42,023 nt of DNA from Acidimicrobiia bacterium (GTDB lineage: Bacteria; Actinomycetota; Acidimicrobiia; Acidimicrobiales; AC-14). The stretch's first letter is position 1, and each line of letters begins with the position of its first letter. The translations under genes and the position numbers were made by a program. The DNA lies in contig JAHFUP010000039.1 of the NCBI GenBank assembly GCA_023265025.1, positions 1 to 42,023 of the forward strand, in the 5' to 3' direction. Shown piece by piece: positions 1-42,023 of the stretch. A model generated the notes under the pieces. It had not been told where the DNA came from. It searched no databases and was given only the letters and a program-made list of their open reading frames with translations.

Positions 1-102
1 CAGCACCCTCCCCGGCCGCTCGCCTCAGTGCAACAATTATCGCACTCCCAGGACGGGAAGTGGCGGATAGGTGCTGGTCAGGAGGGTGCCCGCCGCTCTA
101 TG

Positions 103-897
103 TCAGGAGGTCTGGACTCGGGGTCGCGGCCTGTCGATATGACCCACCGCCTCGATAAGCATGACAGCGTTCTTTTGCGTTGAAAGGCTACCGACGCCGA
201 CGACCATGTCATCCTTCGGCCGACCGGTCGGCCGAAAGCGTTCTGTATCCACACCGAGGGCGCATACCTCCGCATCGATGCCGTAGGCCCGCAGGACGCT
301 TTCCCGGCTGTAGAGCGAGTTCACGAGCAAGACGTCGAATCGGCGAGCGTTTTCGACCTCGAACCGGGCGCGCTGGGCTCGACGAAATGAACGGACTGCT
401 CCCACCACGACTCTCGCCGGGTATCGCACCCGCTCCCTTACGGAATCCGGAAATGCAGGAGCGAGCCAGGGATTTGTCGGATTCGCCTCGTAGAGCCATC
501 GTTGTGGTTCCTGCAGGTAGAGGGCACGGGGTGGGGGGAGGTAACGAGCGATCGGCGGTGACCCGAAGTACTGGCAGGTCATGGCGAGGTAGCAATCGAA
601 GCTCCCTCTCGCCATCGCTGCCGCGCATAGCCTCGAGTGTTCGAGCAGCGCATCCATCAGCGGACGGGGATTGGCCAGAGCGGCGCGACGCCCCGATGGC
701 CACCAAGGGGGTTCGCCGTGGTGGAGGGGGACGACATGCTCCGTTATGAGCGATGACAGGGGCAGGAAGGATCGATCGGCCGCTGGCGGGCACCAAGCTT
801 CGATGTGATGGCCGCGATCCACCAGTCCCTTGATGTGGGTGTAAAGCGCGCGCTTGGCTCCCCCCGCTGGCAGATTGAACCAAATCGCGATCCGCAT
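103..897 (-). CDS. Truncated GT4-type glycosyltransferase
   Basis: The 264-residue product begins MRIAIWFNLPAGGAKRAL, the usual start of a GT-B glycosyltransferase N-terminal domain with its glycine-rich donor loop. It continues to a VNSLYSRESVLRAYG segment (about 190-205) and a GVDTERF linker typical of family GT4. It then stops about 30 residues into the C-terminal Rossmann domain, after GVGSLSTQKN. The sugar-nucleotide binding half, including the E-x7-E motif, is missing, so the product is about 100-130 residues shorter than the family norm. I could not find the missing half in another frame in bases 1-102. The ATG at 897 was chosen because the family homology starts there; the open frame continues upstream without likeness to the family. 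It is divergent from the operon starting near 1117. It is probably a decayed or truncated transferase, less likely a frameshift at the window edge. Confidence 0.6.
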   Translation of the reverse strand: MRIAIWFNLPAGGAKRALYTHIKGLVDRGHHIEAWCPPAADRSFLPLSSLITEHVVPLHHGEPPWWPSGRRAALANPRPLMDALLEHSRLCAAAMARGSFDCYLAMTCQYFGSPPIARYLPPPRALYLQEPQRWLYEANPTNPWLAPAFPDSVRERVRYPARVVVGAVRSFRRAQRARFEVENARRFDVLLVNSLYSRESVLRAYGIDAEVCALGVDTERFRPTGRPKDDMVVGVGSLSTQKNAVMLIEAVGHIDRPRPRVQTS

Positions 898-1116
898 CCG
901 GCTCTTTCTAGCCGTCGGACGCCGGATCGGGCCCACGACAATCGAGCTCACTAGCACGCATGCAGGACGGTCTCCCCTTTCGCGCACCGATGCGGCGACG
1001 GCCAACCTTATTTGTACACGTCGGCGCGGCCCGGTAGCCAGGTGGAAGACTCGACGTCGGACGACCACCCGAGCCCTGCGGGCGCTCTCCCGGGCCCGGC
1101 TCTAGACTCGCACTGC

Positions 1117-2085
1117 GTGTCCACCGCAGGCCCACCAGTGGCGGATCGACCTGATGTCACCGTCACCATCGTGTCTTGGAACACCAAGCCGTTGCTTCGT
1201 GGGTGCCTCGACTCCCTCCGGCGCCGGCCTTCGCAGGCGTCGATGGAGATCCTCGTTGTCGACAATGCGTCGGCCGACGGAAGTCCCGAGGTCGTCCGCG
1301 ACGAGTTCCCCGAGGCTCGGCTCATCCAGAACGAGGAGAACGTCGGCTTCGCACGGGCGGTGAACCAGGCATGGCCACACGCGTCCGGCCGGTACTGGCT
1401 CCTGCTCAACTCCGACACCGAGGTCGGCGACGGTGCCGTCGACGCGCTCGTGGCGTTCATGGACCGTCACCCCGCCGCCGGCCTCGCCACCGCCCGCCTG
1501 GTGAATGTCGACGGCTCGCCACAGCACTGCGCGCAGGCCGTGCCGAGCGCGCTCCTCACGCTGCTGGAGACCCTCCGCCTCCACAAGCTCCTTCCGGGAC
1601 GGGTGCGCGGCCGGCTCCTGCTCGGGCCCTACTTCGCATACGACGTCGAGCAGCAGGTGGGCTGGACGTGGGGCACCGCGCTCATCTGCCGGCGGCAGGC
1701 CGTGGAGGAGACCGGTCTGTTGTCCGAGAGGTTCTTCCTCTACGGCGAGGACGTCGACTGGTGCCTGCGGATGAGGAAGGCGGGGTGGCAGGTGTGGTTC
1801 TGCCCCACCGCCGAGGTCACGCACCGCGGGGCCGGCAGCGCCCCCGCAGACCAGTCCGATGCCATGCGCCGCGCCCTGATACACCAGCGCATCTTCGAGG
1901 CGGTCGCCTGCCATCGGAGCCGAGCCCGCATGGCGGCGCTCCACGCGGCGAGCGCCCTCAGCGGTGGTGTCGAGTGGCTCGCGGCCCGCATCCGCCACCG
2001 CTCGGCCACGATTCCCGGCGAGACCCTCCGCTTCCACGCTCGCGCCGCCGGGAGGCTTCTGGTCGCGAACGACCGGCACCGATGA
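1117..2085 (+). CDS. GT2 glycosyltransferase, rhamnosyltransferase-like
   Basis: This is a family 2 (GT-A fold) inverting glycosyltransferase of about 322 residues, expected to add one sugar to a lipid-linked glycan at the cytoplasmic membrane face. Counting from the GTG at 1117, VTVTIVSWN lies at 14-22, VVDNAS at 48-52, NVGFARAVN at 75-83, the metal-binding NSD at 98-100 and the acceptor-side GEDVDW at 210-215. This NSD/GED layout is that of WbbL/RfbF-like rhamnosyltransferases, so dTDP-rhamnose is a plausible donor, but that is inference. Start choice is uncertain: GTG at 1117, GTG at 1138 and TTG at 1012 are all in frame and none has a strong Shine-Dalgarno. The gene opens an operon and overlaps the next one by ATGA. 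Confidence 0.85.
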   Translation: MSTAGPPVADRPDVTVTIVSWNTKPLLRGCLDSLRRRPSQASMEILVVDNASADGSPEVVRDEFPEARLIQNEENVGFARAVNQAWPHASGRYWLLLNSDTEVGDGAVDALVAFMDRHPAAGLATARLVNVDGSPQHCAQAVPSALLTLLETLRLHKLLPGRVRGRLLLGPYFAYDVEQQVGWTWGTALICRRQAVEETGLLSERFFLYGEDVDWCLRMRKAGWQVWFCPTAEVTHRGAGSAPADQSDAMRRALIHQRIFEAVACHRSRARMAALHAASALSGGVEWLAARIRHRSATIPGETLRFHARAAGRLLVANDRHR

Positions 2086-4172
2086 TCGACGCCACTGTCG
2101 TCATCCCGACCTACAACCGGGGCCAAAGAGTCATCGCCGCACTCAACGCGCTCGTTGCCGCCAGGCCCGGCCCCGACTGGGAGGTCGTCGTGGTCGACGA
2201 CGGGTCCAGCGACGGGACAGCGGATGCCGTCGCAGCATGGGCACAGACCACCGGTGCGCCCGTCCGGCTGGTGCGCCAGGCCAACGCCGGCCCCGCCGCG
2301 GCCCGCAACACCGGCGCAGCATCGGCCGGCGGCCGCAACCTGATTTTCATGGACGACGACATGGTGGCCTCCGACGGGTTCGTGGCCGGCCACGTGGCCG
2401 CCCTGGCCGAGAACCCCGGGTGCTGGATCGTGGGCCGGGTGGTCCTGCCGCCGCGGATGAGAGGCACGCCGTTCGGCCGTTACCTCGACGAGCTGCAGGA
2501 GCGGTTCCACCGTGGCCAATTGCCCGACCGGCCGTCACCGACCGACGGCGTCACCGCCCAGAGCCTCTCCCTCCCGGCCGAGGACTTCCGCGCCCTCGGG
2601 GGCTTCGACGAGGACTTCACCATCGCCAGCGGCGAGGACTGGGAGCTGGGGATGCGGGCCCGCCAGCGGGGCATCCGGATCCTCTACGACCCGCGTATCG
2701 TGGCCGTGCACGAGGACTGGGCCGTCGACCTGGCCCGCTTCTGCCAGCGCCAGCGGCTGTACAGCATCTCCGACGTCCTGCTCTGCCACAAGTATGGGAA
2801 TGCCAACCCCCGTTGGGACCTGGTCACCGCCGGCGGCCCGCTCCGGTTCGGCCGTGAGCCCCTTTCGCGCTCGGCCAAGAAGGTCGCCAAAGCCGCCTTG
2901 GCGACCGGCGCCGGCCATCGGGTCGTCGACGCCACCTGCCGGCTGGCGTCCACGACGGTGCCCGACTCAAACCTGAGCAGCAGGGCGTACGACCTGGCAT
3001 CGGCGGTGGCGATCTTCGAAGGGGTGCGGGAGGGCATCCGCCGCTATGGCGACCCCATCGCCGCTGGGCGCGCCGCCGGCGCCGTCATCCATCTCATCGA
3101 CGCGAACCGGTCGACCGGCTACTTCGACGCGATCGCCCGCCACGCCGATCCGGCCCGCCACCCCGTGACCATCGGCTCGATCGCCGGCGCCGGGCCCCTG
3201 CAGGTCGCCATGGAAGCGGCCGGCGTTCGGACCTTCGCGCTGGGCGGCGCGACCCGGCGCCACTACCCGGCCGCACTGGTCCGCCTGGTCCGCCTCCTCC
3301 GGGCCGAGCGGCCCGCGGTCGTGCACGCCCACTGCTTCGACCCGACCCTGCTGTGCCTGGTCGCCGCTCGGCTGACCGGCACCCGCTTCGTGTTCACCCG
3401 CCACCACTCGGACCACAACATCCGCATGGGCAAGCGGTGGCACACCCGGGTCGACTCGTGGTGCGCCCGCCACGCCGACCAGGTCATCGCCGTCTCCGAG
3501 GCGACCCGGCGTGTGCTCGTCGACCACGAGGGGGTCGATGACGGTCGCATCACGGTCGTGCACAACGGCATGGAGCCTCTGACGGCGCCATCGGAGATCG
3601 AGCGGCGCGCCCTCCGCAGCGACCTCCACCTGAGTGCCGACCTGCCCGTGTGCCTGATAATGGCCCGGCTCCACGAGGAGAAGGGCCACCGCGTGCTCTT
3701 CGACGCCATCCCCGACGTGACCGCAGCCGTCGGCCCGGTCCAGTGGCTCGTCGTGGGCGACGGGCCCGATCGCGGTGCGATCGAGTCAGAGGTGGCCCGC
3801 CGGCGGCTCGACGGTGTCCGGATTCTCGGGCAGCGCGCCGACGTCGCCGCTCTCATTTCCGTGTCAACGGTCGTCGTCCAGCCCAGCCTGGCCGAGTCCT
3901 TCGGCTTCGCCGCACTCGAAGCGTCGAGCCTCGGTCGCCCGGTGGTGGCCAGCGATGCCGGCGGGCTCCCCGAGGTGGTCGTCGACGGCGTCACGGGTCT
4001 GGTCGTGCCGGCGGGCGACGCCCGAGCCCTCGCGGAGGCGTTGTGCCGACTGCTCAAGGAGCCCGAGTGGGCCGAGGAGCTGGGCCGGGCCGGCCGTGAG
4101 TGGGCCGGGCGGTTCACGGCCGACCGCATGGTCGCTGGGTACGAGCAGGTCTACGACAGGCTGGCTCGATGA
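2082..4172 (+). CDS. Bifunctional GT2-GT4 glycosyltransferase fusion
   Basis: This 696-residue protein holds two complete glycosyltransferases. Residues 1 to about 325 are a GT2 domain with VVIPTYNRG (6-14), VVVDDGSSDG (37-46), the metal-binding DDD at 91-93 and GEDWEL at 184-189. Residues from about 335 to the end are a GT4 domain starting VIHLIDANRSTGY, with a VIAVSEATRR segment near 468-477, a MARLHEEKGH donor loop near 527-536 and the E-x7-E pair E605/E613. It would catalyse two consecutive or coupled sugar transfers in surface glycan assembly. The ATG at 2082 overlaps the previous stop (ATGA), and the GT2 domain starts at the first residues, which settles the start. The GT2 half resembles the next gene (shared TPFGRYLD segment, AKK-x-AK/KGAL tail, GVREG end), so it looks like a tandem duplicate later joined to a GT4 gene. 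Confidence 0.9.
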   Translation: MIDATVVIPTYNRGQRVIAALNALVAARPGPDWEVVVVDDGSSDGTADAVAAWAQTTGAPVRLVRQANAGPAAARNTGAASAGGRNLIFMDDDMVASDGFVAGHVAALAENPGCWIVGRVVLPPRMRGTPFGRYLDELQERFHRGQLPDRPSPTDGVTAQSLSLPAEDFRALGGFDEDFTIASGEDWELGMRARQRGIRILYDPRIVAVHEDWAVDLARFCQRQRLYSISDVLLCHKYGNANPRWDLVTAGGPLRFGREPLSRSAKKVAKAALATGAGHRVVDATCRLASTTVPDSNLSSRAYDLASAVAIFEGVREGIRRYGDPIAAGRAAGAVIHLIDANRSTGYFDAIARHADPARHPVTIGSIAGAGPLQVAMEAAGVRTFALGGATRRHYPAALVRLVRLLRAERPAVVHAHCFDPTLLCLVAARLTGTRFVFTRHHSDHNIRMGKRWHTRVDSWCARHADQVIAVSEATRRVLVDHEGVDDGRITVVHNGMEPLTAPSEIERRALRSDLHLSADLPVCLIMARLHEEKGHRVLFDAIPDVTAAVGPVQWLVVGDGPDRGAIESEVARRRLDGVRILGQRADVAALISVSTVVVQPSLAESFGFAALEASSLGRPVVASDAGGLPEVVVDGVTGLVVPAGDARALAEALCRLLKEPEWAEELGRAGREWAGRFTADRMVAGYEQVYDRLAR

Positions 4173-5212
4173 CCACCGAGCTGCTGGCCAGCGTGGTCAT
4201 CACCACGTACAACCGCGCCGACGCCCTGGCTGTCTCGCTCGACGCCCTCGGACGCCAGACGGTCCCCGCCACCGGCTACGAGATCCTGGTGACAGACGAC
4301 GGCTCGACCGACGCGACCCAAGCGGTGCTGGAGCTGGCCGCGAAGACCGTGCCCTGCGCGCTGCGCACCTTCCGGCAGACGAACAACGCCGGGATCTCCG
4401 CGGGCCGGAACGTGGCCATGCGCCATGCCCGAGGCCGGTACATCGTCATGGTCAGTGACGACATGATCGTCCCCGAGGACTTCCTGGCCCGCCACGTGGA
4501 GACGCTGGAGCGGTTCCCCCGCCACTGGGTGGTCGGCGGATTCCGGCAGCTCGACACCTTGACGGCCACGCCGTTCGGCCGCTACCTCGACCGCCTCGAG
4601 CGAGGGTACGACGAGGCCCGCAAGGCCAGGTCGGTCGCGCCGGGGGTGTGGGAGATGACCGTCCCGACGGCGCGGAACATGTCGCTCCCCCGGTGCGACC
4701 TCGAGCGCACTGGACTCTTCGACGAGCAGTTCCGCAGCGCGTGCGAGGACCAGGACCTGGCCCACCGGGCCCGCGACGCCGGCATCGAGTTCCTCTACAA
4801 CGACGCCATCACCTGCGTCCACAACGACCAGGTCGCCGACCTGCCCCGGTTCTGCCACCAACAGCGGCGATTCGGCCACGACGGCGTGCTGTTCTGCGCC
4901 AAACGCCCGGAGATCCACGGCGATTTCGCCGTCCTCCGGGCCAACCGTCCGATTGCCCCGGGCGACGGGCTGGCGCTGCGGGCCAAGAAGGCGGCGAAGG
5001 GCGCGTTGGCTCGCGATGCCGTGCTGGAGCGGCTGCCCGGCGTGGTCGCCGGCGTGGAGCGCCTCCCGGTGCCCGACCCTCTGCTGTTCCGCCTCTACCG
5101 GGCCGTCAGCGCCCTCTACATCATGCGCGGCGTGCGCGAGGGCCTCGACGTCGTCCGCCAGAGGGAGGGGAACGAAGCTGCCGACCGTCTCGGTCGTCGT
5201 ACCCGCGTATAA
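4169..5212 (+). CDS. GT2 glycosyltransferase
   Basis: This is a 347-residue family 2 glycosyltransferase. VVITTYNRAD (9-18), VTDDGSTD (41-48), the metal-binding SDD at 96-98 and the acid-rich CEDQDL at 192-197 mark the GT-A catalytic domain. The C-terminal third carries the same extension seen in the GT2 half of the preceding fusion (RFCHQQR, AKKAAKGAL, MRGVREGL), so the two are paralogues with a probably related acceptor or donor. It starts at ATG 4169 in a 4-base overlap with the fusion gene, and its 3' end overlaps the following gene by 35 bases, which points to translational coupling. Donor and acceptor cannot be read from the sequence. Confidence 0.88.
   Translation: MTTELLASVVITTYNRADALAVSLDALGRQTVPATGYEILVTDDGSTDATQAVLELAAKTVPCALRTFRQTNNAGISAGRNVAMRHARGRYIVMVSDDMIVPEDFLARHVETLERFPRHWVVGGFRQLDTLTATPFGRYLDRLERGYDEARKARSVAPGVWEMTVPTARNMSLPRCDLERTGLFDEQFRSACEDQDLAHRARDAGIEFLYNDAITCVHNDQVADLPRFCHQQRRFGHDGVLFCAKRPEIHGDFAVLRANRPIAPGDGLALRAKKAAKGALARDAVLERLPGVVAGVERLPVPDPLLFRLYRAVSALYIMRGVREGLDVVRQREGNEAADRLGRRTRV
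5161..5170 (+). promoter_or_regulatory. Strong Shine-Dalgarno deciding a CTG start
   Basis: The purine run GAGGGAGGGG ends 7 bases before the CTG at 5178. No ATG, GTG or TTG is in frame between the ATG near 5016, deep inside the previous gene, and this CTG. The site supports CTG as the initiator of the next glycosyltransferase. Confidence 0.55.
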
Positions 5213-6068
5213 CCACGCCCGGTTCCTCGCTGGGGCGCTGGAGAGCGTCCTCCGCCAGACGCACCCGCCCCTGGATGTCGTCGTGGTCGACGACGGGTCC
5301 ACCGACGCCACCCCGGAGGTGCTGGCCGGCTTCGTGGGGCGGGTCGAGGTCGTCCGCCAGCGCAACGCCGGCGTCTCCTCGGCCCGCAACGCCGGCGTGG
5401 CCCGGACCTCGGGCGACGTGGTCGCATTCCTCGACGCCGACGACGAGTGGCTCCCCGAGAAGTTGGAGCGGCAGGTCGCCCGGCTCGAGCGGGAGCCGGG
5501 ACTGGGGCTCGTCCATTGCGGCGTCGAGGAGATCGACGGTGACGGTCGGCCGCTCGACATCCGGACCGATGGGATCGAGGGCGACGTCGCCCAACGCCTG
5601 TTGCGCTTCGACGGGACGGCCATCCTCGGCGGGGGGAGCGGGGCGTTGATCCCCAGGGCGGTGTTCGACCGCCTTGGCGGCTTCGATCCGCTCCTGTCGA
5701 CCTCGGCGGACTGGGACTTGTACTACCGGATCGCCACCGGCCACCGGGTGGGGTTCGTCGATGACGTCCTGGTGCGCTACCGCGTGCACGGCGCGGGGAT
5801 GCATACCAACGTCGACGTCATGGCCCAGGACATGCTCCGGGCGTTCTCCAAAGCCTTCGCTTCCCAGGCGGGCACGACGCCGGACGCCCGGGCGTCCTAT
5901 GCCAACCTCCACTATGTGCTCGCCGGCTCCTATTTCGTCGCCGGCCGGCCGTGGAAGTTCGGGGAGCACGCGGCCCGCGCCCTGGTCCGCTCGCCGGCGC
6001 TCCTCCCCCGTTTCCTCGCCTTCCCCTCCAGGCGGATCCGGCGCCGGTTCCCGAGCCGCGCCCGGTGA
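5178..6068 (+). CDS. GT2 glycosyltransferase (probable CTG start)
   Basis: This 296-residue family 2 glycosyltransferase opens with (M)PTVSVVVPAYNHARF, the textbook N-terminus of the family. It has VVVVDDGSTDA at 34-44, RNAGVSSARN at 62-71 and the metal-binding DADD at 86-89. An acceptor-side segment SADWDLYYR follows near residue 175, then a basic C-terminus. The family N-terminus coincides with CTG at 5178, which sits 7 bases after a GAGGGAGGGG ribosome site. In-frame ATG codons exist only at 4953 and about 5016, inside the previous gene, and would add an arginine-rich stretch unlike any GT2. I therefore place the start at CTG, a rare initiator. The gene overlaps the upstream stop by 35 bases and the downstream start by GTGA. 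Its sugar specificity is unknown. Confidence 0.82.
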   Translation: MPTVSVVVPAYNHARFLAGALESVLRQTHPPLDVVVVDDGSTDATPEVLAGFVGRVEVVRQRNAGVSSARNAGVARTSGDVVAFLDADDEWLPEKLERQVARLEREPGLGLVHCGVEEIDGDGRPLDIRTDGIEGDVAQRLLRFDGTAILGGGSGALIPRAVFDRLGGFDPLLSTSADWDLYYRIATGHRVGFVDDVLVRYRVHGAGMHTNVDVMAQDMLRAFSKAFASQAGTTPDARASYANLHYVLAGSYFVAGRPWKFGEHAARALVRSPALLPRFLAFPSRRIRRRFPSRAR

Positions 6069-6937
6069 CAACGCTCCGCGACGCGGCCAAGGGCCTCCGA
6101 GCGTGGCCCCCGCTGAACCGGCCGGCGACAACCGCGGTGCGGGCCATCCTGCGCCGCCCGCCGGAAGCCGTCGCCGCCCACCTGCCCCGGGTCGGCCCTG
6201 TCCAGAGTCGCCTGCCCAACGGGGCCCGGATGCGGATGTGGTCGGGCGGGGACGACTGGGTCCCGAACCGGGTGTTCTGGTTCGGGTGGAATGGCTACGA
6301 GACCGGGGAGTCGGCCATCTTCTGGGCCCGGGCACGCACGGCGCGGGTCACTCTCGACATCGGCGCCCACGTCGGCTTCTACTCACTGCTGGCCGGCCAC
6401 GCCAACCCCGCCGGGCGCGTGTTCGGGTTCGAGGCGTACGGTCCCACCGCGGCGCGCTTCCGCCGCAATCTGGCGATGAACGGGCTCCCGAACGTCGAGG
6501 TCGTCCAGGTCGCGGTGGGCGAGAAGGTCGGCGAGGCGCCGTTCTTCCACGTGCCCACGGGGATCCCCTGCAGCGCCGGTCTCGCCGGTCACGTGCTGCT
6601 GCCGTACCACCCGCACTCGGTCACGACCATGGTGCCGGTGACCACCGTCGACACCTTCCTGGCCGAACGACGGCTCACCGGCGTGGACCTGGTGAAGATG
6701 GACACCGAAGGCACCGAGCCCCAGGTGCTCGAAGGCATGGCGGGGACCCTGCGGCGCGACCACCCGTTGGTCATCGCCGAGGTCCTCGGCGGACGCGACA
6801 AGGAGGCGCCGCTGCGGGACCTCATGACCCCGCTCGGCTACTCCATGCACATCATCCTCCCCGACGGCCCTCACCCGCGCGATGAGGTGAACCACGACAC
6901 GGGCGGGAACTTCCTGTTCGTCCCGCCCACGGCCTGA
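6065..6937 (+). CDS. FkbM family SAM-dependent methyltransferase
   Basis: This is a 290-residue class I methyltransferase of the FkbM group (Methyltransf_21), which O-methylates hydroxyls in natural products and in surface glycans. The SAM-binding motif LDIGAHVGFYS is at 97-107, followed by an acidic FGFEAYGP strand end near 119-126. The FkbM hallmark DLVKMDTEGTE is at 208-218. The first 50 residues are basic and not obviously part of the fold. The GTG at 6065 overlaps the previous stop (GTGA). Lying at the end of a run of glycosyltransferases, it most likely methylates a sugar of the polymer made by them; that role is inferred from context. Confidence 0.88.
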   Translation: MTTLRDAAKGLRAWPPLNRPATTAVRAILRRPPEAVAAHLPRVGPVQSRLPNGARMRMWSGGDDWVPNRVFWFGWNGYETGESAIFWARARTARVTLDIGAHVGFYSLLAGHANPAGRVFGFEAYGPTAARFRRNLAMNGLPNVEVVQVAVGEKVGEAPFFHVPTGIPCSAGLAGHVLLPYHPHSVTTMVPVTTVDTFLAERRLTGVDLVKMDTEGTEPQVLEGMAGTLRRDHPLVIAEVLGGRDKEAPLRDLMTPLGYSMHIILPDGPHPRDEVNHDTGGNFLFVPPTA

Positions 6938-6941
6938 GCGC

Positions 6942-7490
6942 ATGGCGCGCCGGTCGTTGCTGCTCGGGCTGCTGGCACTCGACCTTGTCATCGGATCGGT
7001 CGCCGCGGCCACGTGGGCGACGAGGGCGTTCTTCGTCTTCCCCCACAGCGATCACCCGGTCACGGCCGACGCGGTGGTCGTCCTCTCCGGGGACAACGGC
7101 GACCGGCTCGCCGCCGGGCTCGAGCTCATGCGCCGCGGCGTGGCCCCGACGCTCGTCCTGACCGGGGAGCCCGATTTCGCCGACGTCGATCGGCTGTGCC
7201 AGCCGCCGCAGCCGTTCGAGGTCGTCTGCCTTCGTCCGGAGCCCGACAGCACGCGAGCCGAGGCGAGGGCCGTCGGCGACCTCGCGTCCGATCGCGCCTG
7301 GCGCCACGTCGTCGTGGTCACCTCGACGCCGCACGTGACCAGGTCCCGCGTGCTCTTCGACCGGTGCGTGGACGGGGCGGTGTCCATGGTCGCCAGCGTC
7401 CCGCCCCCCGAGGTGCGCAGCAGTCGGAAGGTGATCGGGCACGAGTGGTTCGGCCTGCTCTACGCCCTGACGTTGGGGCGTGGCTGCTGA
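6942..7490 (+). CDS. DUF218 (YdcF/SanA-like) membrane-anchored protein
   Basis: The 182-residue product has one N-terminal hydrophobic segment (about 5-27) after a basic start, then a DUF218 domain on the outer face. The domain shows ADAVVVLSGDNGDRL (42-56), the STRAEA segment (103-108) that forms part of the conserved active-site region, and VVVTSTPHVTRSRVLF (124-139). Members such as ElyC and SanA affect envelope integrity and undecaprenyl-carrier metabolism; biochemical activity is unproven for most. It follows the FkbM gene after 4 bases and closes the first operon. An envelope or lipid-carrier role fits the neighbourhood, but is inferred. Confidence 0.85.
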   Translation: MARRSLLLGLLALDLVIGSVAAATWATRAFFVFPHSDHPVTADAVVVLSGDNGDRLAAGLELMRRGVAPTLVLTGEPDFADVDRLCQPPQPFEVVCLRPEPDSTRAEARAVGDLASDRAWRHVVVVTSTPHVTRSRVLFDRCVDGAVSMVASVPPPEVRSSRKVIGHEWFGLLYALTLGRGC

Positions 7491-7505
7491 CGGCACCGCG
7501 GCGCG

Positions 7506-8495
7506 TCACCCGGGCGATGGTACGGCGGCCGGATGGCCCGGGCGCCGGGCGACGATCACCAGGCCGCCGCGCTCGGCGACCGATTGCACGTCCAGCCCGG
7601 CACGCTCGAACCACGGGCGAACGTCCTCCCATACATAGCGGGTCTCCACCGGCGCGCTGAGCCGGTCGAACGTGTCGAGCCAGAGGGCTCGAACCGGACT
7701 GCCGCGATACACCGCCAAGGGCAGGCCGGCGAGGAAGCGGTTCCCCTGCCGCTCGCCGAGGGAACCCGGAAGGACGACCCCCGCGTAGAGCGTGGCCGCG
7801 ATCGGGGCGGACATCAGACGGGTGACGGTGTGGGGAAGTCGGGTCGTGAGCCGTCGGAGCAGGGTGGCCGCCTGGAGGCTGACGGACCGCACGCCGACCC
7901 GCGTCGGGCGGCTGTAGAGGTAGGTGAGAAGGGTGCCGCCGGGCGCCAGCATGCGGACGACCGCGTGGAACCCCTCCTCGGGGTCAGTCAGGTGGTGGAG
8001 GACGCCGAGGCAGGAGACGAAGCCGAAGCTGCCCTCATGGAAGGGGGCTCGACGGAGATCGGCGCGCACGACGCACGCGTTGGGGATGTCGCCCAGGTTG
8101 CGGACAGCTGCGGTCACCGCATCCGATCCGTCGAGGGCAACGATCGCCTCGAGGTGCCCGGCCATGAAACGCGAGAACCGGCCTTTGCCGCACCCGGCAT
8201 CGAGACCGACCGCACCCCGCACGCTTGGGAGATCGACCTCCGTGAAATAGCCGCGGAAGAACCGCTCGTCCTCGGGCTGAACCTTGTCGAAGCGGGTCCA
8301 CTCGTAGCCGAAACTGGCAAAGGTGCTGCTGGTCGCGGCATCTCGGGGCTCGGAGGAGCAGTCGAGGTACCCCTCGCGCTGCGGCACCTCATGACCGTCG
8401 ACGCAGACGAGGCGACCCTCGCCGGTGACCGGCCCGCCGCACCGGGGGCACCGCAGGCGCTCGACGACGGCGGGCGGGATGGCGGCGGTGGTCAT
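7506..8495 (-). CDS. Class I methyltransferase with N-terminal zinc ribbon
   Basis: This is a 329-residue SAM-dependent methyltransferase. A Trm112-like zinc-ribbon start carries CPRC at 16-19, with C31 and C46 as possible further ligands. The Rossmann core follows, with LDAGCGKGRF at 98-107, an acidic LDGSD at 121-125 and VLHHL at 165-169. The tail contains a conserved ETRYVWEDVRPWF segment near 290. Such proteins appear in glycan and natural-product clusters; the substrate cannot be named. The ATG at 8495 is used because the zinc ribbon begins 15 residues later, although no good Shine-Dalgarno precedes it. It converges on the DUF218 gene and is divergent from the B2-like gene. Confidence 0.83.
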   Translation of the reverse strand: MTTAAIPPAVVERLRCPRCGGPVTGEGRLVCVDGHEVPQREGYLDCSSEPRDAATSSTFASFGYEWTRFDKVQPEDERFFRGYFTEVDLPSVRGAVGLDAGCGKGRFSRFMAGHLEAIVALDGSDAVTAAVRNLGDIPNACVVRADLRRAPFHEGSFGFVSCLGVLHHLTDPEEGFHAVVRMLAPGGTLLTYLYSRPTRVGVRSVSLQAATLLRRLTTRLPHTVTRLMSAPIAATLYAGVVLPGSLGERQGNRFLAGLPLAVYRGSPVRALWLDTFDRLSAPVETRYVWEDVRPWFERAGLDVQSVAERGGLVIVARRPGHPAAVPSPG

Positions 8496-8568
8496 GAGCC
8501 GGGAGGAGGCGGGAACCGCCTCCGGTGGCGAAGATAGCACTGGGGCTGGAAGCCTGGACCTCCCGTCC

Positions 8569-8574
8569 AAGGAG
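8569..8574 (+). promoter_or_regulatory. Shine-Dalgarno upstream of an ATT codon
   Basis: AAGGAG lies 5 bases before an in-frame ATT at 8580. The reading frame upstream is closed by TAG just before 8540, and no ATG, GTG or TTG occurs in frame until TTG at 8628. Confidence 0.4.
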
Positions 8575-8579
8575 CCGTC

Positions 8580-9053
8580 ATTCCATCCCGCACCCGGCCG
8601 ACCGACCTGCTGCTTTTCGCGCACGCGTTGCGGCTCTGTCGGTTGGCGAGGGGAACTGGGTCGCGGACATCCCTGCCTCAGCAGAGTGCCGTGCTCGCGT
8701 CGAAGCCTCTGTTGCCCGCCGGCGTCGCGCCCGACGCGGCCCACCGGGCCACTCTGCGAGCATCGGCGAGGGCGGCCCGGTGGTTCGGGGCCCGGGACAC
8801 CTGCCTGATCCGGGCCCTGGTGGTCGGCGCGCTGCTGTCCGACCGCGACGGCGTGCGGCTGCACGTCGGTTTCGCCACGCCGGCCGAGGGAGGGGGGGCA
8901 CTCGAAGGACACGCGTGGGTCACCGTCGACGGTGCGATCGTAGGTGGGCCGGAAGCCGCCATGGCGGGTCGGGACGCAACGACGGAATTGTCCATATCCG
9001 TACGCCGGCGCCGGCCGTCGGCGCTCTCCGGCCCGATCGGCGGTACGCTCTGA
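8580..9053 (+). CDS. Lasso-peptide B2-like transglutaminase-fold protein
   Basis: The roughly 157-residue product matches the transglutaminase-like family of lasso peptide leader peptidases (Transglut_core3, McjB C-terminal type). A leucine-rich DLLLFAHALRLCRLAR start is followed by RDTCLIRALVV with Cys75, a RLHVGFA strand, and GHAWVTVDG with His111 and Asp117. The Cys-His-Asp triad is therefore intact. If the only conventional start, TTG 8628, were used, the helical N-terminus normal for B2 proteins would be lost. ATT at 8580 with a good ribosome site restores the usual 140-160 residue length. It stops 5 bases before the epimerase gene, so the two are co-transcribed. The other lasso-type genes begin 9.5 kb downstream, and no other B2 gene is in the window. 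It may serve that cluster or an unrelated glycan function. Confidence 0.72.
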   Translation: MPSRTRPTDLLLFAHALRLCRLARGTGSRTSLPQQSAVLASKPLLPAGVAPDAAHRATLRASARAARWFGARDTCLIRALVVGALLSDRDGVRLHVGFATPAEGGGALEGHAWVTVDGAIVGGPEAAMAGRDATTELSISVRRRRPSALSGPIGGTL

Positions 9054-9058
9054 CCCCA

Positions 9059-10054
9059 ATGAGGCGGACCTACCTGGTCACCGGAGGTGCCGGCTTCATC
9101 GGCTCGCACCTTGTCGAGGCCCTGTTGGGCCAGGGCCACCAGGTCGTCGCGTTCGACAACCTCTCCACCGGCCGCCTCCGGAACCTCGACCACCTCGGCC
9201 ATGACCCCGGGCTCCGGTTCGTCCAGGGCTCGGTGCTCGACGAACTGGCGGTCGACGAGCTGATGCACGCGTGCGACAGCGTGATCCACCTGGCGGCGGC
9301 GGTGGGCGTCAAGCTCATCGTCGACGAGCCCCTTCGCTCGTTCACGACGAACATCCGTGGCTCGGAGATCGTGATCGAGTCCGCGTTCCGCCACCGCCGG
9401 CCAATCTTGCTGGCCAGCACATCGGAGATCTACGGCAAGAATTCCGACGTCCCGCTCCGGGAGACTGACGATCGCATCCTGGGGCCGACGACGACCGCCC
9501 GGTGGGCGTACAGCACCGCCAAGGCGGTCGACGAGATCCTGGCGTATGCGTATCACCGGGAGCGTGGGCTTCCGACGACGGTGGTGCGGTTGTTCAACAC
9601 CGTCGGGCCTCGGCAGAGCCCGGCGTACGGGATGGTGGTGCCGAGGCTGGCCCGCCAGGCGGTGGCCGGCGCACCACTGACCGTGTACGGCGACGGCACC
9701 CAGAGCCGCTGCTTCTGCCACGTGTCCGACGTCGTCGACGCCCTCCTCGGGCTCCTCGACAATCCCGACGCGGTCGGGGGCGTGTTCAACGTGGGATCGA
9801 CCGAGGAGGTGACGATCTATGCACTGGCCGAGCGGATCGTACAACGGGCCGGTTCGTCCTCCCCGATCCGGCTGGTCCCCTACGACCATGCCTATCCGTT
9901 CGGATTCGAGGACATGAAACGCAGGCTGCCGTCGATAGACCGGATTCGTAACCTGACCGGCTGGCACCCGACTCGCACCCTCGACGACATCCTCGCCGAG
10001 ACGATCGCCGAGGCTGCGGCCGAGCGTGCTGCGAGCGTGGCTGGGACGATCTGA
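9059..10054 (+). CDS. NAD-dependent epimerase/dehydratase (extended SDR)
   Basis: This 331-residue sugar-nucleotide modifying enzyme is of the extended short-chain dehydrogenase family. The NAD-binding GGAGFIG is at 9-15, the TSE segment at 121-123 and the catalytic Y151-x3-K155 (YSTAK) follow. Substrate-side regions include RLFNTVGPRQ and a VYGDGTQSRCF segment. Relatives include UDP-glucose 4-epimerase, UDP-glucuronate decarboxylase and dTDP-glucose dehydratase; I cannot choose between them. The ATG at 9059 follows the B2-like stop by 5 bases, and a GTG start of the next gene follows its own stop by 2 bases, so these three form one transcription unit. It probably supplies an activated sugar for the surface polymer. 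Confidence 0.9.
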   Translation: MRRTYLVTGGAGFIGSHLVEALLGQGHQVVAFDNLSTGRLRNLDHLGHDPGLRFVQGSVLDELAVDELMHACDSVIHLAAAVGVKLIVDEPLRSFTTNIRGSEIVIESAFRHRRPILLASTSEIYGKNSDVPLRETDDRILGPTTTARWAYSTAKAVDEILAYAYHRERGLPTTVVRLFNTVGPRQSPAYGMVVPRLARQAVAGAPLTVYGDGTQSRCFCHVSDVVDALLGLLDNPDAVGGVFNVGSTEEVTIYALAERIVQRAGSSSPIRLVPYDHAYPFGFEDMKRRLPSIDRIRNLTGWHPTRTLDDILAETIAEAAAERAASVAGTI

Positions 10055-10056
10055 CC

Positions 10057-12900
10057 GTGGGGCCGCCGTGGGCCCAGGCGTTCCTCACCGCATGCCTCAT
10101 CACCCTGGTCGGCACGCCGCTGCTCCGGCGCCTGGCGGTGGCCACCGACTTCGTCGACCACCCCCACGCCGACCACAAGAGCCATAGCGAGGCGACCCCG
10201 TATCTCGGCGGGATCGGCTTGATGATCGCCGTGCTCGTCGGGCTGCTGTACACGTCGGAGCTCACCCCGTCGGTCGCGGTCATTGCCATCGGGGGCGCCG
10301 CCATCGGCTGCCTCGGCCTGCTCGACGACCACCGCTCGGTCGGCGCCCTGCCCCGCTTCGGCCTAGAGGTCGTCGTCGCCGCGGTGGCGCTGGCCGTCGG
10401 GCTCCGGGTCCACGCCACGGACATCCTGGTGGTCGACGGGCTGATCACGATCGTGTGGATCGTCGGCGTGACCAACGCGATCAACCTGATGGACAACATG
10501 GACGGGCTGTCCGTCGGCGTGTCGGCCGCCGCCGCCGGCGCCATCTTCGCGTCGGCGGTCCTGAACGAACAGCCCGTGCCCGCGGTGCTCGCCGCCGGCC
10601 TCGTCGGCGCCTGCCTGGGGTTCGGGGTCTACAACAAGCGGCCGGCCTCCATCTTCATGGGTGATGCCGGCAGCCTGTTTCTCGGGTTCGTGCTGGCCGT
10701 CGTCGCCATGGACGTGAGCCCGGCGCTCACGCCACCCACCAGCTTCATCGTCCCGGTGATGCTGCTGGCGCTCCCCGTGCTCGACACCGCCACCGTCACG
10801 ATCTGTCGGCTGCGGCGCGGGCGCCCGGTCGCACAGGGTGGCAAGGACCACCTCTCGCACCGGTTGGTGTCCCGGGGGCTGAGCCCTGGCGCCGCCGTCG
10901 GCGTGCTCGTCTCGGTCGAGGCCTGGGTCGGCCTGCTCGCCGTCCTGACCGGTCGCCAAGTCATCTCCCTGCCTGTCTCGCTCGTCGCGGCCGGCGCCAC
11001 GTTCGAGGCGCTGGTGATAGCCACCGTCGGCGCGCCGGTCTACACCGAGCCGGTCGTCGGCATGCCCAAGCGGTTGCGGCGCGTCGCCGGAGGAGCGGTG
11101 GCGGTCGGGGTGCTCCTGACCGCTCCGGCCGTCGCCGGCCTGCTCCTCGCCCGCGGGCCCGGTACCGCCGGTGCCAGGTCGACCAGTCAGGCGCTCACCG
11201 CCGTCGCCGCCGGCGACAGCCAGCGCGCCACCATGCTCTTCGATCGTGCTTCAGAGGACCTGCGCCGGGCCGACGCGGCGCTGCACCGCCCCCTCACCTC
11301 GCTGGGCCTCGTGGTGCCCGGCCTGCGGGCCAATCTGGCGACCACGCGCGCGGTCGTGCACGCGGGGCGCGACGTTGTCGGGGCGGCCCAGGAGGTCTCG
11401 GCGCTGGCCGAGGCGTCGGCGATGCCCCTCACGGGCGACGGGGTGATCGCGGCCGGATCCCAGGCCCTGGCCCCCGCCCTGTCCGAGGCCGCCTCCGTCC
11501 TGCAACGGGCCGCCGCGGACCTGGCCGGCTACAACCGCCCGTACCTGTGGCCGGCGCTGGCCGAGACCATCCGGACGCTGCGGGCCCAGCTCGAGGTTGC
11601 CGCCTCGACGACGAGCCGGGCCGCGGACGTGACCCGGGTCCTCCCCGCCCTGCTCGGCGACGCCGGCACCCGGCACTACTTCCTTGCCATCCAGGACAAC
11701 ACCGAGCTCCGGGGCTCGGGGGGCGTCGTGCACTACTGGGGCGAGCTCGTCGCCGAGCACGGGCGCCTGCGCCTGACCCATCTCGGGCCGACGAGCGAGT
11801 TCGACCGGCCGGACGGTCCGGCTCGTAATGACGTACCCCAGGAGGTCATCGACCGCTACCGGGGCTTCGACGTGGCGGGAACGTGGCAGAACACGAACGT
11901 CTCGCCCGACTTCGCGGTCACCGGCCGGGTGATCACCAGCCTCTACGCCAGGACCGTCGGCACGATGCTCGACGGCGTCGTCTCGGTGGATCTCCCCGGA
12001 CTGGCCGCCCTCCTCGGGGTGACCGGCCCGGTGTCGGTCGACGGCCGGCCGGGGACGATCGACTCCCAGACGCTCGTGGACACCCTCGTCCGAGGCGCGT
12101 ACCCCGAGGGCCGCGACCAGGAGGCGACAGTCCTCGGGACCGTGAGGGCGACGGTGCCGGCCTTCACGGCCGCCAACCTCGGCACGCCGGCGGCGCTGGC
12201 CCGGTCGCTTGGGCCGTCGGTGCAGGACGGCCATCTCCGCTTCTACGCCACTCGAGCCGACGAGCAGGCCGTCCTCCGCCGCCTCGGCGCCACCGGGGAG
12301 GTTCCGGCCGGCGCCGGCGACTCCGTGCTCGTGGTGAACCAGAACCTCTCGGCGACGAGCGTCGACTCGTACCTCCACCGGAGCATCCGGTACGAGATGG
12401 CCCTGGACCCCGGCGAGCGGGCCGCCACCCTCTCCGGACGGCTGGAGGTGACCCTCCGAAACGACCTGACATCGGCGGCGGGCGAGAACCGCAGCTACGT
12501 CTCGATGTACACGCCCCTGGGACTGCTGCGCTCGACGCTCGACGGCCGCGCCGGCGGCGTCGAGTCGGCCATCGAGTTCGGCCGGCGGGTCTACTCCACG
12601 ATCGTCAGCGTGCCGAACCAGCAGTCGAGGACGATCGGGCTGGACCTGGCCGGCGAGGTCGCCCTCCGCCCCGACGGCTGGTACCAGCTCGACGTCCTCC
12701 ACCAGACGTCGCTCCAGCCCGACGACTTCACGGTCTCGCTGTCGGTGCCCGACGGCTGGCGGATCGTCGAGGCACGTGGGCTCGACATCGCGGATGCCAA
12801 CCACGCCGTCGCCGACCTGCGCGTCGGCCGGAACACCCAGCTGGCGCTCCGTCTCGAACGGACGCCGTGGGCCCGGCTCTGGAGCGACGCGAGCGACTGA
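10057..12900 (+). CDS. WecA/MraY-type phosphoglycosyltransferase fused to DUF4012
   Basis: This is a 947-residue two-part membrane protein. Residues 1 to about 335 are a polytopic polyprenyl-phosphate sugar-1-phosphate transferase (Glycos_transf_4). Its signature loops are GLLDDHR at 87-93, NLMDNMDG at 143-150, FMGDAGS at 200-206 and GKDHLSHRL at 262-270. It would start glycan synthesis by moving a HexNAc-1-phosphate onto undecaprenyl phosphate. A further membrane segment (about 343-365) leads into an extracellular DUF4012 region with HYFLAIQDNTELRGSGG near 540-556, running to the C-terminus. DUF4012 has no established activity but is common in actinobacterial surface-polymer loci. The GTG at 10057 lies 2 bases after the epimerase stop. 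The GKDHLSHRL loop resembles the Gram-positive TagO/WecA branch more than MraY. The fusion is unusual; see findings. Confidence 0.9.
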   Translation: MGPPWAQAFLTACLITLVGTPLLRRLAVATDFVDHPHADHKSHSEATPYLGGIGLMIAVLVGLLYTSELTPSVAVIAIGGAAIGCLGLLDDHRSVGALPRFGLEVVVAAVALAVGLRVHATDILVVDGLITIVWIVGVTNAINLMDNMDGLSVGVSAAAAGAIFASAVLNEQPVPAVLAAGLVGACLGFGVYNKRPASIFMGDAGSLFLGFVLAVVAMDVSPALTPPTSFIVPVMLLALPVLDTATVTICRLRRGRPVAQGGKDHLSHRLVSRGLSPGAAVGVLVSVEAWVGLLAVLTGRQVISLPVSLVAAGATFEALVIATVGAPVYTEPVVGMPKRLRRVAGGAVAVGVLLTAPAVAGLLLARGPGTAGARSTSQALTAVAAGDSQRATMLFDRASEDLRRADAALHRPLTSLGLVVPGLRANLATTRAVVHAGRDVVGAAQEVSALAEASAMPLTGDGVIAAGSQALAPALSEAASVLQRAAADLAGYNRPYLWPALAETIRTLRAQLEVAASTTSRAADVTRVLPALLGDAGTRHYFLAIQDNTELRGSGGVVHYWGELVAEHGRLRLTHLGPTSEFDRPDGPARNDVPQEVIDRYRGFDVAGTWQNTNVSPDFAVTGRVITSLYARTVGTMLDGVVSVDLPGLAALLGVTGPVSVDGRPGTIDSQTLVDTLVRGAYPEGRDQEATVLGTVRATVPAFTAANLGTPAALARSLGPSVQDGHLRFYATRADEQAVLRRLGATGEVPAGAGDSVLVVNQNLSATSVDSYLHRSIRYEMALDPGERAATLSGRLEVTLRNDLTSAAGENRSYVSMYTPLGLLRSTLDGRAGGVESAIEFGRRVYSTIVSVPNQQSRTIGLDLAGEVALRPDGWYQLDVLHQTSLQPDDFTVSLSVPDGWRIVEARGLDIADANHAVADLRVGRNTQLALRLERTPWARLWSDASD

Positions 12901-12925
12901 CCGTCATCCAGGCCGCACCGCCCGC

Positions 12926-12977
12926 GCAACTGGTGACGATCGAACCGGTCATAGCCTGTCGAACCGTCACCAGTTGC
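12926..12977. terminator. Perfect 13-bp inverted repeat between convergent genes
   Basis: GCAACTGGTGACG (12926-12938) is perfectly complementary to CGTCACCAGTTGC (12965-12977), with a 26-base loop that itself contains a short CGAACCGGT/GTCGAAC-type element. It lies between the stop of the DUF4012 fusion and the last codons of the convergent O-antigen-ligase-like gene, so it fits a bidirectional transcription end. No T-run follows, as is common in GC-rich actinobacteria. Confidence 0.6.
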
Positions 12978-14160
12978 CGGGCTCGTCCGGCCGCCGGCCG
13001 GCGTCGGCCATGCCGAGCAGGATCCACACGTGGCGGAACCGGTGCACGTCCATCGCCAGCGCGTCCACCGCCATCCCGGCCAGCGCGCTCCAGGTCGCCA
13101 TGTCGGTCGGCCGGGCCCGCGGTCGCCAGAGCACGACGATCATGGCGGCCAGGGCGAGAAGGGCGACGGGGCCCTGGACTGCGGCGACCTCCAGTGGCGT
13201 CAGGTGGGCCTGGCCCACCCGCCCGTCCCAGCCCCCGGGGAAGGAGCCCAATCCCTTTCCGAGCCAGGGGTGCGCTTGGAGCGTCCTCGCCGACGCCACC
13301 GCGGTCTGCCGGCGGCCCGAGGGCTCCGAACCGATCGAGAACGAGCCCGGACGGCTCGGGTCGAGCGTCACGCTGGCCACGGTGAGGAACACGACGGCGG
13401 CCACGCCGGCGAGGCAGACCCCGGCTGCCGCCACCCGGCCTCGCCGGCACCCCGCCCCGACGCGCAGCGCGGCGGCGACGACGAACCCGATGATCGCCCG
13501 CGAGAACGTGGCCAAGACGACGAGGAAGAGCACCACCTGGGCCGCCCGTCGCCAGCGCGTCGAGACGTCGGCCGCGCCGCCGGCCAGGACCGCGGAGGCG
13601 AAGGTGCAGAAGCTGGCGAGGAGGCTTGAGTTGTAGAAGCCCGCCTGCACCCGGGCGTAGCGCGTCGACACCTCCAGCTCGCCGTAGGTACCGATCAGCA
13701 GCGTCGGCCGTCCGGCGAAGTGCAGGACGAGGCCCACGCCGGCTGCGGCGCCGATGAGGAAAGCGGTGACCACGACCACCCGGGTCAGGGCTGCTCGGAC
13801 CACGACGTCCTGCGTCAGCTCGCTGGTCAGGAAGAACAGCACCGCCAGCCCCGCCATCCCGAGCAGCAGCAGGACGCCGCGGTGGCGGGCCGGCGAGACG
13901 AGCAGCGAGGCACCCGACGCCCCGAGATACAGGGCAAGGGCGGCGTGGGGCGCCCGGAACCGGGGTCGCCGGCCGAGCCGCCGCTGCTCGACGAGCCAGG
14001 CGGTAGCCGCCAAGGCGACGAAGAGGTCGCCCCACTGGGCCTGTTCCCGGGCGACCGGGAACGGGACGATCCACACCCAGGGGAGGACGGCGACGGCCGC
14101 GAGGTAGAGGACGGCGCTCGGCCGCCGGGCGACGGCGCGCCACTCCCCGGCGCGGCCCAT
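12967..14160 (-). CDS. O-antigen ligase/polymerase-like membrane protein
   Basis: The 397-residue product has about ten hydrophobic segments and a long central periplasmic-type loop with STRYARVQAGFYNSSLLASF, followed by TFSRAIIGFVV and a soluble loop ending HPWLGKGLGSFPG. This is the layout of the Wzy_C/WaaL family, which polymerises or ligates lipid-linked glycans on the outer face of the membrane. The ATG at 14160 overlaps the upstream stop by one base (TGATG), so the gene is translated with the metallopeptidase before it. It would act after flipping of repeat units made by the surrounding transferases. Whether it is polymerase or ligase cannot be told from sequence. Confidence 0.82.
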   Translation of the reverse strand: MGRAGEWRAVARRPSAVLYLAAVAVLPWVWIVPFPVAREQAQWGDLFVALAATAWLVEQRRLGRRPRFRAPHAALALYLGASGASLLVSPARHRGVLLLLGMAGLAVLFFLTSELTQDVVVRAALTRVVVVTAFLIGAAAGVGLVLHFAGRPTLLIGTYGELEVSTRYARVQAGFYNSSLLASFCTFASAVLAGGAADVSTRWRRAAQVVLFLVVLATFSRAIIGFVVAAALRVGAGCRRGRVAAAGVCLAGVAAVVFLTVASVTLDPSRPGSFSIGSEPSGRRQTAVASARTLQAHPWLGKGLGSFPGGWDGRVGQAHLTPLEVAAVQGPVALLALAAMIVVLWRPRARPTDMATWSALAGMAVDALAMDVHRFRHVWILLGMADAGRRPDEPGNW

Positions 14161-14768
14161 CAGGCGTCGCCGAAGAAGCTGGCCCGGAGGCGAGCGAGGT
14201 CGGCGTCGGTGGGCCGGTGCGTCGTGGCGCGCCACCGCTCGGAGGGCGGGGCGAAGAGGGCGGCGAAGACCTCGGCGTAGTCCTCGGTCCAGATCTCGTC
14301 CGCCGTGCCGCGAGGCAGGCCTCGCGCCGCCAACCACGCGGGTACGAACCGGGGATCCCGGGTGTGGTGCATGTGGCCCAGCTCGTGGGCGATGGCCCGG
14401 GCCAGGTCCTCGGCCGACTGGGAGCGGTCGACGTAGATCTCGATGTGCGGGTCGTCGAACGGCGGGTCACCGGGCGGCGGTGGAAACGCCTGGCCCTGGA
14501 GCTGGCCACCGGGCGTTCGCCAGCTGCACACCATGGGCCAGCGCCGGCGGGCGGTGACGAGGCCGGCGGCCCGGTCGCAGCGGGCCTGCGGATCGAGACC
14601 GGTGAGCGCCGAGGTGGTCGTCGGCGGAGCGCCCGGAGTCTCCACGACCGGCCGATCACGCTGGAACGACAGCGACGCGACGGCGACGAGGACGGCTGCT
14701 CCGGCGACGGCGAACACCGCGCTCAGCCGACCCGGTGCGGGTGTCCGTCGTCGGGAGATGTCGCGCAT
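14160..14768 (-). CDS. Membrane-anchored HExxH metallopeptidase-like protein
   Basis: The 202-residue protein has a basic N-terminus and one hydrophobic segment (about 15-34), then a proline-rich linker and an extracytoplasmic domain. The domain contains AIAHELGHMHHTRD, with the zinc-binding HELGH at 128-132. A downstream EDYAEVFA segment at 162-169 could give the third (Glu or Asp) ligand. C64 and C81 could form a disulfide. It does not match a peptidase family I can name, and the substrate is unknown. It is coupled to the O-antigen-ligase-like gene by a TGATG junction and is divergent from the secreted protein at 14897, which makes that protein or the polymer machinery possible targets. That link is inference. 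Confidence 0.72.
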   Translation of the reverse strand: MRDISRRRTPAPGRLSAVFAVAGAAVLVAVASLSFQRDRPVVETPGAPPTTTSALTGLDPQARCDRAAGLVTARRRWPMVCSWRTPGGQLQGQAFPPPPGDPPFDDPHIEIYVDRSQSAEDLARAIAHELGHMHHTRDPRFVPAWLAARGLPRGTADEIWTEDYAEVFAALFAPPSERWRATTHRPTDADLARLRASFFGDA

Positions 14769-14885
14769 GCTACGTTCGTCCGATCAGGGGGTGACTCCCC
14801 CACGTCGTACTATTGGCTGGAAATGGCGTACTCGGGAACAATGAGGGCGGAGACCTGGATGGGGACTTCGAGGTCGGGACCGAGC

Positions 14886-14891
14886 AGGAGG
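14886..14891 (+). promoter_or_regulatory. Shine-Dalgarno fixing the ATG at 14897
   Basis: AGGAGG ends 5 bases before ATG 14897 and overlaps an in-frame GTG at 14891, which rules that GTG out as start. About 75 bases upstream, TACTAT at 14808-14813 could be a -10 element for this gene, but I see no matching -35. Confidence 0.6.
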
Positions 14892-14896
14892 TGGGC

Positions 14897-15667
14897 ATGA
14901 CTCGACACGCCAGGCCATTGACGCTTCTGGCTGGAGCGCTCGCCGCCACGGCGTGCATCCTGGTCGGCGCCTCGCCATCGCTTGCCGCGCCGCCCTACCC
15001 GGCCGGCGCCCAGTCGACCGCCCTGGTCGGCGGCACGCCCCTCGTGCGGGCGATCTGCCCCGCTGGGAGCCCTGGGGCCCTCAGCGCCGGCACCTCCACC
15101 AAGGGCGGCGTGACCGTCGGCTCACCGGCCGGCGCCAGGTGTACCGCGCAATCGGCCGACGCCCAGGGCCTCTACTCGATCGCCGGCGCCACCCCGGTCC
15201 CACCCAGCCTCCGGTTCTCCGCCGGCTGCCAGAACTCCACCGGTCAGAACGGCGGGGCGGTCGACGTCCCCGCCGGTACCTTCGTCACAGGGATCGGTGT
15301 CGTGACCCAGACCACCCCGGTCGCCACGCCGAACACCCTCGTCACCTATCCCGGCGGTACCACGGCGATCCTGAACGAGGTCAGCATCGACCCCACCTCG
15401 GTCCTCCGCAACGCCATCCGGATCACCAGCGGGCCCAACAGCGGCACCATCATCGGCCAGGTCATCTGCGGGGTCCGGTACCCGCTCGCCGTGGACACGC
15501 CGTCCGCCGGCGAGGACGCGGCGGTCGCCGCTCCGGCGTCCCCGGTGGCCGACTCCGACGACTCCCTGAGCCTCCTGCTGATCGGAGGCGCCGTCGGCCT
15601 GCTGCTGTTGGTCCAGCTCCCGCTCGGCATGGCCATCCGCCGGCGCCGGAGCGCCTCCGCAAGCTAG
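14897..15667 (+). CDS. Secreted protein with C-terminal membrane anchor, unknown function
   Basis: The 256-residue product has a signal peptide (basic start, hydrophobic 8-25, likely cleavage after SPSLA at 26-30). A small-residue-rich extracellular domain follows, with four cysteines at 54, 82, 111 and 191, then a Ser/Asp/Ala-rich linker. It ends in a membrane segment (about 224-246) closed by IRRRRSASAS. That arrangement tethers the domain to the outer face of the membrane with a short cytoplasmic tail; there is no LPxTG sortase motif. I do not recognise the domain. The start is set by AGGAGG at 14886-14891. It is divergent from the metallopeptidase gene and ends 20 bases from the convergent DUF4012 gene. 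Confidence 0.75.
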   Translation: MTRHARPLTLLAGALAATACILVGASPSLAAPPYPAGAQSTALVGGTPLVRAICPAGSPGALSAGTSTKGGVTVGSPAGARCTAQSADAQGLYSIAGATPVPPSLRFSAGCQNSTGQNGGAVDVPAGTFVTGIGVVTQTTPVATPNTLVTYPGGTTAILNEVSIDPTSVLRNAIRITSGPNSGTIIGQVICGVRYPLAVDTPSAGEDAAVAAPASPVADSDDSLSLLLIGGAVGLLLLVQLPLGMAIRRRRSASAS

Positions 15668-15687
15668 CTAGGCTAGAGCGTCGCCGG

Positions 15688-18003
15688 TCAGCGCCGGCGG
15701 AGTGGGACCACCAGGGTGGTGTCGGCCTCCAGGCTGGTGGTCGAGACATCCTCCCGCCCCCTGGCCACCAGCGTCGACGTGATCTCGTCTGGGGCGACGA
15801 CGGGTTGGCGGTACAGGTCGAGCCGGTAGGCGTCGCTGCCCGCGGGCAAGCGTCCCGCCAGCCGCATCGTCACGGTGATCGCGCCTTTGGACGGGACGAC
15901 GACCCCCGTGGAGTAGACCCGCCGGCCGAGCTCGTCGGCCGCGTCCAGCACGACGGGGGCGCCGTCCAGCTGGCTGTCCACCAGCTGCCACGGCGTGTAG
16001 ACGGACAGGTACAGACGGTTGTCGCCGTCCGGCAGCGCGTCCCCGTAGACCTGGTTCCCGATGACGGTCTGCGAGAGGCCGGTGGCCGGCGCGTCGTTCG
16101 ACAGGGTCACCGTGACCGTCGCCTGGAGCCGGCCGCTGCCCGGGTCGAGCTCGACCCGGTAGCCGACGGACCGGCGCAGGAACCAGTCGATCTTGTTGGC
16201 GCTGGCGTTCTGGGTCACCAGGCCCAGGAAGTCGCCGGCGACGGGGGCGATCCGGCCGGAGGCGCCGATGTCCTCGAACATCCGCTGCTCGTCCGGGTGG
16301 GTGCTCGAGAGAAGGATGTGCTTGGTGCGGGCCGCCGGAGCGAGCGTGGCCAGTAGCTGCTGGGGGGCCGGGAGGGCGCCGCTGGTGAAGCGTTGCCAGG
16401 TGACCTGGGCCACGTCGCCGAGGAAGTCGATCCGCTCCCGGCGGTCGGCGACCACGTACTGGCCGTGGAGCATGACCTCCACCGCGTTGTCCGCGGTGAT
16501 GGGGACGGGCCAGCCGGCGACGTTGACCGGCCCGAGGAGGCGCAGGAACGCCGCCAGCCCGGCGGGATCCACGGCGAACACCCCGTCGACGGGCGCGCCC
16601 CCCGATTGGGGATAGAGGCCGGCGATGACCTGGGCGTCGGTCGGGAAGTCCGGGGACAGGTTGACGTTCGTCCACGCCGCCGCGGGCGAGAACCGACCGT
16701 AGCGGGCGGCGAAGTCCTCAGGAGCGACGAGCTGGCGGTCGTTTCGACCGGGCGCGTCGTCCAGCTCGGAGATCCGGCCGAAGCGGGTGAGGCTGAGCCG
16801 GCCGTTGTCGGCGGTGATCTCGCCGAAGTTGCCGATGAAGCCGCCGCCGGCCCGGGCCTCCGCCGGCGTCTGGACGGCCAGGAAGTACCGGCGGGGGCCG
16901 TCCCGTCCCAGCATGGCCGGGAGGAGAGGCAGCGCCCGGTTGAGCCGCTGGGTGGTTCCCTCGACCTTGACGACGCGCGCCAGCTCGGTGTCGAGCTTGT
17001 CCCGGAGCGGGGGCAGGAGCAGGGCCGTACGGGCGGACGCCAGGCGCCCACGGGCGCTCGTGAGCTGGCGGGCCAGGTCGGCGACGGGCGCGGCGATGGC
17101 CGCCAGCCGGTCGAGCGGCACCTGGCCGTCGGTCACCCGGATGTCGGTGAGCATCGGCAACCGCAGCGCACGCTCCCCGGTCGCAGCCAGCTCGTCTCCC
17201 GACACCGCGGCGGCGTGCAACACCCGCCAGTGATGGGCGACGACGGGCACTGCGGCCGCCGGCCGGGCCCACCAGGCCTCGAGGGTGCGGCGGGCGTCGG
17301 CGAAGTCGGACCGCGCCGACGCCAGCTTCGCCGCCGTCGCCTCCAGGTCGCTCTGCGGGTCGGTCGTCACGGCCGCGGAGGCGACGGCGAGGCCGGAGCG
17401 CAGGGAGTCGACGGTCATGAGGGCCGTGACCGCTCCACCGACCGCGCCCACCATGGCGAACGCCCCCAGGGCGAGGACGGTCCGGCCGACGAGGCGCCGC
17501 TCCCCCCGCTCGAGGCCGGCGACCGCCGACGCGAAGATCGGGACGAGAATGGCCGCGGCAGCGAGGGCGGTGAGCCCGTCGCCTCCCGGCGTGGTGAGTC
17601 GGAGCGCGGCCTGGACGACGAGGGCGCCGCCGGCCGCGTTGAGGATCGGGACGTCGTCGAGGACGCTGGCCAGCAGGAGCCCGGTCCCGGCGAGCGCCAG
17701 CGGGAGCGCCGACGAGCCCGTGCCCAGCGCCGCGGCGGCCAGGCCGGCGACCAGCATCAGCCGAGGGCTGGCCAGGGTGGCGGCGAACACCGATCCGGCA
17801 CCCAGCAGGACGAGCAGCAGGACGTCGAGCGGCACCCACCCCGTCGCCGAGCCGCCGGCGGCGATCGCGCCGGCGGCGGCGAGGCCGGCGAGGGCGGCGA
17901 ACAGCACGAAGGGGTCGCCGTCCCTCGACGCCGGCCGGCGCCGGACCAGCAGGGCGCCGGCCGCGAAACTCAACGGCTCGGCTGCCAGGTAGGCCAGGTT
18001 CAC
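15688..18003 (-). CDS. Second DUF4012 membrane protein
   Basis: The 771-residue product starts with about 240 residues of closely spaced hydrophobic segments (NLAYLAAEPLSFAAGALLV, VPLDVLLLVLLGAGSVF and others). A last membrane segment near TVLALGAFAMVGAVGG precedes a long extracellular DUF4012 region. The DUF4012 core RRYFLAVQTPAEARAGGGF and the WTNVNLSPDFPTDAQVI segment match the corresponding parts of the fusion protein at 10057-12900, so the two are paralogues with different membrane modules. GTG at 18003 is chosen because the frame upstream runs towards the kinase gene without another sound start. It lies 83 bases downstream of the HPr-kinase-like gene on the same strand and could share its transcript. 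Activity is unknown. Confidence 0.83.
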   Translation of the reverse strand: MNLAYLAAEPLSFAAGALLVRRRPASRDGDPFVLFAALAGLAAAGAIAAGGSATGWVPLDVLLLVLLGAGSVFAATLASPRLMLVAGLAAAALGTGSSALPLALAGTGLLLASVLDDVPILNAAGGALVVQAALRLTTPGGDGLTALAAAAILVPIFASAVAGLERGERRLVGRTVLALGAFAMVGAVGGAVTALMTVDSLRSGLAVASAAVTTDPQSDLEATAAKLASARSDFADARRTLEAWWARPAAAVPVVAHHWRVLHAAAVSGDELAATGERALRLPMLTDIRVTDGQVPLDRLAAIAAPVADLARQLTSARGRLASARTALLLPPLRDKLDTELARVVKVEGTTQRLNRALPLLPAMLGRDGPRRYFLAVQTPAEARAGGGFIGNFGEITADNGRLSLTRFGRISELDDAPGRNDRQLVAPEDFAARYGRFSPAAAWTNVNLSPDFPTDAQVIAGLYPQSGGAPVDGVFAVDPAGLAAFLRLLGPVNVAGWPVPITADNAVEVMLHGQYVVADRRERIDFLGDVAQVTWQRFTSGALPAPQQLLATLAPAARTKHILLSSTHPDEQRMFEDIGASGRIAPVAGDFLGLVTQNASANKIDWFLRRSVGYRVELDPGSGRLQATVTVTLSNDAPATGLSQTVIGNQVYGDALPDGDNRLYLSVYTPWQLVDSQLDGAPVVLDAADELGRRVYSTGVVVPSKGAITVTMRLAGRLPAGSDAYRLDLYRQPVVAPDEITSTLVARGREDVSTTSLEADTTLVVPLRRR

Positions 18004-18086
18004 ATCAGACGCCCGGATTCCGTGCCTTTCACCGTCACCTGCTCGCCAAGCTACTCGGCCGCACGAACCCCTTCGGCAGTTCCCGG

Positions 18087-18950
18087 TCAGTCCGGCATGG
18101 CGGCGAGGAGCTCGGAGATCAGGGCCTTGAAGCGTTCCCGGTCGGGCCCGAAGGTGACGCGGAGGACCGGCACCGAAGCCACCACGGACAAGTAGTCCTC
18201 GGCCAGTCGGCGCTGCGTCGACGGCTGGCGGGGGGTGAAGCACAGCGCGTGCCGAAGCAGGCCGGCGAGCGCCACACCGGACGAGAGCGATGCCGTCGTC
18301 GTTTCGCCCGCGTCGCCGCGCTCCAGGAGAATGACGCCTGCGAGTGGCAGGAGGTCTCCGGTGACGGCACGGCCGGGCGCCATGCCGGGTGCGGAGAGCG
18401 TCGCGATGAGCTGGGACGCAGTCTCGTCGAGGCGGAGCGCGGTGGGCAGCCGGACGGAGAGCGGTGACTCAGATTCGGTTCCGGTCGCGAACACGACGGC
18501 GTCGTCGGCCCACAGGGAGAATCCATGGCGTTCAAGCGCCGCGGCCGTCGTCGACTTTCCCGTCCCGGAGGTCGCACACAGCGCCACCACGCCGACCGAG
18601 GTCACCACCGCGCTGGCGTGCAGATGCTGGGCGCCCCGGTAGGTCATCAGCAATGGGGCAGCCAGGCGGTGGTACCCGTCGGTCACGGGCCCGGGCAAGC
18701 GGCCCGGCTCCGGCCAGGCGCTGGCCACCTGGTACCCGTCGCGGAGTGCGTATCGAGCGAGGCCTACGAGCTCGACGGAGGCGCCCGACGCATGGACCGC
18801 CGTGCGAGCCGCCGCGTTCCCATGCACATCGGGCCACTCGGTGCCACCATCGACCACCGGTCCGAGGCCGAGGTCCGGCGGTGCGGGATCCAGCCTGATG
18901 TCGAGCCCCGGCAGAGCGAGAGCACCGGGACCGCTGTCAACGTGGGTCAC
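18087..18950 (-). CDS. HPr-kinase-like protein of a lasso-type cluster
   Basis: The 287-residue protein resembles the C-terminal kinase domain of HPr kinase/phosphorylase, as seen in the lasso peptide tailoring kinases PadeK and ThcoK. It has HASAV at 111-115, a P-loop CATSGTGKST at 125-134, and WADDAVVF at 147-154 in the place of the acidic catalytic loop. PadeK phosphorylates the C-terminal serine of paeninodin. Here the candidate precursor ends in Leu, so the target residue, if any, would differ. GTG 18950 is preceded by GGAGTGG and is divergent from the nucleotidyltransferase gene, so the two probably share a promoter region at 18951-19053. A role outside peptide tailoring remains possible. 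Confidence 0.8.
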   Translation of the reverse strand: MTHVDSGPGALALPGLDIRLDPAPPDLGLGPVVDGGTEWPDVHGNAAARTAVHASGASVELVGLARYALRDGYQVASAWPEPGRLPGPVTDGYHRLAAPLLMTYRGAQHLHASAVVTSVGVVALCATSGTGKSTTAAALERHGFSLWADDAVVFATGTESESPLSVRLPTALRLDETASQLIATLSAPGMAPGRAVTGDLLPLAGVILLERGDAGETTTASLSSGVALAGLLRHALCFTPRQPSTQRRLAEDYLSVVASVPVLRVTFGPDRERFKALISELLAAMPD

Positions 18951-19053
18951 CTACCACTCCGGTCATCGACGGTTCGTTCGGGCGCCATGACGTTACGGCC
19001 CCTTGTCGCCCGACGACCGCCGCCGGCGCCCCACGACGTACCATGTGATCGCG

Positions 19054-19824
19054 ATGCTGGAGGGTGGGGAGCACCGGAAGGACCCACGGCTGTACACGCT
19101 GGCCGCCGCCGTCCATGTCACCTCGACGGTGCGCCGGATGGCAGTGGATCTCGCCGGGCTGGGGGTGCCGCTGATGGTCCTCCGTGGGCCGCCCGTGCAG
19201 CTCCGACTTCTCGGCGACGCTTCATCGTACCGGAGCGCCGACGTAGACCTCCTCGTCCCGGCCCACCACCACCGCCGGGTCTTCAAGCTCCTCCTCCAGG
19301 ACGGGTGGGACTTCTCGCCGGAAAACGGTGTGCTGTGGCGCCTCGACCGGGCGGCGGCGTTCACCAAGCGGGGCGTCACCGTCGACCTCCACTGGGGCCT
19401 GCATGCGCACACCGTGTCGGCCCGCCACCTTCGGCCGCTGGAGCGGGCGCTCTGGTTGGACGCCGCTCCTTCAGCCGACGGCTGGTGCGAGCCCCGCATC
19501 GAGCCCTTGGCGGTGTACCTCGCCGTTCACGGAGCGGCCTCGGGCTTCCACAAGCCCGAGTCACTCCTGCTGATCGGCGCCGCCGGCCGCCTGGTTTCCG
19601 ACTGGGTGGGAGTCGAGACGCTGGCCCGTCGCGCCCATGTCTGGCCGGCTGTCCGCCACGCCCTGGCTGCCGCCCAGGGAGACCGAACCGGGCCAATGCC
19701 TCCGCTGTTCGACGGGCGTGGCCGCCGGATCGCCAGTGCGGCCGGTCGGGAGGTGCGCGCCCGGCTCAGCAGGCCGGCGTTGCGGGCCGCGCTCCGGGTG
19801 GTGCGCTCCCGAAGGTCCGACTAG
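19054..19824 (+). CDS. Nucleotidyltransferase family protein (lasso-associated type)
   Basis: The 256-residue protein fits the uncharacterised nucleotidyltransferase family NTP_transf_5. VLRGPPVQLRLLGD (42-55) is followed by YRSADVDLLVP (59-69), with D63 and D65 as the expected metal-binding pair. VDLHWGLHAH further on matches the conserved third-acid region. Homologous genes accompany HPr-kinase-like genes in paeninodin-type lasso clusters, where their role is unknown. ATG 19054 is preferred; TTG 19003 and GTG 19045 are also in frame and none has a clear Shine-Dalgarno. The stop is 13 bases before the PqqD-like gene, so it opens the plus-strand operon. Confidence 0.78.
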   Translation: MLEGGEHRKDPRLYTLAAAVHVTSTVRRMAVDLAGLGVPLMVLRGPPVQLRLLGDASSYRSADVDLLVPAHHHRRVFKLLLQDGWDFSPENGVLWRLDRAAAFTKRGVTVDLHWGLHAHTVSARHLRPLERALWLDAAPSADGWCEPRIEPLAVYLAVHGAASGFHKPESLLLIGAAGRLVSDWVGVETLARRAHVWPAVRHALAAAQGDRTGPMPPLFDGRGRRIASAAGREVRARLSRPALRAALRVVRSRRSD

Positions 19825-19837
19825 CGTCGGCGAACCG

Positions 19838-20128
19838 ATGGGATACGTGCCACACCCCAACGTCGTCGCCCGCCGGCTCGACGACGCTACCGTCCTGGTC
19901 CACCTGGACACGAGCCGCATCTTCACCCTCAACCCCACCGGGGGCCGGATATGGGAGCTCCTGACCGGTGACGCCCAAAATCTCGACATCGCGGCGCTCG
20001 AGCGCATGCTCCGCGACGAATACCAGGTCGGCGACGACGATCAGCTTCATCGCGACGTCAGGACGCTGCTCCGCCAGTTGGAGGAGGAGCAACTCGTCGT
20101 CGACGCCGACCGGAACCCCTCCTGTTGA
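19838..20128 (+). CDS. PqqD-like RiPP recognition element (lasso B1)
   Basis: This 96-residue protein is of the PqqD family, the stand-alone B1 (RRE) component that binds a RiPP leader peptide and presents it to the processing enzymes. The pattern VLVHLDTSRIFTLNPTGGRIWELL (19-42), then a helix-turn region and RTLLRQLEEEQLV near the end, gives the expected beta-strands followed by winged-helix helices. The ATG at 19838 starts immediately before the family homology. Its stop overlaps the TTG start of the cyclase-like gene (TTGA), which indicates coupled expression and joint action with it. Confidence 0.88.
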   Translation: MGYVPHPNVVARRLDDATVLVHLDTSRIFTLNPTGGRIWELLTGDAQNLDIAALERMLRDEYQVGDDDQLHRDVRTLLRQLEEEQLVVDADRNPSC

Positions 20129-21969
20129 CGGAGGCGCCGGCGCGGTCGTGGTTCGTCCGCTGCGGAACTACGCCTTCCCGGGAAGGCATTCCCGCCCACA
20201 CAACCGTCGAAGGCAGCAGATCTCGGCGCTTTGAGGCGTACGCCGGCGACGCCAAGAACCCCACCGAGGTGCTCCGCGTCGCGGTCGAGGGCCCGATGGC
20301 GGTGGCGTTCGCCGGGTTCCTGTCCAACCGCCGGGACCTGGAGCGGCGCGTCAACGGCCAGGCCCCATCCACCGACGAGGCCGCCCTCATCCGGGGTCTG
20401 TACGCCCGCGGCGGAGTGGCCGCCCTCGCCGACCTGCGCGGCGGCTACGCCCTGGTCATCTGGGACGGTGCGCGAGACACGATCATCGCCGCCCACGACC
20501 CCGTCGGAACCCACCCACTGCACTGGGCCGTGTCAGGATCGACGTTGCTGATCTCCGACTCGACGGAGACGCTCCTCGCCCGTCCGGAGGTCTCCCGTGA
20601 CCTGAACCGGCTGGCGCTCGCCGACCACCTGCGCTGGCGTTGGCCAGACCCCCAGGAGACCTTCTTCGCCGCCGTGCGACGAGTCCCACCGGGCAACACC
20701 ATGACCGACAGCGGCGGGCAACGGGAGATGCGCCGGACGTGGAACCCCGCCCCGGAGCCGATCCAGTGGGCGTCGGCCCAAGAGGTGGAGGGCTTCGACG
20801 ATCTGTTTCGACGGGCGGTCGACCGGTGCTTCGAGGTCGGCCCCGTAGGTATCTCCCTGTCCGGGGGACTCGACTCGGTGACCGTCGCCGCCTTCGCGGC
20901 CGAGACGGCCGCCACGCGCGGCGTCCGGGCACCCGTGGCGCTCTCCATGGGGTTCCCCGACGTCGGCGTGAACGAGGAGGATATCCAGCGGTCGGTGGCC
21001 GCCCAATTGGGCTTCGACATGGTCATGATCGGGCTCGACGAGGCGGTCGCGCCGATGAACGTGCTCGAGGCGACCCTGGAGCTGGCCGGCACGTGGCCCG
21101 CCCCGATGTTCAACCCGTGGCTGGCCGCCTACGTCACGCTGGGGCACCTGGGTCGCCAGCAGGGCTGCAATGCCTTCCTGACCGGTGGCGGCGGCGACGA
21201 GTGGCTGTGCGTGAGCCCCTACATAGCCGCTGACCTGATGGCGAAGTTCGACGTCGCGGGGCTGTACCGGCTCCTGCTGGGAGCCAAGCGCTCCTATCAG
21301 ATGAGCCTGCCGAAGCTCCTCCGGACCTACCTGTGGGTCTTCGGTGTCCGTGCGCTGGGCCGCCGCGCGCTCGGCTCCGTCCCCCCGCTGCTGGCCTGGA
21401 GGGACCGGAGGGTACTCGGGCAACAGACACCTGGCTGGGTGGCGCCCGATCCCCAGCTCCGAAGGGCCATCGACGATCGATTCCAGCCGAGCGGTGCGCC
21501 CCGCAACTACTACCTGCGGGAACTCAAGGAGGGGCTGGAGACCTCCTTGGTCGCCCAGGAGCTGGAGGAGTTCTTCGAGTTGGGCCGGCGGATTCAGATG
21601 CCCGTTCTCCGCCCTTTCCTCGACCCGGACGTCATCGAGTTGCTGGCCCGGGTCCCTCCGGAGGTGCTCAGTCAAGGTGAACGAAGCAAAGCAATCGTGC
21701 GGGGGACACTTGACCGACGGTTTCCCGGGCTGGCTTTCAAGCAGCAACGCAAGATTCAGGCCATCCCCACGCTCCAGCGGATCTTGAAAGACCAGTTCGA
21801 CGCCCTGTGGGCATCAGTCGGCCCTCCGACGGCCCTCGCCGAGCTGGGCGTCGTCGATTTGGCCCGGCTGGATGTGGCGATCCGAGAGACCGACCGGGAC
21901 GCACATCGCCCGATGTGGAAATTCTTCATGTTAGAGTGCCTGGAGGTGTTCGCCCGTGCGCGGCTCTGA
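20125..21969 (+). CDS. Asparagine-synthetase-like lasso cyclase (C protein)
   Basis: The 614-residue protein has the asparagine synthetase B layout: a glutaminase-like N-domain (1 to about 200) and an ATP-pyrophosphatase C-domain with the PP-loop SLSGGLDS at 244-251. The N-terminus reads MTEAPARSWF, so the catalytic Cys2 of true glutamine-dependent synthetases is absent and ammonia is unlikely to be the nucleophile. This is as in lasso cyclases, which adenylate an Asp/Glu side chain and join it to the peptide N-terminus. TTG 20125 overlaps the PqqD-like stop. The precursor candidate begins 40 bases downstream. It contrasts with the canonical Cys2-bearing enzyme at 39263-41059. Confidence 0.88.
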   Translation: MTEAPARSWFVRCGTTPSREGIPAHTTVEGSRSRRFEAYAGDAKNPTEVLRVAVEGPMAVAFAGFLSNRRDLERRVNGQAPSTDEAALIRGLYARGGVAALADLRGGYALVIWDGARDTIIAAHDPVGTHPLHWAVSGSTLLISDSTETLLARPEVSRDLNRLALADHLRWRWPDPQETFFAAVRRVPPGNTMTDSGGQREMRRTWNPAPEPIQWASAQEVEGFDDLFRRAVDRCFEVGPVGISLSGGLDSVTVAAFAAETAATRGVRAPVALSMGFPDVGVNEEDIQRSVAAQLGFDMVMIGLDEAVAPMNVLEATLELAGTWPAPMFNPWLAAYVTLGHLGRQQGCNAFLTGGGGDEWLCVSPYIAADLMAKFDVAGLYRLLLGAKRSYQMSLPKLLRTYLWVFGVRALGRRALGSVPPLLAWRDRRVLGQQTPGWVAPDPQLRRAIDDRFQPSGAPRNYYLRELKEGLETSLVAQELEEFFELGRRIQMPVLRPFLDPDVIELLARVPPEVLSQGERSKAIVRGTLDRRFPGLAFKQQRKIQAIPTLQRILKDQFDALWASVGPPTALAELGVVDLARLDVAIRETDRDAHRPMWKFFMLECLEVFARARL

Positions 21970-21990
21970 GGATGTTGCGGTTTTTCACGC

Positions 21991-22000
21991 GAGGAAGGGG
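21991..22000 (+). promoter_or_regulatory. Ribosome binding site of the precursor peptide
   Basis: GAGGAAGGGG ends 9 bases before GTG 22010. It is one of the clearest Shine-Dalgarno sequences in the window and supports translation of the small open frame that follows. Confidence 0.6.
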
Positions 22001-22009
22001 CGGTGAGCA

Positions 22010-22156
22010 GTGTCGAGCCATGTACAGCAGCAGACCTGGGAGCGCCCGACGCTCACCTTTGAGGGGAACATCGAAGAGCTCGTCCTCGCCATCGCCGGGA
22101 AAGCCAGCGTGACCCCCGGCGACGTCCAGGAGAACCGCAAGGTCCTCGGCCTGTAG
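22010..22156 (+). CDS. Candidate lasso-type RiPP precursor peptide
   Basis: This 48-residue frame starts at GTG right after an in-frame TGA and ends at TAG 22154-22156. Residues 10-19 read WERPTLTFEG, which matches the lasso leader recognition motif Y-x2-P-x-L-x3-G with Trp for Tyr. The C-terminal part from residue 30 is GKASVTPGDVQENRKVLGL. If cleaved before Gly30, Asp38 falls at core position 9, allowing a nine-residue Gly1-Asp9 macrolactam and a ten-residue tail. The usual leader Thr at position -2 is absent (Ile28), so the cut site is a guess. Cleavage before Ala32 would give a seven-residue ring. It sits between the cyclase and exporter genes with a strong ribosome site, as a precursor should. 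No other small frame in the cluster has the motif. Confidence 0.72.
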   Translation: MSSHVQQQTWERPTLTFEGNIEELVLAIAGKASVTPGDVQENRKVLGL

Positions 22157-22200
22157 GACCCTCGGCAACGAGGGCGGGTCGGGACGCTAGGGTCCTGCCG

Positions 22201-24012
22201 GTGTCGCCGCCGGTGAAGGGACGCGGGGGTCCCCGGCACCTCTTCACCACCATCCGGTCGGTCCTCGCCCTCACCTGGGAGGCATCGCCGGCGCTCCTGG
22301 CTACCACCGTGGCCCTCTCCATGGTCGCCGCCCTGATCCCGCCGGTCGTCGTATGGCTGGGCAAGCACCTCGTCGACATGGTCGCCCTCGGCCCGGCGTC
22401 GGGCCGGACCCGGGGCGAGGTCCTGCCGACCGTGATCGCCCTCGGCATCGCCGCCGCGGCCATGCGGGCGCTGGTCCCCATCCAGGGCCACCGCCAGACT
22501 CTGTTCGGCACGGTCGTCGAGCTCCACGCCGAGCGCCGGCTCTTGGAACGGGTGGCCGACGCCGACCTCGGCTGGTTCGACGACCCCGAGTGGCACGACA
22601 GGGCCGCCCGGGCGGCCCGCAACGTGAGCTGGCGGCCGGCGAGCATGGCCTACGCGGTCACCAACGTCGCCGGCTCCCTGGTCACCATGGCCGGCATGCT
22701 GGCCCTCCTCGTTCCCCTCTCGCCGTGGCTGGCCTGCCTCACCCTGGCCTCCGTGGTGCCACCCGCCCTGGCCCAGCGCCGCATGAGCCGCCACACCTAC
22801 GACTTCTGGCACCGGACCACGGCCGACGAGCGCCACCGCCACTACCTCCGGGATCTCCTCAGCCTGCCGGCGACGGCCATGGAGGTGCGGGCGTTCGGCC
22901 TCACCGGCCACCTACTCCGCCGCCACGCCGACGTCACCGGCGACCGGGTCAGGGCGCTTCGCCGCCTGCACGCCCGCGCCGACAGCCTGCTGGTGCTCAC
23001 CGCCACGGCCAGTGGTAGCGCTCTCGCCGCCGCCTACTGGCTGGTCGCGTCCCGCGGACTGGAGGGCTCCCTGACCGCCGGCGACCTGGCCCTGGTCATC
23101 GGCGCCTTCGCGGCGACATCGAGCCAGTTCGGCACCCTCCTCCGGTCACTCTTCGACATCAGCGAGAGCGCGACCTTCCTCGACGACTACTTCTCGTTCC
23201 TGCGTCTGGATCGCATCGTGCCCGTCGCCGCCGACCCCGTGCCGCTGCCCGCATCGCTCGACGACGGGCTGCGGTTCGACGACGTCTCGTTCACCTATCC
23301 GACGGGTGACGGGCCGGCGCTGGAGCACATCGACCTGCACATCCGGCCCGGCGAGCTGCTGGCCCTCGTCGGCGAGAACGGCGCCGGCAAGACGACGCTC
23401 ATCAAACTCCTCCTGCGCTTCTACGACCCAGACGGCGGCGCGGTGTCCCTCGGGGGCGTGGACCTGCGCCAGGCCGACCCGGCCGAGGCCCGCCGGCGGA
23501 TCGGTGTCCTGTTCCAGGACTTCATCCGGTACGAGCTCAGCGCCCGCGACAACGTCGGCCTGGGGCGGGTCGACCGGGAACCGACCGACGAGGCCACCCT
23601 GGCCGCGCTGCGGGCCGCTCGGGCCGATGACGTCCTAGACGACCTCGGCGGCCGGCTGGATGCGCCGGTCGGGCGTCTCTTCGAAGGTGGGCACGATCTT
23701 TCGGGCGGCGAGTGGCAGCGGCTGGCCCTCGCCCGGCTCCTGTTCCGCAACCCCGACATCTGGGTCCTCGACGAGCCGACGTCGGCCCTCGACGCCGAGG
23801 CGGAGGCGGCGATCTTCGCCAATCTGCGCACGATCCTGGCCGACCGCATCGGGATCGTGATCTCCCACCGGTTCTCGACCGTGCGCGTCGCCGACCGGAT
23901 CGCAGTCATGGCCGGTGGCCGAATCGTCGAGCTAGGCACCCACGACGAGCTGGTCGCCGCCGGCGGCACCTACGCCCGGCTCTTCGAGCTCCAGGCCGCC
24001 GGCTACAGGTAG
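22201..24012 (+). CDS. ABC exporter, fused permease and ATPase (lasso D type)
   Basis: The 603-residue half transporter has a six-segment membrane domain (to about 330). An ATPase domain follows, with Walker A GENGAGKTT at 391-399, the signature LSGGEWQ at 500-506, Walker B WVLDEP at 521-526 and the switch His at 556. There is no N-terminal C39 peptidase, so leader removal must be done by another protein, consistent with a B2 enzyme. GTG 22201 starts 44 bases after the precursor stop. It would export the finished peptide and give self-protection; export of a lipid or glycan intermediate is an alternative given the surrounding locus. Confidence 0.88.
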   Translation: MSPPVKGRGGPRHLFTTIRSVLALTWEASPALLATTVALSMVAALIPPVVVWLGKHLVDMVALGPASGRTRGEVLPTVIALGIAAAAMRALVPIQGHRQTLFGTVVELHAERRLLERVADADLGWFDDPEWHDRAARAARNVSWRPASMAYAVTNVAGSLVTMAGMLALLVPLSPWLACLTLASVVPPALAQRRMSRHTYDFWHRTTADERHRHYLRDLLSLPATAMEVRAFGLTGHLLRRHADVTGDRVRALRRLHARADSLLVLTATASGSALAAAYWLVASRGLEGSLTAGDLALVIGAFAATSSQFGTLLRSLFDISESATFLDDYFSFLRLDRIVPVAADPVPLPASLDDGLRFDDVSFTYPTGDGPALEHIDLHIRPGELLALVGENGAGKTTLIKLLLRFYDPDGGAVSLGGVDLRQADPAEARRRIGVLFQDFIRYELSARDNVGLGRVDREPTDEATLAALRAARADDVLDDLGGRLDAPVGRLFEGGHDLSGGEWQRLALARLLFRNPDIWVLDEPTSALDAEAEAAIFANLRTILADRIGIVISHRFSTVRVADRIAVMAGGRIVELGTHDELVAAGGTYARLFELQAAGYR

Positions 24013-24024
24013 GTCTGCTCCCGC

Positions 24025-24783
24025 ATGCTGACGTTGAAGCGCCGGCTCCCGCCGGAAATCAAGGCGGTGCTTCGCCGGGTAGGGGCGGAGATGACCGAGG
24101 CATGGTCGAGGCAGTATCGGCTGCAAGCCATCGTCGCCAGGCCGTTCCGGTCCTCGCTCGATCCGTTGGCGCGGATCTACGGGACAGACAAGTCCAGCCG
24201 ATCCCACGGCTACACGAGCCTCTACCGTGCGCATCTCGGTGCTCGCCGGCGTGACGTTCGCTGCCTCCTGGAGATAGGCATCGGAGGAACGACGTCACTG
24301 ACGGGCTACGACACGAGCGAAGGGGGTCAGTCGCTCCGAATGTGGCAGGACTACTTTCCGAATGCCCGCATCATCGGCATCGACATCGCCTCCAAGGTGG
24401 TCAAAGGACCGCGCATATTCACCGAACAGGGCAGTCAGAACGACACCCGCTTCCTCACGGATGTCGCTCACCGCCACGGGCCTTTCGACGTCGTGATCGA
24501 CGACGGGAGCCACCTCGGACCGGACGTCCGGATCAGTTTCGAGACATTGTTCGAGCACGTCGCTCCCGGCGGCGTCTACATCATCGAGGACCTGGCTGCG
24601 GCGTACCTCGCCTGGGGCGACATACGCGGCGGGCCCCCGGGTACTCCCGGCACGCAGATGGAGCTGCTCAAGGAGCTGACCGACCATGTCCTGAGACGCT
24701 GGTGGGACACAGGCGGCACTGGTCACCACCTCGCGGCGATGCACCTCTACGACCAGATCGCATTCCTCTACCGCACGCCTTGA
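24025..24783 (+). CDS. MycE/TylE-like SAM-dependent O-methyltransferase
   Basis: The 252-residue protein has the family pattern ARIYGTDKSSRSHGYTSLY (49-67), LEIGIGG (82-88), GQSLRMWQDYFP (101-112), GIDI (118-121), IDDGSHLGPD (158-167) and VYIIEDL (184-190). The acidic pairs in the last two are the expected metal ligands of mycinamicin VI O-methyltransferase (MycE) type enzymes, which methylate sugar hydroxyls. The ATG at 24025 lies 12 bases after the exporter stop, so it is on the lasso-type transcript. A sugar on the surface polymer is the more likely substrate; methylation of the peptide would be new for this family. Confidence 0.82.
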   Translation: MLTLKRRLPPEIKAVLRRVGAEMTEAWSRQYRLQAIVARPFRSSLDPLARIYGTDKSSRSHGYTSLYRAHLGARRRDVRCLLEIGIGGTTSLTGYDTSEGGQSLRMWQDYFPNARIIGIDIASKVVKGPRIFTEQGSQNDTRFLTDVAHRHGPFDVVIDDGSHLGPDVRISFETLFEHVAPGGVYIIEDLAAAYLAWGDIRGGPPGTPGTQMELLKELTDHVLRRWWDTGGTGHHLAAMHLYDQIAFLYRTP

Positions 24784-25052
24784 GCCCGGCGGCCTTTCCG
24801 GCCACGACACGGTCCGCAGGGAATCGGCCGGAGCTAGCCTGCCCGCATGAGTGAGCCGTCGAAGGTCAGCGGCCGGCGGCGCGGGTCGGCCCGGGACCAC
24901 ATCTGGCGCTAGAGCGGCCCGCCAACGAGCACCGACCGACCACCAGCGGGCGTGGGGCCCGTCGGGCCCTGGCCGGAGCGTCGCGACACCGGTACCTCCT
25001 GCTGAGTTCCGTCCTCGCGCTGCTGGCCGCCTCCCAGGCGCTCAAGCACACG

Positions 25053-26519
25053 TTGCCCGTGGGGCTGGACGCCTGGGAGCACGCCGCCGCGGTTCGCGAG
25101 CTCGCCGCTCATCCGCTGCACCCCGCCCATCCGCTCCTCCCGGTCGACCGGCCACACCAGTACTTCTCCCCGTATCTCCTGATCGTCGGGATCGCGGCCC
25201 GGGTGCTGCGCCTGGATGCCATCACCGCCTTGGGCGCTGCCGGCATCTTCAACCTCGTGCTGCTGCTGGCCGGTCTTCGCCTGTTCGTCAACAGGCTCAT
25301 CGGCCGCCCGCATGTGGACTTCTACGCCCTGCTGTTCATGCTCTGTCTTTGGGGACCGGGTGCGTGGGCATACAGCGGATTCCTGCACTTCGGGGTGCTC
25401 TTCTCCATCCTGAGCTACCCGTCGACATTCGTGAAAGGGCTGCTCTTCTTCTCGCTCCTGGCCCACATCAACTACCTGGAGAGCGATCGCAAGCGCTGGC
25501 TGCTCCCGACCCTGGTCATCTCCGTCGTCACCGTTCTCACCCACCCCATCGATCAGGTGTCCTTGACCATCGGCCTGGTGGCCCTGGCTGTGACGCAGGT
25601 GGACAGCGCCCGGACGAAGCGCGTGATCGTCTCGCTCGGAGTAGTGGCTGCGGCCGTCGTCGTCTCGGTCGCCTGGCCGTACATGTCGATCACCCACATT
25701 GTGGTCAGCCCCGAAGCCGCCAGGTACCGGCGGGAGTTCCGGTCCGACGACGCCAAGCTCTACTCGCAGGTCCTCCCTCGCTTCGGGTTGGCGCTGCTCG
25801 TCGTGCCCTTCGTCTGGCGGCGCATGCGGTCGTGGCGAGGCGACCCCCTCGTCGTGATGTTCGCCGGGCTCCTGCTCCTCTACCTGTACGGCTACCTCGT
25901 CGGTGACCCGGTGTTCGGCCGCCTGGCGTCATCGCTGCAGGTCGTCGTCGCCATCGTCCTGGCCCAGGAGCGGGTGATGGTGCCGGACAGGGCTACCAGT
26001 CCCTGGACGCTCCACGGCGCCCGGGTGATGACCGTCGGTGTGGTGCTGGCCGGCTTCGTGCTCCTGCGGCAGGGGCTGACCGCCGCCCCACGCAGCGTCC
26101 TGGCCCGGGTGCCCTTCGGCGTTGCCCGAGGCTATGTCCTGCCGGACGAAGCGGAGGCGCTCGGCTTTGTGGGGCGTCATCATCAGGAGTACCCGGTCGT
26201 CTTCGCCAGCAGGGAGACCAGCCTCGAAATACCGGTGTTCGGGAGCAAGGTGGTAGACGTGAATCGGCCCCAGGCTTTCGTGGATACTCGCACCCGAGCG
26301 CTCGACGTCGCGGCCTTCTTCGACGCCGGCTCTTCCGCAGATCAGCGCCGGTCGATACTCGACAAGTATCACGCCTCACTCCTGGTTGTCGACGTCGTGA
26401 GTTTGCGAAAAGACCCAGGACGATATGCGCCACTCCTCGCGCTCGGACGGATCGCTGAGCAGAACGATCGATTCGTGTTCGTCGACCTCCGGGCACCAGC
26501 GCCGGGCGGCGACCGGTGA
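25053..26519 (+). CDS. Polytopic GT-C-like membrane protein, 5' end unclear
   Basis: From the only in-frame conventional start (TTG 25053) the product is 488 residues with about ten membrane segments and a soluble C-terminal domain of some 130 residues. It opens PVGLDAWEHAAAV, which looks like the acidic first outer loop of GT-C glycosyltransferases using lipid-linked donors, followed by a PHQYFSPYLLIVG segment. The same frame continues upstream without a stop to about 24853 and encodes a clear first membrane helix (YLLLSSVLALLAASQAL) that GT-C topology needs. The real start is therefore earlier, either CTG near 24902 or ATG 24847 followed by a frameshift. The 3' end overlaps the next gene by GTGA. 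The exact activity is unknown. Confidence 0.72.
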   Translation: MPVGLDAWEHAAAVRELAAHPLHPAHPLLPVDRPHQYFSPYLLIVGIAARVLRLDAITALGAAGIFNLVLLLAGLRLFVNRLIGRPHVDFYALLFMLCLWGPGAWAYSGFLHFGVLFSILSYPSTFVKGLLFFSLLAHINYLESDRKRWLLPTLVISVVTVLTHPIDQVSLTIGLVALAVTQVDSARTKRVIVSLGVVAAAVVVSVAWPYMSITHIVVSPEAARYRREFRSDDAKLYSQVLPRFGLALLVVPFVWRRMRSWRGDPLVVMFAGLLLLYLYGYLVGDPVFGRLASSLQVVVAIVLAQERVMVPDRATSPWTLHGARVMTVGVVLAGFVLLRQGLTAAPRSVLARVPFGVARGYVLPDEAEALGFVGRHHQEYPVVFASRETSLEIPVFGSKVVDVNRPQAFVDTRTRALDVAAFFDAGSSADQRRSILDKYHASLLVVDVVSLRKDPGRYAPLLALGRIAEQNDRFVFVDLRAPAPGGDR

Positions 26520-27817
26520 GCACGCCCGGCCCCGTCGCCCTCATCCCCTGGGGTGATGTCATGGAGGACTACCTCGAACCGCTCGGGCTCGAGTTCGCCG
26601 ACTTTGCCCGCATGACCGGAGGAGCGCTCTACGGCTACGTCGAGGCCTTGGCCGCCGCCGGACAGTCGTCGATGGTCATCTGCCTCTCGACTCGATTCGA
26701 GCGGCCCGTGTCACACGTGCACGTCCCGTCGGGTGTCAGGGTCATGGGCATCCCGATGACCTCGTTGTACCGCCGGCTGCACGGGCGAGGCGGGAGCCAG
26801 GCCGGGGGCGCATCGGGCGGGCCCGGAGCGGGCCGAGCCGGGCCGGCACTGCTGAAGTCGTCGTGGCGCACCGCCGCCCCCTACCTGCAGACGCCGCTGG
26901 TGGAGCTGGCTCGGCTGCTGCGCAAGGAGCGTTGCTCCGCCGTCATGTGTCAGGAGTACGAGTACGCCCGGTTCGACGCGCTCGTCGCCCTCGGGCGGTT
27001 CATCGGCATTCCGGTCTTCGGCTATTTCCAGGGTGGAGCGCCGCGCCGGTCGGCGCTCGAACCGGCAGTCCGGCCGATGGCGATGCGACTCGCGGCGGGG
27101 GTCGTCGTCGCCCCCGCTTCCGAGGCCGAGCGGGTCCAGACGCGTTACCGGGTGCGGAGGATAGCGAGGATCCCGAACCCGCTGGGCACCTCCGACCTCG
27201 TCCCGGCGGACCGCACCGAGGCCCGGGCCCGGTACGGGATTCCGCAGGACCACTTCGTGATCGCCTGGCACGGCCGGGTGTACATGGAACTGAAGGGGCT
27301 CGACGTCCTGCTCGACGCCTGGCGCGCGGTGGCCGGCGCCGGCGCCGGCCAGCCGGTGCACCTGCTCCTCGTCGGTACGGGGCCGGACGCCGCTGCGCTC
27401 CGGGCCCGCCTCGCCGGGTACCCCGCCACCGAGGTCACCTGGATCGCCGCGCACGTCATGGATCGGGCTGAGATCTGCGCCATGTTGTCGGCCGCGGACG
27501 TCTACGTGCTGAGCTCGCGGCGAGAGGGGTTCCCTATGGCCCCCCTCGAAGCGATGTACTGCGGTGTACCCGTCGTGGCCACCGACGTCAGCGGCATCCG
27601 GGAGATCCTCCCGGATGGTGAGCAGTCCGGCGGGATCGTGGTCCCTATCGGCGATGTCGACGCGATGGCCGACGCGCTGGCCCGGTTGCTGACCGATCCC
27701 CCGCTTCGGGCCACGATGGCGCGCGCCGCCCGGGCCCGGGCGGAAGATGGCTTCTCGCCGGCCGGCATCGGTGAGCAGCTGGTGTCGCTGCTTCAGTCCC
27801 GGTCGACCGCGCCCTGA
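26516..27817 (+). CDS. GT4 glycosyltransferase
   Basis: This 433-residue GT-B retaining glycosyltransferase has an N-domain with a GGALYGYVEAL loop (35-45). The C-domain has IAWHGRVYMELKGLDVLL (about 250-267) and the sugar-nucleotide binding pair E337/E345 in REGFPMAPLE. A Gly/Ala-rich insertion (about 93-112) is a variable loop and nothing more. The GTG at 26516 overlaps the upstream membrane protein. Its end overlaps the convergent flippase gene by 25 bases. The donor is unknown; the role in surface glycan assembly comes from the family and the context. Confidence 0.88.
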   Translation: MSTPGPVALIPWGDVMEDYLEPLGLEFADFARMTGGALYGYVEALAAAGQSSMVICLSTRFERPVSHVHVPSGVRVMGIPMTSLYRRLHGRGGSQAGGASGGPGAGRAGPALLKSSWRTAAPYLQTPLVELARLLRKERCSAVMCQEYEYARFDALVALGRFIGIPVFGYFQGGAPRRSALEPAVRPMAMRLAAGVVVAPASEAERVQTRYRVRRIARIPNPLGTSDLVPADRTEARARYGIPQDHFVIAWHGRVYMELKGLDVLLDAWRAVAGAGAGQPVHLLLVGTGPDAAALRARLAGYPATEVTWIAAHVMDRAEICAMLSAADVYVLSSRREGFPMAPLEAMYCGVPVVATDVSGIREILPDGEQSGGIVVPIGDVDAMADALARLLTDPPLRATMARAARARAEDGFSPAGIGEQLVSLLQSRSTAP

Positions 27818-29277
27818 TCGACTGGGTTCCGCTGCCGGGCCCCCCGCATGGCGCCGAAGATCCCGCGGAGCTCTCCCCAGAACGGGCGGTCGAGGATCGA
27901 CACGGCGAGCAACCAGGCCGCGCCGCCCACCGCCAGACCGGCGACCGCGGCCACCGTTGGCGAGGGGATCGCCAGGACGACGGCGCCGGCGGCTGCGCCG
28001 GCGACGAGCGCGGCCGGCGCCCGCTCGAGAATGATCCGGAGGCACAGCCACGGAGACAGTCCGACGGAATGCAGGGCGGCGCCCCAGAGCGGCAACGGCA
28101 CCGCGACCGCGGCCACCACCATCGCGCTGGCGCCGGTGATCCCGAAGGGGCCGACGACCAGCGCCACACCGACGATGAGCACGATGGCGGACAGGGCCGT
28201 CGCGCCGGCGTTCAGCCGAGGCCGCCCGGCGGCCATGAACAGGGCCACCGCCGGCCCCGTCACCGCACGGATGAAGCCTGCGACCGCCAGCACGCGCAGC
28301 GGTCCGACGGCGCCGAGCCAGCGGGGACCGAGAAGGCCGAGCACGAGGTCGTGGGCCAGCGGCACGGTGATCGCGAGGATCACCGCGCTGAGCCCGCTCG
28401 CCACCATCAGGCTGCGAGCGAACATCGCGTCACCACCGTCATCGCCGGCCTCCAACATGCGGGAGAGCGTCGGGAACAGGACCTTCTGGATGGTCTCGGA
28501 CACCTCGGTGACGGGGAGGTGGCCGATGCGGAAGGCCAGGCGGTACAGCCCCAGAGGACCGGTGCCGGCGATGCGCCCAACGATCAGGTCGTCGGCGTTC
28601 GTCGCAGCGAACCAGCACGCAGTCGTCACCGATATCCATCCGCCGAATGAGAGGTAGTCGAGCAGCTCCCGCCGGTCGAACCGGATGGCCGGCCGGAAGC
28701 CGGCGATGAGGTGGCTGCAGAAGACCCGGAAGCAACCGCCGAGGACGGTGGCGCCGGCCAGGCCCCACGCCGAGTGCGTCGCCAAGATCAGCCCAACGGT
28801 AAGCAGGAGCTCCGCTGTGGCGGCGGCGAACTCGAGTCGAACCTGTGGCGTGAGATCGACGTCTCGGGCCCGGAGCCACCCTGCCGGGCTCTGGAGCGCC
28901 GACAGGAGGGGCACGAAGGCGACCAGACGCATGAGACCGATGGTCGAGGGGGCGTGCAGGAGCGTCGCTGCGGTCGGCGCAAGGGCCACGCCTGCGCCGG
29001 TCAGGACCGCACCGCGAACGATGAGGGCGGTCCACATCGTCTGCGCCGCTCGAAGGGTCACGTTCGGCCGCTGGACGAGCGCATACCGAAGCGACGTATC
29101 GGTGAGGGCGTCGATCGTCGCCATGGCGCCGGCGGCAAGGGCGAACCGACCGACCTCGGATGGAATGAGCAGCCGGGCGAACACCACGGCGCGCACGATG
29201 GCGATGACCCGCACGAACAGCGAGGCGACGAACGCGTACGCACCTGACCGGACGACGCGACTCCGGCGGTCGCTCAT
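27793..29277 (-). CDS. Wzx-like oligosaccharide flippase
   Basis: The 494-residue product has about 12-14 hydrophobic segments and begins SRVVRSGAYAFVASLFVRVIA. It has the LLIPSEVGRFALA, GPLGLYRLAFRIGHLPV and TLSRM segments typical of the polysaccharide biosynthesis/MATE-like flippase family. It would move the undecaprenyl-linked repeat unit across the membrane before polymerisation by the protein at 12967-14160. ATG 29277 is taken because family homology starts within 10 residues; the open frame upstream is arginine-rich and unrelated. It may be the last gene of the minus-strand run 32238-27793 with the three GT2 genes. Confidence 0.88.
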   Translation of the reverse strand: MSDRRSRVVRSGAYAFVASLFVRVIAIVRAVVFARLLIPSEVGRFALAAGAMATIDALTDTSLRYALVQRPNVTLRAAQTMWTALIVRGAVLTGAGVALAPTAATLLHAPSTIGLMRLVAFVPLLSALQSPAGWLRARDVDLTPQVRLEFAAATAELLLTVGLILATHSAWGLAGATVLGGCFRVFCSHLIAGFRPAIRFDRRELLDYLSFGGWISVTTACWFAATNADDLIVGRIAGTGPLGLYRLAFRIGHLPVTEVSETIQKVLFPTLSRMLEAGDDGGDAMFARSLMVASGLSAVILAITVPLAHDLVLGLLGPRWLGAVGPLRVLAVAGFIRAVTGPAVALFMAAGRPRLNAGATALSAIVLIVGVALVVGPFGITGASAMVVAAVAVPLPLWGAALHSVGLSPWLCLRIILERAPAALVAGAAAGAVVLAIPSPTVAAVAGLAVGGAAWLLAVSILDRPFWGELRGIFGAMRGARQRNPVDQGAVDRD

Positions 29278-29311
29278 TGCCGCCGGCGTCGCATTCGGAC
29301 TCCCCCGACGA

Positions 29312-30280
29312 TCACCGACCGCCGGCAGCCGACAGCGCCGACGCCAGCCAGGGCGGAGGAACGGTGGGCGGGGCGTCCCGACCGACCCACCGCCGAATGG
29401 CGGCCAGGACCGGTTCACCACGGCCGGCCAGGACAATCGCCCGGACAGACAGGAGAGGATCGCGACATGCGAGCCCCAGACGCCAGTATGCGGACGCCGC
29501 CTGTGACCAGTCGCCGGCCGACCGATGACGGGAGGCCCGCCACCGGAGCCACTGCGTCCGGTTGAACACGACGCCTTCCCGGGCCCGGGCCGGGGCATGC
29601 TTGTCGTCGAACCGGCCGAGCTCCTCGGCCAGGGCCTGCTCGTCACGGTGCATGTTGCCGGCGTGGAGGGTGTAGGCGATAAGCCGCTCGGGAACCGGCA
29701 CGCCGGCGGCCACCGCACTCAACCGGATGTTGAAGTCCCAGTCGGCCAGCGTCCCGAACGTCTCGTCGAAGCCCCCGATGGACCTGACCACATCGGCGCG
29801 GACAAGGACGTTGGAACAGCCGCATGGGATCACGTCGGACTCGAGGAGCTGGCGGTGGAGGCTCATCCCCGGTCGGGTCGGCGCATCGTCGGCGAACAGG
29901 ACCTCGCCGCGATCATCGATGACCACACCGTCGGTGAAGGCGAAGTCGGCACCCGACTCCCGAATCCGGTCGAGTTGCGCAACGAGCTTGGTCGGCGCCC
30001 AGAAGTCGTCGTCGTCGAGAAACGCCAGCCATTCACCCTGCGATGCGGCAATCCCGGAGTTGCGGGCCACGGCCACCCCACGCGGCGTCGCATGGCGGAT
30101 GAGTCGGACCGTGTCGGCCGCAGGCTGCGACACAGGAACCTCGGAACCGTCGTCCACCACGACGACTTCTGTGGCCACGCCCTCCTGACGGCCCGCCGTC
30201 GCCAATGTGCGGGCGAGGCGTTCCGGACGATCCCTCGTCGGGACGATGACCGACACCTCGACCGGAGGCCCGCCCTCCAT
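29312..30280 (-). CDS. GT2 glycosyltransferase, tandem copy B
   Basis: This 322-residue family 2 glycosyltransferase has VSVIVPTRDRPERL (9-22), VVVDDGSE (40-47), metal-binding DDDD at 89-92, and a substrate-side CGCSNVLVRADVV followed by GGFDE and ADWDFNIRL. The C-terminal part is helical and tryptophan-rich (RTQWLRWRASRH). The same order of motifs, including the IPCG-S-N block and WDFNIRL, occurs in the neighbouring gene, so the two arose by tandem duplication. The ATG overlaps the upstream stop by one base (TGATG). Expected to act at the cytoplasmic membrane face; the donor is unknown. Confidence 0.88.
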   Translation of the reverse strand: MEGGPPVEVSVIVPTRDRPERLARTLATAGRQEGVATEVVVVDDGSEVPVSQPAADTVRLIRHATPRGVAVARNSGIAASQGEWLAFLDDDDFWAPTKLVAQLDRIRESGADFAFTDGVVIDDRGEVLFADDAPTRPGMSLHRQLLESDVIPCGCSNVLVRADVVRSIGGFDETFGTLADWDFNIRLSAVAAGVPVPERLIAYTLHAGNMHRDEQALAEELGRFDDKHAPARAREGVVFNRTQWLRWRASRHRSAGDWSQAASAYWRLGLACRDPLLSVRAIVLAGRGEPVLAAIRRWVGRDAPPTVPPPWLASALSAAGGR

Positions 30281-31245
30281 CAGCAGGACGCGACGGGGGC
30301 GAACAGGTCGAGCCAGCCGGGCCGGGAGGATGGGCCGGGAGCGGGCCGGAGCCGGCGCGCCACGCGGAGCGGGCCGGGCCCAGCCAGACCGAGGACGACG
30401 CCCCGGGCGACGAGGGAGGCATCTCGCTGTCGGGCGCCCAGGCGGATGTACGCCGACGCCGCGCGACGTCGGTCACCCGAGGCGCGGTGCGTCGACGCCC
30501 GCCATTTCAGCCACCACTCGCGGTCGATATCCACACCGGCATGGAGTCGCGCGACGGCATGCTTGGCCTCCAGCCTTCCAAGGTCGGCGAAGGCGGAACG
30601 CTCGTCCAGGTGTGCGTTGTCAGCGTGCACTGTGTACGCGACCAGCGGTTCGCGGACGGCCACGCCGGTCTCATTGGCGGCGAGGCGGATGTTGAAGTCC
30701 CAATCGACGACCGTCGAGAGGTCTTCGTCGAAACCGCCGAGATATCTCGCCACGTCCGCCCGGCAGACGATGTTCGAACTCCCACATGGGATCACGTTCG
30801 ACTGCAGGAGAAGGCGGTGTAGGGCCGAACCTGTCGCGGTCGGTGCCGGCGACGCACTCAGCACCGTTCCGCGTGCGTCGACCACCACGCCGTCCGAATA
30901 GGCGAACGTCGTCCCTGCCCGCTCGGCCGCGTTGACCACCATGTGCAGCTTCTGCGGGCTCCAAAGGTCGTCGTCGTCATGGAAGGCGACCCACCGGCCC
31001 CGAGCCGCGGCGATGCCGGCGTTGCGGGCACGCGCCTGTCCCTGGGAGCTGCTGTGCCGTAGCACCTGCATCGTGATCGCCTGCGGGCCAGGGAAGTCGC
31101 CCGGTACCGGCCGGCGGGAGCCGTCATCGACGACCAGGAGCTCGGCGACGATGTTCTCCTGACGAGCGACACTCGACACCGCACGGGCCAGCCATTCGGG
31201 ACGGTCCTTCGTTGGAATGATGACCGACACGTCGGGCGCGCCCAC
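30280..31245 (-). CDS. GT2 glycosyltransferase, tandem copy A
   Basis: The 321-residue product is a family 2 glycosyltransferase with VSVIIPTKDRPEWL (6-19), VVDDGSR (38-44), metal-binding DDDD at 90-93 and VDWDFNIRL. It matches the following gene almost motif for motif (IPCGSSNIVCRADV, GGFDE, WLKWRASTHR), with most differences in the first loop and the C-terminal tail. Two such copies commonly add successive sugars of one repeat unit; here that is inference. The start is GTG 31245. It ends in a one-base overlap with copy B and begins 21 bases after the stop of the GT2 gene at 31267. Confidence 0.88.
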   Translation of the reverse strand: MGAPDVSVIIPTKDRPEWLARAVSSVARQENIVAELLVVDDGSRRPVPGDFPGPQAITMQVLRHSSSQGQARARNAGIAAARGRWVAFHDDDDLWSPQKLHMVVNAAERAGTTFAYSDGVVVDARGTVLSASPAPTATGSALHRLLLQSNVIPCGSSNIVCRADVARYLGGFDEDLSTVVDWDFNIRLAANETGVAVREPLVAYTVHADNAHLDERSAFADLGRLEAKHAVARLHAGVDIDREWWLKWRASTHRASGDRRRAASAYIRLGARQRDASLVARGVVLGLAGPGPLRVARRLRPAPGPSSRPGWLDLFAPVASC

Positions 31246-31266
31246 GGTGCCGAGGGTAGCGGCAAC

Positions 31267-32238
31267 TCATCGCCGCGAGCCCTCCTGGTGAACCGCCCGT
31301 TCGAACGACAGCCGCCAAAGAGCCCGGACCAACCGGTCCTCGATCCGGTCGAGGTGCAGTCCGGACGCCGCTCGGGACAGTCCTTGGAGGGCGGTGCGGG
31401 CGACGGCCCAGGACGCCGCCGGCCGGGTGACGATCGCCAGCGCCGCGGCGGCCCTTGTCGCGGGGACCGCCCGCCGGGGGTGGTCGACGATGGCCGGGTA
31501 GGCCTCGTGGAGCTGGAGTTGGCCGACCGCCGAGCCGCGGGCGTCGTCGACAAGCTGTCCGAGCGAGCGGGTGTACCAGTGGTCGGCCCGGAGTCGGGGG
31601 TCGAAGATGGCTCGGAGGCCGGCTTGCCCGAAGCGCAGGCCCAACTCCAGGTCTCCGTGGTACGCGCCGCCGGCCGCAGGGCGGTCCAGCGCGGCGAGCC
31701 AGTTGTCCCGACAGGCGGAGACATTGCCACCCCAGAGGCTACGGAGCACATGCGACGGGTCCGCCGTGAACCGGGCGCACGTCCGCTCGTAACCGCGAGC
31801 GTAGAGTCGGGCCGGACCGGAGAGGCGCCGGCGGTCGCCCAAGACCGGCATGTAGCCCTGGACAACGAGATCGTCGGCGCCGGCGTGCCAGTCCGCGTGG
31901 CCGCTGACGAGGCGCCCGGTAGGCACGACATCGTCGTCGAGTGCAAGCACCACCTTGCCGGTCGCCAGTCGCACGCCGTGCTCCCGGGCCCGCTGGCCCC
32001 GTTCGAGTGCCGGGCCGCCGGCGCCGGTCGCGGTCACGAGTAGCCGGTCGTCGGCGGCGGCGATCGGCGCCAGCGCGGCCGAAGTCGCCGCGTCGACCCC
32101 GTCGACCACCACCACTACCTGTACGGTGGCCGGGTCGGCCAGCACAGACTCTACGACGCTGCGCACCAGCTCAGGCCGGCGGATCGTCGGGATCACGACG
32201 GAGACGCCTGGGAGGCCCGACGGAGGAGTGGTGCTCAT
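31267..32238 (-). CDS. GT2 glycosyltransferase
   Basis: This 323-residue family 2 glycosyltransferase begins MSTTPPSGLPGVSVVIPTIRR. It has VVVVVDGVD at 41-49 in place of the usual VVDDGS, metal-binding DDD at 101-103 and an acceptor-side GDLELGLRFGQAG segment. The tail after about 240 is alpha-helical and basic. ATG 32238 is chosen since the family start is 12 residues in; the frame upstream is open but unlike the family. It is divergent from the GT2 gene at 32288 with only 49 bases between, so promoters must overlap there. Specificity is unknown. Confidence 0.86.
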   Translation of the reverse strand: MSTTPPSGLPGVSVVIPTIRRPELVRSVVESVLADPATVQVVVVVDGVDAATSAALAPIAAADDRLLVTATGAGGPALERGQRAREHGVRLATGKVVLALDDDVVPTGRLVSGHADWHAGADDLVVQGYMPVLGDRRRLSGPARLYARGYERTCARFTADPSHVLRSLWGGNVSACRDNWLAALDRPAAGGAYHGDLELGLRFGQAGLRAIFDPRLRADHWYTRSLGQLVDDARGSAVGQLQLHEAYPAIVDHPRRAVPATRAAAALAIVTRPAASWAVARTALQGLSRAASGLHLDRIEDRLVRALWRLSFERAVHQEGSRR

Positions 32239-32287
32239 CAGGCGGAAGGGTAGGGTGTCCCGTCGCCTCCCGGTCGCAGATGTCACA

Positions 32288-33220
32288 GTGAGCGCCGATC
32301 CGTTGCTGTCAGCGTCCGTCGTCATCGCCACCCGCCACCGGGCCGGTCTGTTGAGCCGATGCCTCACGGCCGTCGACCAGCTCGATCCGAAGCCGAACGA
32401 GGTGGTGGTAGTCGACAACTCCGCCGGCGATGAGGAGACGCGTGCCGTCGCCCACGCGCACGGTGCCTCTTACGTGAAGGAACCGAGAGTCGGTCTGAGT
32501 CGAGCACGGAACACGGGTGCCAGGGCGGCGCACCACGCGGTGCTCGCGCTCATCGATGACGACGCAATCCCTGAATCCTCTTGGCTGGCGGCACTCGTGC
32601 GGCCCTTTGCCGATACGAACGTCATGGCGGTCACTGGCAGGATCGTGCCGCTCGAGAGGACGACCGCAGCACAACGGCTCTCGGTGGAGACGGGTTGGAT
32701 CGACCTCGGCGACGAGCCGCGTTCGATCGACTGCACCCATCCCCTCTGGTTCGAGATCTCGAATTTCGGAGGACTCGGGCTCGGGGGGAACATGGCGATC
32801 CGGCGCGAGGTGTACCGAGTGTGGCCGGGCTTCCGGGAATCAATCGGGCGGGGCACGGCGATCTCCGGCTGCGAGGAGCACTATGCGTTTTTCGAGCTGC
32901 TCAAGCTCGGTTATCGAGTCGTGTACACGCCGGACGCAGTCGTCGCGCACCCCCACCCCGACACCGTCGAGGTCCTTGTGAGCACGCACCGGCGGTCCAT
33001 CGCCGAGACGTTCGCGTATGCGACCCTGTTGCTCGTGGAGGAGCCCGGCTACCGGGCGCGAACGTTGGGCTACATCCTTCGCCGTGCCGCCGGCGGGAGG
33101 CAACCGTGGCACGTCGGCCCGGAGCGCGCCACGGCGCCGCTGCTCGCACGGCGGCACCTCGCCGCCGCCGCAGCCCGGGGACCTGTGCTCTACGCCAGGT
33201 CACGTCGAAGCGACCCATGA
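32288..33220 (+). CDS. GT2 glycosyltransferase
   Basis: The 310-residue product is a family 2 glycosyltransferase with SVVIATRHRAGLL (10-22), VVVDNSAGDEE (40-50), RVGLSRARNTGA (67-78) and metal-binding DDD at 90-92. A GNMAIRREVY segment and CEEHYAF supply the acceptor side. It is more like the mycofactocin-associated and WcaA-type GT2 enzymes than the tandem pair on the other strand, a weak judgement by eye. GTG 32288 is used; homology begins at residue 8. It overlaps the oxidoreductase gene by ATGA, so the two and the following aldo/keto reductase form a three-gene operon. Confidence 0.86.
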   Translation: MSADPLLSASVVIATRHRAGLLSRCLTAVDQLDPKPNEVVVVDNSAGDEETRAVAHAHGASYVKEPRVGLSRARNTGARAAHHAVLALIDDDAIPESSWLAALVRPFADTNVMAVTGRIVPLERTTAAQRLSVETGWIDLGDEPRSIDCTHPLWFEISNFGGLGLGGNMAIRREVYRVWPGFRESIGRGTAISGCEEHYAFFELLKLGYRVVYTPDAVVAHPHPDTVEVLVSTHRRSIAETFAYATLLLVEEPGYRARTLGYILRRAAGGRQPWHVGPERATAPLLARRHLAAAAARGPVLYARSRRSDP

Positions 33221-34764
33221 TCGTCACGCTGCCCCAGTACCGGCCCGATACCCGCATCGAGGCGGACCTGTGCGTGATCGGCGCCGGCCCGGCCGGCATC
33301 GCCGTGGCCCGGGAGTTTCTCGACGGCGACCTCCGTGTCCTGGTCGTGGAGAGCGGCGGCGTCAAGCCCCGACCGAAGGACCAGGTCCTGAACAAGGGTC
33401 GGAGCGTCGGCGCCGCGTTCCGGGGCCTGGAGGAAGGCCGGGTTCGGGCCTTCGGCGGGACGACATGGGCGTGGGCCGGCCAGTGCGTGGCGCAGGAGCC
33501 GGAAGCGTTCGGGCCACGGTCGTGGGTGCCGGGGAGCGGGTGGCCGATCGGCCCCCAGCACCTCAAGGCCTATTCGAGGCTCGCCGCGGACTTCTTCGGG
33601 ATCTCGTCGCAGGAAGATGCAGACGACCCGTGGTCGGCCGCCGGCGTCAAGCCGCCCGGCGTGGACGAGCGACACCTGACCGTGGGGGCGTCGCTCTTCG
33701 CCGATCCGTTGTCCGCCGGCCGGGCTCACCTCGATGCGTTCCGCCGGTCGCACTCGGTGACGACGCTCCTGGAGGCGACCGTCACCCGCCTGCTGCTGAC
33801 GCGATCGGGCCGGTCCGTCGGGGAGGCGGAAGTCTCGACCCTGGATGGCGATCGCCGGCGGATCAACGCCCGGGCCTTCGTGCTGTGCTGCGGCGGGATC
33901 GAGAACGCCCGCCTGCTGCTGCTCTCCGGCGACCTCGAGCTGCGGCTGGGCGCGCTCGGGGGGTACTTCCAGGACCACCTCCTGGCTCGCGTGGCGCGCC
34001 TGCAACCGCTCGACCGGCCCCTGCTCCACGACCAGTTCGCCCTGTTGCGCAAGGGCGGGCGCACCCGGATGCCCCGGCTGTCGCTGTCGGCCAACCAGCA
34101 GCGGGAGCACGCGGTTCTGGCGTGCCACGCGTACGTCGGCTGGGACCCGCCGGCCAGCGGCCCGGCCCTCCGCTCCCTGCTCAGTCCATCCGAGACCCTG
34201 GGTGGGAGGGCACGGAGCCTCGCCACTCTGGCCGGCGACGTGCCCGAGCTGGTGTCGGCCGCGGCCCGGTACCGCCGCGGCCTCAGCTCGGCGCCACGCC
34301 GAGGGCCGATGTGGTTGGACGTGCGCGCGGAGCAGGCCCCCGACCCGTGGAGCCGGGTGACGCTCGGCCGCGACCCAGACCCCCTCGGGCTGCCCGAGGC
34401 CACCGTCGACTGGCGCCTGGGCGACCAGGCCCGCCGGACGATGCGGGCCATGGTCGACGTCGTCGGCGCCGAGCTCCGGCGCCTCGACCTGGCCGTGACC
34501 GAGCCGATGGAGTGGCTGGACGACCCCCATTCCTGGTCGTCGCATGTCACGGACGCCTTCCACCACATGGGCACGACCCGCATGTCGGAGGACGCCCGCA
34601 CCGGAGTCGTCGATGCGTCGTGCAAGGTCCACGGGCTCGCCAACGTCTTCGTGGCCGGAAGCTCCGTCTTCCCGGCGGCCGGCGCCGCCAACCCGACCCT
34701 GACGCTCGTGGCCCTCGCCATCAGGCTGGCCGACCACCTCAAGGCCTCCATGACCCGGCGATGA
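33217..34764 (+). CDS. GMC-type FAD-dependent oxidoreductase
   Basis: This 515-residue flavoprotein has a dinucleotide-binding start DLCVIGAGPAGIAVARE (17-33) and an FGGTTWAWAGQC flavin loop. Its GMC C-terminal domain carries FHHMGTTRM with His450, and GAANPTLT with Asn492, in the positions of the catalytic His and Asn/His pair. The family oxidises alcohols, often sugar hydroxyls, to carbonyls with electron transfer to oxygen or another acceptor. It is translated in overlap with a glycosyltransferase before it and with an aldo/keto reductase after it. An oxidation and re-reduction (epimerising) step on a sugar or lipid-linked sugar is an attractive but unproven idea. ATG 33217 is fixed by the ATGA overlap. 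Confidence 0.87.
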   Translation: MIVTLPQYRPDTRIEADLCVIGAGPAGIAVAREFLDGDLRVLVVESGGVKPRPKDQVLNKGRSVGAAFRGLEEGRVRAFGGTTWAWAGQCVAQEPEAFGPRSWVPGSGWPIGPQHLKAYSRLAADFFGISSQEDADDPWSAAGVKPPGVDERHLTVGASLFADPLSAGRAHLDAFRRSHSVTTLLEATVTRLLLTRSGRSVGEAEVSTLDGDRRRINARAFVLCCGGIENARLLLLSGDLELRLGALGGYFQDHLLARVARLQPLDRPLLHDQFALLRKGGRTRMPRLSLSANQQREHAVLACHAYVGWDPPASGPALRSLLSPSETLGGRARSLATLAGDVPELVSAAARYRRGLSSAPRRGPMWLDVRAEQAPDPWSRVTLGRDPDPLGLPEATVDWRLGDQARRTMRAMVDVVGAELRRLDLAVTEPMEWLDDPHSWSSHVTDAFHHMGTTRMSEDARTGVVDASCKVHGLANVFVAGSSVFPAAGAANPTLTLVALAIRLADHLKASMTRR

Positions 34765-35624
34765 GCCGCCCCGTGCCGTCGTCGCTCGCGCTCGGGACGG
34801 CCTCGTTCTGGCGGGGCCTCGGCCGGGCCGCGGTGACCGCCGTGGTCGAAGCCGCGGTCGACGAGGGGATCACCCACCTCGACACCGCGCCGATGTACGG
34901 GCTGGGCCATGCCGAGGCGCTGCTCGGCGATTTTCTGTCGCGACACCGCGACCGGGTCACCGTGACGACCAAGGTCGGGATCCTCCCGCCGCCGGCCGCG
35001 GCCCGCCGCGTCCTACCAGGCCGGCTACTGCGCGGGCCGCTCGGGCCGAGGACGGACTTCGGCGTGGCGGCCGTCCGCACCAGCTTCGAGCGGAGCCTCC
35101 GGGCGCTGCGCACCGACTACGTCGACATCCTGCTCCTGCACGAGTGCGCCCCGGAGCACGTCACCGAGGACATCGTGGACTTTCTCCACGGTTGCGTCGC
35201 CAACGGCGCCGCCCTGGCCATCGGCACGGCATCGTCACGAGCCTCCACCGATCTGATCGCAGCGCGTTGGGACCCGTTCCCCGGCGTCGTCCAGTTCCCC
35301 TGGACCGCTCTCGGCGGCGACGTCACCCGGGACGGGAAGCTCGCGATCTCGCATTCGAGCGTCAAGACCGTGCTCGACAGGGTCTGGCGCCGACCGGACG
35401 AGGCACGACGGTGGTCCGAGAGCCTCGGCGTCGACTGCACCCGCAGCGACGTGGTGGCCGGCCTCGCGCTGGCAATGGCCCAGCGGGACAACCCCGCCGG
35501 CGTCACATTGTTCTCCTCCCGAAGCCCCGACCGCATCCGCGCCAACCGCCGGCTGGCGGCGACCTACGCCGGCGACGACGAGCTGCTGGCCACCGCTGTG
35601 GCGCTGCTGCTCGAGGGGAGGTGA
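34761..35624 (+). CDS. Aldo/keto reductase
   Basis: This 287-residue (beta/alpha)8 oxidoreductase has the catalytic tetrad visible as Asp41 and Tyr46 in HLDTAPMYGLG, Lys71 in TTKVG and His127 in ILLLHE. The C-terminal part, GVTLFSSRSPDRIRANRR, is the usual NADP(H)-binding region. It would reduce a carbonyl to an alcohol. ATG 34761 overlaps the GMC oxidoreductase stop, so the two are made together and may act in sequence on one substrate. The product is slightly shorter than the 300-330 residues usual for the family. Confidence 0.88.
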   Translation: MSRPVPSSLALGTASFWRGLGRAAVTAVVEAAVDEGITHLDTAPMYGLGHAEALLGDFLSRHRDRVTVTTKVGILPPPAAARRVLPGRLLRGPLGPRTDFGVAAVRTSFERSLRALRTDYVDILLLHECAPEHVTEDIVDFLHGCVANGAALAIGTASSRASTDLIAARWDPFPGVVQFPWTALGGDVTRDGKLAISHSSVKTVLDRVWRRPDEARRWSESLGVDCTRSDVVAGLALAMAQRDNPAGVTLFSSRSPDRIRANRRLAATYAGDDELLATAVALLLEGR

Positions 35625-35633
35625 AATCGACGA

Positions 35634-35891
35634 TCAAGTCCAGCTAACAATCTCGACTACTGCCACGATCGGGTCAACCCACGGCACATAGAACACCGCG
35701 ATGCCTGCATCCTCCAGCTCTACTACCTTGACGCCGTCCTCGGCAGCGTCCGGGTCGTCAGGATCGGGCCCGAACTCAGTGACATCAAGGACCCAATCAA
35801 ACAGATGGAAGCACTGGGTTCCCGAGGGCCGGAAGCTCCGTAGCCATTCGTGAAATGGTGCGTCCCACAGAACGCGATGAGTCGGTTCCAC
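35634..35891 (-). CDS. Small hypothetical protein, possible toxin-like
   Basis: The 85-residue product is acidic and tryptophan-containing: an amphipathic first half, a DPDDPDAAEDG linker, then KVVELEDAGIAVFYVPWVDP and a short beta-strand end. The end faintly recalls the last strands of RelE/ParE-fold proteins, but I cannot assign a family. GTG 35891 has no clear Shine-Dalgarno. Base composition of the stretch 35625-36211 is visibly less GC-rich than its flanks, which suggests a later insertion. It follows the small gene at 35916-36098 by 24 bases on the same strand. Confidence 0.42.
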   Translation of the reverse strand: MEPTHRVLWDAPFHEWLRSFRPSGTQCFHLFDWVLDVTEFGPDPDDPDAAEDGVKVVELEDAGIAVFYVPWVDPIVAVVEIVSWT

Positions 35892-35915
35892 CGGGAGACT
35901 GCCGCGGGAAGCTGG

Positions 35916-36098
35916 TTAGTCGGTTGTACCGCTCGCGGCCTGCCGGAGTCGCTGCCTCGCTATAGCAAGCTTCTTTTGGAAGTCCGCCGTCTTGACATGA
36001 GTCGTCGCGAGCGCTTCGGCTCGCCGTCGAGCCGTTGGTGACATCGGCGGGACGCGCCTCCCGTGGTCCCCATCAACCCTTCGCTGCGCGTCACTCAC
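35916..36098 (-). CDS. Small basic hypothetical protein
   Basis: This 60-residue frame starts at GTG 36098; ATG 36044 would give 42 residues. The C-terminal part MSPTARRRAEALATTHVKTADFQKKLAIARQRLRQAA is strongly helical and basic. The pairing of a short helical protein with the 85-residue frame just downstream looks like a toxin-antitoxin or similar two-gene cassette in a lower-GC patch. Neither partner matches a family I can name, and either could be a chance frame. Confidence 0.35.
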   Translation of the reverse strand: MSDAQRRVDGDHGRRVPPMSPTARRRAEALATTHVKTADFQKKLAIARQRLRQAASGTTD

Positions 36099-36170
36099 TT
36101 GTCCGCCTCCCGCCTTGCACCTTCTGTGTGGTCCCGGTCATCTGGCGCACCCCGCTAGGTTACCACCTCG

Positions 36171-36186
36171 CGCGCGATAGGGCGCG
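36171..36186 (-). terminator. Short GC hairpin after the GT4 gene
   Basis: CGCGC (36171-36175) and GCGCG (36182-36186) pair around a GATAGG loop about 25 bases beyond the stop of the minus-strand GT4 gene. No T-run follows, so terminator function is only possible. Confidence 0.3.
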
Positions 36187-36211
36187 TCAAACCACTAGAT
36201 ACTGTGAAATC

Positions 36212-37417
36212 TCACGCCGGCGTGGCGTGGCCGACTTCGCGGAGGATCTCGCACATCGCCGTGCCGTTCTCGGTCCAGCTGAAGAGCTGCAGCCGTTCCT
36301 TCCCGGCCGCCACCATGCTGTCGGCCAGACCCGGCTCGTGCAGCACGCGGTCGATGGCCGTAGCGAGGCTGGCCCCGTCGAGGGGGTCGTAATACACGGC
36401 CGCCTCGCCGCACACCTCGCGGTGGGCGGGTATGTCACTGGCGACGACCGGCGTGCTCTGGGCCATCGCCTCGAGGGGCGTCATCCCGAAGCCCTCCAGG
36501 AGGGAGTGGGCCACGACCAGCGACGCCTCGCGGTAGATCTTGAACAGGCTGCCGTAGCCCTGAACCGGGCCGATCCAGTGGATGTCGTCCCGCCGGCCGA
36601 CCGCGATGTCCAGCTGGCTGGACGGCACGGCCTCGGCGTTGCCGGCCAGCACGAGGTCCAGCGGACAGTCGGGCGGCCACGCCCTGATCAGTCCGAGTTG
36701 GTCCTTGTGTGGAGGGTCGCTGCCGACACTCAGGGCGAACGGGCGGGCGAAGGTGCGGTCCGGTCCGCTCGTGTGCTCATTGGGTGGGATCTCGGCACCG
36801 GCGATGGGGACGACTCTGATGTCGACGTCGCCGGACGCGCTGGCCCGTATCTGGGACGCGGTGAACTCCGACGTGGCGATCAACACCGTCGCCCGACGGA
36901 GGGTCAGGCGGCCCAAGAGCCGTTGCGCCGCGACCTTGGCCCGGAAGGACCGGGGCGGCTTCGTCGTCCGGATGACGGACTGTCCCTCGGGCCCGAAGAC
37001 GTAGGGAATCAGCACGACTACCACCTGGGGCTTGCGCCGCGTCAGAGAGGCGAAGCTCCCGATGGAATAGAGCACGTCGGCGTCCCGGGCGAGGCGGGGG
37101 AACACCACGTGCTCCCAGAACAGCCGGAGCGGTAGCGAATGGGCCCAGGACGGCAGCGAGCGGATGCGCAGGCCGTCGAACGCGGTACGCAGCGGGCCGA
37201 CCAGGCTCGGCCCCACGAACACGTCGAGCTCCACCGACCGGTCGAGATGGGGGATCTGGTTGAGCAGGTAGGAGAGCCCACCGCCGGGGCGGGCGGCGAC
37301 GGCGTTCAGGGCGACTCGGAGCGGCCTGACCAGCTCGGTCACTGGTTCGCCATCTCCGATGGCGTCCCAGTGAATGCCCGCTGGGACCGGCCTCCCGGGC
37401 CGGTCACGCCGGGTCAC
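36212..37417 (-). CDS. GT4 glycosyltransferase
   Basis: This 401-residue GT-B glycosyltransferase has an ARPGGGLSYLLNQI donor-side loop near residues 42-55, LIATSEFTASQI near 184-195 and SVGSDPPHKDQLGLI at the start of the C-domain. The E-x7-E pair sits in LEGFGMTPLEAM. It is of the mannosyl/rhamnosyltransferase-like GT4 type; the sugar is not predictable. GTG 37417 sits 18 bases after the WecB stop and is taken as start. GTG 37342, closer to the first beta-strand (RPLRVALN), is an equally good alternative. It would use products of the neighbouring epimerase or other sugar nucleotides. Confidence 0.86.
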   Translation of the reverse strand: MTRRDRPGRPVPAGIHWDAIGDGEPVTELVRPLRVALNAVAARPGGGLSYLLNQIPHLDRSVELDVFVGPSLVGPLRTAFDGLRIRSLPSWAHSLPLRLFWEHVVFPRLARDADVLYSIGSFASLTRRKPQVVVVLIPYVFGPEGQSVIRTTKPPRSFRAKVAAQRLLGRLTLRRATVLIATSEFTASQIRASASGDVDIRVVPIAGAEIPPNEHTSGPDRTFARPFALSVGSDPPHKDQLGLIRAWPPDCPLDLVLAGNAEAVPSSQLDIAVGRRDDIHWIGPVQGYGSLFKIYREASLVVAHSLLEGFGMTPLEAMAQSTPVVASDIPAHREVCGEAAVYYDPLDGASLATAIDRVLHEPGLADSMVAAGKERLQLFSWTENGTAMCEILREVGHATPA

Positions 37418-37435
37418 GCGGGTGCTGACGGATCG

Positions 37436-38515
37436 TCACCGCCGGCACCGTCCCTCGTCGACCAGGACGTCGGCGGTCCGCTCCCCGGCCTTGCCGTCCC
37501 AGAGCGCCGGCCGCCTCGGCACGACCCCGTCGCGGAGGACCCGGTCGGCCTCGGCGATGATTCGATCCGGGTCCCGCCCGACGAGCACGTTTGTGCCTTC
37601 CGTGATGGTGACCGGTCGCTCGGTCGTGTCCCTGAGGGTGAGACAGGGTACGCCGAGGGCGGTCGTCTCCTCCTGTACCCCGCCGGAATCGGTGAGAACC
37701 AGGCGGGCGCCGGCCTCGAGCGCCAGGAAGTCCAGGTACCCGAGCGGTTCGATGACGCGCACGCCGGCCGGGACGTAGGCGGCGGCCATGTGGGGTGCCA
37801 CTCGCGGGTGGACCGGGAGGAGCAACGGGCAGCGGGTGGCGACCTCGCCGAGGGCCTTGAGGAGCAGGGCCAGCATGTCGGGGTCGTCGACGTTCGCCGG
37901 CCGGTGCATGGTGACCAGGCCGTACGAGCCCTCCGCCACGCCGAGACGGGCCATGACGTCGCCCTTTTTGGCCCGCTCGAGGTTGGCCAGCAGGGTGTCG
38001 ATCATGACATTGCCGACGAGATAGATCCGCTCCGGGGCATGCCCCTCGGCCAGGAGGTTGTCGACCGCGTCCTGCGACGGGGCGAGGAGGTCGTCGCTGA
38101 CGGTGTCGGTGACCAGCCGGTTCACCTCCTCCGGCATGGTCCAGTCCCGGCTGCGCAGGCCGGCCTCGACGTGGGCCAGGCGGGCGGGCGACTTGGCCGC
38201 GACGAGCGCGGCGGCCATCGTCGAGTTGACGTCGCCGACGACCACGACGACGTCGGGGCGCACGTCGTCGATCACCGGCTCGAGCGCCGTCATGATGCCT
38301 GCGGTCTGCTCCGCATGGGTTCCGGAGCCGACGTCCAGCCACCGGTCGGGGGCCCGGAGGCCCAGTTCGTCGAAGAACACCGTGCTCATCGAGCGGTCGT
38401 AGTGCTGCCCGGTGTGGACCAGAAGGACCTCGGCGCTCCTGCGCTCCAGGGCCTCGATGACCGGCGTGATCTTCATGAAGTTCGGCCGCGCCCCGACCAC
38501 GCACACCGCTCGCAC
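37436..38515 (-). CDS. wecB: UDP-N-acetylglucosamine 2-epimerase (non-hydrolysing)
   Basis: This 359-residue enzyme interconverts UDP-GlcNAc and UDP-ManNAc. It has all the family signatures: GARPNFMK (8-15), HTGQHYD (34-40), GDVNST (94-99), HVEAGLRS (115-122) and EEVNR (129-133). MHRPANVDDP comes near 210 and TDSGGVQEE near 275. Length and ends are normal. GTG 38515 is used since the first strand (VRAVCVVGARP) begins there. It provides ManNAc, or a precursor of ManNAcA, for the surface polymer and is followed by a glycosyltransferase that may use it. The companion dehydrogenase WecC is not in the window. Confidence 0.93.
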   Translation of the reverse strand: MRAVCVVGARPNFMKITPVIEALERRSAEVLLVHTGQHYDRSMSTVFFDELGLRAPDRWLDVGSGTHAEQTAGIMTALEPVIDDVRPDVVVVVGDVNSTMAAALVAAKSPARLAHVEAGLRSRDWTMPEEVNRLVTDTVSDDLLAPSQDAVDNLLAEGHAPERIYLVGNVMIDTLLANLERAKKGDVMARLGVAEGSYGLVTMHRPANVDDPDMLALLLKALGEVATRCPLLLPVHPRVAPHMAAAYVPAGVRVIEPLGYLDFLALEAGARLVLTDSGGVQEETTALGVPCLTLRDTTERPVTITEGTNVLVGRDPDRIIAEADRVLRDGVVPRRPALWDGKAGERTADVLVDEGRCRR

Positions 38516-38597
38516 GAAGGCCAGGCTACCCGGGCGGCTCGGGCCGTCCCCTCGTGGCCCGAACCCTTCAGAGGTGCCGCCCATCCCCGCCCGCGGT

Positions 38598-38923
38598 CTA
38601 CGACAGCCCGGTGAGGCGGCGGAGCCACTCCTCAACGGTGCCGACGGTGAATCGGTCCCGCGGCGCCGAGGCGGTGTTGCAGCCGTCGCGGCGCGATTGA
38701 ACGCACGTACTCGGGCAGGGCGAACGAAGGCCGGTCGAGCCCACTCCCGGCGACGACGACGTGGTGAGCGAATCCGCGGTCGCGCGTGGTGAGCGGCACG
38801 ACGATGACCAGATTGACCGGCCAGGCGTTGAACACGTTGGTCGAAACCACGAGGACCGGCCGTGTGCCGCCTTGTTCACCTGCGCCGACCGGGTCGAGCG
38901 CAGCGAGCTAGAGCTCGCCCCGT
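38598..38923 (-). pseudogene. Broken MazF/PemK-type toxin
   Basis: Read in three pieces on the minus strand, this stretch spells a full-length MazF-family endoribonuclease. RGEL is followed by an in-frame TAG at 38910-38908, where the family has Trp (RGEIW). LAALDPVGAGEQGGTRPVLVVS and the VIVVPLTTRD, SGLDRPSFALPEYV blocks come next. Near 38655 one extra base shifts the frame, and the expected ending TVEEWLRRLTGL continues in the neighbouring frame to TAG at 38598-38600. A TGG to TAG change plus a +1 shift are two separate lesions, so decay is more likely than a sequencing slip. The first residues before RGEL also lack a start codon. It directly follows its antitoxin gene, as in mazEF. Confidence 0.75.
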
Positions 38924-39175
38924 TCAGGCCCTGAGAGGCTCAGCCGTTCCCTCTTCCCAGCGCAGCCCTTCGGTGAGATAGAGGTTCCAAGCGTCGGGGT
39001 CAGCCTCGTGCAACTGCGACATCTGCCGGCCCGCCTGCTCCATCAACGCCGCGTCGGCCACTTCATGGGACAGCTGATCGAGCAACGCACGCACAGTCAA
39101 CCCCCGGACCTTGGCCGCGGTCGCGAACCGGTCACGAATCGCGGCGGGGACCTTTAGGGATGTCAACTCAGGCAC
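38924..39175 (-). CDS. MazE-like ribbon-helix-helix antitoxin
   Basis: The 83-residue product begins VPELTSLKVPAAIRDRFATAA, a short strand plus helix typical of ribbon-helix-helix DNA-binding antitoxins. A second helix GLTVRALLDQLSHEV follows, then an acidic tail (ADPDAWNLYLTEGLRWEEG) suited to toxin neutralisation. GTG 39175 is chosen because the DNA-binding strand starts there; an ATG/GTG further up would add an unrelated 20 residues. The frame is intact while the toxin downstream is broken, so it may survive as an autoregulator or as an anti-addiction gene against related toxins. Confidence 0.7.
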   Translation of the reverse strand: MPELTSLKVPAAIRDRFATAAKVRGLTVRALLDQLSHEVADAALMEQAGRQMSQLHEADPDAWNLYLTEGLRWEEGTAEPLRA

Positions 39176-39262
39176 CCTCGAAGGATACCCCCTGGAGAAA
39201 TTGCGCCCGGGGCTGCCGTCGGAGGTGTCTTCCACCGGGCAGGTGGAAGAATCGGCGCAGAC

Positions 39263-41059
39263 ATGTGCGGGATCGCAGGAACGGCCTCACGCGGATCCTC
39301 GGCTGCGCTCGGCGGCGCGACCCTCGCCGCCCTCGGCCACCGGGGCCCCGACGCGCAGTCGGGCCAGGCCTGGTCGGGCGACCGCGCGTCCTGGGCGCTG
39401 CTGCACTGCCGGCTCTCCATCGTCGACCTCTCCTCCGCCGGCGACCAGCCGATGGCCAATGAGGACGGCTCGCTGGTGATGGTGTTCAACGGCGAGATCT
39501 ACAACTCACCGGAGCTGCGGCGGTACTGCGAGGCCAAGGGCCACACATTCAGGTCGTCCATGGACGGTGAGGTCATCCTCCACCTGTGGGAGATGGAGGG
39601 CGATGCCTGCCTGCGCCGGCTGAACGGCATCTTCGCGGTCGCCGTCGCCAGCACGACGACCGGCGAGGTGGTCCTCGCCCGCGATCCGCTCGGGGTCAAG
39701 CCTCTCTTCTATTCGGAGGGCCCGGACGGCTCGCTCTGGTTCGCCTCCGAGCTGGCCGCGCTGCGGGCCGCGGGTGCGCCGATCGGCGGAGCGGATCCGG
39801 TGGCCCTGGCCCAGTTCCTGACGTTTCTTTGGATCCCGGACCCCCGCACGCCGTTCGCCGGCGCCACGTCGCTCGAGCCGGGGCAGGCGCTGCGCTGGAC
39901 CGCCGACGGTCGCCGGCTGTTCGACTACGGCGACCCGCTCGTTCCCCAGCCGGCGCCCGACCGGCTGTCCGACCAGGCGCTGCTGGACCAGGTGCGGCAG
40001 CAGTTCAGCGAGGCCGCCGAGCGGCAGCTGCTCTCCGACGTGCCCATCGGCCTCATGGCCTCCGGGGGTGTCGACAGCGGGCTGCTCTGGTGGGCGACGA
40101 AGGGCACCCTCGACCGGGCATACACGATCACCTGGGATGACGCCGGGGACTTCGAGGGACTCGGGGACGACCGTCGGGCCGTCGTCGAGCTCGAGGAGCG
40201 GTTCGGCACGCCGGTCAGCTACCTCCCGGGAGCGGCAGCCGGCGACACGGTGCCCCCCAGCGGCGACCTCTTCGCCGACCCGGCGTACGACCTGACCCGC
40301 CTGATCGCCCGTACCGCGAGGGAGCACGGCCACAAGGTGCTGCTGTCCGGCCAGGGCGCCGACGAGCTGTTCGCCGGCTACCGGCGCCACGCCATGGCCT
40401 CTGTCGTCGCCCGCCTCCGCCTCGGCCGTCTCGGGACGGCACTCGAGCGCTCCCTCCTCCGGCTGCCCGCCGGCAGGCTCTCTAACGAGTACGCCACCCG
40501 CCTCGCCCGGGCGTGCAGCGAACCCGACGCCTTCGGGGCCTACATGCAGCTGTGCACATACTCGACCGCGGTGGAGCGGGCCGGCGCCCTCGGGTGCGAC
40601 GAGGCCGAGGTGAGCAACGAGGTCGTCTGGCAACGCCACCGCGAGGTGTTCGACCGCCTGCCGACCGGCCTCTCCTTCCTCCGCAAGGCGCTCGCCCTCG
40701 ACCTCGCCGTCTACCTTCCCGGGTTGGGGCTGTCCTACGTCGACCGGGCCGGGATGGAGTTCGGGGTCGAAATCCGGGTCCCCTGGCTCGACCTGGAGCT
40801 CGTCCGCTGGACGTTGTCCCTGCCGGACGACGCGCTGCTGCGTCGGGGCCGCGGAAAGTGGCTGACTCGGGACCTGGCCGCCGTCGAGCTGTCGCCGAAG
40901 GTCGCCCACCGGCCGAAGCGGGGCTTCGCCTCGCCGGCGCAGCGGGTGGGGGCCGGCCAGCAGGCCGGCCAGCACGGATTCCGCCAGGGCGCCTACTTCG
41001 CCCGGGCCCGCGACATCGTCCAGACCCACCTCGCGTCCCATGAAGGCTGTGCGGCGTGA
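39263..41059 (+). CDS. asnB: Asparagine synthetase, glutamine-hydrolysing
   Basis: This 598-residue class II amidotransferase starts MCGIAG, so the catalytic Cys2 of the glutaminase domain is present. HRGPD and the GEIYN segment complete that active site. The synthetase domain has the PP-loop SGGVDS at 267-272 and LSGQGADELFAGY further on. It makes an amide from an acid with glutamine as nitrogen donor; in polysaccharide loci such paralogues are thought to amidate uronic acids or transfer aminoacyl groups, but ordinary asparagine synthesis is also possible. ATG 39263 is fixed by Cys2. The stop overlaps the following methyltransferase by GTGA. Confidence 0.92.
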   Translation: MCGIAGTASRGSSAALGGATLAALGHRGPDAQSGQAWSGDRASWALLHCRLSIVDLSSAGDQPMANEDGSLVMVFNGEIYNSPELRRYCEAKGHTFRSSMDGEVILHLWEMEGDACLRRLNGIFAVAVASTTTGEVVLARDPLGVKPLFYSEGPDGSLWFASELAALRAAGAPIGGADPVALAQFLTFLWIPDPRTPFAGATSLEPGQALRWTADGRRLFDYGDPLVPQPAPDRLSDQALLDQVRQQFSEAAERQLLSDVPIGLMASGGVDSGLLWWATKGTLDRAYTITWDDAGDFEGLGDDRRAVVELEERFGTPVSYLPGAAAGDTVPPSGDLFADPAYDLTRLIARTAREHGHKVLLSGQGADELFAGYRRHAMASVVARLRLGRLGTALERSLLRLPAGRLSNEYATRLARACSEPDAFGAYMQLCTYSTAVERAGALGCDEAEVSNEVVWQRHREVFDRLPTGLSFLRKALALDLAVYLPGLGLSYVDRAGMEFGVEIRVPWLDLELVRWTLSLPDDALLRRGRGKWLTRDLAAVELSPKVAHRPKRGFASPAQRVGAGQQAGQHGFRQGAYFARARDIVQTHLASHEGCAA

Positions 41060-41805
41060 GCGCGACCAACCCCGTCCGCAAGGAGGACGTCAAGGGCTTC
41101 TGGGAGCGGGAGGCGTGCGGCGAGCGGTACGGGGAGGACCAGGACCGCATCCGTTACGAGCTGGAGCCGGAGATCCTGCGCTTCGCCGGCTTTGAGTCGG
41201 CCGCCGGCAAGCGGGTGCTGGAGATCGGCGTCGGCATGGGTGCGGACTTCCTGCGATGGGTCCGCGCCGGCGCCGTGGCGACCGGCGTCGACCTCACCGA
41301 ACGGGCCGTCGAGCTCACGACGGCACGTCTCGCGTCGGAGCGGCTCACCGCCGACGTGCAGGTCGCCGACGCCGAAAAGCTGCCCTTTCCCGACGGCTCC
41401 TTCGACATCGTCTACTCCTGGGGCGTGCTGCACCACACCCCGAACCCCGCCCAGGCCCTGGCCGAGGCCCAGCGGGTGCTGGCGCCCGGCGGCGAGCTGC
41501 GGATGATGCTGTACCACCGCCGGTCCTGGGTGGCGGTGGCCGCCTGGGTGCGGTTCTGCCTCCTCCGTGGCCGCCCTGGCGGGGGCCTGCGGGCCGGCGT
41601 GGCCCACGTCGAGAGCCCGGGCACCCAGGCGTTCACCCCCGACGAGGTCCGGCGCATGCTGCCGGCGCTCGACGAGCTGTCCGTCGAGCCGACATTGACG
41701 CGGTGGGACCATCGCGTGGCCCCAGTCGTCTCGTCCGTCCTCGGGCGCCGCTTTGGGTGGTTCCTGCTCATCCATGGCACGCGCCGACCGCCAAACGTGC
41801 AATGA
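41056..41805 (+). CDS. Class I SAM-dependent methyltransferase
   Basis: This 249-residue methyltransferase of the Methyltransf_11 type has VLEIGVGMGAD at 54-64, an acidic GVDLTERAVEL loop, ADAEKLPFPDGSFD and WGVLHHTPNP. The first 35 residues include KGFWEREACGERYG, which is common in glycan-cluster methyltransferases. GTG 41056 overlaps the asparagine synthetase stop, so the two are co-expressed and may modify the same sugar. The substrate is not known. Confidence 0.86.
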   Translation: MSATNPVRKEDVKGFWEREACGERYGEDQDRIRYELEPEILRFAGFESAAGKRVLEIGVGMGADFLRWVRAGAVATGVDLTERAVELTTARLASERLTADVQVADAEKLPFPDGSFDIVYSWGVLHHTPNPAQALAEAQRVLAPGGELRMMLYHRRSWVAVAAWVRFCLLRGRPGGGLRAGVAHVESPGTQAFTPDEVRRMLPALDELSVEPTLTRWDHRVAPVVSSVLGRRFGWFLLIHGTRRPPNVQ

Positions 41806-41905
41806 CGGCCGGGCGCAGCCACCTCGCCAGCTCCCCGACCAACCTCGCCGTATGGCGTGTAGCCTTCTCTCGCGGTACTGCGGAAACGTAAGGGGAGGGC
41901 AACAG

Positions 41906-42023
41906 GTGCTAGGCGGGCCAGGGTTTCGGTATGGGCAATCGGCGCGCGTTCGTCACAAGCGTTGGCTGGGTCACAGCGGCGGCCGGGAGGTCTGCCGGGA
42001 CCTGGCCACTTCGCTGCTCATCG
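41906..42023 (+). CDS. Start of a further gene, cut by the window end
   Basis: GTG 41906 follows a strong purine-rich site (AGGGGAGGG, 41891-41899) by 6 bases and opens a frame of 39 codons without stop to the end of the window. The start is basic (FRYGQSARVRHKRWL), then SGGREVCRDLATSLLI, which could lead into a membrane segment as in polyprenyl glycosylphosphotransferases. Too little is present to assign a family. Bases 41806-41905 show no gene. Confidence 0.4.
   Translation, partial: MLGGPGFRYGQSARVRHKRWLGHSGGREVCRDLATSLLI

Follow-up and report, generated by a model that had tools for sequence, protein, structure and literature searches.

A 42,023-nucleotide contig from an Acidimicrobiia bacterium (the window) holds a 48-residue open reading frame between the genes for an asparagine-synthase-like cyclase and an ABC exporter. 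Is this frame a lasso-peptide precursor and, if so, where would its leader be cut and which residue would the nearby kinase modify? Our best reading, which we hold at a probability of roughly three in four, is that it gives rise to a phosphorylated lasso peptide of class II, closed into a ring from Gly30 to Asp38, that belongs to a new sub-family. For the term class II (no cysteine) and for what B1, B2, C and D do, we follow excerpts of PMC10368454.

A short gene between a lasso-type cyclase and an ABC exporter

The frame lies in a run of genes ordered kinase (minus strand), NTP_transf_5 protein, B1, cyclase, precursor, ABC exporter and methyltransferase-like gene, with the following coordinates.

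18087-18950, minus strand: K, HprK-like peptide kinase, upstream and divergent (PF07475 1.5e-4 and TIGR04352 3.1e-6, both below cut-offs)
19003-19824, plus strand: N, NTP_transf_5 nucleotidyltransferase-like protein (PF14907 2e-17)
19838-20128, plus strand: B1, PqqD-like leader-binding protein (PF05402 8.5e-16; Ile at the place of BsfB1 Tyr37)
20125-21969, plus strand: C, asparagine-synthase-like lasso cyclase (SGGLDS loop; PF00733 2.8e-26)
21991-22000, plus strand: putative ribosome-binding site, purine-rich GAGGAAGGGG, called from the sequence
22010-22156, plus strand: A, lasso-type precursor gene (GTG start, 48 aa; top match among 423 window frames to the relatives' profile)
22037-22066, plus strand: leader recognition motif W10-x2-P13-x-L15-x3-G19
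22201-24012, plus strand: D, ABC exporter (PF00005 2e-32; 34% identical to the exporter of L017)
24025-24783: methyltransferase-like gene (matches under Pfam cut-offs)

The frame starts with GTG at 22010, encodes the 48 residues MSSHVQQQTWERPTLTFEGNIEELVLAIAGKASVTPGDVQENRKVLGL and closes with a stop that ends at 22156; it begins 40 bases past the cyclase stop (21969) and ends 44 bases ahead of the exporter GTG (22201). Sequence and coordinates agree with the original prediction, which had singled out this frame, and the ribosome site that it proposed would correspond to the purine-rich stretch ahead of the GTG. Third-position GC content (0.90, with 0.86 for the cyclase and 0.93 for the exporter) resembles that of the neighbours. 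The W-x2-P-x-L-x3-G leader motif, with Trp10 in the place of Tyr, was also found as described. The pattern [WY]xxPxLxxxG occurs in only this one of the 255 window frames of 20-100 aa and in 3 of the 423 window frames of all lengths, and it arises in 0.03% of residue shuffles of the precursor peptide. No NCBIfam or Pfam model matched the window precursor at E values up to 1, and NCBIfam matched none of the nine relatives' precursors tested (L049 was left out). With ten tested members missed by NCBIfam and the window's own by Pfam, such clusters are likely to be under-annotated.

The frame is conserved at the protein level in distant lineages

Ten relatives (L016, L017, L018, L030, L031, L043, L044, L045, L046 and L049) were compared, which with the window make 11 members. 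They come from Thermoleophilia, Acidobacteriota and one deltaproteobacterium; L016 belongs to genome G352, of the Solirubrobacterales and hence of the Thermoleophilia. Each of them has, between its cyclase and kinase genes, a short frame that carries the leader motif; six of these frames are placed as follows.

L016, 9737-9886: precursor
L017, 10150-10449: precursor
L018, 1690-1866: precursor
L030, 1340-1483, minus strand: precursor
L031, 3290-3442: precursor
L049, minus strand: precursor

The precursors of L018, L045, L046 and L049, whose cores differ, were chosen by leader motif and position. A profile of all ten relatives, built without the window, ranked the window frame first of 423 (E 3.4e-7; runner-up 0.054), as did a profile restricted to the seven that come closest in their cores (L016, L017, L030, L031, L043, L044 and L045, six with Gly-Lys and one with Asn-Lys), from which the window was likewise excluded (E 1.9e-8; runner-up 0.0043). 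The original prediction had named lack of protein-level conservation as the outcome that would overturn it, and these profiles point the other way. They also bear on whether the frame is a chance opening with a look-alike motif, as might be suspected where 255 frames of 20-100 aa share one window: the two E values and the same gene position in ten of ten relatives refute this reading, to which we assign a negligible probability. The frame is a genuine gene and almost certainly encodes a lasso-peptide precursor.

A tree of 18 cyclases separated the 11 clade members from seven others with support 100/100; the seven came from the collection scan, L024, L027 and L028 were not part of the tree, and its root is a drawing choice. 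The cyclase is rare. A scan of an 84,980-species collection returned 13 loci, three of them of the precursor's clade, and scans of 399 genomes of G352's class and 396 genomes of G844's phylum added three and four further clade loci. It was found in 2 of 396 genomes of the window's phylum, the window genome and G352, in 1 of 350 sampled genomes of the window's class at E 1e-80 (the window genome itself) and in 1 of 336 in the phylum sample around G843 at E 1e-100 (G843 alone), all of these being samples searched at strict thresholds that distant members may escape. Among 99 genomes near the window's own, E 1e-20 gave seven matches, the window's gene and six weak ones (L004-L009, 75-93 bits). 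Plasmid records held no cyclase at E 1e-30 and no L044 precursor at E 1. The strings GGGGKLT, GGGGKLS, DPGEPRKP and GGGKLTP did not occur in the literature searched. The supplement of PMC10368454 or Kretsch 2023 may list family members; that supplement lists Acidobacteriaceae precursors with Ile or Val at position -2.

The relatives share the neighbouring genes as well as the frame. By tblastn, kinase homologues lie directly past the precursor in 10/10 relatives, B1 homologues are found in 9/10 (the L018 stretch begins inside the cyclase), B2 homologues in 9/10 (eight directly past the kinase and one, in L053, upstream of the cyclase) and nucleotidyltransferase homologues in 7/10, one of them weak at E 0.002; the stretches are unequal in length, which makes absences soft. 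No B2 homologue was detected by tblastn in the 17.9 kb of L017. The window has a candidate B2 at a distance from the other genes.

8628-9053, plus strand: candidate B2 leader peptidase (TTG start; Cys/His motifs CLIRAL and GHAWV; pathway role predicted)

Frame 8538-9050, in which 8628 is the first usual start, matched PF13471 above the cut-off (46.5 bits). This candidate lies 11 kb upstream of the cyclase, no B2 gene adjoins the lasso genes, and two further PF13471 proteins above the cut-off are encoded elsewhere in the genome.

A real precursor could also serve a kinase- and leader-guided RiPP pathway in which the asparagine-synthase-like enzyme makes an unthreaded macrolactam or another amide. 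Threading is beyond sequence evidence, and the cyclase finds its best NCBIfam model in a generic asparagine synthase, its match to the lasso cyclase model NF033535 (6.7e-32) falling under the curated cut-off. However, the genes present, A, B1, B2, C, K and N (and D), are those of the Bradymonas sediminis bsf cluster (BsfA, B1, B2, C, D, K and N; excerpts of PMC10368454), and other clusters for phosphorylated lasso peptides are likewise marked by kinase and nucleotidyltransferase genes: those of paeninodin and pseudomycoidin (PadeK, PsmK and PsmN; excerpts of PMC9266682) include a kinase gene, as here, and that of pseudomycoidin a nucleotidyltransferase-like gene too. We regard an unthreaded product as very unlikely.

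Leader and B1 have changed on both sides of a suspected contact

Lasso leaders are described as having 17 residues from motif start to core and, as a rule, Thr at -2, to which BsfA, with Ile(-2), was the first natural exception found by experiment according to its authors in 2023, so that the rule is not absolute (excerpts of PMC10368454). The missing Thr was one of the oddities listed in the original prediction, and Ile28 indeed occupies -2 if Gly30 is counted as residue 1; Trp then stands at -20, and YxxPxL at -17 to -12 is absent. The long gap between motif and core that it also listed stands, amended to three residues beyond the canonical length.

These features recur across the family. 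All 11 members have the motif's Trp and Gly, found with search patterns that required W, Y or F (one also L or I) and G, and later W. The places between them vary, with Pro in six members, Met in four and Thr in one at the Pro place, and Leu in nine, Ile in one and Ser in one at the Leu place; the conservation of W/Y-P-L-G expected in relatives was largely borne out, with Trp and Gly in 10/10, Pro, Met or Thr at the Pro place and Leu, Ile or Ser at the Leu place. The slot 15 residues past Trp (W+15), where the canonical Thr(-2) would be, holds Val, Leu, Ile or Met in 11/11 and never Thr.

A B1 tyrosine, equated with BsfB1 Tyr37, is suspected to contact Thr(-2), and it is not conserved among Bradymonadales (excerpts of PMC10368454). 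At the aligned position the clade's B1 proteins have Ile in eight cases, Phe in one and Val in one (n=10), the cyclase-adjacent of two PqqD-like hits being used for L053. The comparison proteins of L022-L027 keep Tyr in 6/6. A search that required Thr found canonical precursors in L019 and L023-L027, with Pro and Thr in the usual places and Tyr as the opening aromatic residue in every case, and none in L020, L021 or L022. The Erythrobacteraceae loci among these resemble the window in having a PqqD-like B1 and a cyclase near a short precursor, and L023, L026 and L027 also gave HprK-like hits. They differ in that Tyr opens the motif, with Thr at Tyr+15, Gly at Tyr+17 and an eight-residue ring, and in that the B1 Tyr is kept.

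L023, 9705-9833: Erythrobacteraceae precursor (Y..P.L...G)
L024, 9731-9859: Erythrobacteraceae precursor (Y..P.L...G)
L025, 9764-9898: Erythrobacteraceae precursor (Y..P.L...G)
L026, 9743-9871: Erythrobacteraceae precursor (Y..P.L...G)
L027, 9704-9835: Erythrobacteraceae precursor (Y..P.L...G)

Within the scan, then, both sides of the Thr(-2)/B1 Tyr contact are altered together, and the 11-cluster clade in which both partners have changed stands beside canonical clusters that keep both. As a counterpoint, BsfB1 keeps Tyr37 beside Ile(-2). The clade offers a natural set for studying how B1 and B2 pick the cut and what phosphorylation of the ring does.

The canonical precursor of the acidobacterial locus L019 (10589-10816; YTVPRLKDYGTVAELTR-GGAGTTLD) lies past a more distant cyclase and an HprK-like gene.

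A predicted nine-residue ring and the position of the cut

The following features are predicted in the core.

22097-22153, plus strand: predicted core Gly30-Leu48 (GKASVTPGDVQENRKVLGL), placed from the conserved Gly-Lys...Asp
22097-22123, plus strand: predicted nine-residue macrolactam ring Gly30-Asp38 (Gly-Lys with Asp at 9)
22106-22108, plus strand: predicted target of phosphorylation, Ser33 at position 4 of the core (analogy: Ser3 of BsfA)

Described lasso rings comprise seven to nine residues (excerpts of PMC10368454), and Gly30-Asp38 has an acid at a distance of 7-9 from the putative core N terminus. The spacing on which the ring was originally proposed proved weak by itself, and we rejected it as evidence, since a G-x6/7-[DE] pair turns up somewhere in 61% of residue shuffles. 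It is conservation that carries the assignment: 7/11 members combine Gly-Lys with an Asp at 9, and they come from Actinomycetota, Acidobacteriota and a deltaproteobacterium. Lys occupies core position 2 in 10/11 members and is preceded by Gly in eight, among them L046. In L046 (Gly-Lys), as in L018 (Thr-Lys) and L045 (Asn-Lys), Asp stands at 8, and counting from the residue before Lys places Asp at 8 or 9 in 10/11 members. L049 has no Lys at core position 2 and reads GATGTLGD from W+17. A Gly and an Asp nine apart, expected in relatives if the ring was real, are thus found as Gly-Lys...Asp at 1-9 in six of ten, and the other four could close eight-residue rings. The linker varies in length, with the residue before Lys at W+18, +20, +22 or +26.

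The leader register predicts a cut three residues ahead of the ring register. A canonical B2 cut 17 residues past Trp would leave a product that starts AIAGKASVTPGD..., as several relatives would start GGGGKLT..., and the hydrophobic W+15 slot does point to this earlier cut: Val, Leu, Ile or Met there in 11/11 fits both the group of precursors with Ile/Val(-2) (excerpts of PMC10368454) and the Ile-for-Tyr exchange in B1, and L018, L030 and L049 would have an acid at 8 or 9. But in 8/11 members, the window among them, no acid would fall at 7-9, and five members would have A, I, Q or E as their first residue. The first acid of the window would lie at position 12, so that a second protease would have to trim three residues or the ring would exceed any lasso ring described. 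We consider a real precursor with the canonical cut unlikely. On the ring geometry across members, we favour the cut at Gly30 with moderate confidence from the alignment, and for this core, less one water, we predict a neutral mass of 1949.07 (singly phosphorylated, 2029.04). The canonical cut would raise these values by 255.16, the mass of Ala-Ile-Ala, to 2204.23 and 2284.19 Da.

A kinase that may act inside the ring

The window kinase has the motifs LHAS, GTGKS and ADD; the conserved His, GK[ST] and Asp-Asp were recognized by eye in it and in 9/10 relatives (the print of L047 missed the region). Ten clade kinases, all but L047, match residues 1-199 of BsfK over 41-151 residues at 30-56% identity. 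BsfK phosphorylates Ser3 in the ring of the linear precursor (excerpts of PMC10368454), and by analogy the clade's kinase may act inside the ring. A C-terminal Ser, the target in paeninodin and pseudomycoidin (excerpts of PMC9266682), was considered and set aside, as 0/11 members end in Ser; the C-terminal Leu48 that had seemed odd in the window reflects this general trait. Two residues past the core Lys (position 4), 8/11 members have Ser or Thr, L031 and L046 having Gln and Gly there, and in the L043 core the Thr at position 4 is the sole hydroxyl residue. Given these counts, the lack of a C-terminal Ser and the lone Thr of L043, position 4 would be the best candidate target if the kinase acts on the core. 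On sequence comparison, the oddities first listed for the window are traits common to the whole family.

Proposed pathway and known systems

The sequences show the frame, its conservation, the gene linkage, the conserved ring ends and the clade-wide lack of the leader Thr and the B1 Tyr; we infer every chemical step of the following pathway. B1 (19838-20128) would grip the leader at Trp10-Pro13-Leu15, and the HprK-like kinase would phosphorylate the linear precursor, most likely at Ser33. A B2 peptidase, most likely that of 8628-9053 acting in trans, would cut off the leader before Gly30. The cyclase (20125-21969) would bond the amine of Gly30 with the side chain of Asp38, closing the ring around the tail, and export would fall to the ABC protein (22201-24012); a possible role for the NTP_transf_5 protein is decoration of the phosphate. 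Against this reading stand the distant B2 with two more PF13471 proteins elsewhere in the genome, the missing B2 in the L017 stretch, the lack of a family-model match, the absence of the system from the other sampled genomes of the class, a Trp-core distance of 20 rather than 17 and the variant cores (L018, L045 and L049, and at position 4 L031 and L046).

The closest comparison is bsf (excerpts of PMC10368454). As in the window, Ile replaces Thr(-2) and there is no C-terminal Ser, and its kinase, assisted by B1, modifies a ring residue of the linear precursor, Ser3, as we predict for a ring residue here. In contrast to bsf, the window motif opens with Trp rather than Tyr, the gap from motif to core is 20 rather than 17, and the predicted ring has nine rather than eight residues. 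Further differences are a core that starts with Gly-Lys, a hydroxyl residue at position 4 and, in B1, Ile in the place of BsfB1 Tyr37. For phosphate in the ring and for a penultimate residue other than Thr, BsfA and BsfK are an experimental precedent. The acidobacterial cluster 482.1 from a soil metagenome (excerpts of PMC9064862) also has B1, kinase, B2, C and short precursor genes, and its authors predict Leu or Ser in place of Thr at -2; its kinase is annotated as aminoglycoside-phosphotransferase-type, unlike the one here, and the likeness is one of description only.

The odd signals common to the family suggest that the group directs its cutting and phosphate-adding enzymes differently from textbook lasso peptides. 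One tentative and rather doubtful explanation is that the cut is no longer set by a Thr in the penultimate place, a constant number of residues after the motif, the specificity of the peptidase having moved from the leader to core residues 1-2, where Lys at position 2 is the most frequent feature of the cut, and the phosphate being placed on ring residue 4. It is weakened by BsfB1, whose Tyr beside Ile(-2) means that the two need not change together. If it is true, the fact that Actinomycetota, Acidobacteriota and a deltaproteobacterium have a core in common would suggest that they share a target and are not in an arms race.

Genomic surroundings

The lasso genes sit within what looks like a polysaccharide locus (window positions 1-18243 and 25053-41802) that encodes glycosyltransferases, Wzy- and Wzx-like proteins, an AsnB-like protein (39263-41056) and two DUF4012 proteins (37% alike), of which one also has a fused GT4 domain. 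Most relatives (8/10) have B2 directly past the kinase, whereas the window's candidate B2 stands alone amid these polysaccharide genes, which makes the window's cluster a scattered one. Polysaccharide-like genes were found near 6/10 relatives (168 kb) and in 2/20 other stretches of the same genomes (276 kb), using polysaccharide genes of the window and three from the relatives themselves as queries and, as controls, contigs C1 and C2, many of them short; an AsnB query was dropped, as it matches cyclases, and an epimerase query was in the wrong frame, with nine stops. We treat a link between lasso genes and the polysaccharide locus as a lead only.

The deltaproteobacterial contig carries a second HprK-like gene (L017 16174-17076, minus strand) and a second cyclase-like frame (G843:C103:4193-5713), and this pair near the first lasso cluster is perhaps a second system. 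In the acidobacterial locus L053, upstream of the cyclase with its own B1, a second PqqD-like hit (2239-2971) adjoins the B2 homologue, and the locus may hold two B1 proteins.
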